Shown in pieces: positions 1 to 64,000 of a stretch of DNA of 64,000 nt. The notes under the pieces were generated by a model. The model was not told the origin of the DNA. It was given only the letters and a program-made list of their open reading frames with translations, and did no database searches. The stretch is from Metallibacterium scheffleri. Its GTDB lineage: Bacteria > Pseudomonadota > Gammaproteobacteria > Xanthomonadales > Rhodanobacteraceae. Location: the NCBI RefSeq assembly GCF_002077135.1, contig NZ_LDOS01000002.1, positions 1,240,001 through 1,304,000 on the forward strand. Reading direction: 5' to 3'. Each line of letters opens with the position of its first letter. The stretch's first letter is position 1. Made by a program: the position numbers and the translations under genes.

Positions 1-1
1 G

Positions 2-382
2 CTGTATGGCGCCAGCAAGGCTTACCTGATCCACTTTTCGCAATCACTGGGACAGGAAAACGGCGCCCGCGGCGTGCACGTGTGCGCACTCTGCCCGGGC
101 TTCACCTGGTCCGAGTTTCACGATGTCAGCGGTGCACGCGCGCAGGTCGCGCGCATGCCGCGCTGGATGTGGATGGATGCCGCACACGTTGTGCGCGAGG
201 GCCTCGCCGCAGCCGAGCGTGGCGATCTGGTGTATGTGCCCGGGCGCATCAACCGCGGCATCAAGACATTGTTCAAGCTGCTGCCCGACCGCTTCGCACT
301 GGCGCTGATCGCGCGCCGCGCGCACCGGTTCCGCGTCGGCGCAGATGCCTCCGCGGATCAACACTCACCGCGCGAACATTGA
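2..382 (+). CDS. Short-chain dehydrogenase/reductase, C-terminal part
   Basis: The window opens inside this gene, so only about 126 C-terminal residues are visible. The first codons read LYGASKAYL, which contains the YxxxK catalytic Tyr-Lys pair of the SDR superfamily. It is followed by the CPGFTWSEF segment, matching the post-catalytic PG(x)xxT element that closes over the NAD(P) cofactor. Those elements and the basic C-terminal tail indicate an NAD(P)-dependent oxidoreductase of the classical SDR type. The substrate cannot be inferred because the substrate-binding N-terminal part is missing. It ends at TGA 380-382 and is convergent with the oxygenase gene downstream. Confidence 0.8.
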   Translation: MYGASKAYLIHFSQSLGQENGARGVHVCALCPGFTWSEFHDVSGARAQVARMPRWMWMDAAHVVREGLAAAERGDLVYVPGRINRGIKTLFKLLPDRFALALIARRAHRFRVGADASADQHSPREH

Positions 383-545
383 GCGCACGCAAGTGGCATT
401 TTTGCGCCGGTCCGGCGCGCAGACATGCAACGGCAGACGAGCGCGCGCCGGCATCCTGGTCGGCATCGCCGCGCGGCCATACAGCCGCGGCTGAATGGCG
501 CAACACTGCAATGTATTGGGCGGCGCTGCACGCTCGCCACCCGCG

Positions 546-1481
546 TCACACCAGGCGGATTTCGCGCAGGCGTTCCTGCAGATAACCATGCGCGGTGATC
601 GGCTGCGGATAGCGGCTGGGGTGCCTGGCGTCGATGCAATTGGGCAGCACTTCGATCAGGAAATCGGAATTGGGGTGCAGGAAGAACGGCACCGAGTAGC
701 GCGGCTCGCGTGCGCCCGCGCCGGCGGGGTTGACCACACGGTGTGTGGTCGATGGATACACATGGTTACTCAGGCGCTGCAGCATGTCGCCGATGTTGAC
801 CACGATGGCGTCGCCGTGCGTGGTGATCGGAAGCCACTGACCTTCACGCGTGAGCACCTCCAGTCCGGCGGCGCTGGCGCCGACCAGCAGGGTGATGAAG
901 TTGATGTCCTCGTGCGCACCGGCGCGCACATTGGGCACATCGGGGCTGGTGATCGGCGGGTAATGAATCGGACGCAGGATCGAATTGCCATGGTCGATCT
1001 TGTCGTCGAACCAGCGCTCAGGCAGGCCGATGTGCAGCGCCAGCGCACGCAGCACGCGCGCACCCAGATCATCCAGCGCCTGATACAACGCGTAACCATC
1101 GATGCGCAACCCCGGCACCTCGGCGGGCCACAGGTTGGGCGGCATCACCGCGGCGTCGCGCGAGTCGCGCGCGATCTCGCGGCCGATATGCCAGAACTCC
1201 TTGAGGTCCGGATACTGGCTGTCCTTGGCGGTTTCCACGCCGAACGGCGTATAGCCGCGCGCACCGCCGCCGCCGCGCACGTGGTATTTCATCTTGACCT
1301 CGGCCGGCAGGGCGAAAAAACACCGGAAGGCCGCGTAAGCGCGTGCGACCAGCGCCGCATCGATGCCGTGGCCACTGATGCAGCAGAAGCCGAACTCGCG
1401 GTAGGCGGCACCGATCTCGGCCACGAAACCTGCGCGATCGCTGTCGTAGCGGCGCATGTCGAGGGTGGGAACCTGCTTCAT
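546..1481 (-). CDS. 2-oxoglutarate/Fe(II) oxygenase, isopenicillin N synthase-like family
   Basis: A 311-residue soluble non-haem iron dioxygenase. The iron-binding facial triad is visible as HED ([12 protein letters not shown]) and a later His in STTHRVVNP, followed by a YSVPFF stretch equivalent to the RxS co-substrate-binding region. The N-terminal DIOX_N-like part ([16 protein letters not shown]) is also present. Members of this family oxidise small metabolites; the substrate here is unknown. The ATG at 1481 overlaps the glmM stop by four bases (ATGA), so the two are probably translated from one message. An in-frame extension upstream would run inside glmM and was not used. It is unlikely to be a true isopenicillin N synthase because no beta-lactam genes are nearby. 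Confidence 0.85.
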
Positions 1482-2890
1482 GGGATAGCCTCTGCGCCAG
1501 GAATGATATCCGCGGCCAATCTTACGGTTTCGGCAAGTTGCGCGGCGAGCTGATCGACCATGCGCGCATCGCGCGCCTCGACCGTCACGCGCACCAGCGG
1601 CTCGGTGCCCGAGGCGCGCAGAACCACGCGTCCCTGCCCGGCCAGCGCGTGTTCGGTGGCAACCAGCGCGGCACGCACCGCAGGCGTCGCCAACAGCGCG
1701 TCGGCGGGCGCGCTGACGCGCAGATTGATGGTGCGCTGTGGCCACCGGTCCAGATCGGCGCAGGCCTGCTGCAAGGTCTGCCCGCTGCGCGCCAGCGCCT
1801 CCAGCACCGCCAGCGCGGTGACGATGCCGTCGCCGGCGCCCGCGCGATCCAGGCACAGCAAATGGCCGGACGCTTCACCGCCGAGCATCCCGCCATGTTC
1901 GCGCAATGCACGGCGCACATGGCGGTCGCCGACATTGGCGCGCACGAATGGCACTCCCAGTGCGGTGATCGCACGCACCAGCGCCTCGTTGCTCATCAGC
2001 GTGCCGACCACACTGCCATGCAGCTGACCGCGTGCCGCCAGATCACGCGCGAGGACGAACAGCAGATCATCGCCATCCACCAGCTTGCCACGCGCATCGA
2101 CCATCTGCACGCGATCGCCGTCGCCATCGAAAGCAATGCCGAGGTCAGCCCCTGCATCCAGCACCGCTCGCTGCAGCGCCTGCGGCTGGGTGGAGCCGAA
2201 GCCGGCGTTGATGTTGAACCCGTCGGGCGTGGCACCGATCACCGTGAGCGCCGCATCCAGGGCCTGAAACACGCGCGGGGCGACCTGGTAGGTCGCGCCA
2301 TGCGCGCAGTCGATCACGATGCGTGAACCCTGCAGGCTGAAGTCTGCAGCCACGGTCCCGCGACAAAATGCCTCGTAGCGTTGCGCTGCATCGGCCACGC
2401 GCTGCGCCTTGCCCAGCGCGTGGGAATCGACGGTGGTGAAAGGCTGCGCCACCGCGGCCTCGATGGCCAGTTCCATGGCATCGTCGAGTTTCTCGCCATC
2501 CGGCCCGAAAAACTTCACGCCGTTGTCGTCGAAAGGATTGTGCGAGGCACTGATCACGATGCCGGCGCTGGCGCCGAGTGATTGCGTGAGCCATGCCACC
2601 GCGGGCGTCGGCAACGGCCCGAGCAGGCGCACGTCGCAACCGGCGGCCACCAGGCCGGCTTCGAGCGCGGCCTCGAACATGTAGCCGGATACGCGCGTGT
2701 CCTTGCCGATCAGCACCGTACCGCGCGCGCCGTGACCCAGCACGCCGCCCGCAGCGTGACCCAGACGCAGCATGAAATCGGCGCTGATCGGCCATGTGCC
2801 GACGCGACCGCGGATGCCATCGGTACCAAAATGCTGGCGCGCGGCCACGCTCACGGCGGAAGCTGTTGTGGCTGGGTTTGCGGCGGACAT
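1478..2890 (-). CDS. glmM: Phosphoglucosamine mutase GlmM
   Basis: Interconverts glucosamine-6-phosphate and glucosamine-1-phosphate for UDP-GlcNAc and so for peptidoglycan and LPS synthesis. Recognised by the N-terminal [12 protein letters not shown] motif, the active-site phosphoserine loop [13 protein letters not shown], the Mg-binding DGDGDR motif and the C-terminal [11 protein letters not shown] phosphate-binding loop. About 470 residues from the ATG at 2890; in-frame ATGs at 2902 and 2914 and a GTG at 2920 would lengthen it, and none has a clear ribosome-binding site. The GlmM family is usually near 450 residues, so a shorter start is preferred. It lies directly downstream of folP, as in many proteobacteria, and overlaps the following oxygenase gene. 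Confidence 0.95.
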
Positions 2891-2929
2891 GCGCGCAAGC
2901 ATAGCGCCGCGCATCGGCACCGCGCGGGC

Positions 2930-3841
2930 TCAGTCCTCATCGTCCCGGTGTGGACGGGCGCCATGTGACGCCGATGCCGCCGGCGTCGCTGCATCCTCCA
3001 CCGCCTGCCACACAGCCAGCGCCTCGTGCGTGGCCGCGACATCGTGCACACGCACGATGCGCGCGCCACGCTGCGCCGCCAGCAGCGCCGCGGCGACCGA
3101 GCCAATGACGCGCTGCGCGGGCTCGCGCTGCCCGGTCACGCTACCGATCATCGACTTGCGCGACAGCCCGACCAGCAGGCCGGCGCCCAGGCCACTGAAG
3201 CGCTGCAAGGCCTGCAATAAAGCCAGGTTGTGTTGCAGCGTCTTGCCAAAACCGAAGCCGGGATCGACCAGCACGCGGCCACGCGGAATGCCAGCCAGCT
3301 CGCATGACAGAACGCGTTCGGTGAGAAAGCGATGCACGTCGTCGATCACATCCGCGTAGTGCGGCGCCTGCTGCATGCTGCGCGGCTCGCCCTGCATGTG
3401 CATCAGGCACACCGGCACACCCAGGTCAGCACAGGCGTCCAGTGCACCGGGTTCGCGCAGCGCGCACACGTCATTGATCAAGCCGGCGCCGGCCGCCACC
3501 GCCGCGCGCATCACCTCGGGCTTGCGCGTGTCGACCATCAGCGGCACACCGCAACGCGCGGCCAGGCCCGCGATCACCGGCAGGACGCGCCGCAGTTCCT
3601 CATCGATCGACACCGATTCGGCACCGGGGCGCGTGGATTCGCCACCGATATCCAGCAGATCCGCGCCATCCTCGACCAGACCCAGACCGTAGGCTATGGC
3701 GCTCTCGGTATCGGCATGCTGACCCGCATCGGAAAACGAATCCGGGGTGACATTGATGATGCCGGCGATGCGCACACGATCCAGGCGCAGCGGGCGTCCG
3801 GCGCAATCCAGTTGCGGCGTGGTGTCAAACAGGCTGGCCAT
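2930..3841 (-). CDS. folP: Dihydropteroate synthase FolP
   Basis: Condenses p-aminobenzoate with 6-hydroxymethyl-dihydropterin diphosphate in folate synthesis; the sulfonamide target. A single TIM-barrel of about 303 residues. Seen are GIINVTPDSFSDAG near the N-terminus, DIGGESTRPGA (pterin/pABA loop) and the DPGFGFGKT motif. The ATG at 3841 was chosen because GGAG lies six bases upstream; a GTG at 3871 would add ten non-conserved residues. Only 39 bases separate its stop from the chosen start of glmM. It is separated from ftsH by a hairpin with flanking T-runs. Confidence 0.95.
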   Translation of the reverse strand: MASLFDTTPQLDCAGRPLRLDRVRIAGIINVTPDSFSDAGQHADTESAIAYGLGLVEDGADLLDIGGESTRPGAESVSIDEELRRVLPVIAGLAARCGVPLMVDTRKPEVMRAAVAAGAGLINDVCALREPGALDACADLGVPVCLMHMQGEPRSMQQAPHYADVIDDVHRFLTERVLSCELAGIPRGRVLVDPGFGFGKTLQHNLALLQALQRFSGLGAGLLVGLSRKSMIGSVTGQREPAQRVIGSVAAALLAAQRGARIVRVHDVAATHEALAVWQAVEDAATPAASASHGARPHRDDED

Positions 3842-3876
3842 GCAGTGCTCCGCTGGAAAAGGTTGACTCACGCAAG

Positions 3877-3906
3877 GAAAAGGCCAGCGCGGACTCAGGC
3901 CTTTTC
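3877..3906 (-). terminator. Probable rho-independent terminator between ftsH and folP
   Basis: Perfect inverted repeat GAAAAGGCC / GGCCTTTTC with a 12-base loop. In the minus direction the stem ends in a T-run right after the ftsH stop at 3928. The GC part of the stem is only four pairs, so termination may be partial, leaving some read-through into folP-glmM. Confidence 0.5.
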
Positions 3907-3927
3907 GTGCTGCCGCGACAAGGGGTC

Positions 3928-5874
3928 TCAGGCTTGCGGCGCGGGGCGACCGACGCCGTCGCTGGGTTTGGCGCCGCCGCCGACCGTGCTGTCACCCGCG
4001 CTGGTGCCGCTGCTGCCGGCAACGTCATCATGCGCGCGCCAGTCGCTGGGCGGACCCGGCTCGCGCCCGGCCATGATCGCCGCGATCTGCTCACGGTCGA
4101 TGGTTTCGTACTGAATCAGCGCCGCCGCCATGGCGTGCAGGATGCCGATGTTGTCGGTGAGGATCTGGCGCGCACGGCTGTATGCAGTGTCGATGGTGGT
4201 GCGCACCACTTCGTCGATGCGCCGCGCGGTGGCCTCGGACACGGTCTTGTGCTGGGTGACCGAGCGCCCGAGAAACACCTCGTCCTCATCCTCGCCATAA
4301 GTCATCGGACCCAGTTCCTCGCTGAGGCCATACTTGGTGGCCATGTCGCGCGCCAGTTGCGTGGCGCGCTGGATGTCGTTGCTGGCGCCGGTGGTGACCT
4401 TGTCGGCACCGAAGATCAATTCCTCGGCGACGCGCCCGCCGAACAGACTGGCCAGCCGGCTCTGCAGATGCGTGCGGCTGTGGCTGTAGCGATCGGCCTC
4501 GGGCAGGAACATGGTCACGCCCAGCGCACGCCCGCGCGGGATGATGGTGACCTTGTGCACCGGGTCGTGATCGGGCACGTTCAAGCCGACGATGGCATGC
4601 CCGGATTCGTGGTAGGCGGTGAGGCGCTTCTCGTCCTCGGTCATGATCATCGAGCGGCGTTCGGCACCCATCAGGATCTTGTCCTTGGCGCGCTCGAAAT
4701 GATCCATGCGCACTTCGCGCGAGTTTTCGCGCGCGGCGAACAGCGCCGCCTCGTTGACCAGGTTGGCCAGATCGGCGCCGGTGAAACCGGGCGTGCTGCG
4801 CGCGATGATCATGGCATCCACGTCGCTGCCGATCGGCACCTTGCGCATGTGCACCTTGAGGATCTGCTCGCGACCGCGCAGGTCGGGCAGGGACACGAAC
4901 ACCTGGCGATCGAAGCGGCCCGGGCGCAACAGCGCCGGATCAAGCACGTCAGGGCGATTGGTAGCGGCGATGACGATCACGCCCTCGCTGCCCTCGAAGC
5001 CGTCCATCTCGACCAGCAACTGATTGAGCGTCTGTTCGCGTTCGTCGTGACCGCCGCCCAGGCCAGCACCGCGATGACGACCGACCGCGTCGATTTCGTC
5101 GATAAAAATGATGCACGGCGCGTGTTTCTTGGCCTGCTCGAACATGTCGCGCACGCGCGCGGCGCCAACGCCGACGAACATCTCGACAAAATCCGAGCCC
5201 GAGATCGAAAAGAACGGCACCTTGGCCTCGCCGGCAATGGCCTTGGCCAACAGCGTCTTGCCGGTACCCGGCGAGCCGGCCAGCAGCACGCCACGCGGGA
5301 TGCGCCCGCCCAGCTTCTGGAATTTGGCCGGGTCCTTGAGGAAATCGACCAGCTCGCGCACCTCGTCCTTGGCTTCCTCGCAACCGGCGACGTCGGCGAA
5401 GGTCACCTTGACCTGATCCTCGCCCTGCAACTTGGCGCGCGAACGGCCGAACGACATCGCGCCGCGGCCACCGCCACCGGACTGCATCTGGCGCATGAAC
5501 CAGAACAACACACCGAAAATGAGCAGGATCGGCACCCAGTCGATCAGGATCTTGACCAGGATGTTGCCGCCATCGGCGGGCACCTGCGTCACCTGCACAC
5601 CATGCTTGAGCAGGCGTGTGACCAGATCCGAATCGTAGGCCGGAGCCACCGTGCGCAACGCGCTGCCATCGCGCAGTTTGCCGGTGATGGTGGGCGGCAT
5701 GCCGGCGCTGATCGTGACCGAACCGACGTTGTTGCTGTCGACCTGCTGCACGAAGCTGGTGTAACTCATCGCATCGGTACTGCGGCCGGAAGGCGAGAAG
5801 CTCTGGAACACGGCCAGCAATACCACCGCGATCACCAGCCAAATCACCAGATTTTTTGCCATATCGTTCATCAT
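3928..5874 (-). CDS. ftsH: ATP-dependent zinc metalloprotease FtsH
   Basis: Membrane-anchored AAA+ protease that degrades misfolded membrane proteins and regulatory substrates. About 648 residues: first transmembrane helix at 8-26, periplasmic segment, second helix near 108-128, AAA module with Walker A GSPGTGKT (201-208) and Walker B IIFIDEID, the SRH region, then the zinc-site HESGH (422-426). The first Walker A residue after G is Ser rather than the usual Pro. Tandem ATG codons at 5874/5871 follow a GGAGCGG ribosome-binding site. It lies 16 bases after rlmE, the familiar rlmE-ftsH pair. Confidence 0.97.
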
Positions 5875-5890
5875 CCGCTCCGTCCGCCGC

Positions 5891-6538
5891 TCAAGGCTTC
5901 ACACCCGTCGCCAGCGCATACACCTCGCGCGAACGAGCGCGCGAAGCCTTGGGTTTCCGCATACTCACGCGCTGAAAGCCGGCACGCAAGTCGCGAACGA
6001 AATCATCAAATCCGACGCCTTGGAACAATTTCACCAGAAACGCGCCTTCGGGTTTCAGCCATTGCCGCGCAAACTGACTGGCCAGTTCAGCCAGCTGCAT
6101 GGCGCGCGCCTGATCGGACAGGACCACACCGCTCATGTTGGGGGCCATGTCGGAAAGCACAAGATCGAGCTTTTCGCCCCGCAGCAGTGTTTCCAGGCGG
6201 GCCTGAACATCCGGCGCGCGGAAATCCCCCTGCAGAAAATCCACGCCGGCGATGCCCTGCATCGGCAGTATGTCGACCGCGATCAGGCGTCCGCCTGCAC
6301 CGCGCTGTCCTGCCTGGTGCTCGCGCAACACCTGCGTCCAGCCACCCGGCGCCGCGCCAAGATCCACAATGTTCATGTGCGGCCGCAACAGGCGATCGCG
6401 CTCGATCAGCTCGGTCAGTTTGTACGCAGAGCGCGAGCGCAGACCTGCGGCCTGCGCTTTTTTGACGTAGGGATCCTCAAAGTGTTCGCGCAACCAGCGC
6501 GTACTGCTTTTGCTGCGATTCACGCAAACCCGAACCAT
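5891..6538 (-). CDS. rlmE: 23S rRNA 2'-O-methyltransferase RlmE (FtsJ/RrmJ)
   Basis: Methylates the ribose of U2552 in the A-loop of 23S rRNA, a late step in 50S assembly. About 215 residues with the S-adenosylmethionine loop [10 protein letters not shown], the [13 protein letters not shown] catalytic segment and a C-terminal Lys/Glu region ([11 protein letters not shown]), giving the family K-D-K-E tetrad. The ATG at 6538 matches the usual FtsJ start, [16 protein letters not shown]; a longer frame upstream is not conserved-looking and would enter the promoter shared with the divergent yhbY gene. Cotranscribed with ftsH. Confidence 0.95.
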
Positions 6539-6594
6539 CGACGCGGCTGGACATGATACCTTCCGCGGCCATCCGACCACAGCAGATCAACTGC

Positions 6595-6891
6595 ATGGCC
6601 CTGACGTCTTCCCAAGTTCGCTACCTGCGCGGCATGGCGCATCCGCTCAAGCCGGTACTGCAACTCGGCGGCCGTGGCGTCACGCCCGCGTTGCTGCGCG
6701 AGCTGGATGCGGCGCTGGATCGCCACGAGCTGGTCAAGGTGCGCCTGACCGGCGCCGATCGCGCCGCGCGCGCCGAACTGCTCGATGCCCTGCTCGCCGG
6801 CAGTGGCGCGGATCTGGTGCAACGCATCGGCCATATCGCCAGCTTGTTCCGGCGTAACGCGGAAGAACCAAAGCTCGCTCTGCCGCGCTGA
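6595..6891 (+). CDS. yhbY: YhbY/CRS1-YhbY (CRM) domain RNA-binding protein
   Basis: A 98-residue CRM-domain protein; the family associates with pre-50S ribosomal particles. Seen are MALTSSQVRYLRGMAHPLKPV and the typical LGGRGVTPALLRELDAAL, the glycine-rich RNA-binding loop. It is divergent from rlmE, as in other gammaproteobacteria, so rRNA methylation and ribosome assembly genes share a control region. Its TGA overlaps the ATG of the next gene by one base. Confidence 0.9.
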   Translation: MALTSSQVRYLRGMAHPLKPVLQLGGRGVTPALLRELDAALDRHELVKVRLTGADRAARAELLDALLAGSGADLVQRIGHIASLFRRNAEEPKLALPR

Positions 6892-7265
6892 TGGAACTGT
6901 CGCTGCAACGTCCCGGCAACTGGCTGTATGTGCGTCATGTCGGCGCTGACAGCATCACCGTGGTCGATCGCGAGCTGCGGCAGAGCTTTTTGCTGTGTCG
7001 CGACCAGGCCGTGGAAAACTGGCCGGTGCGCGACGTCGCCGCGTTGCTGCCCGAACACTGGGACGCGGTACTCGCCTTGCAACCCGAGGTCGTGCTGCTG
7101 GGCACGGGCGCGCAGCAGCGGTTTCCGCAACCGACCACACTGGCCACGCTGCTGCAACGGGGCATCGGCTGCGAGGTGATGCACAACGCCGCCTGCGCGC
7201 GCACCTACACGGTATTGTCCGACGAGGGCCGCCGCGTGGTCGCCGCTTTCATCCTGCCCGGCTGA
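6891..7265 (+). CDS. Mth938-like (DUF498) domain protein
   Basis: A 124-residue single-domain protein of the Mth938-like fold, whose bacterial members are uncharacterised. Recognisable are the central LQPEVVLLGTGAQQRFP stretch and the C-terminal GCEVMHNAACARTYTVLSDEG part, typical of this family. The start overlaps the yhbY stop by one base (TGATG), implying translational coupling. It is convergent with nlpD with only 24 bases between them. No catalytic function can be stated. Confidence 0.8.
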   Translation: MELSLQRPGNWLYVRHVGADSITVVDRELRQSFLLCRDQAVENWPVRDVAALLPEHWDAVLALQPEVVLLGTGAQQRFPQPTTLATLLQRGIGCEVMHNAACARTYTVLSDEGRRVVAAFILPG

Positions 7266-7289
7266 GCGCACACCGGGGCACCACGACAC

Positions 7290-8147
7290 TCAGCGCCTGG
7301 GCAGAAAATCCTGCGGATTGAGCGGCTTGCCGTCCTTGCGGATCTCGAAATGCAACTCGACGCGCGGCGCACCGCTATTGCCCATTTCCGCGATCTCCTG
7401 CCCGGCCACGACATTCTGGCCTTCCTTGACCAGGCGCACGCTGTTGTGGCCATAAGCCGACAGATAGCTGTCGCTGTGCTTGATGATGATCAGCTCGCCG
7501 TAGCCAACCAGGCCACTGCCGCTGTAAACCACCACGCCGGAGGCCGCCGCATACACTGGCTGACCCATGTGCCCACCGATATCCAGACCCTGGCGGCCCG
7601 GCTCGTCGGCCTCGAAACCAGCCAGCACCGGACCATCCACCGGCCAGCGCCAGACGATGCCATCGACGCTGCGTGTCGGCCCGCCGCTGATCACGGCGGT
7701 GTTCGCGCTCGCTGGCGCCGGGCTCATCGCGGCCGCGCCGTTCATTGACGTCGGGCTGCTGCTCGCGGTGGCCGCCACGGTGGCAACCGCGGTGGGCGTC
7801 GTGACAACCACTGGCGCCGCTGCGACTGGCGGCGGTGCGATGCCCGCCATGCCCGGCGCACGGTGCAAACGCAACTCCTGCCCGGGGTAAATCGTGTACG
7901 GCGGCCCGATACTGTTGATGCGCGCCAACTCGCGGTAATCCATCTGGTGACGGAAAGCGATGCTGTACAGCGTGTCGCCAGCGACAACGCGGTAGTAGCC
8001 AGGGCGCTCGGCCACGCGCGATGCGGGCGCGCCATAGGGGGCGGCACGGCGCACCGCCACCACGCGCGGCTGGGTGGAACAGGCCGCCAGCAGCAGCGCC
8101 ACGAGCGCGACGATCAGCAACAGGCGAAAGCGCGGGCACGGGCGCAT
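7290..8147 (-). CDS. nlpD: Lipoprotein NlpD/EnvC-type LysM-M23 peptidase-domain protein
   Basis: A cell-division activator family that stimulates amidase-mediated septal peptidoglycan splitting. About 285 residues: lipoprotein signal with lipobox LLAAC near residue 22, a LysM domain (YYRVVAGDTLYSIAFRHQM ... GQELRLH), an Ala/Pro/Thr-rich linker, and a C-terminal M23-like domain (DIGGHMGQPVYAAASGVVVYSG). The M23 part lacks an evident HxxxD metal pair at the usual place, consistent with a non-catalytic activator. The ATG at 8147 is preceded by GAGG five bases upstream. Last gene of surE-pcm-yqaA-nlpD; rpoS does not follow. Confidence 0.9.
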   Translation of the reverse strand: MRPCPRFRLLLIVALVALLLAACSTQPRVVAVRRAAPYGAPASRVAERPGYYRVVAGDTLYSIAFRHQMDYRELARINSIGPPYTIYPGQELRLHRAPGMAGIAPPPVAAAPVVVTTPTAVATVAATASSSPTSMNGAAAMSPAPASANTAVISGGPTRSVDGIVWRWPVDGPVLAGFEADEPGRQGLDIGGHMGQPVYAAASGVVVYSGSGLVGYGELIIIKHSDSYLSAYGHNSVRLVKEGQNVVAGQEIAEMGNSGAPRVELHFEIRKDGKPLNPQDFLPRR

Positions 8148-8154
8148 GCGAACC

Positions 8155-8760
8155 TCAGTTGAATCCGAACCACCACAAACCCAACAGAACCAGGGAACCC
8201 ATCGCACCCCAGCCCAGCCATTCGACCCAGCGCGCCAGAAACAGTTCGGCGCGTGGTCCCAACCAGCGCAACATGAAGGCCAGAAGATACACGCGCTTGC
8301 CGCGCCCGACAGCCATGCTGGCTAGAAAAGCCAGCAATGGCACGCCGACGATGCCGGCTGCCCAGGTGAACAGCTTCAGCGGCACCGGCGTGAAACCGGC
8401 CAGCACCAGCAGCCAGAACGCGGCCCACGGATGCTCGGCCACATCCACGCGCAACTCCGCGACCAGACGTTCGATCGGGGCCATCCAGCCCAGTTGCAGC
8501 AGCCAAGGCTGCAAGGCGTCGAAAGCGTAATGGCCCAACGCATAACCGACCAGCGCACCGATCAGGGAAAATGCCAGACTGATGCCGGCATAGCGATAGG
8601 CACGCCGCGGCTGCGCCAGACACATCGGCGCCAGCAGCAACTCGGGCGCCACCGGAAACGCGAACGCCTCGACCAGACTCAGGCCGCCAAGATAGCGCTC
8701 GGCATGCGGATGCCGCGACCAGCCCAGCACGCGCTGGTACATCGCGCCGAACAGGCGCAT
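8155..8760 (-). CDS. YqaA-type DedA/VTT-family inner-membrane protein
   Basis: A 201-residue membrane protein of the YqaA branch of the VTT/DedA superfamily, related to undecaprenyl-phosphate and lipid translocases. Seen are the conserved EAFAFPVAPELLLAPM region and a hydrophobic GISLAFSLIGALVGYALGHY helix, with further helices later. Its ATG overlaps the pcm TGA by one base and its stop is seven bases from the nlpD start. The position between pcm and nlpD recurs in Xanthomonadales. The exact substrate is unknown. Confidence 0.85.
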   Translation of the reverse strand: MRLFGAMYQRVLGWSRHPHAERYLGGLSLVEAFAFPVAPELLLAPMCLAQPRRAYRYAGISLAFSLIGALVGYALGHYAFDALQPWLLQLGWMAPIERLVAELRVDVAEHPWAAFWLLVLAGFTPVPLKLFTWAAGIVGVPLLAFLASMAVGRGKRVYLLAFMLRWLGPRAELFLARWVEWLGWGAMGSLVLLGLWWFGFN

Positions 8761-9440
8761 CAGCGCGTTCCCGCCAGCAATGGCACAAAGCTGACCGCGC
8801 CGAGGTTCTCCTGCTGCAGCGTGCCGGCCGCATCGCGACGGAAACGCAACAGGTGCTGCTGATCAGCCGGTCCGAACGGACCCAGCACCATGCCGCCAGG
8901 CGCCAGCTGCGCCAGCAGTTCCGGCGGAACCACTTCGCCGGCGGCAGTGAGGATGATCGCGTCGAACGGCGCCTCGGCCGGCCAGCCCAGCATGCCGTCG
9001 TCGTGGCGCGTGCGGATGTTCTCGAACTTCAGCGCGCGAAACCGGCGCCGCGCCTGGCGCAGCAGTTCGTCGATGCGTTCGACGGAGTAGACATTGGGCA
9101 GCAGCCGTGCCAGCACCGCCGCCTGATAGCCCGAACCGGTGCCGATCTCGAGCACCTTGGCCGGTGTACCGAATTCGAGCAGCGCCTCGGTCATGCGCGC
9201 CACCACCCAAGGCTGCGAGATGGTCTGGCCGAAGCCGATCGGCAGCGCGGTGTTCTCGTAGGCACGCGGCGCCAGCGCCTCGTCGATGAACACATGCCGC
9301 GGCAGGGTGCGCATGACCTCGAGCACGCGTGCGTCACGGATGCCTTCCTCGCGCAACAGCGCCACCAGGCGATCGCGCGCACGCTGCGAGGTCATGCCCT
9401 GCCCGCCCTGATCGAGCACCGGCGCGTGATAGTGACTCAC
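8760..9440 (-). CDS. pcm: Protein-L-isoaspartate O-methyltransferase
   Basis: Repairs isoaspartyl residues in aged proteins by SAM-dependent carboxyl methylation. About 226 residues with the family signature [17 protein letters not shown] and the SAM-binding [16 protein letters not shown]. The GTG start at 9440 is used: it overlaps the surE stop as GTGA and gives the family's usual length, whereas the internal ATG at 9395 would leave 211 residues. Part of the stationary-phase surE-pcm-yqaA-nlpD operon. Confidence 0.93.
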
Positions 9441-10219
9441 AACGATCCCGCATGCGGCAGCTCGGCATCCAGACCATCGATCCACGCCGCCACGGTTTCC
9501 AGCGCCTGGAAGCGCGTCAGGTCGACCTGGATCGGCGTCACCGACACGCAACCGCGGCGCACCGCATCGAAATCGGTGCCAGGACCATCATCCTCGGCGG
9601 CGCCGACCGGGCCGATCCACCATACTGGCTTGCCGCGCGGATCCTCGCTGCGCAGGCACGGCGCGGCGCGATGGCGGCGGCCGAGGCGCGTCACCTCGAA
9701 ACCAGCCAGCTCGCGCCATGGTCGATCAGGCACGTTGACATTCAGGATGGTATCGGCCGGCAGCGGCTGCGCCACCAGGCGCCGCACCAGACGCAGCACC
9801 GCCTCCGCCGCGGTGGCGTAATGCTCGCCGACATGATCGACGCTGACCAGCGATACGGCGATCGCCGGCAAGCCCAGAAAGCGTCCTTCCATCGCCGCCG
9901 ACACCGTGCCGGAATAAATCACGTCGTCGCCCAGATTACCGGCGTTGTTGATGCCGGACACGACGATGTCGGGATCGTCATCGAGCAGTCCGGACAGCGC
10001 CAGATGCACGCAATCGGTGGGCGTGCCGGCGACGCGGAAGCGGCCGTCCTCCATGCGCAGCGCGCGAATCGGCTGATCCAGCGTCAGCGAATTGCTGGCG
10101 CCCGAGCGATCGCGATCCGGCGCGACCACACTGACGCGCCCCAGCGCGGCCAGATGCTTGGCCAGCACATGAATGCCAGGAGCATCCACGCCATCGTCGT
10201 TGCTGATCAGCACGTGCAT
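9437..10219 (-). CDS. surE: 5'/3'-nucleotidase SurE
   Basis: Metal-dependent nucleoside-monophosphate phosphatase linked to stationary-phase survival. A 260-residue protein starting [16 protein letters not shown], with the metal-binding DD pair, the [14 protein letters not shown] loop and [20 protein letters not shown]. First gene of its operon. Its upstream region now ends about 107 bases away in an IS110-family element, so its native promoter may have been changed. Two heptamer-like CCCGAAT units lie next to the start codon. Confidence 0.95.
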
Positions 10220-10326
10220 GAGAATCCCGAATCACCGCACGCGACACGCGGCGGTTGCAGCGCGCGATTCTATCAGCCGCGGGTGTCGCCACGAGACCTG
10301 CACGGCGGCGCTGCTAACCTGCCCAT

Positions 10327-10671
10327 AAGAGACTTCCCGTCAACGCCGCGCGCTTGAGGTTCTTGCCTTGAGCTTTCGGGCCATGGCTGGTCATCGTGTT
10401 GTCCTCTTTGCTGCGTCGTGCGTGTCAGTGCTGCGTGGTGATGCAACGAATGTCAGACTGCATTTCCATAAACGGTCTTGTTGCGCCGCTGATGCTGGCG
10501 CGGACCAGGGTATAAACCGCACCCGGAGACCTCGTTCGTCTTTCGGTATCGTCGGTGTTCGGGGATCAGCCGAAACACGGGGTGACGTCCGGCAGGTTAG
10601 TCAGGTTCTCTCCGGGTCGGTCTGACCGTTGTCGACCACTTCGCGCTGACGTGAAAGGATGTGCGTTCGTG
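10327..10671 (-). ncRNA. Candidate bridge/seek RNA region of the insertion sequence
   Basis: The 345 bases between the transposase stop and the element end contain no credible reading frame but several short inverted repeats, for example around 10484-10503 and 10562-10620. In IS110-family elements such a non-coding end encodes the guide RNA that pairs with donor and target; in the IS1111 group it lies downstream of the transposase, as here. The assignment rests on position and family knowledge. RNA boundaries and the guide loops were not determined. Confidence 0.35.
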
Positions 10672-11769
10672 TCATGCCATGCCGGCGATCCTCACCGCGC
10701 GCTTGCCGGCCGGGCGCTGCACCATCGGGTGCTTCAGCCACGCCTCGGCGTCGTAGGCTTCCTCGCGCGCCAGCATCGCCCACAGTTGCCGCGCGTGTTT
10801 GTTCGCAATCGCCACCAGCAGCTTGCCGAACGGCATCCGACACGCCAGTTGGCGGATCCAGATCTGCTCGGGCGTGGCCCGATCCTGTGCAGTCACCTTG
10901 GCGCGCTGCAGGCTGCTGCGCGCGCCCTGGATCAGCAGCGTGCGCAGGTAGGCATCGCCGCGGCAACTGATCGTGCCCAGGCGGGTGTGCCCGCCGCTGG
11001 AGTGCTGGGTCGGCACCAGGCCGAGCCATGCGGCCAGTTGCCGGCCGTTCTTGAACTCCTTGGCCGAGCCGACGCTCGCCACCATCGCATCGGCGGTGAG
11101 CGGGCCAATGCCGATCAGCGCGCGCAGCCGCACGCAGCGCTCATCCGCCTTGGCGTGCGCTTCGATGCGCGCATCGCACGCGGCGATGCGGTCGCGCACC
11201 TGCGCCCAGTGCGCGCTGAGATCGCGCAGCAGTTCCTTCAGCTCCGCAGGCAACGATGCCGCTGCGTCGAGATCCGCCAAGGCGATGCGCAACGCCCGGT
11301 CACCCTGCGCCATCACGATGCCAAACTCGGCCAGCAGACCGCGCAGGCGGTTGCTGATCTCCAGCCCTTCGGTCTTGTAGCCCTCGCGCACGCGATGCCA
11401 TGCCAGCCGCGCCTGCTGCTCGACCGACTTGACCGGCACAAAGCGCATGTTGCCCTGGCGTGCCGCCGTGGCAATCGCCTCGGCGTCGTTGCGGTCGTTC
11501 TTCAGTGTGCGGCTCTTGCGGAACGGCGTCACGAACTGCGCCGCCATCAAGCGCGGCTGCAGACCGACCTCCAAACAGCGCCGCGCCCAATGGTGCGCGC
11601 CACTGCATGCCTCCATCGCCACCACGGTGCCGGCCGGCACCTGCGCCAGCCACAGCGCAAACGCTTCACGCCCGAGATCCTGCCGCCGCTGCACGTGTCC
11701 GGCGCCATCCACCGCACATACGGAAAACAGGTTCTTCGCCAAATCCACGCCCATGGTTATAGTGCTCAT
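10672..11769 (-). CDS. IS110-family DEDD transposase
   Basis: A 365-residue RuvC-like recombinase. The N-terminal DEDD domain shows D9 (MGVDLAKN), E53 (AMEACSGAHHW) and the Asp pair in LKNDRNDAEAIA (about 92 and 95). The C-terminal Transposase_20 domain has the HhH-like LRALIGIGPLTADAMVA and the catalytic-serine region GLVPTQHSSGGHTRLG. The frame is intact and full length, so the element may still be active. It starts with ATG at 11769. These enzymes act with a structured guide RNA rather than through terminal inverted-repeat cleavage. Confidence 0.95.
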   Translation of the reverse strand: MSTITMGVDLAKNLFSVCAVDGAGHVQRRQDLGREAFALWLAQVPAGTVVAMEACSGAHHWARRCLEVGLQPRLMAAQFVTPFRKSRTLKNDRNDAEAIATAARQGNMRFVPVKSVEQQARLAWHRVREGYKTEGLEISNRLRGLLAEFGIVMAQGDRALRIALADLDAAASLPAELKELLRDLSAHWAQVRDRIAACDARIEAHAKADERCVRLRALIGIGPLTADAMVASVGSAKEFKNGRQLAAWLGLVPTQHSSGGHTRLGTISCRGDAYLRTLLIQGARSSLQRAKVTAQDRATPEQIWIRQLACRMPFGKLLVAIANKHARQLWAMLAREEAYDAEAWLKHPMVQRPAGKRAVRIAGMA

Positions 11770-11770
11770 C

Positions 11771-11841
11771 GAGACTTCCCCTTCTGCTGACGGTTGTAAA
11801 AACCATCATGGCCCTCGAGGCCGTTGGAAGCGGGAAGTCTC
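11771..11841. repeat. Internal copy of the element-end motif forming a long stem at the right end
   Basis: GAGACTTCCC at 11771-11780 is a direct copy of the left-end motif and is inverted against GGGAAGTCTC at 11832-11841, enclosing 51 bases just upstream of the transposase start. The element therefore has three copies of its terminal motif. It could be a promoter-proximal regulatory stem formed when the ends are joined, but that is inference. Confidence 0.55.
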
Positions 11842-11853
11842 TTTTTACTCGAC

Positions 11854-12405
11854 ATGAGCAAGCGCAGTCACGTCGATACCGAGCCAGAAGATGCCGCGCA
11901 GTTGTTCCGCGCCGCGGTCGGGCCGCTGCGCCGCCTGCCGGCGCAGGAACCGCCGCCGCGCCGCGCGCCGCCGGCGCCGCGCGCGCACATGCCCGCCGCC
12001 GACGATGCCGCGGTGCTGGATGAACTGCTGCACGGCCACTTCGATGCCACCGCGATCGAGCTCGGCGATGAACTGCTGTATCTCAGGGACGGCCATTCGC
12101 CGCGCCTGCTCAAGCGCCTGCGTCGCGGCGAGTACAGCGTGCAGGACGAGATCGACCTGCATCATCTGCGCGCTGTCGCAGCCACCGAACTGCTGGCCGC
12201 GTTCCTGGCCGACAGCCAGCGCGCCGGCTACCGCTGCATCAAGATCATCCACGGCAAAGGCTTGCGCTCGGGGCAGCGTGGTCCGGTGCTGAAGGCGCTC
12301 ACGGCGCACCTGTTGCGCCGGCGCGCGGACGTGATCGCCTTTGCCTCGGCGCGCGCCAACCAGGGTGGCAGCGGCGCCACGCTCGTGCTGTTGGCGGTGC
12401 GCTGA
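11854..12405 (+). CDS. Smr-domain (MutS2 C-terminal-like) protein
   Basis: About 183 residues. The C-terminal Smr domain is clear: EIDLHHLRAVAATELLAAFL, then IKIIHGKGLRSGQRGPVLK with the HGKG motif, then a VIAFASARANQGGSGAT end. The family cuts or binds branched nucleic acids or mRNA; this stand-alone type (SmrA/YdaL-like) has an N-terminal Pro/Arg-rich linker. ATG 11854 is only 10 bases from the insertion-sequence end, so its native promoter and probably its ribosome-binding site have been displaced. It is the only plus-strand housekeeping gene between ispF and surE, suggesting a local inversion. Confidence 0.85.
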   Translation: MSKRSHVDTEPEDAAQLFRAAVGPLRRLPAQEPPPRRAPPAPRAHMPAADDAAVLDELLHGHFDATAIELGDELLYLRDGHSPRLLKRLRRGEYSVQDEIDLHHLRAVAATELLAAFLADSQRAGYRCIKIIHGKGLRSGQRGPVLKALTAHLLRRRADVIAFASARANQGGSGATLVLLAVR

Positions 12406-12507
12406 AGGTCCTGTCTTCGCCAACCGCAGTCTGCGCTGCGGCGCAGGCACAGATCGGCAGGCTGCAACTCAATTCCGGCACCCAGGCGTCGTGCCGGCGC
12501 CGGAACA

Positions 12508-12990
12508 TCATGCCGTCACCAGCAGCACCACGGCCTGCGCGGCGATGCCTTCGCCGCGCCCGGTGAACCCCAGGCGCTCGCTGGTGGTGGCCTTGATGCT
12601 GATCCGCTCCATCTCGCAGCCGAGGTCGGCGGCCAACAGCACGCGCATGGCCGCGGCATGCGGCGCCACCCGGGGCTGCTCGCACACCACGGTCACGTCG
12701 GCATTGCCCAGCGCGCAGCCGGCTTTGCGCATCATCGCGGCCACGGCACGCAGAAACTCGCGGCTGTCGGCATCGCGCCAACGCGCCTCCGACGGCGGAA
12801 AGTGCTTGCCGATATCGCCCAGTGCCAGCGCGCCCAGCAGCGCATCGCACAGCGCATGGATCACCACGTCGCCATCCGAATGCGCGATCACACCCCGGGT
12901 ATGCGCGATGCGTACGCCGCCCAACATCACGTGATCGCCCACGCCAAAGGCATGCACATCCAGACCCTGACCAATGCGGATACCCGCCAT
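12508..12990 (-). CDS. ispF: 2-C-methyl-D-erythritol 2,4-cyclodiphosphate synthase
   Basis: Fifth step of the MEP isoprenoid pathway. A 160-residue subunit starting [15 protein letters not shown] with the zinc-site DxH, the [20 protein letters not shown] motif carrying the second metal His, and the C-terminal [19 protein letters not shown] substrate loop. It lies downstream of ispD in the pyrG-kdsA-eno-ftsB-ispD-ispF block, separated from ispD by 114 bases. The start at 12990 matches family length. It is convergent with the Smr gene. Confidence 0.95.
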
Positions 12991-13104
12991 GCGCTGGTTC
13001 CTTGTCGCAGAACAGAGCCCGGCCAAGGGCGCGCCGGGGGATATAGCTTAGTGCCAGCGCAACCATTGTCGAACGAGCGCGCGGAGTATCCGCGACGCTC
13101 GGAC

Positions 13105-13821
13105 TCAGTCGTTGTGCGCCAGCCAGAACTCGGCGTAGGTCAGGTCGGCGGGTGTGGTGATCTTGAGGTTGTCCGCGCTGCCTTCGACCAGGCGCGGATG
13201 CAGGCCGATGCGCTCCAATGCCATGGCCTCGTCGGTGGCCGCGACACCGGCTTGCAAGGCATCGGCCAGCGCACGCTGCAAATCGCCGCGCCGCGCCATC
13301 TGCGGCGTCAACGCGCGCCACAGGCCAGCGCGCGGCTCCGTGGCCGCGATGCAACCGGCGGCATCGGCACGCTTGAGCGTGTCGCGCACCGGCGCGGCGA
13401 GAATCGCGCCGTCAGGGTGCGTCCAGCCGGCCCGTATCAAGCATTCGAGGTCATCGGCGCGCAGCAGCGGACGCGCGGCGTCATGCACCAGCACGCACTC
13501 TTGCGCAACCACCGTATCCGGCAAGGCGCGCAATCCGGCCAGCACCGAATCGGCGCGTTCGGCGCCACCGGTCGCGGTCAACACCGGCTTGTCCGCGAGC
13601 TGCGTGATGCCGGGCCAGCGCGCGTCATCCGCTGCCAGCACCACCAATAGACCGGCGATGCGCGGATGCCGGGCCAGGCGCTGCAGCGTGTGCAGCAACA
13701 GTGGCTGCCCCGCCAAATCGAGGTACTGTTTCGGCAGCGCCGCGCCCATGCGCGTGCCGCGCCCGGCAGCGGGGATCACGCACCAGCAGCGCGCGAGGTC
13801 ACTGTCCGGCACTGCTGGCAC
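13105..13821 (-). CDS. ispD: 2-C-methyl-D-erythritol 4-phosphate cytidylyltransferase
   Basis: Third step of the MEP pathway: CTP plus MEP to CDP-ME. About 238 residues with the nucleotide-binding VIPAAGRGTRMGAALPKQYL loop and VLVHDAARPLL. It starts with GTG at 13821, inside ftsB (23-base overlap); a second GTG at 13812 is equally possible. The overlap couples a cell-division gene to isoprenoid synthesis, an arrangement common in gammaproteobacteria. Confidence 0.95.
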   Translation of the reverse strand: MPAVPDSDLARCWCVIPAAGRGTRMGAALPKQYLDLAGQPLLLHTLQRLARHPRIAGLLVVLAADDARWPGITQLADKPVLTATGGAERADSVLAGLRALPDTVVAQECVLVHDAARPLLRADDLECLIRAGWTHPDGAILAAPVRDTLKRADAAGCIAATEPRAGLWRALTPQMARRGDLQRALADALQAGVAATDEAMALERIGLHPRLVEGSADNLKITTPADLTYAEFWLAHND

Positions 13822-14107
13822 CGGCGGGGTTACTCTGCGGCACGACCTGGTAGAACACCTCGCCCGGCTTGATCAGGCCCAGTTCGGAACGCGCGTGCGC
13901 TTCGATGGCATGGGTGCCGTTCTTGAGGTCGGCTACCTCGGCCTCGAGTAGCGCGTTGCGTTTCTGCAAACGTTCGTTGTCGGCGGCCTGTGCCTGCACT
14001 TGCGCGCGCAGCGCGCGCACTTCCTGCATGCTGCCTGGCCCCCACCACAGCCGTGACTGCAGAAAGATCAGCAGCACCAGCAGAATCAGCGAGAGCCAGC
14101 GCCACAT
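13799..14107 (-). CDS. ftsB: Cell division protein FtsB
   Basis: Small bitopic divisome protein that bridges FtsL and FtsQ. 102 residues: a short cytoplasmic start, one transmembrane helix (LSLILLVLLIFLQSRLWW), then a periplasmic coiled coil (VRALRAQVQAQAADNERLQ...LEAEVADLKNG) and the conserved EAHARSELGLIKPGEVFYQ segment. Located directly after eno, its usual partner. The C-terminal end overlaps ispD. Confidence 0.92.
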   Translation of the reverse strand: MWRWLSLILLVLLIFLQSRLWWGPGSMQEVRALRAQVQAQAADNERLQKRNALLEAEVADLKNGTHAIEAHARSELGLIKPGEVFYQVVPQSNPAGASSAGQ

Positions 14108-14116
14108 GGGGATCGA

Positions 14117-21734
<7,618 letters not shown>

Positions 21735-21810
21735 ACAAAGCCGAGACTCGGGACAAGGCGTTGCGCACGCCGTGCCGTCCCCGACTTTTCCGCATGCGCG
21801 TCACGCCGTC

Positions 21811-21930
21811 CTGGTCATCCCCGCGCGTAACTCAGGAATTCCTCGTCATCCCCAGTGCGCGTCACGTATCCCGCGTCATCCGCAGCGCGCGTCACGTATC
21901 CCTCGTCATCCCCGGGCGCGCGCAGCGCGA
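21811..21930. repeat. Degenerate 30-bp tandem repeat, four units
   Basis: Units begin at 21811, 21841, 21871 and 21901. Each carries a GTCATCC core; units two and three also share GCGCGTCACGTATC. Units two and three are nearly identical, while one and four are diverged. There are no unique spacers, so this is not a CRISPR array. The core matches the outer arm of the adjacent hairpin repeat, so the tandem array probably grew by duplication of that arm. Confidence 0.75.
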
Positions 21931-21990
21931 GCCGGGGATCCAGTGGCGTTGCCCTGCGCGGCGCTGGATGCCCGCAGGCGCGGGCATGAC
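21905..21990. repeat. Palindromic intergenic repeat (GTCATCC ... GGATCCAG ... CTGGATGCCCGC ... GCGGGCATGAC)
   Basis: Outer arms GTCATCCCCG and CGGGCATGAC, and inner arms GGATCCAG and CTGGATGCC, pair to form a long imperfect hairpin. This is the familiar type of dispersed intergenic repeat in beta- and gammaproteobacterial genomes. It could act as a transcript-stabilising or terminating structure after parE. Confidence 0.7.
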
Positions 21991-22012
21991 GCTGCGCGGA
22001 GTTTTCCACTTC

Positions 22013-22042
22013 CATCATCCCGAGCGCAGCGAAGGATCTCGG
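22013..22042. repeat. Short dispersed repeat of the TCATCCCGAGCGCAGCGA...GGATCTCGG type
   Basis: An imperfect palindrome containing CCGAGCGCAGCGAAGG and GATCTCGG, resembling a common intergenic repeat of soil bacteria. It directly follows the larger hairpin repeat. Confidence 0.55.
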
Positions 22043-22116
22043 CGCCGGGGCGGCGTCATGACCCGGCTTGGGTGTATTTTGCGTGTGCTTCGATATCGCG
22101 CTGACAGGGGCTGGCC

Positions 22117-23865
22117 ATGCATCGTCGCTACGGGCTTTTGAGTCTGCTCACGGTCGCCATCATTCTCGCCGGTGCATATACCAGTTTCATGGCATTCAGG
22201 CCTGCGGGTTTGCCGTTTGATGTCAGCATCGAGAATGCGCATACCGCCGTGGTCGAACCGGTTGCGAACATTCCGCTGCCGCCGGCGCTGCGGGCCGGTG
22301 ACCGGCTTGATCTGGCAGCGTTATCGCGCTCGGCGCGCATCGCGGTCAGCATCATGCACCTCAGCAATTACAGCTTCCCCTTGGGACAGTCCTATGAATT
22401 TGTGATCCATAGGCAAGCTGTCCCCGTCACGGTATCCGTCACCACGGTGGATCTCGGCACAATCAACAACGCGTGGTGGTTTGAGTGGACAACACTCAGT
22501 TTTTCCTTGTTGCTCGGCGTGATCGCCCTGCTCGTATTGTGGCGCGGCCGCGACCGGGCCGCCGCGGGCATGGCTCTGTGGGCCATCGCTTTCTTGGTCG
22601 GTCTTGCGTTGCAGCATGCCCAACTGAGTGGACTGTTGGGACTCAGCGCTTGGCTGGGGGCCAATGTCCTTTATTTAATCGCGCGTTGCGGTTTTTACAT
22701 CATGATCGAATCCATGTTGGGTCCGGCGCTCACACCGCGGGCACACTGGCTGTGGCGCGGCGGCTTTCTGCTGCTGCTCGCTGCGGGGGCGGTCACGCGC
22801 CTAGGCGGACCCGGCCTCTTCGTCGCCACCGGCTGGGCGGAACTGTTGCGGCCTCAATATGGCATGGTCTTCAGTGCGAGTTACCTCGTCCCGCTGGCCC
22901 TGCTGATCATGAGCTATGGCTACGCGGATGGCACAAGGCGGCTGCGTCTGCGCTGGGCGCTGTGGAGCGGCGTGATATTTGTGGTCAACATATTTTTGAA
23001 CAATACGGCCGTACTGGGATCCCAGGTTTCTTCCGTTGTGACGAACTCCGCGCTGGTGCTCTCATTGAGCGGCTTCCTGTACGCCGTGCTGCGCCACCGC
23101 GTGGTGGATGTCGCCTTCGTCCTCAACCGCGGCCTGGTGTACGCGGCCACCACCAGCCTGGTGCTGGGCCTGTTCGCCCTGTTCGAGAGCCTGATCGAGC
23201 GCAGTGCGCTGGGCCACGGTGCCAGCCTGGCGCTGGAGTTCGCCGTGCCGCTGGCGCTGGGCGCCGCGCTGAGCACCGTGCACCGGCGCATCGATGCCGT
23301 GGTCGAGCGCTTTTTCTTCCGTCGCCAGTACCGCGCCGAGGCCGCGCTGCGCCGCTACGCCGAGGACTGCGCCTACATCACCCAGCCCGAGAACCTGTTC
23401 GAGCTGACCGTCGCGCAGATCGTCCGCCATGCCGGCGCACCGCGGGTGGCGTTGTACGAGCGCACGGCGGACGCGTACGTGTGCATTCGCCAGCACGGCG
23501 AGCCGGCCTTGCCGGCGCAGGTCGCCCTGGACGATCTCGCCTTCGTCAAGCTGCGCGCGCGCAACGCCGAGCTCGATCTGGATGACACCCAGAGCCAGCT
23601 CGGCCGGGACGGCTACGCCTTTCCGCTGATGCTGCGCGGCAGCCTGCTCGGCGCCCTCGTGGTGGGCCAGCGACCCGGCGAGCACTACGCCGCCGACGAG
23701 CGCGAACTGCTGTTCCATGTCGCGCACGAAGTCGGCGCCGCGCTGTTCGCGCTGCGCGCGCGCGAAAGCCAGGCCTTCGTGCGCGCGCTGGCGCAGGGCA
23801 CCCTCAAACCCGAGGAGGCGCGTGCGCAGGCGATCCAGCTCGAAACGACGTGGGTGATGGCATGA
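22117..23865 (+). CDS. Multi-pass membrane protein with C-terminal GAF-like domain, no output domain
   Basis: 582 residues, not assignable to a named family. An N-terminal membrane anchor (1-22) is followed by a periplasmic region with a PDZ-like feel (IPLPPALRAGDRLD). About seven hydrophobic helices follow (roughly 125-350). The C-terminal cytoplasmic half resembles the GAF segment of sensor kinases (VAQIVRHAGAPRVALYERTADAY, then FPLMLRGSLLGALVVGQRPGEHY). No histidine kinase, GGDEF, EAL or HTH domain follows, so it may signal through a partner. The first part is visibly less GC-rich (e.g. 22975-23010) than the last 700 bases, suggesting a mosaic gene. ATG 22117 lacks a strong ribosome-binding site. 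Confidence 0.7.
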   Translation: MHRRYGLLSLLTVAIILAGAYTSFMAFRPAGLPFDVSIENAHTAVVEPVANIPLPPALRAGDRLDLAALSRSARIAVSIMHLSNYSFPLGQSYEFVIHRQAVPVTVSVTTVDLGTINNAWWFEWTTLSFSLLLGVIALLVLWRGRDRAAAGMALWAIAFLVGLALQHAQLSGLLGLSAWLGANVLYLIARCGFYIMIESMLGPALTPRAHWLWRGGFLLLLAAGAVTRLGGPGLFVATGWAELLRPQYGMVFSASYLVPLALLIMSYGYADGTRRLRLRWALWSGVIFVVNIFLNNTAVLGSQVSSVVTNSALVLSLSGFLYAVLRHRVVDVAFVLNRGLVYAATTSLVLGLFALFESLIERSALGHGASLALEFAVPLALGAALSTVHRRIDAVVERFFFRRQYRAEAALRRYAEDCAYITQPENLFELTVAQIVRHAGAPRVALYERTADAYVCIRQHGEPALPAQVALDDLAFVKLRARNAELDLDDTQSQLGRDGYAFPLMLRGSLLGALVVGQRPGEHYAADERELLFHVAHEVGAALFALRARESQAFVRALAQGTLKPEEARAQAIQLETTWVMA

Positions 23866-23984
23866 GCCGAAGGCGAGAGCACGCCTGACGCGGTCAGCAA
23901 GCTGCTGCGCCGGGGTTCTTCAGCCTGCGGCTTTCAGCTTCAGGATGACAGCATCGCAGCCCCACATTCCCCCCGACTTGCCTC

Positions 23985-24563
23985 TCACCGCGCCTGCAGC
24001 CACTTCAGCGCCATGCGTCGCAGCGAGGCATCGGCGGCTTCGTCAGCGGCGATCGCGGCGATGGAACGCCAGGCCAGATCCAGCGACTCGGCGCTGACGG
24101 CATAGCGCTCGTCCGCGCCAGCGCGCACCACGTAGCGCACGTCCCAGTGCAGATGCTCGGGATCAGTGCCGCGCGCGGGAATCGCATGGCAGTCCAGATC
24201 AAAGATGCCACCTTCGACATGCAGACCGGACAGGCCCGATTCCTCCTCGGCCTCGCGCAGCGCCACGCGCGCCAGATCGGCATCGCCGTCGGCATGGCCG
24301 CCCAGTTGCAGCCAGCGGCCCAGCTTGCGGTGATGGGTGAGCAGCACGCGCGCACCATCCTTGCTCACCAGCCAGGCCGAGCCGGTGAAGTGACCGGGCG
24401 GATGGCTGCGCAAGCAGCAGTCAGGATGGCTGCGTGCGAAGGCGGCGAAGCGGGCTTGCGCCGCGCGTTGTTCGGCGTCATCCGCGCGGTAGGCCATCAG
24501 GCTGGCAAGAACGAGCTGTTGATCCGGCGTCATGGCGCGGGCGGACAGGACTGGCTGCTGCAT
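23985..24563 (-). CDS. NUDIX hydrolase
   Basis: About 192 residues containing a complete Nudix box, GGHADGDADLARVALREAEEESGL (Gx5Ex7REUxEExGU), within HHRKLGRWLQLGGHADGD. The family hydrolyses nucleoside diphosphates linked to another moiety; the substrate is unknown. ATG 24563 (MQQPVLSARAM...) has AAGG upstream; the internal ATG at 24533 is an alternative. Longer frames run into the promoter of the divergent permease and were not used. Confidence 0.85.
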   Translation of the reverse strand: MQQPVLSARAMTPDQQLVLASLMAYRADDAEQRAAQARFAAFARSHPDCCLRSHPPGHFTGSAWLVSKDGARVLLTHHRKLGRWLQLGGHADGDADLARVALREAEEESGLSGLHVEGGIFDLDCHAIPARGTDPEHLHWDVRYVVRAGADERYAVSAESLDLAWRSIAAIAADEAADASLRRMALKWLQAR

Positions 24564-24725
24564 CGGGCCTTGCTGCGCTTGGGGAGGCTCGCGTATGTTA
24601 CGCGAGCGCTCGGCAGCGGTCAGTCGCCGTTCACGTCGCGCGCCGTGACGCGCAGGCATTGCCTGTGACAGCGACTGCATCCCTCGCGCATCCGTTCGCG
24701 GCGCTGCGCATGTACCGGAGACCGC

Positions 24726-26213
24726 ATGAATTCGTTCCGCGTCAAGCCGCTCGATGACATCATCGCCACGGCTGAAAAGCATAGCCTCACCCGCCAACTG
24801 GGCGCCTTCCAACTGACCATGCTGGGCATCGGCGCGATTATCGGCACGGGTATTTTCGTGCTGACCGCCGAAGCCGCGCAGAAAGCCGGGCCGGGCATGA
24901 TGATCTCGTTCATCATCGCCGGCTCGGTATGTGCGCTCGCCGCGCTGGCCTATGCCGAACTCGCGGCGATGGTGCCGGTGTCCGGCTCCGCCTACACCTA
25001 TACCTACGCGGTGATGGGCGAGGCACTTGCTTGGATGGTGGGTTGGGCGCTGATCCTCGAATACGCGGTGTCGGCCTCTGCTGTCGCAGTCGGTTGGTCG
25101 GGCTACTTCAACGGGCTGCTGCAGTCAATGGGACTCAGATTGCCTGAGTATTTGCGTGTCGGTTTTTTTAGTAGCGGCGCGTTCAATCTAGTGGCGTTCG
25201 CGGTCTCGCTGCTGATCACCGCGCTGCTGGTGCTGGGTACCACCGAGAGCGCCCGGGTCAATGCCTTTCTGGTCCTGCTCAAGGTCGCGGCGCTGACCGT
25301 GTTCGTCGTGGTCGCCGTGCCGGCGGCCAAGACCGCCAACTTCACCCCGTTCCTGCCCACCGGCTGGGGCAGCCCGCTCAGCGGCAGCGGACTCGGCGTG
25401 CTGGGCGCGGCGGCCTCGATCTTCTTCGCCTATGTCGGCTTCGACGCGGTATCCACCGCGGCCGAGGAAACCAAGAATCCCAACCGCAACATCCCCATCG
25501 GCCTGATCGGCTCGCTGATCGTATGTACCGTTTACTACCTGCTGGTGGGCTATGGCGCGATCGGTGCCGACGGCGCGCAGCCGATGATGGTCAACGGCCA
25601 TGCACTGCAACCCGGCAGCCCGCAGATGGCCGCCGCTTGCCAGGGCGTGCATAACCTGGTGTGCAGCAAGGAGGCGCTGTCCTTCGTGCTCAGGGACCTG
25701 GGCTTCCCCTCGCTGGGTTACATGGTCGCGTTGGCAGCCAGCATCGCCCTGCCTTCGGTGATCCTGATGATGATCTACGGGCAGACCCGCATCTTCTTCA
25801 CCATGTCGCGTGATGGCCTACTACCAAAACGCCTATCCAAAGTGCACCCACGCTTCCGCACGCCCCATGTCATAACGATGATCACAGGAGCCTTTGTCGC
25901 ACTCTTTGCTTCCCAGCTGTCTGTTGGTGCTCTGGCCGACATATCCAATGCGGGAACCTTATTCGCCTTTGCGATGGTTTCACTTGGCGTCTTGATACTC
26001 CGATACACGCAGCCTGATCGTCATCGCCCTTTCCGGATCCCCAATGCTCTGGTTTGGCCGATTTGTGTTGGCGCTGTGGTCGGATGCGTTGTGCTCTTTA
26101 TGAGCCTAGACATCAGAACAAAATTGATCTTTTTTGCTTGGGCTGCAGTCGGCCTTGTGATCTACGCCCTCTACGGCATGCGCCACAGCGATATGGCGCG
26201 CAAGCCGCGCTGA
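24726..26213 (+). CDS. APC-superfamily amino-acid permease (CAT-like)
   Basis: 495 residues with about 12 hydrophobic segments. Features of the cationic amino-acid transporter branch are GIGAIIGTGIFVLTAEAAQKAGPG in helix 1 (unwound substrate-binding loop), SGSAYTYTYAVMGE, the conserved EETKNPNRNIPIG loop and SRDGLLPKRLSKVHPRFRTPH. It imports or exchanges amino acids across the inner membrane; the specificity is not predictable. The last 400 bases (about 25,790-26,190) are clearly more AT-rich with different codon choice, although the frame and helices continue, which suggests a recombined 3' end. Confidence 0.9.
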   Translation: MNSFRVKPLDDIIATAEKHSLTRQLGAFQLTMLGIGAIIGTGIFVLTAEAAQKAGPGMMISFIIAGSVCALAALAYAELAAMVPVSGSAYTYTYAVMGEALAWMVGWALILEYAVSASAVAVGWSGYFNGLLQSMGLRLPEYLRVGFFSSGAFNLVAFAVSLLITALLVLGTTESARVNAFLVLLKVAALTVFVVVAVPAAKTANFTPFLPTGWGSPLSGSGLGVLGAAASIFFAYVGFDAVSTAAEETKNPNRNIPIGLIGSLIVCTVYYLLVGYGAIGADGAQPMMVNGHALQPGSPQMAAACQGVHNLVCSKEALSFVLRDLGFPSLGYMVALAASIALPSVILMMIYGQTRIFFTMSRDGLLPKRLSKVHPRFRTPHVITMITGAFVALFASQLSVGALADISNAGTLFAFAMVSLGVLILRYTQPDRHRPFRIPNALVWPICVGAVVGCVVLFMSLDIRTKLIFFAWAAVGLVIYALYGMRHSDMARKPR

Positions 26214-26776
26214 TCACTCCTACTCCGATCATGCGGGCCGCGTGCGTTGCGCGGCCCGTTGGCGCTGGGATCTGGCACTGGCCTCGCACCCAGGCATTCT
26301 GACCGGCGCCAGCGCACTACATCGGCTCTCAGCGCCAAGCGTCACGCGTGGTCTTGCGGGCGAGGCGACCACGTGTTGCGCCACCGACCGTTTTGATCGC
26401 CACTCAAACCGCATCAGTTGCCCTCGCCAACTGCGGCAGAGCCTGCTCCAAATCAATACCATACGGTATGGTATCTATCGTTTTTACTTCGACTCATTCG
26501 CCGTAATAAAGTACATTGCATTGTTTTTATGGAGTTTAATGTCTACATAACGCCGCAGGCGCCAAGTCGCGATTGGCACCTGTCCAACCCCGCGCTATGC
26601 TCAAGCCTCGGTGGTTTCCATGGCAGTGGACCCCGATGCGCGGCCCGAACGGAACGGCGATCAGCTCCCGCCTGACCCTCGGGCCGCCTTTTAATCCGCG
26701 TCCGCCAATCCGCCGCGACCGCGTACTGGTCGCCAAGACCACACGGATCGAGTCGCGCAGCCCTGCAAGGCAATCC
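26214..26776. other. 563-bp intergenic region with an AT-rich core
   Basis: No convincing gene. Bases 26450-26550 are markedly AT-rich against the GC-rich background and hold a perfect palindrome (26456-26474), a TAATAA promoter-like element near 26505 and an ATG near 26529 that opens nothing long. It may be the remnant control region of a lost or decayed gene. Confidence 0.5.
26456..26474. promoter_or_regulatory. Orphan operator-like palindrome
   Basis: ATACCATAC-G-GTATGGTAT: two perfect 9-base arms with one central base, in AT-rich DNA. Palindromes of this size and composition are typical TetR/AcrR-family operators. No regulator or regulated gene lies beside it; the nearest genes are the permease end and the HiPIP end. 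Confidence 0.5.
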
Positions 26777-26803
26777 AAAAAGAAGCCGGCCTTGAAGGCC
26801 GGC
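26777..26803 (-). terminator. Rho-independent terminator of the HiPIP gene
   Basis: The stem GCCGGCCTT-GA-AGGCCGGC at 26785-26803 is followed, on the minus strand, by TTC and a run of five T (complement of 26777-26784). It lies 30 bases after the HiPIP stop. Confidence 0.85.
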
Positions 26804-26833
26804 ATCCCGCAGCGTGCGTCGGCGCTGGCAAAC

Positions 26834-27175
26834 TTATTTGCGCGTGGCGTGTGCCGAGCACCAGCCCTTGGCATTCACATCCTTGCCGGGGAACAACTGG
26901 CAGGGACCCCACGGCGCACCAGCGGCACCCTGATAGAAATTGCAGTTGCTGCAATCCTGCGAAGGTTTGTGGTTGGGATACTTGGCCTGGCTGACTTGTG
27001 CCGTATCTTCGACGTAGCCCAGCGCCTGCGCAGCCGGATCGGTGGGACTGAGATGCGGCAAGCCGGCGGCGTGCGCGTGTCTGGGCAAAGCGCCGACGAC
27101 TGCGGCAGCCGCGGCAGTACCCGCGGCCATCTTCAGGAAGTGGCGACGCGATGGATCATTCTCATGTTGCGACAT
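26834..27175 (-). CDS. High-potential iron-sulfur protein (HiPIP), Tat-exported
   Basis: Small periplasmic [4Fe-4S] electron carrier, 113 residues as precursor. An RRHFLK twin-arginine signal peptide is followed by a short mature domain with four cysteines in the HiPIP pattern: CSNCNFYQG, GPCQLF and GWCSAHA, plus a conserved C-terminal aromatic/Cys region. It probably shuttles electrons between the bc1 complex and a terminal oxidase or other donor. ATG 27175 follows a strong GGAGG. It is monocistronic, with its own terminator, and divergent from mtnB. Confidence 0.93.
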   Translation of the reverse strand: MSQHENDPSRRHFLKMAAGTAAAAAVVGALPRHAHAAGLPHLSPTDPAAQALGYVEDTAQVSQAKYPNHKPSQDCSNCNFYQGAAGAPWGPCQLFPGKDVNAKGWCSAHATRK

Positions 27176-27299
27176 TGGCAAACCTCCGTCGTGGGAAAGA
27201 CTCATGGCGGGGCATGGTACGCCGCTATCAAGCCAACGTCATGGTCCGGAGCAAATGGCCGCGCATGCTATAGTCCTTGACGATTTGGACGGCCAAACG

Positions 27300-27944
27300 A
27301 TGTCTGCATCACCCGCGAGTCACCCGCCATCCACCGCATTCGAGCAGTTGGCGCAGCAACTCTGCCGCGCCGCCGCTGATCTTGCTCGACGCGGCTGGAC
27401 ACCCGCCACCAGCAGCAACTTCTCGGCGCGTCTCGACGCCGGGTGTATCGCCATCACCGTTTCCGGCCGCGACAAGGGCCGGCTGACGCCGGCCGACATC
27501 ATGCTGATGGACGATCAGGCGCGTGCGCTGGACGCGCAATGCCCATCCGCCGAAGCGCGCCTGCACGCCCAGATCTACCGCATGCTGCCGCAGACCGGCG
27601 CGGTGCTGCACACGCATTCGCAGACGCAAACCGTGGCATCCCTGCATTTCGCCGCGGCGGGCGTCGTGCGTCTGCATGGCTACGAGCTGGTCAAGGCCAT
27701 CGAGGGCCTGCGCAGCCACGAGCAGGATCTGTCGCTGCCGGTGTTTCCCAACAGCCAGGACATGGCCGAAATCGAACGCCACGTCGATGTCTGGCGCGCA
27801 CAGGGACAGCCACTGCATGCCTATCTGATCGCCGGACACGGCCTGTACGCGTGGGGCCGCGACATTACCGCGGCGCTGCGCCATCTCGAAGCCATCGATT
27901 TCATGCTCGCCTGCGAGCTCGAACTGAGGAAACTGCCCACATGA
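27300..27944 (+). CDS. mtnB: Methylthioribulose-1-phosphate dehydratase
   Basis: Dehydrates methylthioribulose-1-phosphate in the methionine salvage pathway. 214 residues of the class-II aldolase/adducin fold, with SSNFSARL, a zinc-binding HTHSQT pair and a later His in LIAGHGLYAWG. It is first in a three-gene operon, overlapping mtnD by four bases. A TATAGT -10-like hexamer sits at 27269-27274. ATG 27300 gives the family's usual length; an upstream in-frame extension is not conserved-looking. Confidence 0.93.
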   Translation: MSASPASHPPSTAFEQLAQQLCRAAADLARRGWTPATSSNFSARLDAGCIAITVSGRDKGRLTPADIMLMDDQARALDAQCPSAEARLHAQIYRMLPQTGAVLHTHSQTQTVASLHFAAAGVVRLHGYELVKAIEGLRSHEQDLSLPVFPNSQDMAEIERHVDVWRAQGQPLHAYLIAGHGLYAWGRDITAALRHLEAIDFMLACELELRKLPT

Positions 27945-28504
27945 GCCGCCTGCGCATTTTCAGCGAGACTCAACCGCAGCAAGCGCTGCTCACCCTGCAT
28001 GAACATGCCGCCATCGCGCGCGAGTTGGCGCAAGCTGGCGTGCGTTTCGAGCGCTGGCAGGCCGCGCAGCCGCTGCAACCCGATGCCACACAGGACGAGG
28101 TCATCGCGGCCTACCGCACCGACATCGACCGCCTGATTGCCGCCGCGGGCTATCGGGCGGTCGATGTGATCAGCCTCGCGCCCGACCATCCCGACCGCGC
28201 AACGCTGCGCAAGAAGTTCCTCGACGAGCACACCCATGCCGAGGACGAGGTGCGCTTCTTCGTCGCCGGCTCGGGTCTGTTCAGCCTGCACATCGGCACG
28301 CGCATCCTTGAAGTGCTGTGCGAACAGGGCGATCTGATCGGCGTGCCCGATGGCACGCGACACTGGTTCGACATGGGGCCGGCACCGCATTTCGTCGCAA
28401 TCCGACTGTTCGGCAATCCGCAAGGCTGGGTCGCGCGTTTCACCGGTGACGACATCGCCGCGCGTTTCCCGCGCTACGAAGCCGGCCAGGCAGCCGCGGC
28501 ATGA
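27941..28504 (+). CDS. mtnD: Acireductone dioxygenase
   Basis: Metal-dependent cupin enzyme that oxidises the acireductone of the methionine salvage pathway, giving the ketoacid precursor of methionine (Fe form). 187 residues. The metal ligands are present as HTHAEDEVRFFV (two His and Glu) and the distant His of DGTRHWFDMG. ATGA overlaps on both sides with mtnB and mtnC show tight translational coupling. No mtnA or mtnK homologue lies in the window. Confidence 0.95.
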   Translation: MSRLRIFSETQPQQALLTLHEHAAIARELAQAGVRFERWQAAQPLQPDATQDEVIAAYRTDIDRLIAAAGYRAVDVISLAPDHPDRATLRKKFLDEHTHAEDEVRFFVAGSGLFSLHIGTRILEVLCEQGDLIGVPDGTRHWFDMGPAPHFVAIRLFGNPQGWVARFTGDDIAARFPRYEAGQAAAA

Positions 28505-29196
28505 ACGCGCGCGGCGAGATTCGCGCGATTCTCACCGACATCGAAGGCACCACCAGCGCCATCCACTTCGTGCACGACGTGCTGTTTCCCTATGCGCGCA
28601 AGCGCCTGCCGGCATGGATCGAAACCCATCGCGACCTGACCGAGGTGCAGCACTGGCTGAGCGAGGCCGCGCGCGAAGCGGGTCTGATCGAGGCCAGCCT
28701 GCAGGAAATCATCGAGCTGCTGCTCGGCTGGAGCGACGCCGATCGCAAATCGACCGCACTGAAGGCGCTGCAGGGCATGATCTGGCGCGAGGGTTACGCC
28801 GCCGGGGATTTCGTCGCACATGTCTATCCCGATGTCGCCCCGGCGCTCCGTGCCTGGCGCGCGCGTGGTGTGCGCCTCTACGTGTATTCATCCGGCTCGG
28901 TGGAGGCGCAGAAGCAGCTTTTCGCGCACAGCGAGGCCGGTGATCTCACGCCCCTGTTCAGCGGCTACTTTGATACCGGCATCGGCGCGAAACGCGAGGC
29001 GGCAGCGTATGCGCGTATCGCCGCGGCCATCGATGCGGCGCCCGCGCAGGTCCTGTTCCTGTCCGACATCGAAGCCGAACTCGACGCCGCGCACAGTGCC
29101 GGCATGCACACCACCCTGCTGTGCCGCCCGCCCGCCGCGTGTGCGGCCGAGTCGCGGTACCCCTGCGCGCACGACTTCACCGCCATTGCGCTGTAG
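28501..29196 (+). CDS. mtnC: Enolase-phosphatase E1
   Basis: Bifunctional HAD-family enzyme that enolises and dephosphorylates diketomethylthiopentyl-1-phosphate to acireductone, the substrate of mtnD. 231 residues with the variant HAD motif 1 ILTDIEGTTS (DxEGT, as expected for this enzyme), motif 2 in YVYSSGS and motif 4 in LFLSDIEAELDAA. The gene order B-D-C places the third enzyme last; overlaps imply stoichiometric expression. Confidence 0.95.
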   Translation: MNARGEIRAILTDIEGTTSAIHFVHDVLFPYARKRLPAWIETHRDLTEVQHWLSEAAREAGLIEASLQEIIELLLGWSDADRKSTALKALQGMIWREGYAAGDFVAHVYPDVAPALRAWRARGVRLYVYSSGSVEAQKQLFAHSEAGDLTPLFSGYFDTGIGAKREAAAYARIAAAIDAAPAQVLFLSDIEAELDAAHSAGMHTTLLCRPPAACAAESRYPCAHDFTAIAL

Positions 29197-29225
29197 TTGG
29201 CCTGGCGCATCACGAGACGCAGTAC

Positions 29226-29822
29226 ATGCAGCTCTATCTCAGCCCCACGTCCCCGTTCGCGCGCAAGGTCAAGGTCGCGCTGCTGGAAATGGATTTGCCG
29301 TTCGAGGAAATCCGCGTCGATCCGTGGGCCACGCCACCCGCACTGGCGGCTGTCAACCCGCTGTCGCAAGTACCCACCCTGGTCAGTGACACCGGCCTTG
29401 CGCTGGGCAACAGCGACACGATTCTGGCCTGGCTCATGAGCACGCATCCGAATCCCGGGCTGCTGCCGGTGACGGCGCCGGAACATGCGAGCGCATTGCG
29501 CCATGGCGCGATCGCGCAAGGCATGCTCGAGGCGACGGTGCAGATCGTGCTGGAGCGGCGACGCACACCGGGACAGCAATCCGCGGCGCTGATCGAGCGC
29601 CGCAAGGCCAGTCTGCAGCGCAGTGTGGCAGCGCTGGAACACGAGTTCACCGCGAGCCGCGCGACATTTCCGCTGGATGCCATCGGCGTCGCCGTGGCTC
29701 TGGCTTACCTCGATTTTCGCTTGCCCGAATATCACTGGCGCAAGGACGCCATGCGCCTGTCCGCATGGCAGATCTGGGCTGCAGCGCGTGCTTCCATGCA
29801 GGCCAGCGCACCACCAGCCTGA
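29226..29822 (+). CDS. Glutathione S-transferase-like protein
   Basis: 198 residues. An N-terminal thioredoxin-fold half (MQLYLSPTSPFARKVKVALLE, with the SPFARKV active-site region, and NPLSQVPTLV with the cis-Pro) is followed by a helical C-terminal half. The presence of Ser/Pro-Phe at the active site suggests a bacterial serine/cysteine GST class. It lies 29 bases after mtnC and may be transcribed with it. The substrate is unknown; detoxification is the usual family role. Confidence 0.85.
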   Translation: MQLYLSPTSPFARKVKVALLEMDLPFEEIRVDPWATPPALAAVNPLSQVPTLVSDTGLALGNSDTILAWLMSTHPNPGLLPVTAPEHASALRHGAIAQGMLEATVQIVLERRRTPGQQSAALIERRKASLQRSVAALEHEFTASRATFPLDAIGVAVALAYLDFRLPEYHWRKDAMRLSAWQIWAAARASMQASAPPA

Positions 29823-29831
29823 CCTGAAATT

Positions 29832-30449
29832 TCAGCGTCCGGCGTGACGCAGGGCCAGCGTGGCGGCCACGTCATCCAGGCCCAGCCCGCGCGCGCGCAG
29901 CAGCACGATCAGGTGATAGACCAGATCGGCCGCCTCGCCCAGCAGTGCGTCGTCATCCTGCGCCACCGCCGCCAGCGCGGTCTCGACGCCCTCCTCGCCC
30001 ACCTTCTGCGCGATGCGGCGCACGCCGCCCTCGAACAAGCGCGTGGTGTAACTGTCCTGCGGGCGGGCGCGCTCACGCTCGGCGATCAGCGTATCGAGCT
30101 GACCGATGAAGGCCAGCGCAGGCGCGGCGGCGGCGAAACACGTATCGCTGCCGAGATGGCAGGTCGGCCCCTGCGGCAAGGCCAATGCAAGCAGCGTGTC
30201 GCGGTCGCAATCGGCATGCAGCGCTTGCAGCTCCAGTGTGTGACCCGAAGTCTCGCCCTTGGTCCACAAGCGCTGCTTGCTGCGGCTGTAAAACGTCACC
30301 TTGCCGCTGTCCAGCGTGACCTGCAGCGCCGCGCGGTTCATGTAACCGAGCATCAGCACGCGGCCATCGCGGGCATGCTGCACGATGGCCGGCAGTAGGC
30401 CGTCGCCCTTGCTCCAGTCCAGTTGCCCGGGATCGAATGCACTGTTCAT
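29832..30449 (-). CDS. hisI: Bifunctional phosphoribosyl-AMP cyclohydrolase/phosphoribosyl-ATP pyrophosphatase
   Basis: Second and third steps of histidine synthesis in one polypeptide (HisI-HisE fusion, often named hisIE). About 205 residues. The cyclohydrolase half shows [23 protein letters not shown] and the zinc-binding Cys/His region DCDRDT...GPTCH. The pyrophosphatase half begins after about residue 118 and shows [17 protein letters not shown] and [13 protein letters not shown]. It is the last gene of the his operon, overlapping hisF as ATGA, and is convergent with the GST gene. Confidence 0.96.
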
Positions 30450-31216
30450 GGACGTACCTCGATGCCAGCCGTGGCCAGCGCCAGCTTGAGTTGGGGAATC
30501 GCCACGACGCCGCCATGGAACACACTGGCCGCGAGCGCGGCATCGACATCGGCGGTGCGAAATACATCGATGAAATGCGCGACAGCGCCGGCGCCACCCG
30601 AGGCCACCAGCGGCACCCGGCACAGCACGCGCGCAGCCTGCAGTTGCTCGATGTCGTAGCCGCTGCGCACGCCATCGCTGCCCATGCAATTGAGCACGAT
30701 CTCACCAGCGCCGCGCTGCTGCGCCTCGACGATCCAGTCCAGCGTGCGTCGTGGCAGCGCGCGGGTCTGCGCGGGATCGCCCGCATTGACGCGCACGCGC
30801 CATTCGCCGTCGTCGTCACGCAGGCTGTCGATACCCACCACCACGCACTGCACGCCAAAGGCCGCGGCCAGTTGATCGATCAACTCGGGCCGCTCCAGCG
30901 CCGGCGAGTTCACCGAGATCTTGTCCGCGCCCGCGTGCAGCAGCACGCGCGCATCCGCGACACTGCGGATGCCACCGGCCACGCAGAACGGAATATCCAG
31001 TTCACGCGCCACGCGTTCGACCCACGCCGCCTCCGCGCGGCGCCGCGACGGACTGGCGGTGATGTCGTAGAACACCAATTCGTCGGCACCGGCATCGCGG
31101 TACCGCCGCGCCAACTCGACAATGTCGCCCATGTCGATGTGGTCGCGAAAGCGTACGCCCTTGACCACACGGCCAGCGCGCACATCGAGGCAGGGAATGA
31201 TGCGCCGGGTCAGCAC
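30446..31216 (-). CDS. hisF: Imidazole glycerol phosphate synthase, cyclase subunit
   Basis: TIM-barrel subunit that uses ammonia from HisH to form imidazole glycerol phosphate and AICAR. 256 residues with [15 protein letters not shown] (catalytic Asp 11), VVVGIDS (second catalytic Asp) and [14 protein letters not shown]. It starts with GTG at 31216, overlapping the hisA stop by seven bases. The HisH partner is two genes upstream, as in the enterobacterial order. Confidence 0.96.
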
Positions 31217-31938
31217 ACCAGCGCCTCGCTCAGGTTGAAGCGGCCATCAAGCAACGCGCGCCCGAGAATCACCGCCGCCGCACCCGCGGTGCGTGCGGCA
31301 CGGATGTCATCAAGATCGCGCACGCCGCCCGATGCCTGCACGCCCACCTGCGGCGCACGCTCGGCCAGATACCGGTACAGGTCGATGTTGAGCCCGTCAA
31401 GCATGCCATCGCGCGCGATGTCGGTGCACAGCACATGACGCGCGCCCGCCGCGGCGTAGACGCTCGCGCGTTCATCCAGCGTGACGGCTTCGGCCCGTGT
31501 CCAGCCCGCGCTGGGCAATTGCCAGACGCCCTGGTCTTGGCGTGCATCCAGCGCCAGGACCAGGCGCTCCGCGCCGAAGTCGCGCAGCCAGCGCCGCACC
31601 GTTTGCGGATCGCGCACGGCGATGCTACCGATGACCACGCGTGCGGCGCCGGCATCGAACAGGCGCTGCACGTCCGTCGCGGTACGCACGCCGCCGCCAG
31701 CCTGCACGGACAGCCCGCAGCGCGCCAGCGCTTCGAGCAACGGCAACTGGGTGAAGCCACCCGCGCGCGCGCCGTCCAGATCGACCACGTGCAACCAGTG
31801 CGCGCCGGCATCGCGGTAGGACTGCGCCAGATCCAGCGGCGCGATCTGGTAGCGCGTCTCGCGTGCGTAGTCGCCCTGGCGCAGGCGCACCACGCCGCCG
31901 TCGCGCAGGTCGATCGCGGGAATGATCGTGAAATTCAT
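31210..31938 (-). CDS. hisA: ProFAR isomerase
   Basis: Amadori isomerase of histidine synthesis, a (beta-alpha)8 barrel paralogous to HisF. 242 residues with [20 protein letters not shown] (catalytic Asp 8), [10 protein letters not shown], and the [12 protein letters not shown] and [12 protein letters not shown] phosphate loops. The start at 31938 overlaps the hisH stop as ATGA. Confidence 0.96.
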
Positions 31939-32540
31939 AGGCTGATGAAATTCCGCAGCAGGCGCGCGCCCACCGCGGCCGAGCGCTCGGGATGAAACTG
32001 CATGCCGCAGACGTTGCCCTGGCGCACCACGGCGCTGAACATTGCGCCATGCGTCGCACTGGCCAGCGTGCATGCACCCGGCTGTGCGGCATAGCTGTGC
32101 ACGAAATAGGCGTAGGCCGGGTGCGGCATGCCCGCAAGCAACGGGTCATCGCGCAATGGCGTCAGCGCGTTCCAACCCATGTGCGGTACGCGCACATGGT
32201 CATCACCGGCAAGTCGGCCCACCCTGCCCGGCAGCAATCCAAGACACGGCGTGTCGCTTTCCGCGGAATGCTCGAACAGGAGCTGCATGCCCAGACACAC
32301 ACCCAGCATCGGCTGGCGCAGCGCGCGCAGCACCTCAACCAGTCCCGCATCGCGCAGGCGCTGCATGCCCGGCGCGGCGGCGCCGACGCCTGGCAGGATC
32401 ACGTGACTGGCGGCGCGGATGCGCGTGGCGTCGCTGCTCAGCCTGGCATCCACGCCAAGTCGCTGCAGCGCGTAGCGCAGCGAGCCGATATTGCTGCCGC
32501 CGGCATCGACCAGCACCACATCGGGCACCCCTGCGCTCAC
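31935..32540 (-). CDS. hisH: Imidazole glycerol phosphate synthase, glutaminase subunit
   Basis: Class-I glutamine amidotransferase that feeds ammonia to HisF. 201 residues with DAGGSNIGSLRYAL, the nucleophile loop LGVCLGMQLLFEHS, HMGWNAL and the catalytic FHPERS. GTG 32540 overlaps the hisB stop as GTGA; internal GTGs exist but this start gives the normal family length. Confidence 0.95.
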   Translation of the reverse strand: MSAGVPDVVLVDAGGSNIGSLRYALQRLGVDARLSSDATRIRAASHVILPGVGAAAPGMQRLRDAGLVEVLRALRQPMLGVCLGMQLLFEHSAESDTPCLGLLPGRVGRLAGDDHVRVPHMGWNALTPLRDDPLLAGMPHPAYAYFVHSYAAQPGACTLASATHGAMFSAVVRQGNVCGMQFHPERSAAVGARLLRNFISL

Positions 32541-33658
32541 AGCATGCCCTTGGTACTGGGCAGAATGTCGCCCTCGCGGCGCAGTGCCATGCGCAAGGCG
32601 CGCGCCACCGCCTTGAAGCAGATCTCGACCATGTGGTGTGCGTTCGCGCCGCGCACTTCCAGGTGCAGCGTGGCTCCCAGCGTGTCGCAGAGCGAGCGGA
32701 AGAAGTGCGGTACCAGTTCGGTGGGCAGGTCGCCCACATGCTCGCGCGGGAAGCTGCCGCTGAACACGAACCATGGCCGTCCGGACAAATCCAGCAGCGC
32801 CGTCGCACTGGCCTCGTCCATCGGCAGGCGCACGCGCACCGCCTGCGCCGTGACCGCGTCCGCACCGGCCGCGACCTCGGCGTCGCCGTAACGGCCGATG
32901 CCACGCTTGTCGCCCAGCGCCTGGCGCAGCGCCTGCCCCAGCGCCAGCGCGCAGTCCTCGACGGTGTGGTGCTCGTCAACGGCCAGATCGCCGGCTGCAT
33001 CGATCTCGAGCGCGAAACCGCCGTGCTTGCCGATCTGCTCGAGCATGTGGTCGAAATAACCCAGCCCCGTGCGCACGCTGGGCGCTGCCTCGCAGTCCAG
33101 ATCCACGCGCACGCGGATGCGGGTTTCGCGCGTATGCCGCTCGACCGATGCCACGCGTGGCGCATCGCACAGCAGGTGCGCGACCTGCTTCCAGGTCATG
33201 CCGTGTACGCCCATGCGCAGACCGCGCACACCGAGGTTGGCGGCAAGTTGCAGATCGGTTTCGCGATCGCCGATCACGGCCGAGGCGGCACGGCTCCAGC
33301 CATCATCGGCCAGATAATGACGCAGCATACCGACGCCGGGTTTGCGCGTATCCAGCCCTTCGCCTGGAAAACTGCGATCGATCAGCACTTCGCGAAAGGC
33401 GATGCCCTGCGAGGACAAAATTTGCAGCAGTAACGCCTGCGGACCAGCAAAATCAGATTCTGGAAAGCTGGCCGTACCGAGGCCATCCTGATTGCTGACC
33501 ATGACCAGATCGAAACCCGCTGCCACGCAGCGCTGCAGCGCGACGATGACGTCAGGCATCAGCGCGAATTTCTCGAACCTGTCGACCTGTTCGTCGACAG
33601 GTTCCTCGATCAGGCAACCATCGCGATCCACGAACAGGATTTTGCGTGCACCGCTCAT
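32537..33658 (-). CDS. hisB: Bifunctional histidinol-phosphatase/imidazoleglycerol-phosphate dehydratase
   Basis: 373 residues. The N-terminal HAD phosphatase has DRDGCLIEEP, VMVSNQDGLG and VIGDRETDLQLA. The C-terminal dehydratase has RVRVDLDCE, GLGYFDHMLEQIGKHG, DEHHTVEDCALALG and EICFKAVARAL with HHMVE. The phosphatase loop before TRKPGVG reads LIDRSFPGEGLD and lacks the CxH...CxC zinc cysteines of E. coli HisB, a variant known in Xanthomonadales. ATGA overlap with hisC. Confidence 0.96.
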   Translation of the reverse strand: MSGARKILFVDRDGCLIEEPVDEQVDRFEKFALMPDVIVALQRCVAAGFDLVMVSNQDGLGTASFPESDFAGPQALLLQILSSQGIAFREVLIDRSFPGEGLDTRKPGVGMLRHYLADDGWSRAASAVIGDRETDLQLAANLGVRGLRMGVHGMTWKQVAHLLCDAPRVASVERHTRETRIRVRVDLDCEAAPSVRTGLGYFDHMLEQIGKHGGFALEIDAAGDLAVDEHHTVEDCALALGQALRQALGDKRGIGRYGDAEVAAGADAVTAQAVRVRLPMDEASATALLDLSGRPWFVFSGSFPREHVGDLPTELVPHFFRSLCDTLGATLHLEVRGANAHHMVEICFKAVARALRMALRREGDILPSTKGML

Positions 33659-34731
33659 GCCGCAGCCTCGTCGCGCGCAGCCGCTGCGAGCAAGGCCAGC
33701 GCGCGATTGTTCTCCTCGGACAAGCCGATGCTCAGGCGCAGGAATCCGGCGAGCTGGGCATGGCGCCCGATATCGCGCAGCAGCACACCCTGCGCGAGCA
33801 GGCGCGCACACACCGCAGGCGCCGCATCCATGGCGAAGGCAATGAAGTTGGCGCGCGAGGGCAATACCTTGCGCACGCCAGGTATCAACGCCAAGGCAGC
33901 GGCGATGCGCTCGCGTTCGAGTCGCGTCGCGGCAATGCGCGCTGCGGTCTGTGCCTGCGCAGCAGGCTCCAGCGCGGCTAATGCCGCTTGCACGCTGGGC
34001 GTGGGCAGCGGATACGGCGCCATGATTCGCCGTAGCAGCGCGATGACCTCGGGTGCCGCCAGCAGCGCGCCGATGCGCGCGCCAGCCAGCGCCCAGGCTT
34101 TCGAGAGGGTGCGCAATACGCCGAGATTCTCGTAGCGATCCAGCAGCGTCGCGACGCTGGCCGCCTGCGCGTATTCGATGTAAGCCTCGTCCACGATCAG
34201 CAGCGCACGCCCACCGAGAGCTTCCGCCAGGCGCTCGATGTCGGTCGGAGCCACCAGGCCACCACTGGGATTGTTGGGCGAACATACGAACACCAGTTTC
34301 ACCGCGGGTGTCAGCGCGGCCAGCACGGCCTCGATGTCGAGCGAGAAGTCCGCACGCAGCGGCACTTCCACGATCGCCACATCCTGCGTGTGCGCACACA
34401 CCGCGTACATGCCGAAGGTCGGTGGCGAGATCAGCACCGCATCCGCGCCCGCGCGGCAGAAAGCACGCGTGAGCAGGTCGATGGCCTCGTCGCTGCCGCG
34501 CCCGACCAGAATCTGCTCGGCGCGCGCTCCGTAAAGCCGCGCCAGCGCATCGATCAGCGCGCGTGGCTGCGGCTCCGGATAGCGATTGAGGCCGCGCCCT
34601 GCGTCCTGCGGCGGCGGCCATGGCGACTCGTTCGCATTGAGGAAAATCGCGCCGCCCTGTGCCTCCATGCGCGCCGAGGAATACGGCGCCAGCGCCACGA
34701 TCTCGGGCCGCGCCAGATCCAGCACACTCAT
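33655..34731 (-). CDS. hisC: Histidinol-phosphate aminotransferase
   Basis: PLP enzyme of histidine synthesis, 358 residues. Visible are [10 protein letters not shown] near the N-terminus, [22 protein letters not shown] (PLP Asp/Tyr), the Schiff-base lysine in [14 protein letters not shown], and a C-terminal [12 protein letters not shown] with the substrate Arg. The start overlaps the hisD stop as ATGA. Confidence 0.96.
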
Positions 34732-36038
34732 GGCGCCGCGTCCGCAAGCAATTCAAGACGCAGGCTGACCGCGCGTGCGTGCGCCTCCAACCCCTCGGCG
34801 CGCGCCAGCGTGATCGCGCAGGGGCCGATGCCGCGCAGGCCCTCGCGATCCAACTCCTGCACGGTGATCTGCTTCTGGAAACTGGCCACCGAGACGCCAC
34901 TCCACGCGCGCGCATGGCCATCGGTGGGCAGCACGTGATTGGTGCCGCTGCAGTAATCACCCACCGATTCGGGTGACCATGCACCAAGAAACACCGAGCC
35001 GGCACTGTGTACCGCCGCCAGCAGCGCATGCGGCGCGCGCACCTGCAGAATCAGATGTTCGGGTGCGTAGTCGTTGCTCACCGCGACGGCCTGCGCCAGA
35101 TCCTGCACCTGGATGGCACGGCTGGCCGCCAGCGCCTGGAGCGCGATGGCCGCGCGCGGCAGCAACGCGCATTGGCGCATGACCTCGGCCTGTACCGCGG
35201 CAATCAGCGCCGCACTGGGCGCGACCAGCAGTACCTGCGAATCGGGGCCATGCTCGGCCTGCGACAGCAGATCGGCGGCAACGATGCGCGCATCGGCCGC
35301 GGCGTCGGCGATCACCAATACTTCGGATGGACCGGCGGGCATGTCGATGGCGGGGCCGCCGGGCAAGGCCGCGACCTGCTGCTTGGCCTCGGTGACCCAG
35401 GCGTTACCCGGCCCGAACAGCTTGTCGCAACGCGGCACGCTGGCGCTGCCCAGCGCCAGCGCGGCGATCGCCTGCGCGCCGCCCAGCTTGAACACACGCC
35501 GCACACCGCAGCGGCGCGCCGCATGCAATACGGCCGCATCGCAACGCCCGTCGCCACGCGCTGGTGTGCAGATCACCACTTCCGGACAACCGGCAAGCCG
35601 CGCGGGCACGGCCAGCATCAGTACCGTCGAGGGAAGTGGCGCACTGCCCGCCGGCACATAGAGACCAACCCGCGTGATCGGCCGCAGCATGCGCTCGCAG
35701 ACCACGCCAGGCGCCGTCTGCACGCGTGCCGGTTGCGGCGCGGTGGCGGCATGGAACTGCTCGATGCGCGCGGCGGCCTCGGCGATCGCGGTTTTGAGCG
35801 TGGTGTCGAGTACGGCCTCGGCGGCGTCGAACTCGGCGTCGCTGACTTCCAGCACATCCAGTGTCACGCCATCGTGACGGCGCGTGAGCAGGCGCAGCGC
35901 GGCGTCGCCATCCGCGCGCACCTGTTCGATGATGCGCGCCACGCCGTCGCGCACGGCGGCGCTGCGCGCGCGCACCGGGCGCTGCAGTGCTTGCACGCGC
36001 TGCGCGGCGCTCAAATCGTTCCAGATCAGACTTTGCAT
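34728..36038 (-). CDS. hisD: Histidinol dehydrogenase
   Basis: NAD-dependent four-electron oxidation of histidinol to histidine, the last two pathway steps. 436 residues with [42 protein letters not shown], the zinc-site [11 protein letters not shown] and [16 protein letters not shown]. Separated by 21 bases from hisG, the only real gap in the operon. Confidence 0.97.
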
Positions 36039-36059
36039 GAGGATGGGCTTCCGCGATCG

Positions 36060-36959
36060 TCAGGCCAGCATTTTTTCCACCGGCAACACCAGCATCGAGC
36101 TGGCGCCAGCGCGCTTCATGTCTTCCAGGTGCTGCCAGGTGATCGCGCCATGACACACCGCCTGCAGCGCCACCTGATCCTTGCGTCCTTCGATCGGCAG
36201 CAGGATCGGCACACTGCCATGCGGCAGAATGCGCCCAATCGCATCGAGCGCCGAGCGCGGCGCATGCAGCATCACCAGCTTGGACTCACGCACCTGGATC
36301 ACACCATCGATGCGCCGCAGCAACAGCTCGATCATCTCGGCACGCGCGTCCGCGGGCAGCACGGCAGGCACCGCCAGAACCGCCTCGCTGTCCAGCAGCA
36401 CCGCCACTTCCCTGAGCTGATTCGCGGCCAGCGTGGCGCCGCTGGACACCAGGTCGCAGATCAAGTCGGCGGTGCCCAGGCGCGGCGCGATTTCCACCGA
36501 ACCGGACAGCGTGACCACGCGCGCGCGCACGCCCTGCGCGCCCAGCCAGTGCTCCAGCAGCGCCGGATACGTGGTGGCGATGCGCAAATCCTGCAACTGC
36601 TGCGCGCCACTCCATTCCTGTTCATGCGGAATCGCCAGCGCCAGCCGGCACTGGCCAAAACCCAGCGTGCGCAACGCGCGAAATCCGGGCTCGCGGTGCA
36701 CGGCGATGGCGGCCAAGCGCTGTTCCTCAAGCACGTTGCTGCCAACCACGCCGAGATCGCACACACCTTCAGCGATCATGCCCGGGATGTCGTCGTCACG
36801 TACCAAAAGCAGATCGATCGGCAGCGTCTCGCCGAAGCAGAACAGCTTGTCGCGGCTCTGCCGGAACTTCAGTCCGCAACGCGCCAGCAGGTCCTGCGAA
36901 GGCTCGGCCAGGCGCCCCGACTTTTGCACCGCGATGCGCAGGCGATCGCGCGGCTTCAC
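36060..36959 (-). CDS. hisG: ATP phosphoribosyltransferase, long form
   Basis: First committed step of histidine synthesis and the feedback-regulated one. 299 residues, the long form with a C-terminal ACT-like regulatory domain (about 225-299), so no HisZ is needed. Seen are [27 protein letters not shown] and the PRPP loop [14 protein letters not shown] (about 169-182). It starts with GTG at 36959, overlapping the hisR stop (GTGA). A truncated near-identical copy occurs at 39402-39909. Confidence 0.96.
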
Positions 36960-37375
36960 GCCCGCACCTCAGGCGAACGCCGCGGCCGAATTGGCTTCGC
37001 GCTGGTGTTCGTGACACGCAGCGCATTGCCCTGTTCCCTGCTCGCGCCAATTGCACGGCGCGGCTTGCGCGCATGCTGCGCGCGCGCGACCGCGGCCAGA
37101 TAGCCACCGTTGCCCTGGTTGAGATAACGCGCCACGCGCCCGATGGTGGTGATGCTCACCGCGGTCAGCTCATGGATTTCCCGGTATGGCGTGGCTGTCA
37201 GCAGGTGCGGCACCACCGACCAGCGATCGACCAGCGCTTCGACCTCAGCCGGGGTGCACAGATCGCGCAGGAAATCCCGCATCTCGGCCACGGTACGCAT
37301 GCTCAACAGGGCGCGGCACAGGCTTTCCTCGGTTTGCGTCCGCGGCTGCCGCGGTTCGATGGATCGACGTTTCAT
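36956..37375 (-). CDS. hisR: HisR, TrpR-family repressor of histidine biosynthesis
   Basis: 139 residues with the TrpR/YerC-like core: [34 protein letters not shown], then the helix-turn-helix [21 protein letters not shown] and GNGGYL. TrpR-type regulators heading histidine operons in Xanthomonadales are called HisR and use histidine as probable co-repressor. It is followed by a Lys/Arg/Pro-rich tail. ATG 37375 is ten bases from a palindromic operator, implying autorepression of the whole his operon. A paralogue with its own operator lies at 39906-40364. Confidence 0.85.
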
Positions 37376-37384
37376 GATTGCATT

Positions 37385-37408
37385 CACGTACTATCACATT
37401 AGTACGCA
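37385..37408 (-). promoter_or_regulatory. HisR operator overlapping the -10 of the his operon
   Basis: CGTACTA-TCACAT-TAGTACG: perfect 7-base arms with a 6-base spacer, ten bases before the hisR ATG. On the minus strand it contains TACTAAT, a good -10 hexamer, so a bound repressor would block RNA polymerase. The same 24-bp site, but fully palindromic, precedes the hisR paralogue at the identical distance. The half-site resembles the ACTAG core of TrpR operators. Confidence 0.75.
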
Positions 37409-37775
37409 ATCATACGCGCATGTGCCCGCCGCTTGCAAGCCGGCATTCACTGGCTTGGGCAAGCCAACGCCGCCCCAAAACCCGGTGGCGACACGCCTTA
37501 ACCTGCCTTTCCCGCTGGCTGCGCAAGTCAAACCGATGCATGAATCACGGTTTCGCGATATTGATAACGCCGCCGAATCCACCTGCGCGGAACCCGCACG
37601 ATCAGTACATGCAGCGCCCGATGCCGGCAATGAGCGTCGGGTGATGCGTGTGCGGGAACTTCGCGCACATGCTGACTCTCTAAACTACGCTCCGTATACG
37701 CCGCACCACCACGACACGGCGGCGCGTTACGGCTTCTGGTGCCGATCATCCCTTCCCGATCCAAGGAATCCGACC
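37409..37775. other. 367-bp divergent intergenic region, his operon / beta-propeller gene
   Basis: Apart from the his operator next to it, nothing coding is supported. Small plus-strand frames here show no family features. The plus-strand promoter of the beta-propeller gene should lie here. AAGGA at 37763-37767 is the ribosome-binding site for the ATG at 37776. Confidence 0.5.
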
Positions 37776-39296
37776 ATGAACCGTTCGCCTCGCCTGCGCC
37801 CGCTGGTTTGCGCGTTGCTGCCCGCCTTATGCTGCCTGGGCAGCACCGCTGCCGTCGCCGGCACGCGCGTGCCCATGCTGCCACCCGGCAATGCTTTGAA
37901 TCCGCAAAGTCCGTTCGCCACGCTATACCTGCCGGAAAACCTGCCCAGCGCCGCGGACGCCAGCGTCGGCCCCAGCGCGTGGACGCACGCCTACGGCAGC
38001 CCGCAGCATAATGCCGCATTCCCGCTGCCGGCCTCGGCACCGCTGTGGGCGCGTGCCGGCGTGCACTGGAACTTTCCCGAGGCGCGCGCATGGCCGCTGA
38101 GCGATGACAAGCCCTTTGGCGCCGGGGTCTACGGCATCAAAGAAGCGCTGCCGGTGCAGACGCAGTTCTACGGCAATGCACTGGGCGTTTCGGTGGTCGG
38201 CGGCGTGGTGTTCGCCGAAAGCGACGACATGTTCGCCTACGCCATCAACGCGCATACCGGCAAACTGATCTGGCGCAGCAGCCCGGTGGGCAACACGCTG
38301 ATGGGCAACCCGCTGGTCGTGGGCGACAAGGTGTACCTGTCGGCCGGCAATGTCGGCTTCAATTTCGCCAACGTGATGCGCTTCAAGAACAACCCCGCCA
38401 GCGCCGGACGCGGCGTCAACATCAGCTACAACGGCATCTATGCCATGGACCGCAAGACCGGCGCATTGGACTGGTATTTCCCCACGCGTGGCGACGCCAT
38501 GCCGACGCCTGCCTACGATGCGGGACGCCTGTTCATCACCACCGGCAACGGTAGCGCGGTGTGCATCGACGCCACCAACGGCGCGCTGATCTGGCGCAAC
38601 CACCTGGGTGGCATCGCCAACATGTCCAGCCCGGCGGTGGCCGATGGCCGCGTGTATGTGGCCATGTCGGTCAAACCCTTCCTGTACGCGCTGGATGCGC
38701 GCACCGGCAAGGTGCTGTGGCGCGGCACCATCCCCGGCGCGGCCAACACCGGCATGGGCGATGTCTCGCCGGCGGTCAGCGACGGCATCGTGGTGCAGGA
38801 TGCCGTGGCCAATCCCATGGACATCGCCGGCAAACCCACGCTGGAAACCCTGGTGCGCGCCTTCGACGCCAGCACCGGCAAGGTGCTGTGGACCTACGAC
38901 ATGGGTCGGGGTCACAAGGTGCCGGCGTTCAAGGGCGGCGTGCCGATGATCCACGACGGCGTGGTGTACGTCGGCAGCCCGGTCACCTCGGCCTACGTCG
39001 CGCTGAATCTGAAAACCGGCAAACCCTACTGGCGCTGGCCGGTGCCCAACGCCGGTGCCGCTGGCGCCGGGCGCGGCGCCCCCACGTACTATGCGGGCAC
39101 GCTGTACGTGGCCACCGGGCCGAATCTGTACGCGCTGAATCCGAAGACCGGCCGGGAACTGCATAGCGTGCACGTCGGTGGCCGCTTCGGCATCGTCAAT
39201 CCGACCATCGTCGGCGGCACGATCTACCTGGGCAACTCATGGGACTGGGTCAATGCCGTGCCGCTGCGCGAGGTGAATCCGGCCGCGCATCCCTGA
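37776..39296 (+). CDS. Periplasmic PQQ-like beta-propeller protein
   Basis: 506 residues with a signal peptide (about 1-28, ending AAVAG). At least six quinoprotein-type blades follow, each with the A-x-D/N-x-x-T-G-K-x-x-W pattern: [87 protein letters not shown]. It may be a dehydrogenase-like quinoprotein, a BamB-like scaffold, or a member of the tetrathionate-hydrolase-like propellers, which have similar size and location; the sequence alone does not decide. Its 3' end overlaps, antisense, the end of the truncated hisG frame by 47 bases. Confidence 0.75.
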
Positions 39297-39909
39297 CACT
39301 CGCCGCAGACCCGGCAGACAATCGCCAGCCGGCGTCGCACTCGCGCGCGGCGTTGAGCGTGTCGCGGCGGTAATCCAGCGCCTGCGCGGCGGTGTACAGC
39401 AAATCACAGATCAGATCGGCGGTGCCCAGCCGCGGCGCGATTTCCACCGAACCGGACAGCGTGACCACGCGCGCGCGCACGCCCTGCGCGCCCAGCCAGT
39501 GCTCCAGCAGCGCCGGATACGTGGTGGCGATGCGCAAATCCTGCAACTGCCGCGCGCCACTCCATTCCTGTTCATGCGGAATCGCCAGCGTCAGCCGGCA
39601 CTGGCCAAAACCCAGCGTGCGCAATGCGCGAAATCCGGGCTCGCGGTGCACGGCGATGGCGGCCAAGCGCTGTTCCTCAAGCACGTTGCTGCCAACCACG
39701 CCGAGATCGCACACACCTTCGGCGATCATGCCCGGGATGTCGTCGTCACGTACCAAAAGCAGATCGATCGGCAGCGTCTCGCCGAAGCAGAACAGCTTGT
39801 CGCGGCTCTGCCGGAACTTCAGTCCGCAACGCGCCAGCAGGTCCTGCGAAGGTTCCGCCAGCCGTCCGGACTTCTGCGCCGCGATGCGCAGGCGCTCGCG
39901 CGGCTTCAT
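39250..39909 (-). pseudogene. Truncated hisG copy fused in frame to an ammonia-lyase fragment
   Basis: The frame starts at ATG 39909 with 170 residues almost identical to HisG (about four substitutions: D5E, V11A, A108T, Q120R). Immediately after DLICDL it switches to [19 protein letters not shown], which matches residues 522-540 of the ammonia-lyase at 42373-44259, then ends in 30 unrelated residues. The junction removes the PRPP-binding [11 protein letters not shown] loop and the regulatory domain, so the product cannot be an active ATP phosphoribosyltransferase. It is still open and coupled (ATGA) to hisR paralogue 39906-40364, so it may be expressed. Confidence 0.85.
39345..39400 (-). repeat. 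56-bp ammonia-lyase gene fragment, direct repeat of 42642-42697
   Basis: The two 56-bp segments differ at three positions only and have the same orientation. They flank a 3.3-kb segment holding the hisR/hisG copies, the HNH gene and the DUF4160/DUF2442 pair. Recombination between them would delete that segment. Confidence 0.85.
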
Positions 39910-40364
39910 GCCGGCACCACGGTTGCGCGGCGCGGCTTGCCCGGCTTCGTGCTCGCGCCCGTGGCGCGGCGTGGCTTGCCGGATTTCGTGCTCGTGTCCA
40001 CCGCACGGCGCGACAGGCACGGTTCAAGATTCACGCCTGCTGCACGGCGCGGCCGGCGCGACTGCTGCGCGCGCGCCGCCGCCGCCAGATAGCCGCCGTT
40101 GCCATGGTTGAGGTAGCGCGCCACGCGGCCGACGGTGGTGATGCTGACCGCGGTCAGGTCGTGGATCTCGCGGTACGGCGTCCCCGCCAGCAGATGCGGC
40201 ACCACCGACCAGCGGTCCACCAGCGCCTCGACCTCGGCCGGCGTGCACAGATCGCGCAGGAAGGCGCGCATCTCGCCCACGTCGCGCATGGCCAGCAGCG
40301 CGCGGCACAGGCCCTCCTCGGCCAGGGCACGCGGCTGCAGCGGTTCCAGCGAGCGCCTCTTCAT
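39906..40364 (-). CDS. Second HisR-type TrpR-family regulator with repetitive basic tail
   Basis: 152 residues. The TrpR-like core (residues 1-108) is about 82% identical by eye to HisR at 36956-37375, with the [24 protein letters not shown] almost unchanged. The tail differs: two 13-residue basic units ([11 protein letters not shown] and [11 protein letters not shown] type) encoded by a 39-bp tandem repeat. Its own perfect 24-bp operator lies ten bases upstream. It is followed by the truncated hisG rather than by a complete operon, so it may act in trans on the his operator. ATG 40364 mirrors the hisR start. Confidence 0.8.
39922..39999. repeat. Two-unit 39-bp tandem repeat in the second hisR tail
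   Basis: Units 39922-39960 and 39961-39999 differ at a handful of positions and encode the Lys/Arg/Pro-rich 13-residue motif twice. The corresponding region of hisR at 36956-37375 has only a degenerate version. Confidence 0.8.
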
Positions 40365-40373
40365 CGTTGCTCT

Positions 40374-40397
40374 CACGTACTAATGCATTAGTACGTG
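40374..40397 (-). promoter_or_regulatory. Perfect 24-bp palindromic HisR operator
   Basis: The left half CACGTACTAATG is followed by its exact reverse complement. It includes the TACTAAT -10-like hexamer in the minus direction and sits ten bases before the start of the second hisR, the same geometry as at 37385-37408. It differs from that site at five of 24 positions, all in the centre or at one end. Confidence 0.8.
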
Positions 40398-40571
40398 ATG
40401 CTAACCGATGGAAGGGACGGGCTGCAAGCCCGACAGCTGCTGGGCAACGCGAGCGAGGCGCCGCTGACTGCGTCAGCTATGGAACTACCTGATTGACGCC
40501 ATGCAGCGCAAGGATGAACATCCTGCGCTACACCCCGGTTCTGGGGTCTACACTTGTTGGACGTCTTGACC

Positions 40572-41501
40572 GTGAAGTTCGAGCTCACAACCTTGGAGGA
40601 ATACAGCGATGAAGCGCTTCTCGCCGAGCTTCGTCGCGTCGCTGCCATCGTTAAAACGCCGAAGCTCACCATCAGTCAGTTCAGCTCCATCGCAAAGGTC
40701 CACGGCTCCACGCTACAAAAGCGATTTGGCGGTTGGAAAAAAGCCTTGAAAGTCGCGGGCCTCAGCGAACGAATCGACAGCGGCAACGTCGCCAAGTCCC
40801 TGGACGAAGCTCTAAAGGCCATCGCAAGAGCGGCACAAGAGCTTCAGAAGAGCGTCCTGACGCTTCAGGAATTTGAAGCGCACACAGGAATTTCAGGTGC
40901 GTCGGTGCGCCGGCACTTCGGCTCGTGGAGAAAAGCGCTTGAAGCAGCGGGCCTGAACCAGTCGCTCCTCGGGCGCCGATATACGGACGAGGAGTGTTTT
41001 GAAAACATCCTTACGCTGTGGACTCACTATGGACGCCAACCGATATTTGGCGAACTCAAACGGCCGCCCTCCGTAATGGGACCAAAAGCTTATGTCCGTC
41101 GTTGGGGCGGCTGGCGAGCGGCACTCGCAGCCTTTGTGAGGCACGTCAAGGAGGCGCCGGAGTTGCCCCAGCAAATCGAAACGGCCAAACCTTCAAAAGT
41201 TGAAGCCCAAGAACCGAACGCTGGCGGCGCACCACGCTCTATCAGCCTCGCCCTGCGCTACAGAGTACTGACGCGCGACAAGTTCAGATGCGTAACATGT
41301 GGTGCTTCCCCTGCAAAGGACGTAGCCGTTGAGCTGCATGTGGACCACATTCATCCGTGGTCGCGCGGCGGTCAAAATACGGAGAAGAATCTGCGCACGC
41401 TCTGTTTCAAGTGCAACCTCGGAAAAGGGGCAACGGTTGAAGACGCCCAACAAGGTGCTCCAGTCGACGGTCCACTTGCTGCACTCGTGGCTCGCGGCTG
41501 A
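40572..41501 (+). CDS. HNH endonuclease with homing-endonuclease-associated repeats
   Basis: 309 residues from GTG 40572 (KFELTTLEEYSDEALLAELRRVA); TTG 40554 is an alternative. Three repeat units with the FGGWKKALKVAGL / FGSWRKALEAAGL / WGGWRAALAAF signature are DNA-binding repeats found with homing endonucleases. The C-terminal HNH domain is complete: FRCVTCGASP, ELHVDHIHPWSRGGQNTEKNLRTLCFKCN, with two CxxC zinc pairs and the catalytic DH and N. It is less GC-rich than its neighbours. It may be a solitary mobile nuclease or a defence-type nuclease. No intron or intein context is seen. Confidence 0.8.
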   Translation: MKFELTTLEEYSDEALLAELRRVAAIVKTPKLTISQFSSIAKVHGSTLQKRFGGWKKALKVAGLSERIDSGNVAKSLDEALKAIARAAQELQKSVLTLQEFEAHTGISGASVRRHFGSWRKALEAAGLNQSLLGRRYTDEECFENILTLWTHYGRQPIFGELKRPPSVMGPKAYVRRWGGWRAALAAFVRHVKEAPELPQQIETAKPSKVEAQEPNAGGAPRSISLALRYRVLTRDKFRCVTCGASPAKDVAVELHVDHIHPWSRGGQNTEKNLRTLCFKCNLGKGATVEDAQQGAPVDGPLAALVARG

Positions 41502-41609
41502 GCTTGTGCGTTAGCAGGCAATGGGCGTTCTGCGAATGTGCTTTGCGAGCTTCTGCTCCAATGTCTTGTCCACGATCGTGGACGATCTGGCCATCGACCA
41601 CCCCAGCGC

Positions 41610-42053
41610 TTACGCCGCTTTCGCGGCCCAGCGTGCCGACAAGGCCTCGCACGCCAAGGCGACGACGTGCGGAATGGGGCGACTGCCGGTGCGGTAATGG
41701 GCCATCGTGCGGCGGCTCAGGCCGAGTGCCTCGGCGGCAGTATTCAGCGATAGATCGTGCCGGGCCATCCACGCGGCAAAGCGCTCGGGGCCCCATTCGC
41801 CCGCCTGCTCCCGCGCCATCTCGTAGAGCGGGTCGGCGCCCATGTCCACGTCGCCCGGCCACTGCACGGCATGACCCCAGGCATCGGCCTTGGCCTTGCG
41901 GAAATGCGCCGGGTCGCGCAGCGGCCCGTAGAGCTTGTAGCGCCTGACCAGACGCGACACGTCCACCGGCAGGGTCTCGCCGGTGCTCCATGTGATGACG
42001 AGCGTCAGCGGCGGCTGCGCCTTGACGGCACGGATCAGGGGCGGCTTGTTCAT
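41610..42053 (-). CDS. DUF2442-HTH fusion protein, putative antitoxin
   Basis: 147 residues. The N-terminal half (PPLTLVITWSTGETLPVDVSRLV...LYGPLRDPAHF) is a DUF2442 domain. The C-terminal half ends in a helix-turn-helix (LSLNTAAEALGLSRRTMAHYRTGSRPIP). Such proteins are usual partners of DUF4160 and are predicted antitoxins/autoregulators; here DUF2442 and the DNA-binding domain are in one chain. ATG 42053 overlaps the DUF4160 stop as ATGA. Confidence 0.8.
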   Translation of the reverse strand: MNKPPLIRAVKAQPPLTLVITWSTGETLPVDVSRLVRRYKLYGPLRDPAHFRKAKADAWGHAVQWPGDVDMGADPLYEMAREQAGEWGPERFAAWMARHDLSLNTAAEALGLSRRTMAHYRTGSRPIPHVVALACEALSARWAAKAA

Positions 42054-42280
42054 CGCACGATCTCCTTCCACTTTGCCAGCAGCATCGCCGGGTTCGCTTC
42101 GATCCAGGCCATGGCCAATGCGAGTCTGGCGGCCGGCCGTATCGTGCCCGACACCTTCAGCGACTCGATCTCGACCGTGCAGCGGCTGCCGTCGCGGAAC
42201 TCCACGTGGACATGCGGCGGTCGATGATCACGCGGATAGATCGCGACATGACAATCGGCGAACTGCCTGAGCTTTGGCAT
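42050..42280 (-). CDS. DUF4160 protein, putative toxin partner
   Basis: 76 residues with the full family signature: IYPRDHRPPHVHVEF, the DGSRCTVEIESLKVSG middle and a C-terminal ALAMAWIEANPAMLLAKWKEI. DUF4160 genes are almost always next to DUF2442 genes and the pair is treated as a candidate toxin-antitoxin system; biochemical function is not established. It is first in the two-gene unit and divergent in spirit from the HNH gene on the other strand. Confidence 0.8.
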   Translation of the reverse strand: MPKLRQFADCHVAIYPRDHRPPHVHVEFRDGSRCTVEIESLKVSGTIRPAARLALAMAWIEANPAMLLAKWKEIVR

Positions 42281-42372
42281 GACTGATCATGGTGCAATAA
42301 ATTCACCATGTCAACGAAGGCGGACAGCATCAGGCGAAGCCAAGCCCGACGTGGGCGCGCACCTGCCCCGCC

Positions 42373-44259
42373 TCAGCCCAACCCCCGCCCCGCCAGCGCC
42401 ACCATCCGCGCGATGTCGCCATCCATGGCGCGGTCGCGCGGCATGAAGGCGACTTCGCGACGGATGGCCTCTAGCGCGCGGGCGACGGCAGCACCGGGGC
42501 GAAACTCGGGCGCACCGGCCAGGGCCTGCATCAGCGCGCGGGCCTCCTGCTCGAACTGCGCATGCTGCGGGTGGCCGGGCTCGGGCGCGCCGCCGATCTT
42601 GGCGGCCAGCGCGCGCCAGTCGCCGTGCCGCGCCAGTCGCCGCGCGGCATTGAGCATGTCGCGGCGGTAGTCCAGCGCCTGCGCGGCGGTGTACAGCTCC
42701 AGCGCCAGTACCTGCCCCAGCTGTTCGCACATCGCCAGCACGTGGCGCGCCTCGTTGGCGCCCATCGACACGTGGTCTTCGGCGTTGGCGCTGGTGGGTA
42801 TGGAGTACACGCTGGCCGGATGCGCGCGGCTGGCCAGGTCGTTGACCAGGGCGGCGGCGGTGTACTGCACGATCATGAAGCCGGAATCGGTGGCGTCCTC
42901 GTTGCCGGTGAGGAAAGCCGGCAGGCCGTCGTTGGTGGCGGGATCGACCAGCTTGGCGATGCGGCGCTCGCTGATCGAGGCCAGCACCGGGATGGCGGCT
43001 TTGACGTAGCTCATCGCCAGCGCCAGCGGCATGCCGTGAAAATGACCGGCGGAGACGACCTGATCCTCGATCACCTGCGCGCCCTCGACATCGGGAAACA
43101 GCAGTGGGTTGTCGGTGACGGCGTTGAGTTCGATCTCGATGACGCGCGCGGCCTGCGCCAGCGCGTCGCGCACCGCGCCATGCACCTGCGGGATGCAGCG
43201 CAGGCTGTAGGCGTCCTGCGGCTGGTGCTTCTTGCCGCCGCGAAACGGCAGGAAGCGCGTGTAAAACGCCTCGCGGCCGTGGCGGCGCTGCACCGGCACC
43301 CAGTCCCAAGACAGATCGAAATGCAGGGCCTGGTCCTCGGGCTCGCGCCAGGCCTGCGCCGTCCATGTCGCGAAATGCGGCACCAGGTGGTAGGGGATGT
43401 CGATCAAGGTCGAGCCGGCCAGCAGCTCGCGCAGATGCGCGGCGGTCTCGACCTGGCCGGGATGCGGGCGCAGCGCGTGCACGTCTTCACGGAACGCGCC
43501 GCTGCGGCCGGCGAAGGCCTCCAGGGTCATCGCCGCGGCGAGATCCGCCAGCTCGACCTGCTGCTGCAGCCGGTCCAGCGCCAGCGCCGCGCAGGCCAGC
43601 ATTTGCGCGGTGCCGTTGTTGAGCGCGAGGCCCTCCTTGTACGACAGCCGCACGGGTTCGAGCCCGGCGCGACGCAGGGCCTCGGCACCGGGCAGGCGCT
43701 CGCCCGCGAAGAACGCCTCGCCGCCGCCCAGCAAGACGATGGCCAAGTGCGACAGCGGCGCCAGATCACCGCTGGCGCCGACCGAACCCAGTTGCGGAAC
43801 CACCGGCACCACGCCGCGATTGAGCATCGCGGTCAGGGCCTCCAGGGTTTGCACGCGCACGCCGGAGTGCCCGCGCATCAGGGTGTTGATGCGGATCGCC
43901 AGCATCGCGCGCACCACGTCGGGTGCGAACGGCTCGCCGACGCAGACGGCGTGGGTGACGATCAGGTTGTGCTGCAGCTCCTCGAGCAAGCTGCCCTCGC
44001 GCGTCTCCGGATTGCCGCCCGGCAGCTCGTCGCGCGCGCGATGCGCGCCCAGCAGTTTGTCGGCGTTGCTGCCGAAGCCGGTGGTGACACCGTAGATCGG
44101 CTCGCCGCAACGCACCTTGTCGGCCAGAAAATCGGCGGTGCGGCGTACGCGCTGCAGCGCCGCGGCATCCAGTGCCACCTGCGCGCCGTCGCGGGCGATG
44201 GCCAACAGACCGGCGCGGCTCAGGCCGTAGCCGTCCAAAAGAACTTTCTTTGAAGTCAC
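42373..44259 (-). CDS. Aromatic amino-acid (histidine-type) ammonia-lyase, long form
   Basis: 628 residues of the HAL/PAL/TAL family, which eliminates ammonia using the autocatalytic MIO group. The MIO triad is in GSVGASGDLAPLSH (162-165), the active-site Tyr in IYGVTTGFG (56), and NNGTAQ and QDAYSLRCIPQVHG are present. The selectivity pair reads Thr-His (LIVTHAVCVG, about 102-103), close to the Ser-His of histidine ammonia-lyases. It is about 110 residues longer than HutH, partly through an insertion of about 60 residues at roughly 285-347. No other hut genes are nearby, so the role (histidine breakdown or a pigment/phenylpropanoid branch) is open. It overlaps the small upstream gene by ATGA. 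Confidence 0.88.
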   Translation of the reverse strand: MTSKKVLLDGYGLSRAGLLAIARDGAQVALDAAALQRVRRTADFLADKVRCGEPIYGVTTGFGSNADKLLGAHRARDELPGGNPETREGSLLEELQHNLIVTHAVCVGEPFAPDVVRAMLAIRINTLMRGHSGVRVQTLEALTAMLNRGVVPVVPQLGSVGASGDLAPLSHLAIVLLGGGEAFFAGERLPGAEALRRAGLEPVRLSYKEGLALNNGTAQMLACAALALDRLQQQVELADLAAAMTLEAFAGRSGAFREDVHALRPHPGQVETAAHLRELLAGSTLIDIPYHLVPHFATWTAQAWREPEDQALHFDLSWDWVPVQRRHGREAFYTRFLPFRGGKKHQPQDAYSLRCIPQVHGAVRDALAQAARVIEIELNAVTDNPLLFPDVEGAQVIEDQVVSAGHFHGMPLALAMSYVKAAIPVLASISERRIAKLVDPATNDGLPAFLTGNEDATDSGFMIVQYTAAALVNDLASRAHPASVYSIPTSANAEDHVSMGANEARHVLAMCEQLGQVLALELYTAAQALDYRRDMLNAARRLARHGDWRALAAKIGGAPEPGHPQHAQFEQEARALMQALAGAPEFRPGAAVARALEAIRREVAFMPRDRAMDGDIARMVALAGRGLG

Positions 44260-44558
44260 GCTGAGTGTCCCTCCGAGTCAACGTTCGGCGGCTGTGCGGG
44301 GAGCCGGGGTACTTCCATGGGTCTGCCCCAAGCGGTTCTGGCGATCTCGTCGAAGTGCCTCAGCACGCGTTCGCTATGGGAATCACGGTGATGGAACACC
44401 CAGCGAGCGACCACGATCCGGTGATCGGAATGACTCATCTGGCCGCGTGCCATGGCGTCATAGTCTCCGAGCCATGGCGCCTGCGCTTCCAACCCATCGA
44501 ACTCGCAGCCGACAGCCTTGTCTTTCAGCAGGGCACCGCACGCGGCACAGATTTCCAC
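44256..44558 (-). CDS. Small CxxC hypothetical protein coupled to the ammonia-lyase gene
   Basis: 100 residues of unknown function. It begins MEICAACGALLKDKAVGCEF, with one CxxC pair and a further Cys that could bind a metal, followed by a His-rich central part (SHSDHRIVVARWVFHHRDSHSERVLRHF). No transmembrane segment. It starts 12 bases after hisS and overlaps the lyase gene by four bases, so it is probably in one transcript with both. An alternative is a decayed fragment of a larger protein. Confidence 0.55.
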   Translation of the reverse strand: MEICAACGALLKDKAVGCEFDGLEAQAPWLGDYDAMARGQMSHSDHRIVVARWVFHHRDSHSERVLRHFDEIARTAWGRPMEVPRLPAQPPNVDSEGHSA

Positions 44559-44570
44559 GAGGAGTCGTCC

Positions 44571-45956
44571 TCAGCCCATCACCTGGGCCTGCTCCAGCTC
44601 CACGCGCAGGGTCCTGACCAGCTCGCCGCGCGCGACCTCGAACTGCTCTTGCTTGCGCATGTCCTTGAGCGTGACCACGCCCTTGGCCTGCTCGTCCGGC
44701 CCCAGCACGGCGACGAAGCGCACGCCGGCGCGGTCAGCGTGCTTGAACTGTTTCGCCAGCTTGCCCGGCTCCATCACCACCTCGGTGGCGATGCCGGCAT
44801 TGCGCAGTTGCGTGGCCAGTTCCAGATAGGCTGGCAGTTGCGCCTCGTCCATCATCGTCACCAGCACCTGCACCGTGCTGCTGGCCGCGCCCAGCAAGCC
44901 TGCCTCGCGCAGTTGCCAGAACAGGCGCGTGGCGCCGATGGAAATCCCCACGCCGGGCAAGTGCGAGGTGGTGTAGTTGCCGGCCAAGTTGTCATAACGC
45001 CCGCCGGAGCAGATCGAGCCGATCTGCGGATGCTCCAGCAGGTGCGTTTCGTATACGGTGCCAGTGTAGTAATCCAGCCCGCGCGCGATGGACAGGTTCA
45101 GCGCGTAGTGCGATTCGGGCACACCAAAGGCGCGGATCAGCTGCAGCACTTCCTTGAGTTCGCTGCGACCTTGCTCGAACAGGTCGCCACCGCCTTCGAG
45201 CGCATCCAGCCGCGCCAGCGCATCGGCATGCGAATGCGAGCGCACCTCGACGAATGCCATGATGCGCGCCACGGCCGCATCTGACAGCCCCAGCGGTGCG
45301 CCGATGAGCGTGGCGCGCACCGCTTCGGCGCCGCGCTTGTCGAGCTTGTCGACCTCGCGCAGCACCAGCATCTGCTGATCGCTGGTCACGCCCAGACTCT
45401 CGAAGTAGCCGCGCATCAGCTTGCGGTTGTTGAGCTGGATCTGGAACGGCCCGATGCGCAAGTCGCGGAATACGCTGTGAATCACCGCCGGCATCTCGGC
45501 GTCGTAGCGCACCGACAGACGATCCTTGCCGATCACGTCGATGTCGCACTGGTAGAACTCGCGAAAACGCCCGCGCTGCGCACGCTCGCCGCGATACACC
45601 CGCTGGATCTGGTAGCGGCGAAATGGAAAGCTCAAGTCGCGTTCGTGCTCGGCCACATAGCGTGCCAGCGGCACAGTGAGGTCGAAGCGCAACGCCAGTT
45701 CGGGCTTTTCGTCTGCGTCCCTGTCAAGTGCACTCAATGCACCGGTGGACTGCACGAAATACACTTGGCGCTCGGTCTCGCCGCCTTGCTTGGTCAGCAG
45801 GATGTCGGCGAACTCGATCGCCGGGGTCTCGATCGGCAGAAATCCGAAGCGCTGAAAATTGCCACGGATCGTATCGAGCATGTCCTGAAACGCGATCTGC
45901 TCGGGTGGCAGCAGTTCCAGCACACCGGGCATGGTGCGGGCAAGCGTGAGCGTCAT
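44571..45956 (-). CDS. hisS: Histidyl-tRNA synthetase
   Basis: About 461 residues, class-II aminoacyl-tRNA synthetase. Motif 2 is [32 protein letters not shown]; the histidine-specific segments are [11 protein letters not shown] (HisA) and [10 protein letters not shown], with motif 3 [12 protein letters not shown] and an anticodon-binding C-terminal domain. The start at 45956 ([17 protein letters not shown]) fits the family; an in-frame extension to 46070 is not conserved-looking. It groups with the longer HisRS type. The neighbouring genes also concern histidine. Confidence 0.95.
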
Positions 45957-46084
45957 CGTGGGTTCGCTGGCGGTCGTGGAATGGCGCGCCAGTTTAGCGG
46001 ATTGCACCGCCGCGCCCGCGCCGCGAAGCATCGTGGCGGCTTGCGGCAGGCGCGGTGGCGCTTGTATCATGCGCGGCCTTTCGT

Positions 46085-46161
46085 CGGGGTGTAGCTCAGC
46101 CTGGTAGAGCGCTACTTTCGGGAGGTAGAAGTCGCAGGTTCGAATCCTGTCACCCCGACCA
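46085..46161 (+). tRNA. tRNA-Pro(CGG)
   Basis: 77 bases including an encoded CCA. The acceptor stem CGGGGTG pairs with CACCCCG. The D-arm has GCTC...GAGC, the anticodon stem is CTACT/GGTAG (one T:G pair) with loop TTCGGGA giving anticodon CGG, and the T-arm is CAGGTTCGAATCCTG. Read on the plus strand, followed by a terminator. Confidence 0.97.
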
Positions 46162-46181
46162 ATTTCAATGAATTACGCGCG

Positions 46182-46208
46182 AGGCCCGACCAAAAATCGG
46201 GCCTTTTC
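46182..46208 (+). terminator. Rho-independent terminator after tRNA-Pro
   Basis: The stem AGGCCCGA / TCGGGCCT with a seven-base loop is followed by TTTCGTTT on the plus strand, 20 bases after the tRNA. Confidence 0.85.
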
Positions 46209-46315
46209 GTTTGCAGTTGCTCCAGGCAAGCAGACGCCCCCTCACACCGGCACGCACGTGTACAGAAGTGCCACTTCGCGCGTGCTTTCCACGCGCCCGC
46301 TCCGCGCAGTTCCAC

Positions 46316-46684
46316 TCAAAGGGTGTAGGTGGGTTTTTCCGAAGCCAGTCGGACGCCCAGCAGTGCTTCGATGCGCTGCCGCGCGACCTCGCCCTCGGGT
46401 GATTCAGAGAATTGCACGCCGATGCCAGCCACACGATTGCCTTGCGCGCCCTGCGGCGTGATCCACACCACGGTGCCGGTGACCGGCAAGCGCTCCTTGT
46501 CCTCGAGCAGGTTGACCAGCAAGAACAAATCATCGCCAAGGTTGTAGCGTTTGGTGGTGGGCACGAACAGTCCGCCACCCTTGATGAAAGGCATGTAGCT
46601 TTGATACAGCGTGGCCTCGTCCTTGATCGCGACCGGCAGGATGCTTTGGCGCGCGCTGGCGGCGGGCTGGGCGGGTGCGGCCAT
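46316..46684 (-). CDS. pilZ: PilZ-domain protein, type IV pilus biogenesis PilZ
   Basis: 122 residues of the founding PilZ group required for type IV pilus assembly and twitching. Conserved features are IKDEATLYQSYMPFIKGGGLFVPT, LGDDLFLLVNLLEDKERLPVTGTVVWITPQGAQGNR and GIGVQFSE. This subtype lacks the RxxxR c-di-GMP-binding motif, as here. It closes the fab-tmk-holB cluster in the usual place, though a PIG-L gene intervenes. Confidence 0.93.
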   Translation of the reverse strand: MAAPAQPAASARQSILPVAIKDEATLYQSYMPFIKGGGLFVPTTKRYNLGDDLFLLVNLLEDKERLPVTGTVVWITPQGAQGNRVAGIGVQFSESPEGEVARQRIEALLGVRLASEKPTYTL

Positions 46685-46711
46685 GATGACCTCGACGGTA
46701 TCCGGGATGAT

Positions 46712-47725
46712 TCAAGCCAGACTGGCGGAATCACTGGACAAGGTCAAGGCAGGCTCCTGGCCGCCCTGGCGCCAGCCCCAGTGATCGAAGATCCACAAAC
46801 CGGGGCGCCGGCTGTACAACTTGACGAATACCGGTGCGCGCGGCGTCTGTGCAAAGCCGAGTGCTGGCTGCGGATGCAGTTGCAAGTGCAGCGGGCCACT
46901 AACGGCACCTTCGCGCCAAGGCAGTTGCCATGCCTGCTCGCCGCAGACCACGAGCAGCGCGCAGGCACCGAACTGCGGCATGGCGGGAAGCCACGGCAAC
47001 TCCAAACGCATGCCGGTACCGACCGGCGCGGCGGCAGGCACATACGACTCGCCATGGGCGACACGCCGCCGCCAACGCCCGCCCGCCAGCGCGAGTTGGC
47101 TGGCATGGGCCTCGAGCGCGCGACCCTTGCGCGCGCGCTCGTCGGCACTCAGCATGAAAGCTTGCGCCTGGGTCGCGGATCCATGCACGGCGAAACCCCA
47201 AAGTGCCGGACGCGGCGCGGGCCAGTGCGCCAGGACCAGCTCGGTGAGCACGCGCGCAGCGCTGTGATCGGGATGCCGGTCTTCAAGAATCGGCGCCACG
47301 ATCAGAGTCGGACGCAACGGCAACAGCGCGGCGCGCAGCGCCACGAGGCTTGCCGCCAACTGATCGGCAATGCGTGCAGTGAGGCCGAGGTCAGGCCAAC
47401 CCATGGCGTGCAGGCAACTGGCTGGCAGGCCAAGACACGCGAGCGCATCGATCGCCTCCGCGCGGCGGCGACGCCCCCATGCGGCGCGCGCATCAGCGCC
47501 GATGCGCAGGCGCCGCTCCAGCCAGCGCTGCGGCCATGGATTGTTGTCGCCATCGGTCAGCAACAATACCGACACCGCCGCGCCCGCCGCCTGCGCACGT
47601 TGCAGCAGGCCACCACTGGCGATGGTTTCATCATCCGGATGTGGCGCGACGACCACCACGCTGGCCCCGGGCTCGGCCAGCAGCCGCGCAAGTTGTTGGT
47701 CGAGTGGGTTCATCGTTGCTGTCAT
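46712..47725 (-). CDS. PIG-L/LmbE-family deacetylase
   Basis: About 337 residues. The metal-binding VVAPHPDDETIASGG motif (around 27-40) and the later EDRHPDHSAA with its second-shell His mark a zinc-dependent N-acetyl-sugar deacetylase. The C-terminal 130 residues are an extra beta-rich part (LHLQLHPQPALGF...WIFDHWGWR). The substrate could be a cell-surface glycan or thiol precursor. Two candidate starts, ATG 47725 and 47713. It is inserted between holB and pilZ, which are usually adjacent. Confidence 0.85.
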   Translation of the reverse strand: MTATMNPLDQQLARLLAEPGASVVVVAPHPDDETIASGGLLQRAQAAGAAVSVLLLTDGDNNPWPQRWLERRLRIGADARAAWGRRRRAEAIDALACLGLPASCLHAMGWPDLGLTARIADQLAASLVALRAALLPLRPTLIVAPILEDRHPDHSAARVLTELVLAHWPAPRPALWGFAVHGSATQAQAFMLSADERARKGRALEAHASQLALAGGRWRRRVAHGESYVPAAAPVGTGMRLELPWLPAMPQFGACALLVVCGEQAWQLPWREGAVSGPLHLQLHPQPALGFAQTPRAPVFVKLYSRRPGLWIFDHWGWRQGGQEPALTLSSDSASLA

Positions 47726-47811
47726 CAATACTCTTGCATCATATGCCAGCGCCCATTTGCTGCCGCTGCGGCGCAACGGCGCGTGTGCTCAAGAATACTG
47801 CCTGATGGTCC

Positions 47812-48756
47812 TCAGGCATTGCGCAGGCTGAGGAAGTCGAGCAATACCAAATCAACACGCAGCGGTCCGCGCAACAGCTCGCGCGCGCGATTGGCCTGCT
47901 CGAACCATTGCGCCAACTGCAGCAGCGTGCGCGCCGCGGCCAGTGGTCCACGCTCACCCGCAGTCTGCGCGCGCAACTCGCGCGCCAGCCACTGCGCGGC
48001 GAACTGCAGGCGCTGCGCGGGATTGTCCTGGCTCCAGCTTTGCGCCAGCGCCAGTGCATCGGCGCGTTGCGCCAGCAATTGTGCCAGCTCACTGCGCACC
48101 GCCTCGCGTCGCGGCAGCGCACCCTCGCGCAGATAGGTCGCGGCCAGTCCGGGGTTGCCTTCTGCGGCCTCCAGCGCCTGCACGCTGTCACCATGCAAAG
48201 CCTGCGCATCAAGCCATGCCTTGGCCTCGGCACGCGCCGGCAACTGAAAGTGCACGCGCTGGCAGCGACTGCGTACCGTGGCCGGAAGGCGCTCGGGATG
48301 ATCAGCCAGCAGGATCAGCAGCGCGGCGGCGGGCGGCTCCTCCAGGGTTTTCAGCAGCGCGTTGTCGGCGGCGGCATTGAGTGCGTCGGCAGGATCGATC
48401 AGCACGATGCGCCAACCGCCGAGCTGACTGGCCAGGGTCAGTTTTTCACACACCGTCCGCACTTGGTCGATCACGATCTCGCTGCGCAGCTTGCCCTCGC
48501 GGTTGGGCGCGAGTTCCACGCGATAGAAATCGGGATGGGTTCCTGCCATGCGCAGACGACAGCCATGGCACTCGCCACAGGCCTCGCCGGCTTGCGGCGC
48601 GTGGCACAGCAGCCGCGCAACCCAGCGCTGGGCGAACGCACGCTTGCCCAAGCCACCCGGACCAAGCAGCAGGAGCGCGTGCGGCATGCGCTCCTGCTCC
48701 AGCGCCAGTTGCAAACGCTGCCAGTGCGGGACATGCCAAGCCGGCGCGGCGCTCAT
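47812..48756 (-). CDS. holB: DNA polymerase III delta-prime subunit
   Basis: Clamp-loader stator of the replisome. 314 residues with a P-loop-like LLLGPGGLGKRAFAQRW, a four-Cys zinc module (CHAPQAGEACGECHGCRL), IVLIDPADALNAAADNALLKTLEEPP and the SRC-type RSRCQRVHF. The start overlaps the tmk stop as ATGA. Confidence 0.93.
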   Translation of the reverse strand: MSAAPAWHVPHWQRLQLALEQERMPHALLLLGPGGLGKRAFAQRWVARLLCHAPQAGEACGECHGCRLRMAGTHPDFYRVELAPNREGKLRSEIVIDQVRTVCEKLTLASQLGGWRIVLIDPADALNAAADNALLKTLEEPPAAALLILLADHPERLPATVRSRCQRVHFQLPARAEAKAWLDAQALHGDSVQALEAAEGNPGLAATYLREGALPRREAVRSELAQLLAQRADALALAQSWSQDNPAQRLQFAAQWLARELRAQTAGERGPLAAARTLLQLAQWFEQANRARELLRGPLRVDLVLLDFLSLRNA

Positions 48757-49385
48757 GCGCGGGCCGCCAGCAGCGGCTGCAACGCAGCTTGCGCGGCGGC
48801 GAGCACGACCTCGGGCATTGCATTCGCATCAAGCAGGCTGAAGCGCCATGGCTCGGCCGCGGCGCGCGCTCGATACACGCTGCGCACGCGCTCGAAGAAG
48901 TCATCGTTCTCGCGCTCGATCCGATCAGGATGATCGCGCTCCGCGGCGCGCGCGCGCCCCGCCGCCACGGGCAGATCAAGCAATAGCGTCCGATCGGGCT
49001 TGAGATCCAGCGCAGCCCATTGTTCCAGCGCGCGGATACGCGCCACGGGCTGGCCGCGTCCGCCGCCCTGGTAGGCGTAGCTGGCATCGGTGTAGCGGTC
49101 GCTGAGTACCCACCGCCCCGCCGTCAGCGCCGGTTCGATGAGTTTGCGCACCAGCTCGGCACGCGCGGCGAACATCAGCAGCAGCTCGGCCTCGGCGCTG
49201 AGCCCGGCCTGCGCGGGATCGAGCAGCAACATGCGCAGCGCTTCGCCCAGGGCGGTGCCACCTGGCTCACGCGTGCGCACGACCTCGAGTCTCTGCGCGC
49301 GCAGCCAGTCTTCGAGACCACTGAGCAGCGTGCTCTTGCCAGCACCCTCGCCACCTTCCAGCGTGATGAAACGTCCGCGCATCAT
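48753..49385 (-). CDS. tmk: Thymidylate kinase
   Basis: Phosphorylates dTMP to dTDP. 210 residues: P-loop FITLEGGEGAGKSTL, the TREPGG dTMP-binding motif, LSDRYTDASYAYQGGGRG, and a lid region (ERDHPDRIERENDDFFERV). Tandem ATGs at 49385/49382 overlap the mltG stop. Standard position upstream of holB. Confidence 0.95.
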   Translation of the reverse strand: MMRGRFITLEGGEGAGKSTLLSGLEDWLRAQRLEVVRTREPGGTALGEALRMLLLDPAQAGLSAEAELLLMFAARAELVRKLIEPALTAGRWVLSDRYTDASYAYQGGGRGQPVARIRALEQWAALDLKPDRTLLLDLPVAAGRARAAERDHPDRIERENDDFFERVRSVYRARAAAEPWRFSLLDANAMPEVVLAAAQAALQPLLAARA

Positions 49386-50410
49386 GGCTGGCGGTGCAGA
49401 ATGTATTTGGCCACGGCCGCGTTCTGCTCCTGCAAGGTGTCTGAAAACTGATGCGTGCCGTTGCCTCGGGCGACGAAGTACAGCGCCTTGCCCGGCGCCG
49501 GATGCAATGCGGCATATAGCGCTGGCGCACCCGGCATGCAAATCGGTGTCGGCGGCAGACCATAGCGCGTGTACGTGTTGTACGCGGTATCGGTTTGCAG
49601 GTCCTTGTAGGTGATGGCGCCGTGGTAGGCGACGCCCAGACCGTAGATGACACTGGGATCGGTCTGCAGTTTCATGCCGATCTGCAAACGTCGCACGAAC
49701 ACGCCGGCGATGCGCGGGCGTTCGCTGGCCAGCGCGGATTCCTTCTCCACGATCGAGGCCAGGATCAACGCCTGATACGGGGTCTGCAGCGGCAGGCCCG
49801 GCGCGCGTGCCGCCCAGTCCGCGGCCAGTGTGCGCTGCATGGCCGCGTGCGCGCGGCGCAACACGTCCATGTCGGAATCACCCAGCACGTAGGCGTAGGT
49901 CTGCGGCAGCAACCAGCCTTCTGGATTGGGAGCTTCAATGCCAAGGCGTTGCGCCACCTGCGCGTCGCTGAGATGTTGCAACGTATGGCGCAGCTTGGGC
50001 GCTTGCGCCAGCGCTGCGCGCACCTGGGCGAAGGTCCAGCCATCGACCAGGGTGAACATGTGCTGCACTACGCGGCCTTCGGCCATGCGCGACAAGAGCG
50101 TGCGCGGGGTCAAACCTGGATCAAGCGCGTACTCGCCGGCGTGCAGGCGATCGCTCACGCCCATGCCGGCGGCCAGTGCGCGCCAGTACAGCTCGGGCGC
50201 ATGGGTGGTGCCGCGCGCTTGCAGCATGACGATGATCGACTTCAATGTCGCGCCGCGTGGAATGTCGATGCTGTGCGTCGTGGTCTGCATCAGTGGCGTG
50301 CCGGCGAAATGACGGTAATCGCGATACAGCCATGCCGCCGCGACCAGGACCAGCAGCACGAACGCGCTGATCGCCACCACAACCACACGCCAGCCTTGCG
50401 CTTTCTTCAT
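49382..50410 (-). CDS. mltG: Endolytic murein transglycosylase MltG
   Basis: Inner-membrane lytic transglycosylase that cuts nascent glycan strands and sets their length. 342 residues: one N-terminal transmembrane helix (VVVVAISAFVLLVLVAAAWL), then the YceG domain with the catalytic Glu in LILASIVEKESALASERP and the conserved DPSVIYGLG, YNTYTRYGLPPTPICMPG and YFVARGNGTHQFSDT. The start at 50410 follows the MKKAQGW signature. Confidence 0.95.
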   Translation of the reverse strand: MKKAQGWRVVVVAISAFVLLVLVAAAWLYRDYRHFAGTPLMQTTTHSIDIPRGATLKSIIVMLQARGTTHAPELYWRALAAGMGVSDRLHAGEYALDPGLTPRTLLSRMAEGRVVQHMFTLVDGWTFAQVRAALAQAPKLRHTLQHLSDAQVAQRLGIEAPNPEGWLLPQTYAYVLGDSDMDVLRRAHAAMQRTLAADWAARAPGLPLQTPYQALILASIVEKESALASERPRIAGVFVRRLQIGMKLQTDPSVIYGLGVAYHGAITYKDLQTDTAYNTYTRYGLPPTPICMPGAPALYAALHPAPGKALYFVARGNGTHQFSDTLQEQNAAVAKYILHRQP

Positions 50411-50562
50411 GACCTCACACCCGTAGTGACGCCGCGCGCGGCGGACATGGCCTGTGGCGCGGCATTCCAGGCGCGCCAACAGCCGCGCCACGAAAGCCTA
50501 ACCGGATTCCATGCGCGCACCAATGCGCCACGATTCATGCTGCGCCCGGGCGTTGTCGTGGT

Positions 50563-51801
50563 TCAGAACGCGCGAAACACCAGCGTGCCGTTAGTGCCGC
50601 CGAAGCCGAACGAGTTCGACAGGATCACGCGCAACGGCGCCTGGCGTGCGATGTTGGGCACGAAGTCCAGATCGCAGCCATCTCCCGGGTGGTCGAGGTT
50701 GATGGTCGGCGGCACCACGCCATCGCGCAGCGCCAGCACCGAGAAGATCGCCTCGACACCGCCGGCCGCGCCGAGCAAATGCCCGGTCATGGATTTGGTC
50801 GAACTCACCATGAGCTTGCCGGCATGCGCGCCGAACAGGCTCTTGATGCCCTGCACCTCGGCCAGATCGCCGGCCTGCGTCGAGGTGCCATGCGCGTTGA
50901 TGTAATCAACATCCTCGGGATTGAGTGCGGCATCGCGCAGCGCATTCTTCATGCAGCGCGCGCCGCCCTCGCCGCTCTCGCTGGGCGCGGTGATGTGGTA
51001 CGCATCGCCGCTCATGCCAAAGCCGACCAGTTCGCAATAGATGCGCGCGCTACGCTTGCGTGCATGCTCGTAGTCTTCGAGCACCAGCACGCCGGCGCCA
51101 TTGGACAGCACGAAGCCATCGCGGTCGCGATCCCAGGGCCGGCTGGCCCGAGCCGGCTCGTCATTGCGCGTGGACAGCGCGCGCGCCGCGCAGAATCCAC
51201 CGACCGCGGTGCCCGTGGTGGCGTACTCGGCGCCGCCGGCGACCATCGCGTCGGCATCGCCGTACTGGATCATGCGCATCGCCAGGCCGAGGTTATGCGT
51301 GGCGGTGGTGCAGGCGGTGACGCAGGCAATGTTGGGGCCTTTCAGATCGAGCATGATCGAGAGGTTGCCCGAAATCATGTTGATGATCGAACTGGGCACG
51401 AAGAACGGCGAGATCTTGCGCACACCCGCCTCGTGGAAGGTGACGCTGGTGCGCTCGATGGTGGCGATGCCGCCGATGCCGGCACCCACCGCCACGCCGA
51501 TGCGCTCGGCGTCATGCTCGTGCGGATGCAGGCCGGCGTCCTTGAGCGCATCCACCGCGGCGGCAATGCCGTAGTGGATGAACGGGTCCATCTTCTTGAC
51601 GTCCTTGACCGGCACGTAGGCAGCGGGATCGAAATCGCGCACCTCGCCGGCGATGCGCGTCGGAAACGTGGAGGCGTCGAACTGGGTCAGTGGACCGATG
51701 CCGCTGTGACCTTCGCGGATCGCGCGCCAGGCGCTGTCCAGATCATTGCCGACCGGCGACTTGATGCCCATGCCGGTGATCACGACGCGTCGCTTGCTCA
51801 C
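50563..51801 (-). CDS. fabF: 3-oxoacyl-[ACP] synthase II
   Basis: Chain-elongating condensing enzyme of type-II fatty acid synthesis. 412 residues with the nucleophile in [12 protein letters not shown], the two catalytic His in [11 protein letters not shown] and [12 protein letters not shown], and the [12 protein letters not shown] end. GTG start at 51801. It follows acpP after a 148-base gap with a hairpin; 152 bases separate it from mltG, with no pabC between. Confidence 0.96.
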
Positions 51802-51877
51802 GCTTTACCTGCCCTCGGGCCGCGCCCGCTGCTTGCTAGTCCCACCCTGTGCCATACGCGCGCGCAGGGACGTATAC

Positions 51878-51910
51878 AAAACGAAAGCTGCGCCTTGCGA
51901 CGCAGCTTTC
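51878..51910 (-). terminator. Hairpin between acpP and fabF, probable partial terminator
   Basis: A perfect ten-base inverted repeat, GAAAGCTGCG / CGCAGCTTTC (51883-51892, 51901-51910), with an eight-base loop. On the minus strand it is followed by GTTTTG. It would trim transcripts after acpP, giving more acyl carrier protein than FabF. Confidence 0.7.
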
Positions 51911-51949
51911 ATGTTTTTGCCGCGGCCATGGCCGCCAGCACCGTCAGGC

Positions 51950-52189
51950 TCAGGCCTTGACGTGCGCCTTGATGTAATCGACCGCCTGCTGCACGGTGGT
52001 GATCTTCTCGGCTTCCTCGTCGGGAATTTCGCACTCGAACTCCTCCTCGAGGGCCATCACCAGCTCGACGGTATCCAGCGAGTCGGCACCCAAATCGTCC
52101 ACGAACGAAGCCGTGGCGGTGACATCGTCCTCTTTCACGCCCAGCTGCTCGACAACGATCTTCTTGACGCGCTCTTCAATGGTGCTCAT
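51950..52189 (-). CDS. acpP: Acyl carrier protein
   Basis: 79-residue carrier that holds growing fatty acyl chains on phosphopantetheine at Ser37 in [10 protein letters not shown]. The acidic sequence [16 protein letters not shown] is typical. The start is ATG 52189. It lies between fabG and fabF. Confidence 0.98.
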
Positions 52190-52282
52190 GGGTTGCATAG
52201 CCTCGCGGTAAAAAAGCCGGCGCATTGTAGTGTGAAAGCAAGGGTGTCGCTACTCGCCGTGCGCAGCGCCCCGTGGAGCCGA

Positions 52283-53026
52283 TCAGGGCATGTACATGCC
52301 ACCGTTGACGTGCAGGGTCTCGCCGGTGATGTAGGCCGCGGCCGGCGAGGCCAGAAACAATACCGCCTGCGCAATGTCCTCGGGCTTGCCAAGGCGACCC
52401 AGCGCGATGGTGGCTTCAAGCATCTTGCGCTGCTCTTCGCCCAGTGCACGCGTCATGTCGGTGTCGATGAAGCCTGGCGCGACCACGTTGACGGTGATGC
52501 CACGCGAGCCGATCTCGCGCGCCAAGGATTTGGAAAACGCGATGATGCCAGCCTTGGCGGCGGCATAGTTGGTTTGCCCGGGATTGCCGGTGACGCCGAC
52601 CACCGAGGCGATGCTGATGATGCGCCCCTTGCGCGCCTTCATCATGCCGCGCAGCACGGTCTTGCTGGTGCGATACACCGAGCTGAGGTTCGTATCGAGA
52701 ACCGCCTGCCAATCATCATCCTTCATGCGCATCAACAGTTGGTCGCGGGTGATGCCGGCATTGTTGACCAGGATCGACAGTGCGCCGTGTTCCTTGATGA
52801 TGGACTCGATCAGCGCCTCCACGGCCGCCCCATCGGTGACATCGAGCATGCGCCCCTGGCCCCTGTGCGCGGCCAGACGCTGACTGATGGCCTCAGCGCC
52901 AGCGGCGCTGGTGGCCGTGCCGATCACCTGTGCGCCGGCGACTGCAAGGGTATCGGCAATCGACGCGCCGATGCCGCGACTGGCGCCAGTCACCAGTGCA
53001 ATTTCACCGGCAAGGGAAATGTTCAT
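52283..53026 (-). CDS. fabG: 3-oxoacyl-[ACP] reductase
   Basis: NADPH-dependent SDR that reduces 3-ketoacyl-ACP. 247 residues with the TGASRGIG cofactor loop, NNAGITRDQLLMRM, catalytic Ser/Tyr/Lys in SIASVVG...YAAAKAG, and the C-terminal GGMYMP. ATG 53026 follows GGGAG. The gap to fabD (232 bases) contains a promoter-like AT-rich patch, so fabG-acpP can be expressed separately. Confidence 0.97.
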   Translation of the reverse strand: MNISLAGEIALVTGASRGIGASIADTLAVAGAQVIGTATSAAGAEAISQRLAAHRGQGRMLDVTDGAAVEALIESIIKEHGALSILVNNAGITRDQLLMRMKDDDWQAVLDTNLSSVYRTSKTVLRGMMKARKGRIISIASVVGVTGNPGQTNYAAAKAGIIAFSKSLAREIGSRGITVNVVAPGFIDTDMTRALGEEQRKMLEATIALGRLGKPEDIAQAVLFLASPAAAYITGETLHVNGGMYMP

Positions 53027-53109
53027 CGAAACTCCCAGTGATCGATAGGCAAAACCAGGCATCCTGCCGCGGCGTGCGGGCAACGGGTTCTGCAGGCTAA
53101 TACCGCTAC

Positions 53110-53195
53110 GCTCATGTGCCAGAACTATTTTTATAAAACTTTAAAATCAATGCAATACATCAATATGTTCGCGTGAAATACTGCATAAAATCAGG
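53110..53195 (-). promoter_or_regulatory. AT-rich promoter region upstream of fabG
   Basis: In a GC-rich chromosome this 80-base stretch is strikingly AT-rich. On the minus strand it offers several TTGATG/TTGCAT -35-like and TATAAA -10-like hexamers, none with ideal 17-base spacing. It lies about 90-170 bases before the fabG start and probably holds an internal operon promoter. Confidence 0.5.
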
Positions 53196-53258
53196 CTGGC
53201 AATGGCAAGCCCCGACCACCCACTCTCCACCGCCGCGCGATTCCCGCCATCCAGCCGC

Positions 53259-54245
53259 TCAGTCATGCGCCACCCGCCACGCTCCCAACGCCGCGTCCAG
53301 ATCGGCAGGCATGCCCAGCGCGCGTGCGTCGATGGACTTGTCGATGCGCTTGAGCAAACCGCTCAGCACCTTGCCCGGCCCGCACTCCGCCACGCGCGTG
53401 ACGCCCAGCGCGGCCAGCGCCTGCATGCTATCGGTCCAGCGCACCGGCATATACAACTGGCGTTCGAGCGCGGCGCGGATGTATTCGATGCTGCCATAGG
53501 CGCGCGCCTCGACGTTTTGAATCACCGGAACCACCGGCATGCGCCAGGCGATGCTGGCCATGCGCTCGGCCAAGCGCGCCGAGGCATCGCGCATCAGCTC
53601 GCAGTGCGAGGGTACCGATACCGGCAGACGCACAGCCTTGCGCACGCCACGTTCGGCCAGCAGCACCAGCGCGCGCTCCACCGCATCAGTTTGACCGGCA
53701 ATCACGGTTTGGCCGGGCGCGTTGAAGTTGACCGGCGCCACGATCTGACCCTCGGCGGCTTGCATGCAGACCTCGGCGATCACGGCATCGTCGCCGCCCA
53801 GCAACGCCGCCATGGCACCTTCACCTTGCGGTACGGCTTCCTGCATCAAGCGCCCGCGCTCGGCCACCAGGGCCGCGGCTTCGCCCAGTTCGAGCGCCTC
53901 GGCGGCGACCAGTGCGGTGTACTCGCCCAGACTGTGCCCGGCCATCAGTTCGGGCAGCGCGCCGCCCAGCTTGCGCCAGACACGCCAGACCGCGATGCCC
54001 GCCGCCAGCAGTGCCGGCTGGGTGTGCTCGGTGCGATTGAGCTGGTCTTCGGGCCCGTGCTGCGCGAGCGTCCACAAATCATGGCTCACGGCAGCCGAGG
54101 CTTCGGCAAACACTGTTTTGATCTCGGCATGTTGCGCGGCCAGTGCGGACAGCATGCCGACTGCCTGTGAACCCTGACCTGGAAACACAAAGGCCAGGTT
54201 CGGGACTCGGGATTCCGGATTCTGGACTGGAGAAACTGCATTCAT
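53259..54245 (-). CDS. fabD: Malonyl-CoA:ACP transacylase
   Basis: Loads malonate on ACP. About 328 residues with FVFPGQGSQAVGM, the nucleophile GHSLGEYTALVAAEAL, and His in VPSHCELM. The first 15 residues (MNAVSPVQNPESRVPN) are not conserved in the family; they are encoded by a stretch of degenerate CCCGAAT heptamer repeats (54198-54232), so the N-terminus has apparently been remade by a repeat. Confidence 0.95.
   Translation of the reverse strand: MNAVSPVQNPESRVPNLAFVFPGQGSQAVGMLSALAAQHAEIKTVFAEASAAVSHDLWTLAQHGPEDQLNRTEHTQPALLAAGIAVWRVWRKLGGALPELMAGHSLGEYTALVAAEALELGEAAALVAERGRLMQEAVPQGEGAMAALLGGDDAVIAEVCMQAAEGQIVAPVNFNAPGQTVIAGQTDAVERALVLLAERGVRKAVRLPVSVPSHCELMRDASARLAERMASIAWRMPVVPVIQNVEARAYGSIEYIRAALERQLYMPVRWTDSMQALAALGVTRVAECGPGKVLSGLLKRIDKSIDARALGMPADLDAALGAWRVAHD
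54198..54232 (-). repeat. CCCGAAT-type heptamer tandem repeat in the 5' end of fabD
   Basis: Read on the minus strand: CTCCAGT, CCAGAAT, CCGGAAT, CCCGAGT, CCCGAAC, five degenerate seven-base units in register. Heptamer arrays with this consensus are known as dispersed repeats in Xanthomonadaceae intergenic DNA; here the array lies inside a coding region and encodes QNPESRVPN. Confidence 0.7.
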
Positions 54246-54325
54246 GACGTGCGCCGCCCAACGGATATTATGCATGCGGGAAATCGGCCAGGCCCGCGCC
54301 ATCCCGCGCCACGAATCCCCGCTTT

Positions 54326-55294
54326 TCAGTAGCGAATCAGCGCCGAAGCCCAGGTAAAGCCGCCACCGAAGGCTTCCAGCAGCAGGGTCTGGCCACGCTG
54401 TACCTTGCCCGAGCGCACCGCCTCATCCAGCGCTAGGGGGACCGAAGCGGACGAAGTGTTGCCGTGGCGGTCAACCGTGACGATGACGCGCTCCATCGGC
54501 AGGTGCAGGCGTTTGGCGGTGGCCTCGATGATGCGCAGATTGGCCTGATGCGGAATCAGCCAGTCGACCTGTGCTTCATCCACACCCGCGGCTTCCAGCG
54601 TTTCACCCACAATGCGATCCAGCGTGCGCACTGCGACCTTGAACACTTCGTTGCCACTCATGCGGATGCACACGCCAGCGTTGGGTTCGCCAGGATGGAA
54701 ACCCACCGACACACCGACCGGGCTGTACAGCAGATCCTTGTGTCCACCGTCGGCATGCTGCTTGGTGGCCAGCACGCCGGGCTCCGCACTGGCTTCCAAC
54801 ACCACGGCGCCAGCGCCATCACCAAACAGCACGCAGGTGGCGCGATCGCCCCAGTCGACCATGCGCGTCAGGGTCTCGGCGCCAACCACCAGCGCCTTGC
54901 GCGCGCTGCCGGCGCGGATGAAATTATCGGCCACGCCCAGCGCGTAGAGAAATCCAGAACAGGCCGCGTTGACATCGAACGCCGCGCAGCCGTTGGCGCC
55001 CAGGCGATTCTGCAGCAGGCATGCGGTGGACGGGAAAATGAGATCCGGCGTGGTCGTGCCAACAATAATCAGGTCCAGGTCACGCGCCTCGACACCGGCA
55101 CTGGCCAACGCCGCGTTGGCGGCATGAAACGCCAGATCGCCGGTGGTTTCGCCCTCGGCGGCCTTGCGTCGCTCGCGTATGCCGGTACGCGAGCGAATCC
55201 ACTCGTCGCTGGTTTCGACCAGGCGCTCAAGGTCGGCGTTGGTGACAACGTGGCTGGGCAGATAACTGCCCGTGCCGGCGATGCGTGAGTACAT
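54326..55294 (-). CDS. fabH: 3-oxoacyl-[ACP] synthase III
   Basis: Starts fatty acid chains by condensing acyl-CoA with malonyl-ACP. 322 residues with the catalytic triad Cys ([14 protein letters not shown]), His ([11 protein letters not shown]) and Asn ([15 protein letters not shown]), and [11 protein letters not shown] at the end. ATG 55294; in-frame upstream codons to 55372 overlap no conserved sequence. It follows rpmF directly; the plsX gene often found between them is absent. Confidence 0.96.
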
Positions 55295-55368
55295 CAGACC
55301 TGTCCCCGGAAGATTCGAGTTGTTCACGGTCGCTCCGAGCGGCCATGCGCGCGCGAAGGAATGCTGGC

Positions 55369-55563
55369 TCAATCTTCGTCGACGACGGCGGCCTGGGTCT
55401 GGATGACCTTTTTGCCGCGGTAGTAACCGTCCTTGGTGACGTGATGGCGACGATGCACTTCGCCGCTGGTCGGATCGGTCGCCAATTGCACCGGCACCAG
55501 CGCGTCGTGGGAGCGACGCATGCCACGCCGGGATGGCGTCTTGCGGCTTTTTTGCACTGCCAT
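55369..55563 (-). CDS. rpmF: 50S ribosomal protein L32
   Basis: 64 residues with the typical [19 protein letters not shown] start and the C-terminal [10 protein letters not shown]. No zinc Cys pair is present, so it is the C- form. A GGAGA precedes ATG 55563. It is 19 bases downstream of yceD. Confidence 0.97.
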
Positions 55564-55582
55564 GGGGTATCTCCGGTAATTC

Positions 55583-56089
55583 TCAGTCGTGTTTCAGTTT
55601 GTGCAATCCGGCAAACGGATGCGGGGGCGTTGCAACGGGTTCCAGCGCTTCGTTTTGCCAGGGCGCGATCGCGTCCTCGCTGCCGGGACGCATCGGCACC
55701 AGCGGCAACGCCAGCAGCAATTCATCCTCGACCACATCCTGCAGCCGCAACGAGTCCTGCACCAGCAGCGCCTCGTAACCTGGCGGCAAGGCGAATTCAT
55801 CGGCCTCGTCGCGGATCAGGCCGAGCCGCAGGTCCAGTGCCAGCGTGGTGCGAAAGGGCTCCAGCGTGCGTTGGCACAACAGATCGACCACCGCGCGAAC
55901 CTGCAACTCGAGATAAGCCACGCCAAGATCATCGCGACCGAATTCGAGCTGATAATCCACATCCCCCGAGTCACCGGCCAGCTGCGACCGCAACCTCGCC
56001 AGCCTGGCAACCGGAAAGGATCCGGCAAAGGACCGCCGCGCCGAAACCATGCGCCAGGCGTCCACCGACTCGGGCAGATGCGCGGACAT
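55583..56089 (-). CDS. yceD: YceD/DUF177 23S rRNA-accumulation protein
   Basis: 168 residues of the DUF177 family, almost always upstream of rpmF. Seen are [22 protein letters not shown] (a single Cys here where many have two) and the [13 protein letters not shown] segment. The family is needed for normal 23S rRNA levels in E. coli and plants. ATG 56089 is favoured over a start at 56113. Confidence 0.9.
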
Positions 56090-56139
56090 GAAGGCGGAAT
56101 GGTAGCAGCGCATGGCGCCAAGTCAATCGCTTGCAACTC

Positions 56140-56517
56140 TCAATCCGGCGCCGCCGGGGCCACGCCGGCTGCCGGCATGGCCTCGATCTGATCGAGAAAA
56201 TCCACCGCGCGACGCAGATGCGGAATCACGATCGACCCACCTACCAGCAGACCAACCTGAAAAATCTCCAGCATCTCATCGCGGCTGACCCCGGCCTGTC
56301 GGCACTGCGCCACGTGGTAACTCACGCAGTCATCGCAACGCAGTACCAGGGACGCCACCAGACCCAGCATCTCCTTGGTTTTCACGTCCAGCACACCGTC
56401 CTTGTAGCACTGCGTATCCAGTGCGAAGAAGCGCCGCACAACCTGATTGTCGTGCTCGAGAATGCGCGTGTTCATGCGCTGGCGGAATTCGGTGAACTGG
56501 CGGATGCGCTCGCTCAT
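56140..56517 (-). CDS. AhpD-like carboxymuconolactone-decarboxylase family protein
   Basis: 125 residues. The all-helical core has the AhpD-type redox motif CDDCVSYHVAQC (CxxC followed by His), so a thiol peroxidase or disulfide-relay role is likely rather than a decarboxylase role. It is translationally coupled (ATGA) with the glutaredoxin gene upstream, consistent with glutaredoxin being its reductant. Confidence 0.85.
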   Translation of the reverse strand: MSERIRQFTEFRQRMNTRILEHDNQVVRRFFALDTQCYKDGVLDVKTKEMLGLVASLVLRCDDCVSYHVAQCRQAGVSRDEMLEIFQVGLLVGGSIVIPHLRRAVDFLDQIEAMPAAGVAPAAPD

Positions 56518-56786
56518 GCGCCTTGCTCCACCAGCCATGCAGCGAGCCGCCCGTCATGGTCGGCCGCGGCCAGTTCATCGAAACCGCCGATGTGTTGCGC
56601 GCCGATGAAGATCTGCGGCACGGTGCGCCGCCCGGCACTGCGCGCCAGCATGGTGTCACGCGCCTCGGGGTCGCTGTCCACGCGTATTTCGGTGTAACCA
56701 AGGCCACGCGCCTTGAGCAGGTTCTTGGCGGCCACGCAATAAGGGCATACCGCCGTGGTGTAGATGAGGATGGGGGGCTGCGACAC
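56514..56786 (-). CDS. grxC: Glutaredoxin (Grx3/GrxC type)
   Basis: 90 residues of thioredoxin fold with the dithiol active site CPYC (14-17), cis-Pro in TVPQIFIG and the GG pair in HIGGFDEL that bind glutathione. Starts at GTG 56786, which has AGGAG six bases upstream. First gene of a two-gene redox unit, divergent from bepA. Confidence 0.93.
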   Translation of the reverse strand: MSQPPILIYTTAVCPYCVAAKNLLKARGLGYTEIRVDSDPEARDTMLARSAGRRTVPQIFIGAQHIGGFDELAAADHDGRLAAWLVEQGA

Positions 56787-57002
56787 TGCGGACTCCTGCG
56801 AGGCGGACCTGTTCGAGGAAAATTGGGGTGATGGAAATCCTGTACTGCATGCGCAGACGGGACCGCGTGCGCGTCAGGCACCATGAGGTTGCTGGCGCGA
56901 AACATCAAGCCATGCATGCACAAAACGCGACTGTATTCGCCAAAGCACGGCTTTATGATCGTCGTACCACGCTAGCGGGCGCAACGGGCTGCGGCTAACG
57001 TA

Positions 57003-58676
57003 ATGCACACTTCCGGCTTTGCCTCGACCATGCGTTTGCATCCTCTGCTGCTGTCTCTGCTGCTGTCACTGTGCCTCGCCGTCGCGCTGATTCCCGCCGC
57101 CGGCGCCAGTGACGATGTGCGCCTGCCACATTTGGGCAGCAGTGCTGATCAAGCCTTCACCCAGGCCGAGGCCGCAGCTTACGGTGCCTCCATGCTGCGC
57201 CAGATGCGCGCGCTGGGCCTGGTTCTCGATGATCCTCTGGCCACGCAATTCATCAACGCGCTGGGTTACCGATTGGTGTCCAGCAGCGAATCACCCAAGA
57301 CCCGCTTCACTTTTTTCATCCCGCGCGAGGACGTGATCAACTCGTTCGCCGCACCAGGCGGCTACGTCGGCATCAACTCGGGCCTGATCACCGTGACGCA
57401 AAGCGAGGACGAACTGGCCGCGGTGATGGCGCACGAGATCAGTCACATCGAGCAGCATCATCTGCAGCGCGCCTTTGCTGATGCCAGCAAGACCACGCCA
57501 CTGTACGCACTGGCCATGCTCGGGGCACTGGCCGCAGCGGTCGGCGGCAGCAACATCAATGCACCCATGGCCATCGCTTCGCTGAGTCAGGGCCTGGTGG
57601 TGCAGCATCAGATCAACTTCACGCGCAAGGACGAAGCCGAAGCGGATCGCGTCGGCATCCAGACGCTGGCCAACGCGGGCTTCAATCCGGATGGCATGGC
57701 TGAATTCTTCGGTCGCATGCAGCTGCTGTTGCGCGCCGACAGCGGCGGCTACCAGGTACCGGCGTTGCTGCAGGACCACCCGGTGACCACGCTGCGCATC
57801 GCCGAAGCCGAGGCGCGCGCGCACACGCTCAAGGCGCAGATGGCGCAGCGCCAAGCGCTGCCCGCATCCAGCGTACGCTTGCCGACCTGGGAAACCACCC
57901 TGATACCGGTGCCGATGCTGCGCCAGCCAGACAATTTGTTCAGCGCCGCGCAGCGCAGCGATGCACCCGGCAGCAAGCGCGCGCACGATGACTATCTGCT
58001 CATGCGTGAGCGCGTGCGCGTGCTCAGCAGCACTGATCTCAGCGCTCTTGCGCGCTACTACGCCGACAATCTCGCACGCCATGCCGCCTTCGGCATTCCG
58101 TCCAACCACTACGGCTACGCGCTGGTGTTGATGCGCAGTGGGCACGCCAACGCCGCACGCGAGCAACTCGCCCCCTTGCTCGCGCAAGATCCCGACAACC
58201 TGCCGCTGCGTCTGGCCATGGCGCATGCTGAACTGCTGGCGGGTCAGCGCGCGCGCGCACTGGCGGACTATGCGCGCATCAGCCACGACTGGCCGCGCAA
58301 CCAGGCCGTCGCGCTGGACTATGCCAGTGCCCTGATCCTCGACGCGGACCAGGCCGCAGGCGCCAAGGCCGAAGCGCTGTTGCGCCCGCAACTGGACGAC
58401 AGCGATGCCCCCGAGGTGTACCGCATCTATGGCCGCGCCGCCGAACTAGCCGGACTGAAAATCCGCGCTGCCGAGGCCTTTGCCGATGCCACATTCCTGT
58501 CCGGCCACGCCGCAGCGGCACTGGATCAGCTCACGCGCCTGAGCCAGCGCGCCGACCTGGATTACGCACAGCGCGCGCGCATCGATGCGCGCATCGCCTG
58601 GCTTACTCCCATCGTGCTGGACCAGCGGCGCCTGCGCGCCAACTCGGGGGCCACGGGCGGCAGCGACGATCTCTAG
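57003..58676 (+). CDS. bepA: Periplasmic M48 metalloprotease, BepA-like
   Basis: 557 residues with a signal peptide (about 1-35) and an M48 catalytic domain: zinc motif HEISH (144-148), third ligand in [14 protein letters not shown], and the [14 protein letters not shown] region. Then a TPR-rich C-terminal half. BepA acts as protease and chaperone for outer-membrane beta-barrel assembly, notably LptD. Two starts are possible, ATG 57003 and 57030. Confidence 0.9.
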
Positions 58677-58823
58677 CAGCCTGCTCGCCTCCACCAGCAA
58701 AGCCCGACGGGCTGTCAGGCGACGTTCGGGCGCTGGCGCAGCGCCGCTGCCGGCACGCATGCAGATCTCGCAAGCTGCCGCAAGTCCTTGCCATGCAAGA
58801 CAACGCTCGATTCAGGCGCGCTT

Positions 58824-58859
58824 TTGTCATCGCGCTGCAACACCGGATGACTGTAATAA
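58824..58859 (+). promoter_or_regulatory. Probable Pho box and -10 before phoB
   Basis: TTGTCAT at 58824-58830 and CTGCAAC at 58835-58841 are in 11-base register with a four-base spacer, as in the PhoB-binding direct repeat. TAATAAT at 58853-58859 is a good -10 hexamer at the right distance. The second half-site is a weak match. It suggests phoB autoregulation. Confidence 0.55.
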
Positions 58860-58884
58860 TCCGGTCACCGCCGGGGGTCGCATC

Positions 58885-59574
58885 ATGCACAAACGCATCT
58901 TGATCGTCGAAGACGAGGCATCGATCCGCGACATGGTCGCCTTCGCCCTGCGCAAGGCGGACATGGATCCGGTCCACGCCGCCGATGCGCGTGCCGCGCA
59001 GCTGGCGATCGCGGAAAAAGTGCCCGACCTGATCCTGCTGGACTGGATGCTGCCCGGGCTCAGCGGCCTGGATCTGGCGCGGCGCTTGCGCAAGGAGCAG
59101 CTCTCGCGCGAAGTACCGATCATCATGCTCACCGCGCGTGGCGAGGAAATGGATCGAGTCAGCGGCCTCGAGGCCGGCGTCGACGATTACGTGGTCAAGC
59201 CATTCTCTTCGCGCGAACTGATCGCGCGCATCCGCGCGGTGCTGCGCCGCAGCCAGGGCGAGGATGGCGAGGGCGTGATCGAAGCCGGCGCATTGCGTCT
59301 GGATGGCCCCGCGCACCGCGTGCATGCCGGGACGCAACCGGTACCGATTGGTCCCACCGAATACCGCTTGCTGCACTTCTTCATGACCCACCCGGACCGC
59401 GTGTACTCGCGCACGCAATTGCTTGATCACGTCTGGGGCAGCAGCGTGTATGTCGAGGAGCGCACCGTGGACGTCCATATCCGCCGCTTGCGCAAGACGC
59501 TTGAACCCTTCGGTCTGGACGCCATGGTGCAGACCGTGCGCAGCGCGGGTTACCGCTTCTCCACCGATGCGTGA
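58885..59574 (+). CDS. phoB: Phosphate regulon response regulator PhoB
   Basis: 229 residues: receiver domain with phospho-acceptor Asp53 in [13 protein letters not shown], switch Thr in [10 protein letters not shown] and Lys in [13 protein letters not shown]; then an OmpR-type winged helix ([47 protein letters not shown]). Activates phosphate-scavenging genes. Overlaps phoR by eight bases. Confidence 0.95.
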
Positions 59575-60853
59575 AGCATCGCCGCGCCACAGTCTGATCC
59601 GCGCCCTGCTGCTCGGGACGTGGCTGTTGGCAGTCACCCTGCTTGCCGGTCTCGTGCAGCAGGCGTTGGCCGGATTCGCCCTGGCCGCCGCACTTGCACT
59701 CATCTGGATGTCCTGGTCCATGCATCGATTGCGTTGCCTGCCGACGCCAGGCTTTGCGCCCTCCGCGCCGCCGACACCCTCTGGCCACGATCCGCGCCGC
59801 GTGCGCCGGCTGGCGGCGCAATTCCGTGCGCTGCGCAATGCCGTGGCGGCGCTGCCCGATGCGGTGGTGCTGCTCGACGAGCACTGTCACGCACTGTGGT
59901 TCAACCCTGCCAGCGATGCATTGCTTGGCCTGCGGCGACCGCGGGAACTGCGCTGCGACCTGCGCGAACGACTACGCGGCACGCTCATCGGCGACTGGCT
60001 GGCCGCAGGCGCCAGCGAGCCGCTGCATGACATGCCCGCGCCACACGACGCGCAACGCCGCCTGTCGCTGTCGCTGATTCCTGTGGGCGCAACGCAGCGC
60101 CTGCTGCTGGCACGCGACATCAGCACGCTGGCGCGACTTGAGCAGATGCGCCGCGATTTCGTGGCCAACGTTTCGCATGAGTTGCGCACGCCGCTGACGG
60201 TGATCCACGGCTACCTCGAATTGCTCGATCCCGAAGACGTACCGCAACTGGCCGGCGTGCTCGGCGACATGCGCGCGCAGTCCAAGCGCATGGCGCAAAT
60301 CGTCGAGGATCTGCTCACCCTGTCGCGTCTGGAAACACAATCCGGCGCCAGCGAGGAGCCGGTGGCGATGGCGCCGTTGCTGGCCACCTTGCGGCGCGAA
60401 GCCGAAGCGCTCAGCCAGGGCAGGCATCGCATCACCCTGGAGGTGGAGACTCCGGCAAACCTGTTCGGTTCACTCAAGGATCTGCACAGCGCCTGTTCGA
60501 ATCTGGTCAGCAACGCGGTGCGCTACACGCCCAGCGGCGGCAGCATCCGCATCCGCTGGCAGCAACTTGAGGACGGCAGTGGCGCGTTTTCGGTGATCGA
60601 CACCGGCTACGGCATCCCGGCGCACCACATCAGCCGTCTCACCGAGCGCTTTTATCGCGTATCGTCCAGCCGCTCGCGCGACAGCGGCGGTACCGGCCTG
60701 GGACTGTCGATCGTCAAGCATGCGCTGAGCATGCACCAGGCACGCATCGAGATCCGCAGCGAACCGGGCCAGGGCTCCACCTTCACCGCATTGTTCCCGG
60801 CCGCGCGCATGCTGCTGCCGGGCGCAAGCGACAACGCCACGCCGCGCGGCTGA
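59567..60853 (+). CDS. phoR: Phosphate regulon sensor kinase PhoR
   Basis: 428 residues. Two closely spaced N-terminal transmembrane helices (about 10-50) with almost no periplasmic loop, then a PAS-like region, HisKA with His204 in [23 protein letters not shown], and an ATPase domain ([38 protein letters not shown]). The lack of a sensory loop fits PhoR, which responds to the Pst transporter rather than to external phosphate. Confidence 0.95.
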
Positions 60854-60913
60854 GCCGCACGCTTGCCGCAACCCGCTGCGCGCGCGATGCTGGCGGGCCA
60901 CACGGACCGATCC

Positions 60914-62986
60914 ATGGACGCATTGAACGACCTTTCCCGCAACGAGCTCTACCTCAACCGTGAGCTGGCCGCGCTGGAATTCAATTTCCGCGTACTGGCG
61001 CAGGCGCGTGATCCGCGCATGCCGCTGCTGGAACGCATGCGCTTCATGTGCATCTCATCGAGCAATCTCGACGAGTTTTTCGAAGTGCGCGTGGCCGTGC
61101 TGCGCCAGCACATCAGCTACGGCGACGCACGCCCCGGTCCGGACGGCCTGCCCCCCGGCGAAGTGCTGGCTCGCATCCGCGAGCGCGCGCTGGCGCTGGT
61201 CGGCGAGCAATATCTGGTGTGGGCCGAGGAATTGCAGCCGGCACTGGCCGAGGAAGGCGTGCGCTTTCTCACCCGCGACCGCTGGAGCGCGCGCCAGAAA
61301 CGCTGGCTGCAGGGCTACTTCCGCAACGAGATCCTGCCGGTGCTGTCGCCGCTGGGGCTGGATCCGGCGCACCCGTTTCCGCGCATTCTCAACAAAAGCC
61401 TGAATATCGCCGTGGTGCTGGAAGGTCGCGACGCCTTCGGCCGCGCCGGACACATGGCGCTGGTGCGCGCGCCGCGTTCACTGCCGCGCTTGATCCGCCT
61501 GCCCGCGCAGGTTTCCGATGCGCCGTGCGAGTTCGTGTTTCTGGCCGGATTGCTGCAACAGTTCGCCGCCGAGATGTTTCCCGGGTTCACGGTGCAGGGC
61601 TCCTATCAGTTCCGCGTCACCCGCAACAGCGAGCTGACCGTGGAGGAAGAGGAAGTCGAGAACCTCGCCAGCGCGCTGACTGCCGAGCTGATCGAGCGCG
61701 GCTTCGCGCGCCCGGTGCGCCTGGAAGTTGCCGAAAACTGCCCCAAGCCGATCACCGATCTGCTGATGGCCAATTTTGAACTGACCGAGCAGGACGTGTA
61801 CCGCTGCGCCGGGCCGGTGAACCTCAGCCGCGTGGTGTCGATCTTCGACCAGGTTGATCGCGCCGATCTCAAGTTCCGGCCGTTCACCCCGCGCCTCAGC
61901 CCGTCGTTGGTGCAGGGCGCCAATGTGTTCGAGGTGATCGGCAAGCGCGACGTGCTGCTGCATCATCCCTACGAGTCGTTCCAGTCGGTGATGGAAATGC
62001 TGCGCCAGGCAGCGACCGATCCCGATGTGCTGGCGATCAAGCAGACGCTGTACCGTGTCGGCAGCGACTCGCCGCTGGTCGAGCATCTGGTCGAGGCGGC
62101 ACGCGCCGGCAAGGACGTGACCGTGGTGGTGGAGCTGCGCGCGCGCTTCGACGAGGAGGCCAACATCCGCCTGGCCAATCGCCTGCAAAGCGCCGGCGTG
62201 CAGGTGGTCTACGGCGTGGTCGGTTACAAGACCCACGCCAAGATGCTGCTGGTGGTGCGCCGCGAGGGCCGCAAGCTGCGCCGCTATGTGCATCTGGCCA
62301 CCGGCAATTACCACCAGATCACCTCGCGCCTGTACACCGACATCGGCCTGATGACCGCGCAGGCGGAAATCGGCGAGGACGTGCACAAGGTGTTCCAGCA
62401 GCTTTCCGGGCTGGGGCCGACGATCAAACTGACGCGCCTGCTGCAGTCGCCGTTCACGCTGTACAAGGGGCTGATGCAGCGCATCGAGCGCGAGATCAGG
62501 CACGCTGGCGCGGGCAAGCCGGCGCGCATCATCGCGCGCATGAACGCACTCAACGAGCCGAGCGTCGTGGAAGCGCTGTATCGCGCATCCACTGCGGGCG
62601 TCGAGATCGACTTGATCGTACGCGGCGCCTGCACCTTGCGCCCGGGTCTGCCGGGCATCTCCGAGCGCATCCGCGTACGCTCCGTCGTCGGGCGCTTTCT
62701 GGAACACAGCCGCGTGTACTGGTTCGCCAACGATGGCGCGCCAGAACTGTTCTGCTCCAGTGCCGACTGGATGGAGCGCAACCTGATGCAGCGCATCGAG
62801 GTGTGCTTCCCGATCCTCGACGCCACGCTGGCGCAGCGCGTCTACGACGAGACACTGGCCAATTACCTCAGTGACAACGCGCAAGCCTGGATTCTGCAGC
62901 CGGATGGGCACTACGAGCGCGTCGCGCGCGGCGATGGCCCATCGCACTCGGCGCAGCGCACGCTGCTGGCCAAGCTCACGGGCTGA
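60914..62986 (+). CDS. ppk1: Polyphosphate kinase 1
   Basis: Makes inorganic polyphosphate from ATP. 690 residues from ATG 60914 (MDALNDLSRNELYLNRELAAL). The core includes the N-terminal N1 domain, FDEEANIRLAN, the phospho-His in GYKTHAKMLLVVRR, and RYVHLATGNYHQITSRLYTDIGL, with the C-terminal PLD-like RCEVCFP-type end. It follows phoR by 60 bases, so phosphate limitation and polyphosphate synthesis are linked. Confidence 0.96.
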   Translation: MDALNDLSRNELYLNRELAALEFNFRVLAQARDPRMPLLERMRFMCISSSNLDEFFEVRVAVLRQHISYGDARPGPDGLPPGEVLARIRERALALVGEQYLVWAEELQPALAEEGVRFLTRDRWSARQKRWLQGYFRNEILPVLSPLGLDPAHPFPRILNKSLNIAVVLEGRDAFGRAGHMALVRAPRSLPRLIRLPAQVSDAPCEFVFLAGLLQQFAAEMFPGFTVQGSYQFRVTRNSELTVEEEEVENLASALTAELIERGFARPVRLEVAENCPKPITDLLMANFELTEQDVYRCAGPVNLSRVVSIFDQVDRADLKFRPFTPRLSPSLVQGANVFEVIGKRDVLLHHPYESFQSVMEMLRQAATDPDVLAIKQTLYRVGSDSPLVEHLVEAARAGKDVTVVVELRARFDEEANIRLANRLQSAGVQVVYGVVGYKTHAKMLLVVRREGRKLRRYVHLATGNYHQITSRLYTDIGLMTAQAEIGEDVHKVFQQLSGLGPTIKLTRLLQSPFTLYKGLMQRIEREIRHAGAGKPARIIARMNALNEPSVVEALYRASTAGVEIDLIVRGACTLRPGLPGISERIRVRSVVGRFLEHSRVYWFANDGAPELFCSSADWMERNLMQRIEVCFPILDATLAQRVYDETLANYLSDNAQAWILQPDGHYERVARGDGPSHSAQRTLLAKLTG

Positions 62987-63161
62987 AGTAATGCGCGACC
63001 GTTGCGCCGCAGCTGGCATCGACGCGTGGGCAGAGTAAAATGCATTTCCGATCACGGCCCTGTGCGGCCATTCGCCACTGCGCGCGGCGCGCGTAAGCAT
63101 GGCTCCTGCTTGGCATATTCCCGCCGGTCCCGGCGGTTTCACCCTCCCGGAGTAGTCATCG

Positions 63162-64000
63162 ATGATCTTCGAAACCCTCGCCACCTACGGCCATGAGCAG
63201 GTGGTGTTTTGCCATCAGAAAGATGTCGGCCTCAAGGCCATCATCGCCATCCACAACACCGTGCTCGGGCCGTCCCTGGGCGGGCTGCGCATGTGGGCCT
63301 ACAAGACCGAGCAGGAAGCGCTCAACGACGTGCTGCGCCTGTCGCGCGGCATGACCTACAAGAACGCCGTGGCCGGCCTGAACCTGGGTGGCGGCAAGGC
63401 GGTGATCATCGGCGATCCGACGCGGGACAAGTCCGAGGCGCTGTTCCGCGCCTTCGGCCGCTTCGTGCAATCGCTGGGCGGGCGCTACATCACTGCCGAG
63501 GACGTCGGCATCGACGTCAACGACATGGAGTACGTATTCCGCGAAACCGAATTCGTCACCGGCGTGCACCAGGTGCACGGCGGTTCCGGCGATCCCTCGC
63601 CGTTCACCGCTTTTGGCACGCTGCAGGGATTGATGGCCGCGCTCAACCACAAGTACGGCCACGAGGACGTGGGCAAGCTCAGCTACGCCGTGCAGGGCGT
63701 GGGGCATGTCGGCCTGGAGTTCGTCAAGCTGCTGCGCGAACAGGGCGCCAAGGTCTTCGTCACCGACATCAACAAGGCCGCCGTGCAACGCTGCGTGGAT
63801 GAATTCGGCTGCGAGGCCGTGGGCCTGGACGATATCTACGACGTCGATGCCGATGTCTACAGCCCGGCCGCTTTGGGTGGCACCATCAACGAGCACACGC
63901 TGCCGCGGCTGAAGTGCAAGATCATCTGTGGCCCTGCCAACAACCAGTTGGCCACCGACGCCATCGGCGATGAGGTAAGCAAGCGCGGGATTCTCTACGC
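63162..64000 (+). CDS. Leucine/Glu-Phe-Val dehydrogenase family, N-terminal part
   Basis: 279 residues before the right edge cuts the gene (family about 350-370). The dimerisation/catalytic domain shows GPSLGGLRMWAYKTEQEAL, RGMTYKNAVAGLNLGGGKAVI (catalytic Lys) and ITAEDVGI. The Rossmann part begins YAVQGVGHVGLEFVKLL. Deaminates branched-chain amino acids with NAD. GGAG nine bases before ATG 63162. A CCGCCGG-TC-CCGGCGG hairpin at 63121-63136 lies upstream. Confidence 0.9.
   Translation, partial: MIFETLATYGHEQVVFCHQKDVGLKAIIAIHNTVLGPSLGGLRMWAYKTEQEALNDVLRLSRGMTYKNAVAGLNLGGGKAVIIGDPTRDKSEALFRAFGRFVQSLGGRYITAEDVGIDVNDMEYVFRETEFVTGVHQVHGGSGDPSPFTAFGTLQGLMAALNHKYGHEDVGKLSYAVQGVGHVGLEFVKLLREQGAKVFVTDINKAAVQRCVDEFGCEAVGLDDIYDVDADVYSPAALGGTINEHTLPRLKCKIICGPANNQLATDAIGDEVSKRGILY

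What the first reader, a model, noticed from the sequence alone, without database searches (positions are those of the whole stretch)
39250..39909. Truncated hisG fused in frame to an ammonia-lyase fragment
Residues 1-170 are about 98% identical to HisG 60 codons-for-codons upstream in the window, then the frame passes directly into 19 residues of the ammonia-lyase located 2.5 kb away. The break falls just before the PRPP-binding loop. A single product combining both is unlikely to be an enzyme, but it is still open and coupled to a regulator gene. It marks a recombination event between histidine-synthesis and ammonia-lyase DNA.
Basis: seen in the sequence. Interest (0 to 1): 0.72.

Follow-up and report, generated by a model that had tools for sequence, protein, structure and literature searches.

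The report
Scar of imported neighbour-species DNA
A broken second copy of a histidine-synthesis gene, joined to a scrap of a neighbouring gene, is most likely the seam left where DNA from a related bacterium was pasted beside the resident version of the same locus; it is probably not a working new enzyme.

Summary
The fusion is real in the sequence. hisG' (39400-39909, -) encodes residues 1-170 of HisG (165/170 identical to the intact HisG at 36060-36959), then 19 residues of the neighbouring ammonia-lyase gene in frame, then 30 unrelated residues. It lacks the PRPP loop and the C-terminal domain, so it should be dead as an enzyme. The locus is a tandem of two versions of one neighbourhood (lyase - cargo - hisR - hisG) that occur singly in congeners. 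Version A (lyase, DUF4160/DUF2442, HNH, hisR_A, hisG 1-170) resembles G009; version B (57-nt lyase stub, PQQ-repeat gene, hisR_B, intact hisG) resembles G012. The fusion is the seam, most likely where an imported A-type segment was joined almost without homology into the resident lyase gene. About 410 bp of the two hisG copies were later made nearly identical (407/411) by gene conversion, probably from the broken copy into the working one. The genome now has two divergent TrpR-family regulators, each behind its own palindrome. No congener searched showed the fusion. The processes are known; import direction is likely, not proven; no reads were available. A well-dissected example of modest interest.

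The parts
39400..39909 (-). hisG': codons 1-170 of HisG, version A; lacks the PRPP loop and the HisG_C domain
   Evidence: 165/170 residues identical to HisG; Pfam HisG profile positions 1-113 of 158 only, no HisG_C; seam
39343..39399 (-). 19-codon piece of the ammonia-lyase gene (from codon 522) fused in frame; probably the stub of the resident lyase gene, beside the PQQ-repeat gene as in G012
   Evidence: 54/57 nt to 42641-42697; position relative to L037
39253..39342 (-). 30 codons of tail: 39307-39342 unassigned, the rest over the PQQ-repeat gene's 3' end and 10 bp beyond; about 260 bp fewer than in G012 between PQQ stop and lyase piece
   Evidence: only 10-14-base chance-level matches of 39297-39345 in 12 relative loci
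39906..40376 (-). hisR_A: TrpR-family regulator, version A (G009-like), open, stop overlaps hisG' start
   Evidence: Pfam Trp_repressor 5.7e-20; core 310/328 to G009, 273/328 to G012
40376..40395 (.). 20-bp perfect palindrome upstream of hisR_A, HisR/TrpR-type operator candidate
   Evidence: pattern search of the genome finds two places only
40554..41501 (+). HNH endonuclease with homing-endonuclease-associated repeats, cargo of version A
   Evidence: Pfam HNH_repeat 1.3e-32, HNH 2.2e-13; 42%-identical gene in the same gap in G009
41610..42071 (-). DUF2442 + helix-turn-helix-like protein, cargo of version A
   Evidence: Pfam DUF2442 over cut-off, HTH_31 just under its cut-off; 95% identical in G009 in the same gap
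42050..42280 (-). DUF4160 protein next to DUF2442, cargo of version A
   Evidence: Pfam DUF4160 5.1e-12
42373..44259 (-). intact ammonia-lyase of the aromatic amino acid lyase family (HutH-like; substrate not determined), version A
   Evidence: Pfam Lyase_aromatic 8.6e-176; in 12 of 12 windows from 42370 to 44020 the best of G009/G010/G005 is above G012
37776..39296 (+). PQQ-repeat beta-propeller protein, cargo of version B
   Evidence: Pfam PQQ_2 5.1e-42; 95% identical in G012 in the same gap, no match in the G009 locus
37387..37406 (.). operator candidate upstream of hisR_B (imperfect palindrome)
36956..37387 (-). hisR_B: TrpR-family regulator, version B (G012-like), open
   Evidence: Pfam Trp_repressor 3.8e-21; core 290/328 to G012, 261/328 to G009
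36060..36959 (-). intact hisG, first enzyme gene of the his operon; version B with a converted tract
   Evidence: HisG and HisG_C domains; DLVSSGATL loop present
36485..36895 (-). gene-conversion tract shared with 39435-39845
   Evidence: 407/411 between the copies, 357/411 between G009 and G012; tests
44571..46070 (-). hisS (histidyl-tRNA synthetase), outer flank, 97-100% to G012 in nine 150-bp windows starting 44620-45820
   Evidence: Pfam

Best explanation
The fusion is the seam of an inter-species DNA import. The ancestor carried the G012-type version: hisS - lyase - PQQ gene - hisR_B - hisG - hisD. A segment of the G009-type version (lyase, DUF4160/DUF2442, HNH, hisR_A, hisG codons 1-170) came in, replaced the resident lyase gene by homology, and at its other end was joined with almost no homology into codon 522 of the resident lyase gene. 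The stub of that gene remained beside the PQQ gene and lost about 260 bp. The result is two versions in tandem. The truncated hisG' makes, at most, an inactive fragment from the hisR_A transcript; the resident hisG does the enzymatic work. Later a tract of about 410 bp was copied between the two hisG copies, probably from hisG' into hisG. Shown: the two versions, their affinities, the seam, the tract. Inferred: import direction, homology at one end only, direction of conversion, inactivity of the product. The odds given are for the whole statement with its direction; for a seam between two imported/resident versions in either direction I would say about 0.8.
For: Single-copy versions exist apart: G009 lyase-DUF2442-HNH-hisR-hisG and G012 hisS-lyase-PQQ-hisR-hisG. 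Where G009 and G012 differ in the hisR core, copy A agrees with G009 at 47 sites and G012 at 10, copy B 12 and 41. In the tree of that region (9 sequences) copy B and G012 split from the seven others with support 99, and copy A groups with G005, G009, G010 and G008 at 90. The last 15 bases of hisG' before the seam equal G009's. hisS is 97-100% to G012, hisC 96.5-99.5% and hisD 90-99.5% by 200-bp windows, while the lyase is closer to G009/G010/G005 in 12 of 12 windows. The lyase stub sits beside the PQQ stop, as in G012. Seam: 1-bp overlap by eye, 3/15 similarity before it, 9/14 after it. Conversion: 407/411 in the tract against 62-86% around it; at sites where G009 and G012 differ the copies differ at 2 of 54 inside and 57 of 103 outside, Fisher P=8e-12, none of 10,000 shuffles with as long a run of agreement; the tract in hisG is G009-like 37:14. 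Only G000 of 61 genomes has two hisG matches and only G000 of 13 genomes of the genus two hisR matches. ComEC one match, DprA two, Ku none.
Against: The 57-nt lyase piece differs from G012 at 5 sites but from the intact lyase and G009 at 3 each, so it is not specially G012-like. The genome background is only partly G012-leaning: of four 20-kb stretches searched, L156 mostly is, L153 is split, L155 is mixed, and L154 matches G009 in pieces and G012 hardly at all. Between lyase and hisS about 350 bp match none of the 7 relative loci that reach hisS, so the homologous anchor on that side is not seen. In the hisR core G009 and G012 differ from their counterparts here by 5.5% and 11.6%, so neither is the actual parent. 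hisG downstream of the tract agrees with G009 at 21 sites and G012 at 14, not clearly version B. Tract limits were set after seeing the data. No reads were available.
Confidence: 0.62

Rival explanations
1. Same two versions, opposite direction: the resident was G009-type, and a G012-type segment (lyase 3' end, PQQ, hisR_B, hisG, hisD, hisC) came in, anchored in the his operon and joined at its other end to codon 170 of the resident hisG.
For: Gives the same final order. G009-like blocks also occur in the background, and identity to G012 along the his operon rises and falls in blocks.
Against: hisS on the far side is 97-100% to G012, which would need a second import; L156 and part of L153 lean to G012.
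Confidence: 0.2
2. An internal tandem duplication from the lyase gene to hisG within one lineage made the seam, and the downstream copy was later overwritten by the other version.
For: A tandem duplication gives exactly a hisG|lyase joint; the lyase piece is slightly closer to the intact lyase than to G012.
Against: hisR copies are 81.7% identical in the core and fall on different sides of a split with support 99; cargo genes of the two halves are unrelated; needs an extra step.
Confidence: 0.12
3. Assembly artefact: two strains' versions joined in silico.
For: Both versions exist in separate genomes of the genus; estimated contamination of the assembly is 2.36%; no reads seen.
Against: Only a 1-bp overlap at the seam on which an assembler could join; about 260 bp missing next to it; a tract more alike between these two copies than to any of the seven congeners compared; the window lies inside a 2.1-Mb contig.
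Confidence: 0.05
4. hisG' is a retained functional piece, for instance a short HisG that assembles with HisG or is co-expressed with hisR_A as a regulator of histidine synthesis (not exclusive of an import origin).
For: The frame is open, coupled to an open hisR_A with its own operator candidate, and nearly identical to HisG over 170 residues.
Against: Openness and identity can follow from recent gene conversion; two of the four changes in the tract alter residues, one of them (codon 107, A to T) unique among the nine sequences compared; the active-site loop is absent; not found in other genomes searched.
Confidence: 0.05

Closest known systems
Homology-facilitated illegitimate recombination (PMC3240628, abstract and section list seen; Acinetobacter, Streptococcus and Pseudomonas stutzeri work seen only as cited in PMC5361080)
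   Same: Foreign linear DNA anchored by homology at one end and joined illegitimately at the other
   Different: Here inferred from a natural genome, with both ends homologous to the locus but joined out of register; the anchoring crossover is not directly seen
Accretion of effector-immunity modules with orphan immunity genes in Vibrio cholerae T6SS clusters (PMC5361080, passages read)
   Same: Incoming alternative version added beside the old one, leaving remnant genes; the same mechanism is proposed there
   Different: Here a core amino-acid biosynthesis neighbourhood, one event, and the leftovers are broken enzyme genes
Merodiploidy by transformation in Streptococcus pneumoniae (PMC3784515, abstract and section list seen)
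   Same: Transformation gives partial duplication of a chromosomal region
   Different: Those duplications are about 100-900 kb and arise through repeats
HisR, TrpR-family regulator of histidine genes (PMC9413887, passages read)
   Same: TrpR-family gene heading the his operon; 20-bp palindrome
   Different: Two divergent copies in one genome, one of them ahead of a broken hisG

Membership tests
ATP phosphoribosyltransferase HisG (for hisG') | Catalytic domain complete, including PRPP loop (loop identity recalled) | tested here: not met
   HisG profile ends at 113 of 158; DLVSSGATL present in HisG, absent in hisG'
ATP phosphoribosyltransferase HisG (for hisG') | C-terminal domain of the long form | tested here: not met
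   HisG_C only in the intact gene
HisR (TrpR family) | Trp_repressor domain and place just upstream of hisG | tested here: met
   Both copies; one copy there in each of the 11 relatives' loci examined
HisR (TrpR family) | 20-bp palindromic operator upstream | tested here: met
   Two places in the genome, one before each copy, with a pattern modelled on these sites; a site of a related strict pattern by hisR in 9 of 12 relatives' loci, none by it in G002, G013, G026
HisR (TrpR family) | Histidine-dependent DNA binding | not testable with these tools
   needs a binding assay
Product of homology-facilitated illegitimate recombination | Joint with minimal homology at one end | tested here: met
   1-bp overlap; 3/15 before and 9/14 after the joint; 1.8% of same-frame position pairs reach 9/14
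Product of homology-facilitated illegitimate recombination | Homologous anchor at the other end | tested here: inconclusive
   Affinity switches between lyase and hisS, but about 350 bp there have no match
Simple recent tandem duplication | Uniform identity of the copies along their length | tested here: not met
   99.0% in the tract, 81.7% in the hisR core, 62% in the hisR tail
Gene conversion tract | Near-identity bounded by divergent homologous sequence, beyond what conservation explains | tested here: met

The most novel reading that the evidence does not exclude
The lyase-hisR gap is a cargo hotspot in this genus, and the HNH endonuclease of version A cuts alleles that lack it, driving repeated import of neighbouring versions; the hisG'|lyase fusion would then be the scar of such a homing-like event, and the second his repressor a by-product that rewires histidine control.
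Probability: 0.1. Interest if true: 0.6.

Novelty: new member of a known kind. Interest (0 to 1): 0.3.

Why it matters
If right, it shows at base resolution how a core biosynthetic neighbourhood can gain a second, diverged regulator and new cargo genes in one import, how the seam produces an apparent chimeric gene, and how a dead imported copy can rewrite part of the working gene by conversion. It also warns against reading open in-frame fusions as new proteins without comparing relatives.

Tried and rejected
Rejected: a new bifunctional enzyme (no PRPP loop, 19 lyase residues only, not seen in other genomes searched). Rejected: simple recent duplication of hisG (uneven identity, regulator copies on different sides of a well-supported split). 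Set aside as evidence for a working protein: low dN/dS of hisG' (0.10 against HisG, 0.10 against G009), because conversion makes it uninformative.

Led nowhere: origin of 39307-39342 and of the stretch between lyase and hisS. The lyase piece is too short to assign to a version. One search (papers on displacement) gave nothing used; (phrases for truncated, pseudogene, fused, duplicated or partial hisG) listed two irrelevant papers; only the listings were seen, and these five phrases in this open-access library are the whole of my literature check for the fusion itself.

Flaws and rows left out: the hisS query was taken out of frame (3 stops set to X), so its identities there are not used; hisS statements rest on DNA, though its place in relatives is taken. 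In one search the rows for G005, G008, G002, G006 and G010 were out of register and are not used; one search gives their identities to the lyase piece (97, 91, 83, 91 and 97%). The nine-sequence alignment leaves out G013, G020, G026, G028, G011 and G001, which I also held; G001 was left out. Note 2 says an operator in 8 of 12 loci; the count is 9 of 12. Of 80 loci listed (of 174 found) I used only the titles.

Full report
What is there. On the minus strand at 39250-39909 an open frame begins as HisG and ends as something else. hisG' matches HisG over residues 1-170, 165 of 170 identical. The DNA match of the two copies reaches beyond hisG into the regulator gene upstream, 39386-40395 against 36436-37406, 851/1010. 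After nt 510 (39400) the frame enters codon 522 of the ammonia-lyase gene and follows it for 57 nt, 54/57 identical to 42641-42697, then leaves it for 30 codons that match neither gene. Pfam finds only HisG positions 1-113 of 158 in the product and no HisG_C; the loop DLVSSGATL of HisG is gone. That this is the PRPP loop is recalled, not tested.

The neighbourhood in relatives. I compared 11 loci from relatives. A lyase gene lies upstream of hisR-hisG on the same strand, within about 3.5 kb, in 8 of 11 (G009, G012, G005, G008, G002, G006, G010, G013; in G009 it is interrupted by other DNA); in G026 it lies 6.5 kb away, and in the 20-kb stretches of G028 and G020 it was not found. The gap between lyase and hisR varies: a PQQ-repeat gene in G012, DUF2442 and HNH genes in G009 and (HNH weakly) in G010, a DUF2442 remnant in G008, and none of the queried cargo in the others. 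G000 holds the G009-type and the G012-type gap contents in tandem, with the fusion between them.

Two versions. Where G009 and G012 differ in the hisR core, copy A agrees with G009 at 47 sites and G012 at 10; copy B with G009 at 12 and G012 at 41. A tree of that region with nine sequences splits copy B and G012 from the other seven with support 99; copy A groups with G005, G009, G010 and G008 at 90. In 12 of 12 lyase windows the best of G009, G010 and G005 exceeds G012, while hisS beyond is 97-100% to G012 in nine windows starting 44620-45820. hisC is 96.5-99.5% and hisD 90-99.5% to G012 by 200-bp windows. The lyase stub lies next to the PQQ stop, as the lyase 3' end does in G012, with about 260 bp fewer in between.

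Direction. I fetched five 20-kb stretches from elsewhere in G000 and searched four against G009 and G012. In L153 G012 is closer over the last 8 kb (94 against 86%), G009 over the first 4 kb (91 against 85% for G012's 10-kb block). L156 leans to G012 in most of its blocks (92-96 against 86-91%; two short blocks, 84-87 against 86%, do not). L155 is mixed (G009 94% over 13 kb; G012 93-96% over two parts of it and missing elsewhere). L154 matches G009 in pieces and G012 hardly at all. The background thus favours G012 only in part; the hisS and hisC flanks favour it clearly. Import of the G009-type segment into a G012-type resident is the likelier direction, not a proven one.

Seam. One base overlaps; before it hisG (G009) and lyase agree at 3 of 15 positions, after it at 9 of 14 (10 of 14 with the window's intact hisG); 1.8% of same-frame pairs of positions in the two genes reach 9 of 14. 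The joint is thus nearly homology-free, with at most a short similar patch. The genome has one ComEC and two DprA matches and no Ku match, which is compatible with uptake of DNA and gives no support for Ku-type end joining; it does not show competence.

Gene conversion. The copies share 407/411 bases between 36485 and 36895, but 81.7% in the hisR core, 62% in the hisR tail, 85.9% in the first 64 bp of hisG and 79.6% in the 49 bp next to the seam. G009 and G012 differ by 13% in the same tract, so conservation does not explain it. At sites where G009 and G012 differ, the copies differ at 2 of 54 inside and 57 of 103 outside, P=8e-12 (limits of the tract chosen after seeing the data); in shuffles, none of 10,000 gave so depleted a 411-bp stretch or so long a run of agreement. 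In a tree of the tract the two copies are neighbours (split support 81). The tract in hisG is G009-like (37:14) between short flanks that lean to G012 on few sites (3:5 and 2:4), while the rest of hisG is 21:14 towards G009; so copying from hisG' into hisG is likelier, not certain.

Regulators. Both hisR copies are open and carry the Trp_repressor domain. dN/dS of the copy A core against G009 is 0.05, which mainly reflects time before import. Each is preceded by a 20-bp palindrome, the only two places in the genome at up to 2 mismatches of a pattern modelled on them. This agrees with HisR as described in PMC9413887 (passages read), which reports HisR in Xanthomonadales and hisR as first gene of the his operon in the majority of Proteobacteria that have it. 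What a second HisR does here is untested.

Distribution. Of 61 genomes searched 58 have a hisG match and only G000 has two. With a 321-bp probe across the seam, no congener of 12 gave one match covering hisG and the lyase piece: hisG matches end at most 16 bases past the seam and lyase matches begin at it. Three of the 12 (G003, G004, G007; 72-87% complete) show no hisG at all, so absence there says little. Titles of related records (80 of 174 listed, the window's own genome possibly left out) are of Xanthomonadales-type bacteria, the closest ones metagenome assemblies; no tool named the genus of the window.

Comparison and verdict. The pattern is like homology-facilitated illegitimate recombination as summarised in PMC3240628 (abstract) and as proposed for V. 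cholerae arrays in PMC5361080 (passages); the homologous anchor was not seen here, so membership is not claimed outright. It is a clear natural example in a core biosynthesis locus, not a new kind of system.

Noticed in passing
L036 10813-12965: In G009 the lyase gene is interrupted: a piece between two YTAA-encoding repeats is missing and a gene that looks ATPase-like by eye sits inside. The deletion uses the same GCGGCGGTGTAC motif at which the window's fusion joins the lyase.
   Followed up: partly
39906-40060: The region of the C-terminal tail of hisR_A holds 39-bp-spaced direct repeats; tail length varies between relatives, and G008 has a similarly long tail.
   Followed up: partly
44217-44577: About 350 bp with a 100-codon frame between lyase and hisS, without match in the 7 relative loci that reach hisS.
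   Followed up: partly
24000-36100: Identity to G009 and G012 rises and falls in blocks along the his operon and beyond (e.g. 99% to G012 at 31400, 80% at 31800), suggesting frequent recombination in the genus.
   Followed up: no
36959: The intact hisG starts with GTG, while hisG' and the seven congener hisG sequences compared start with ATG.
   Followed up: no
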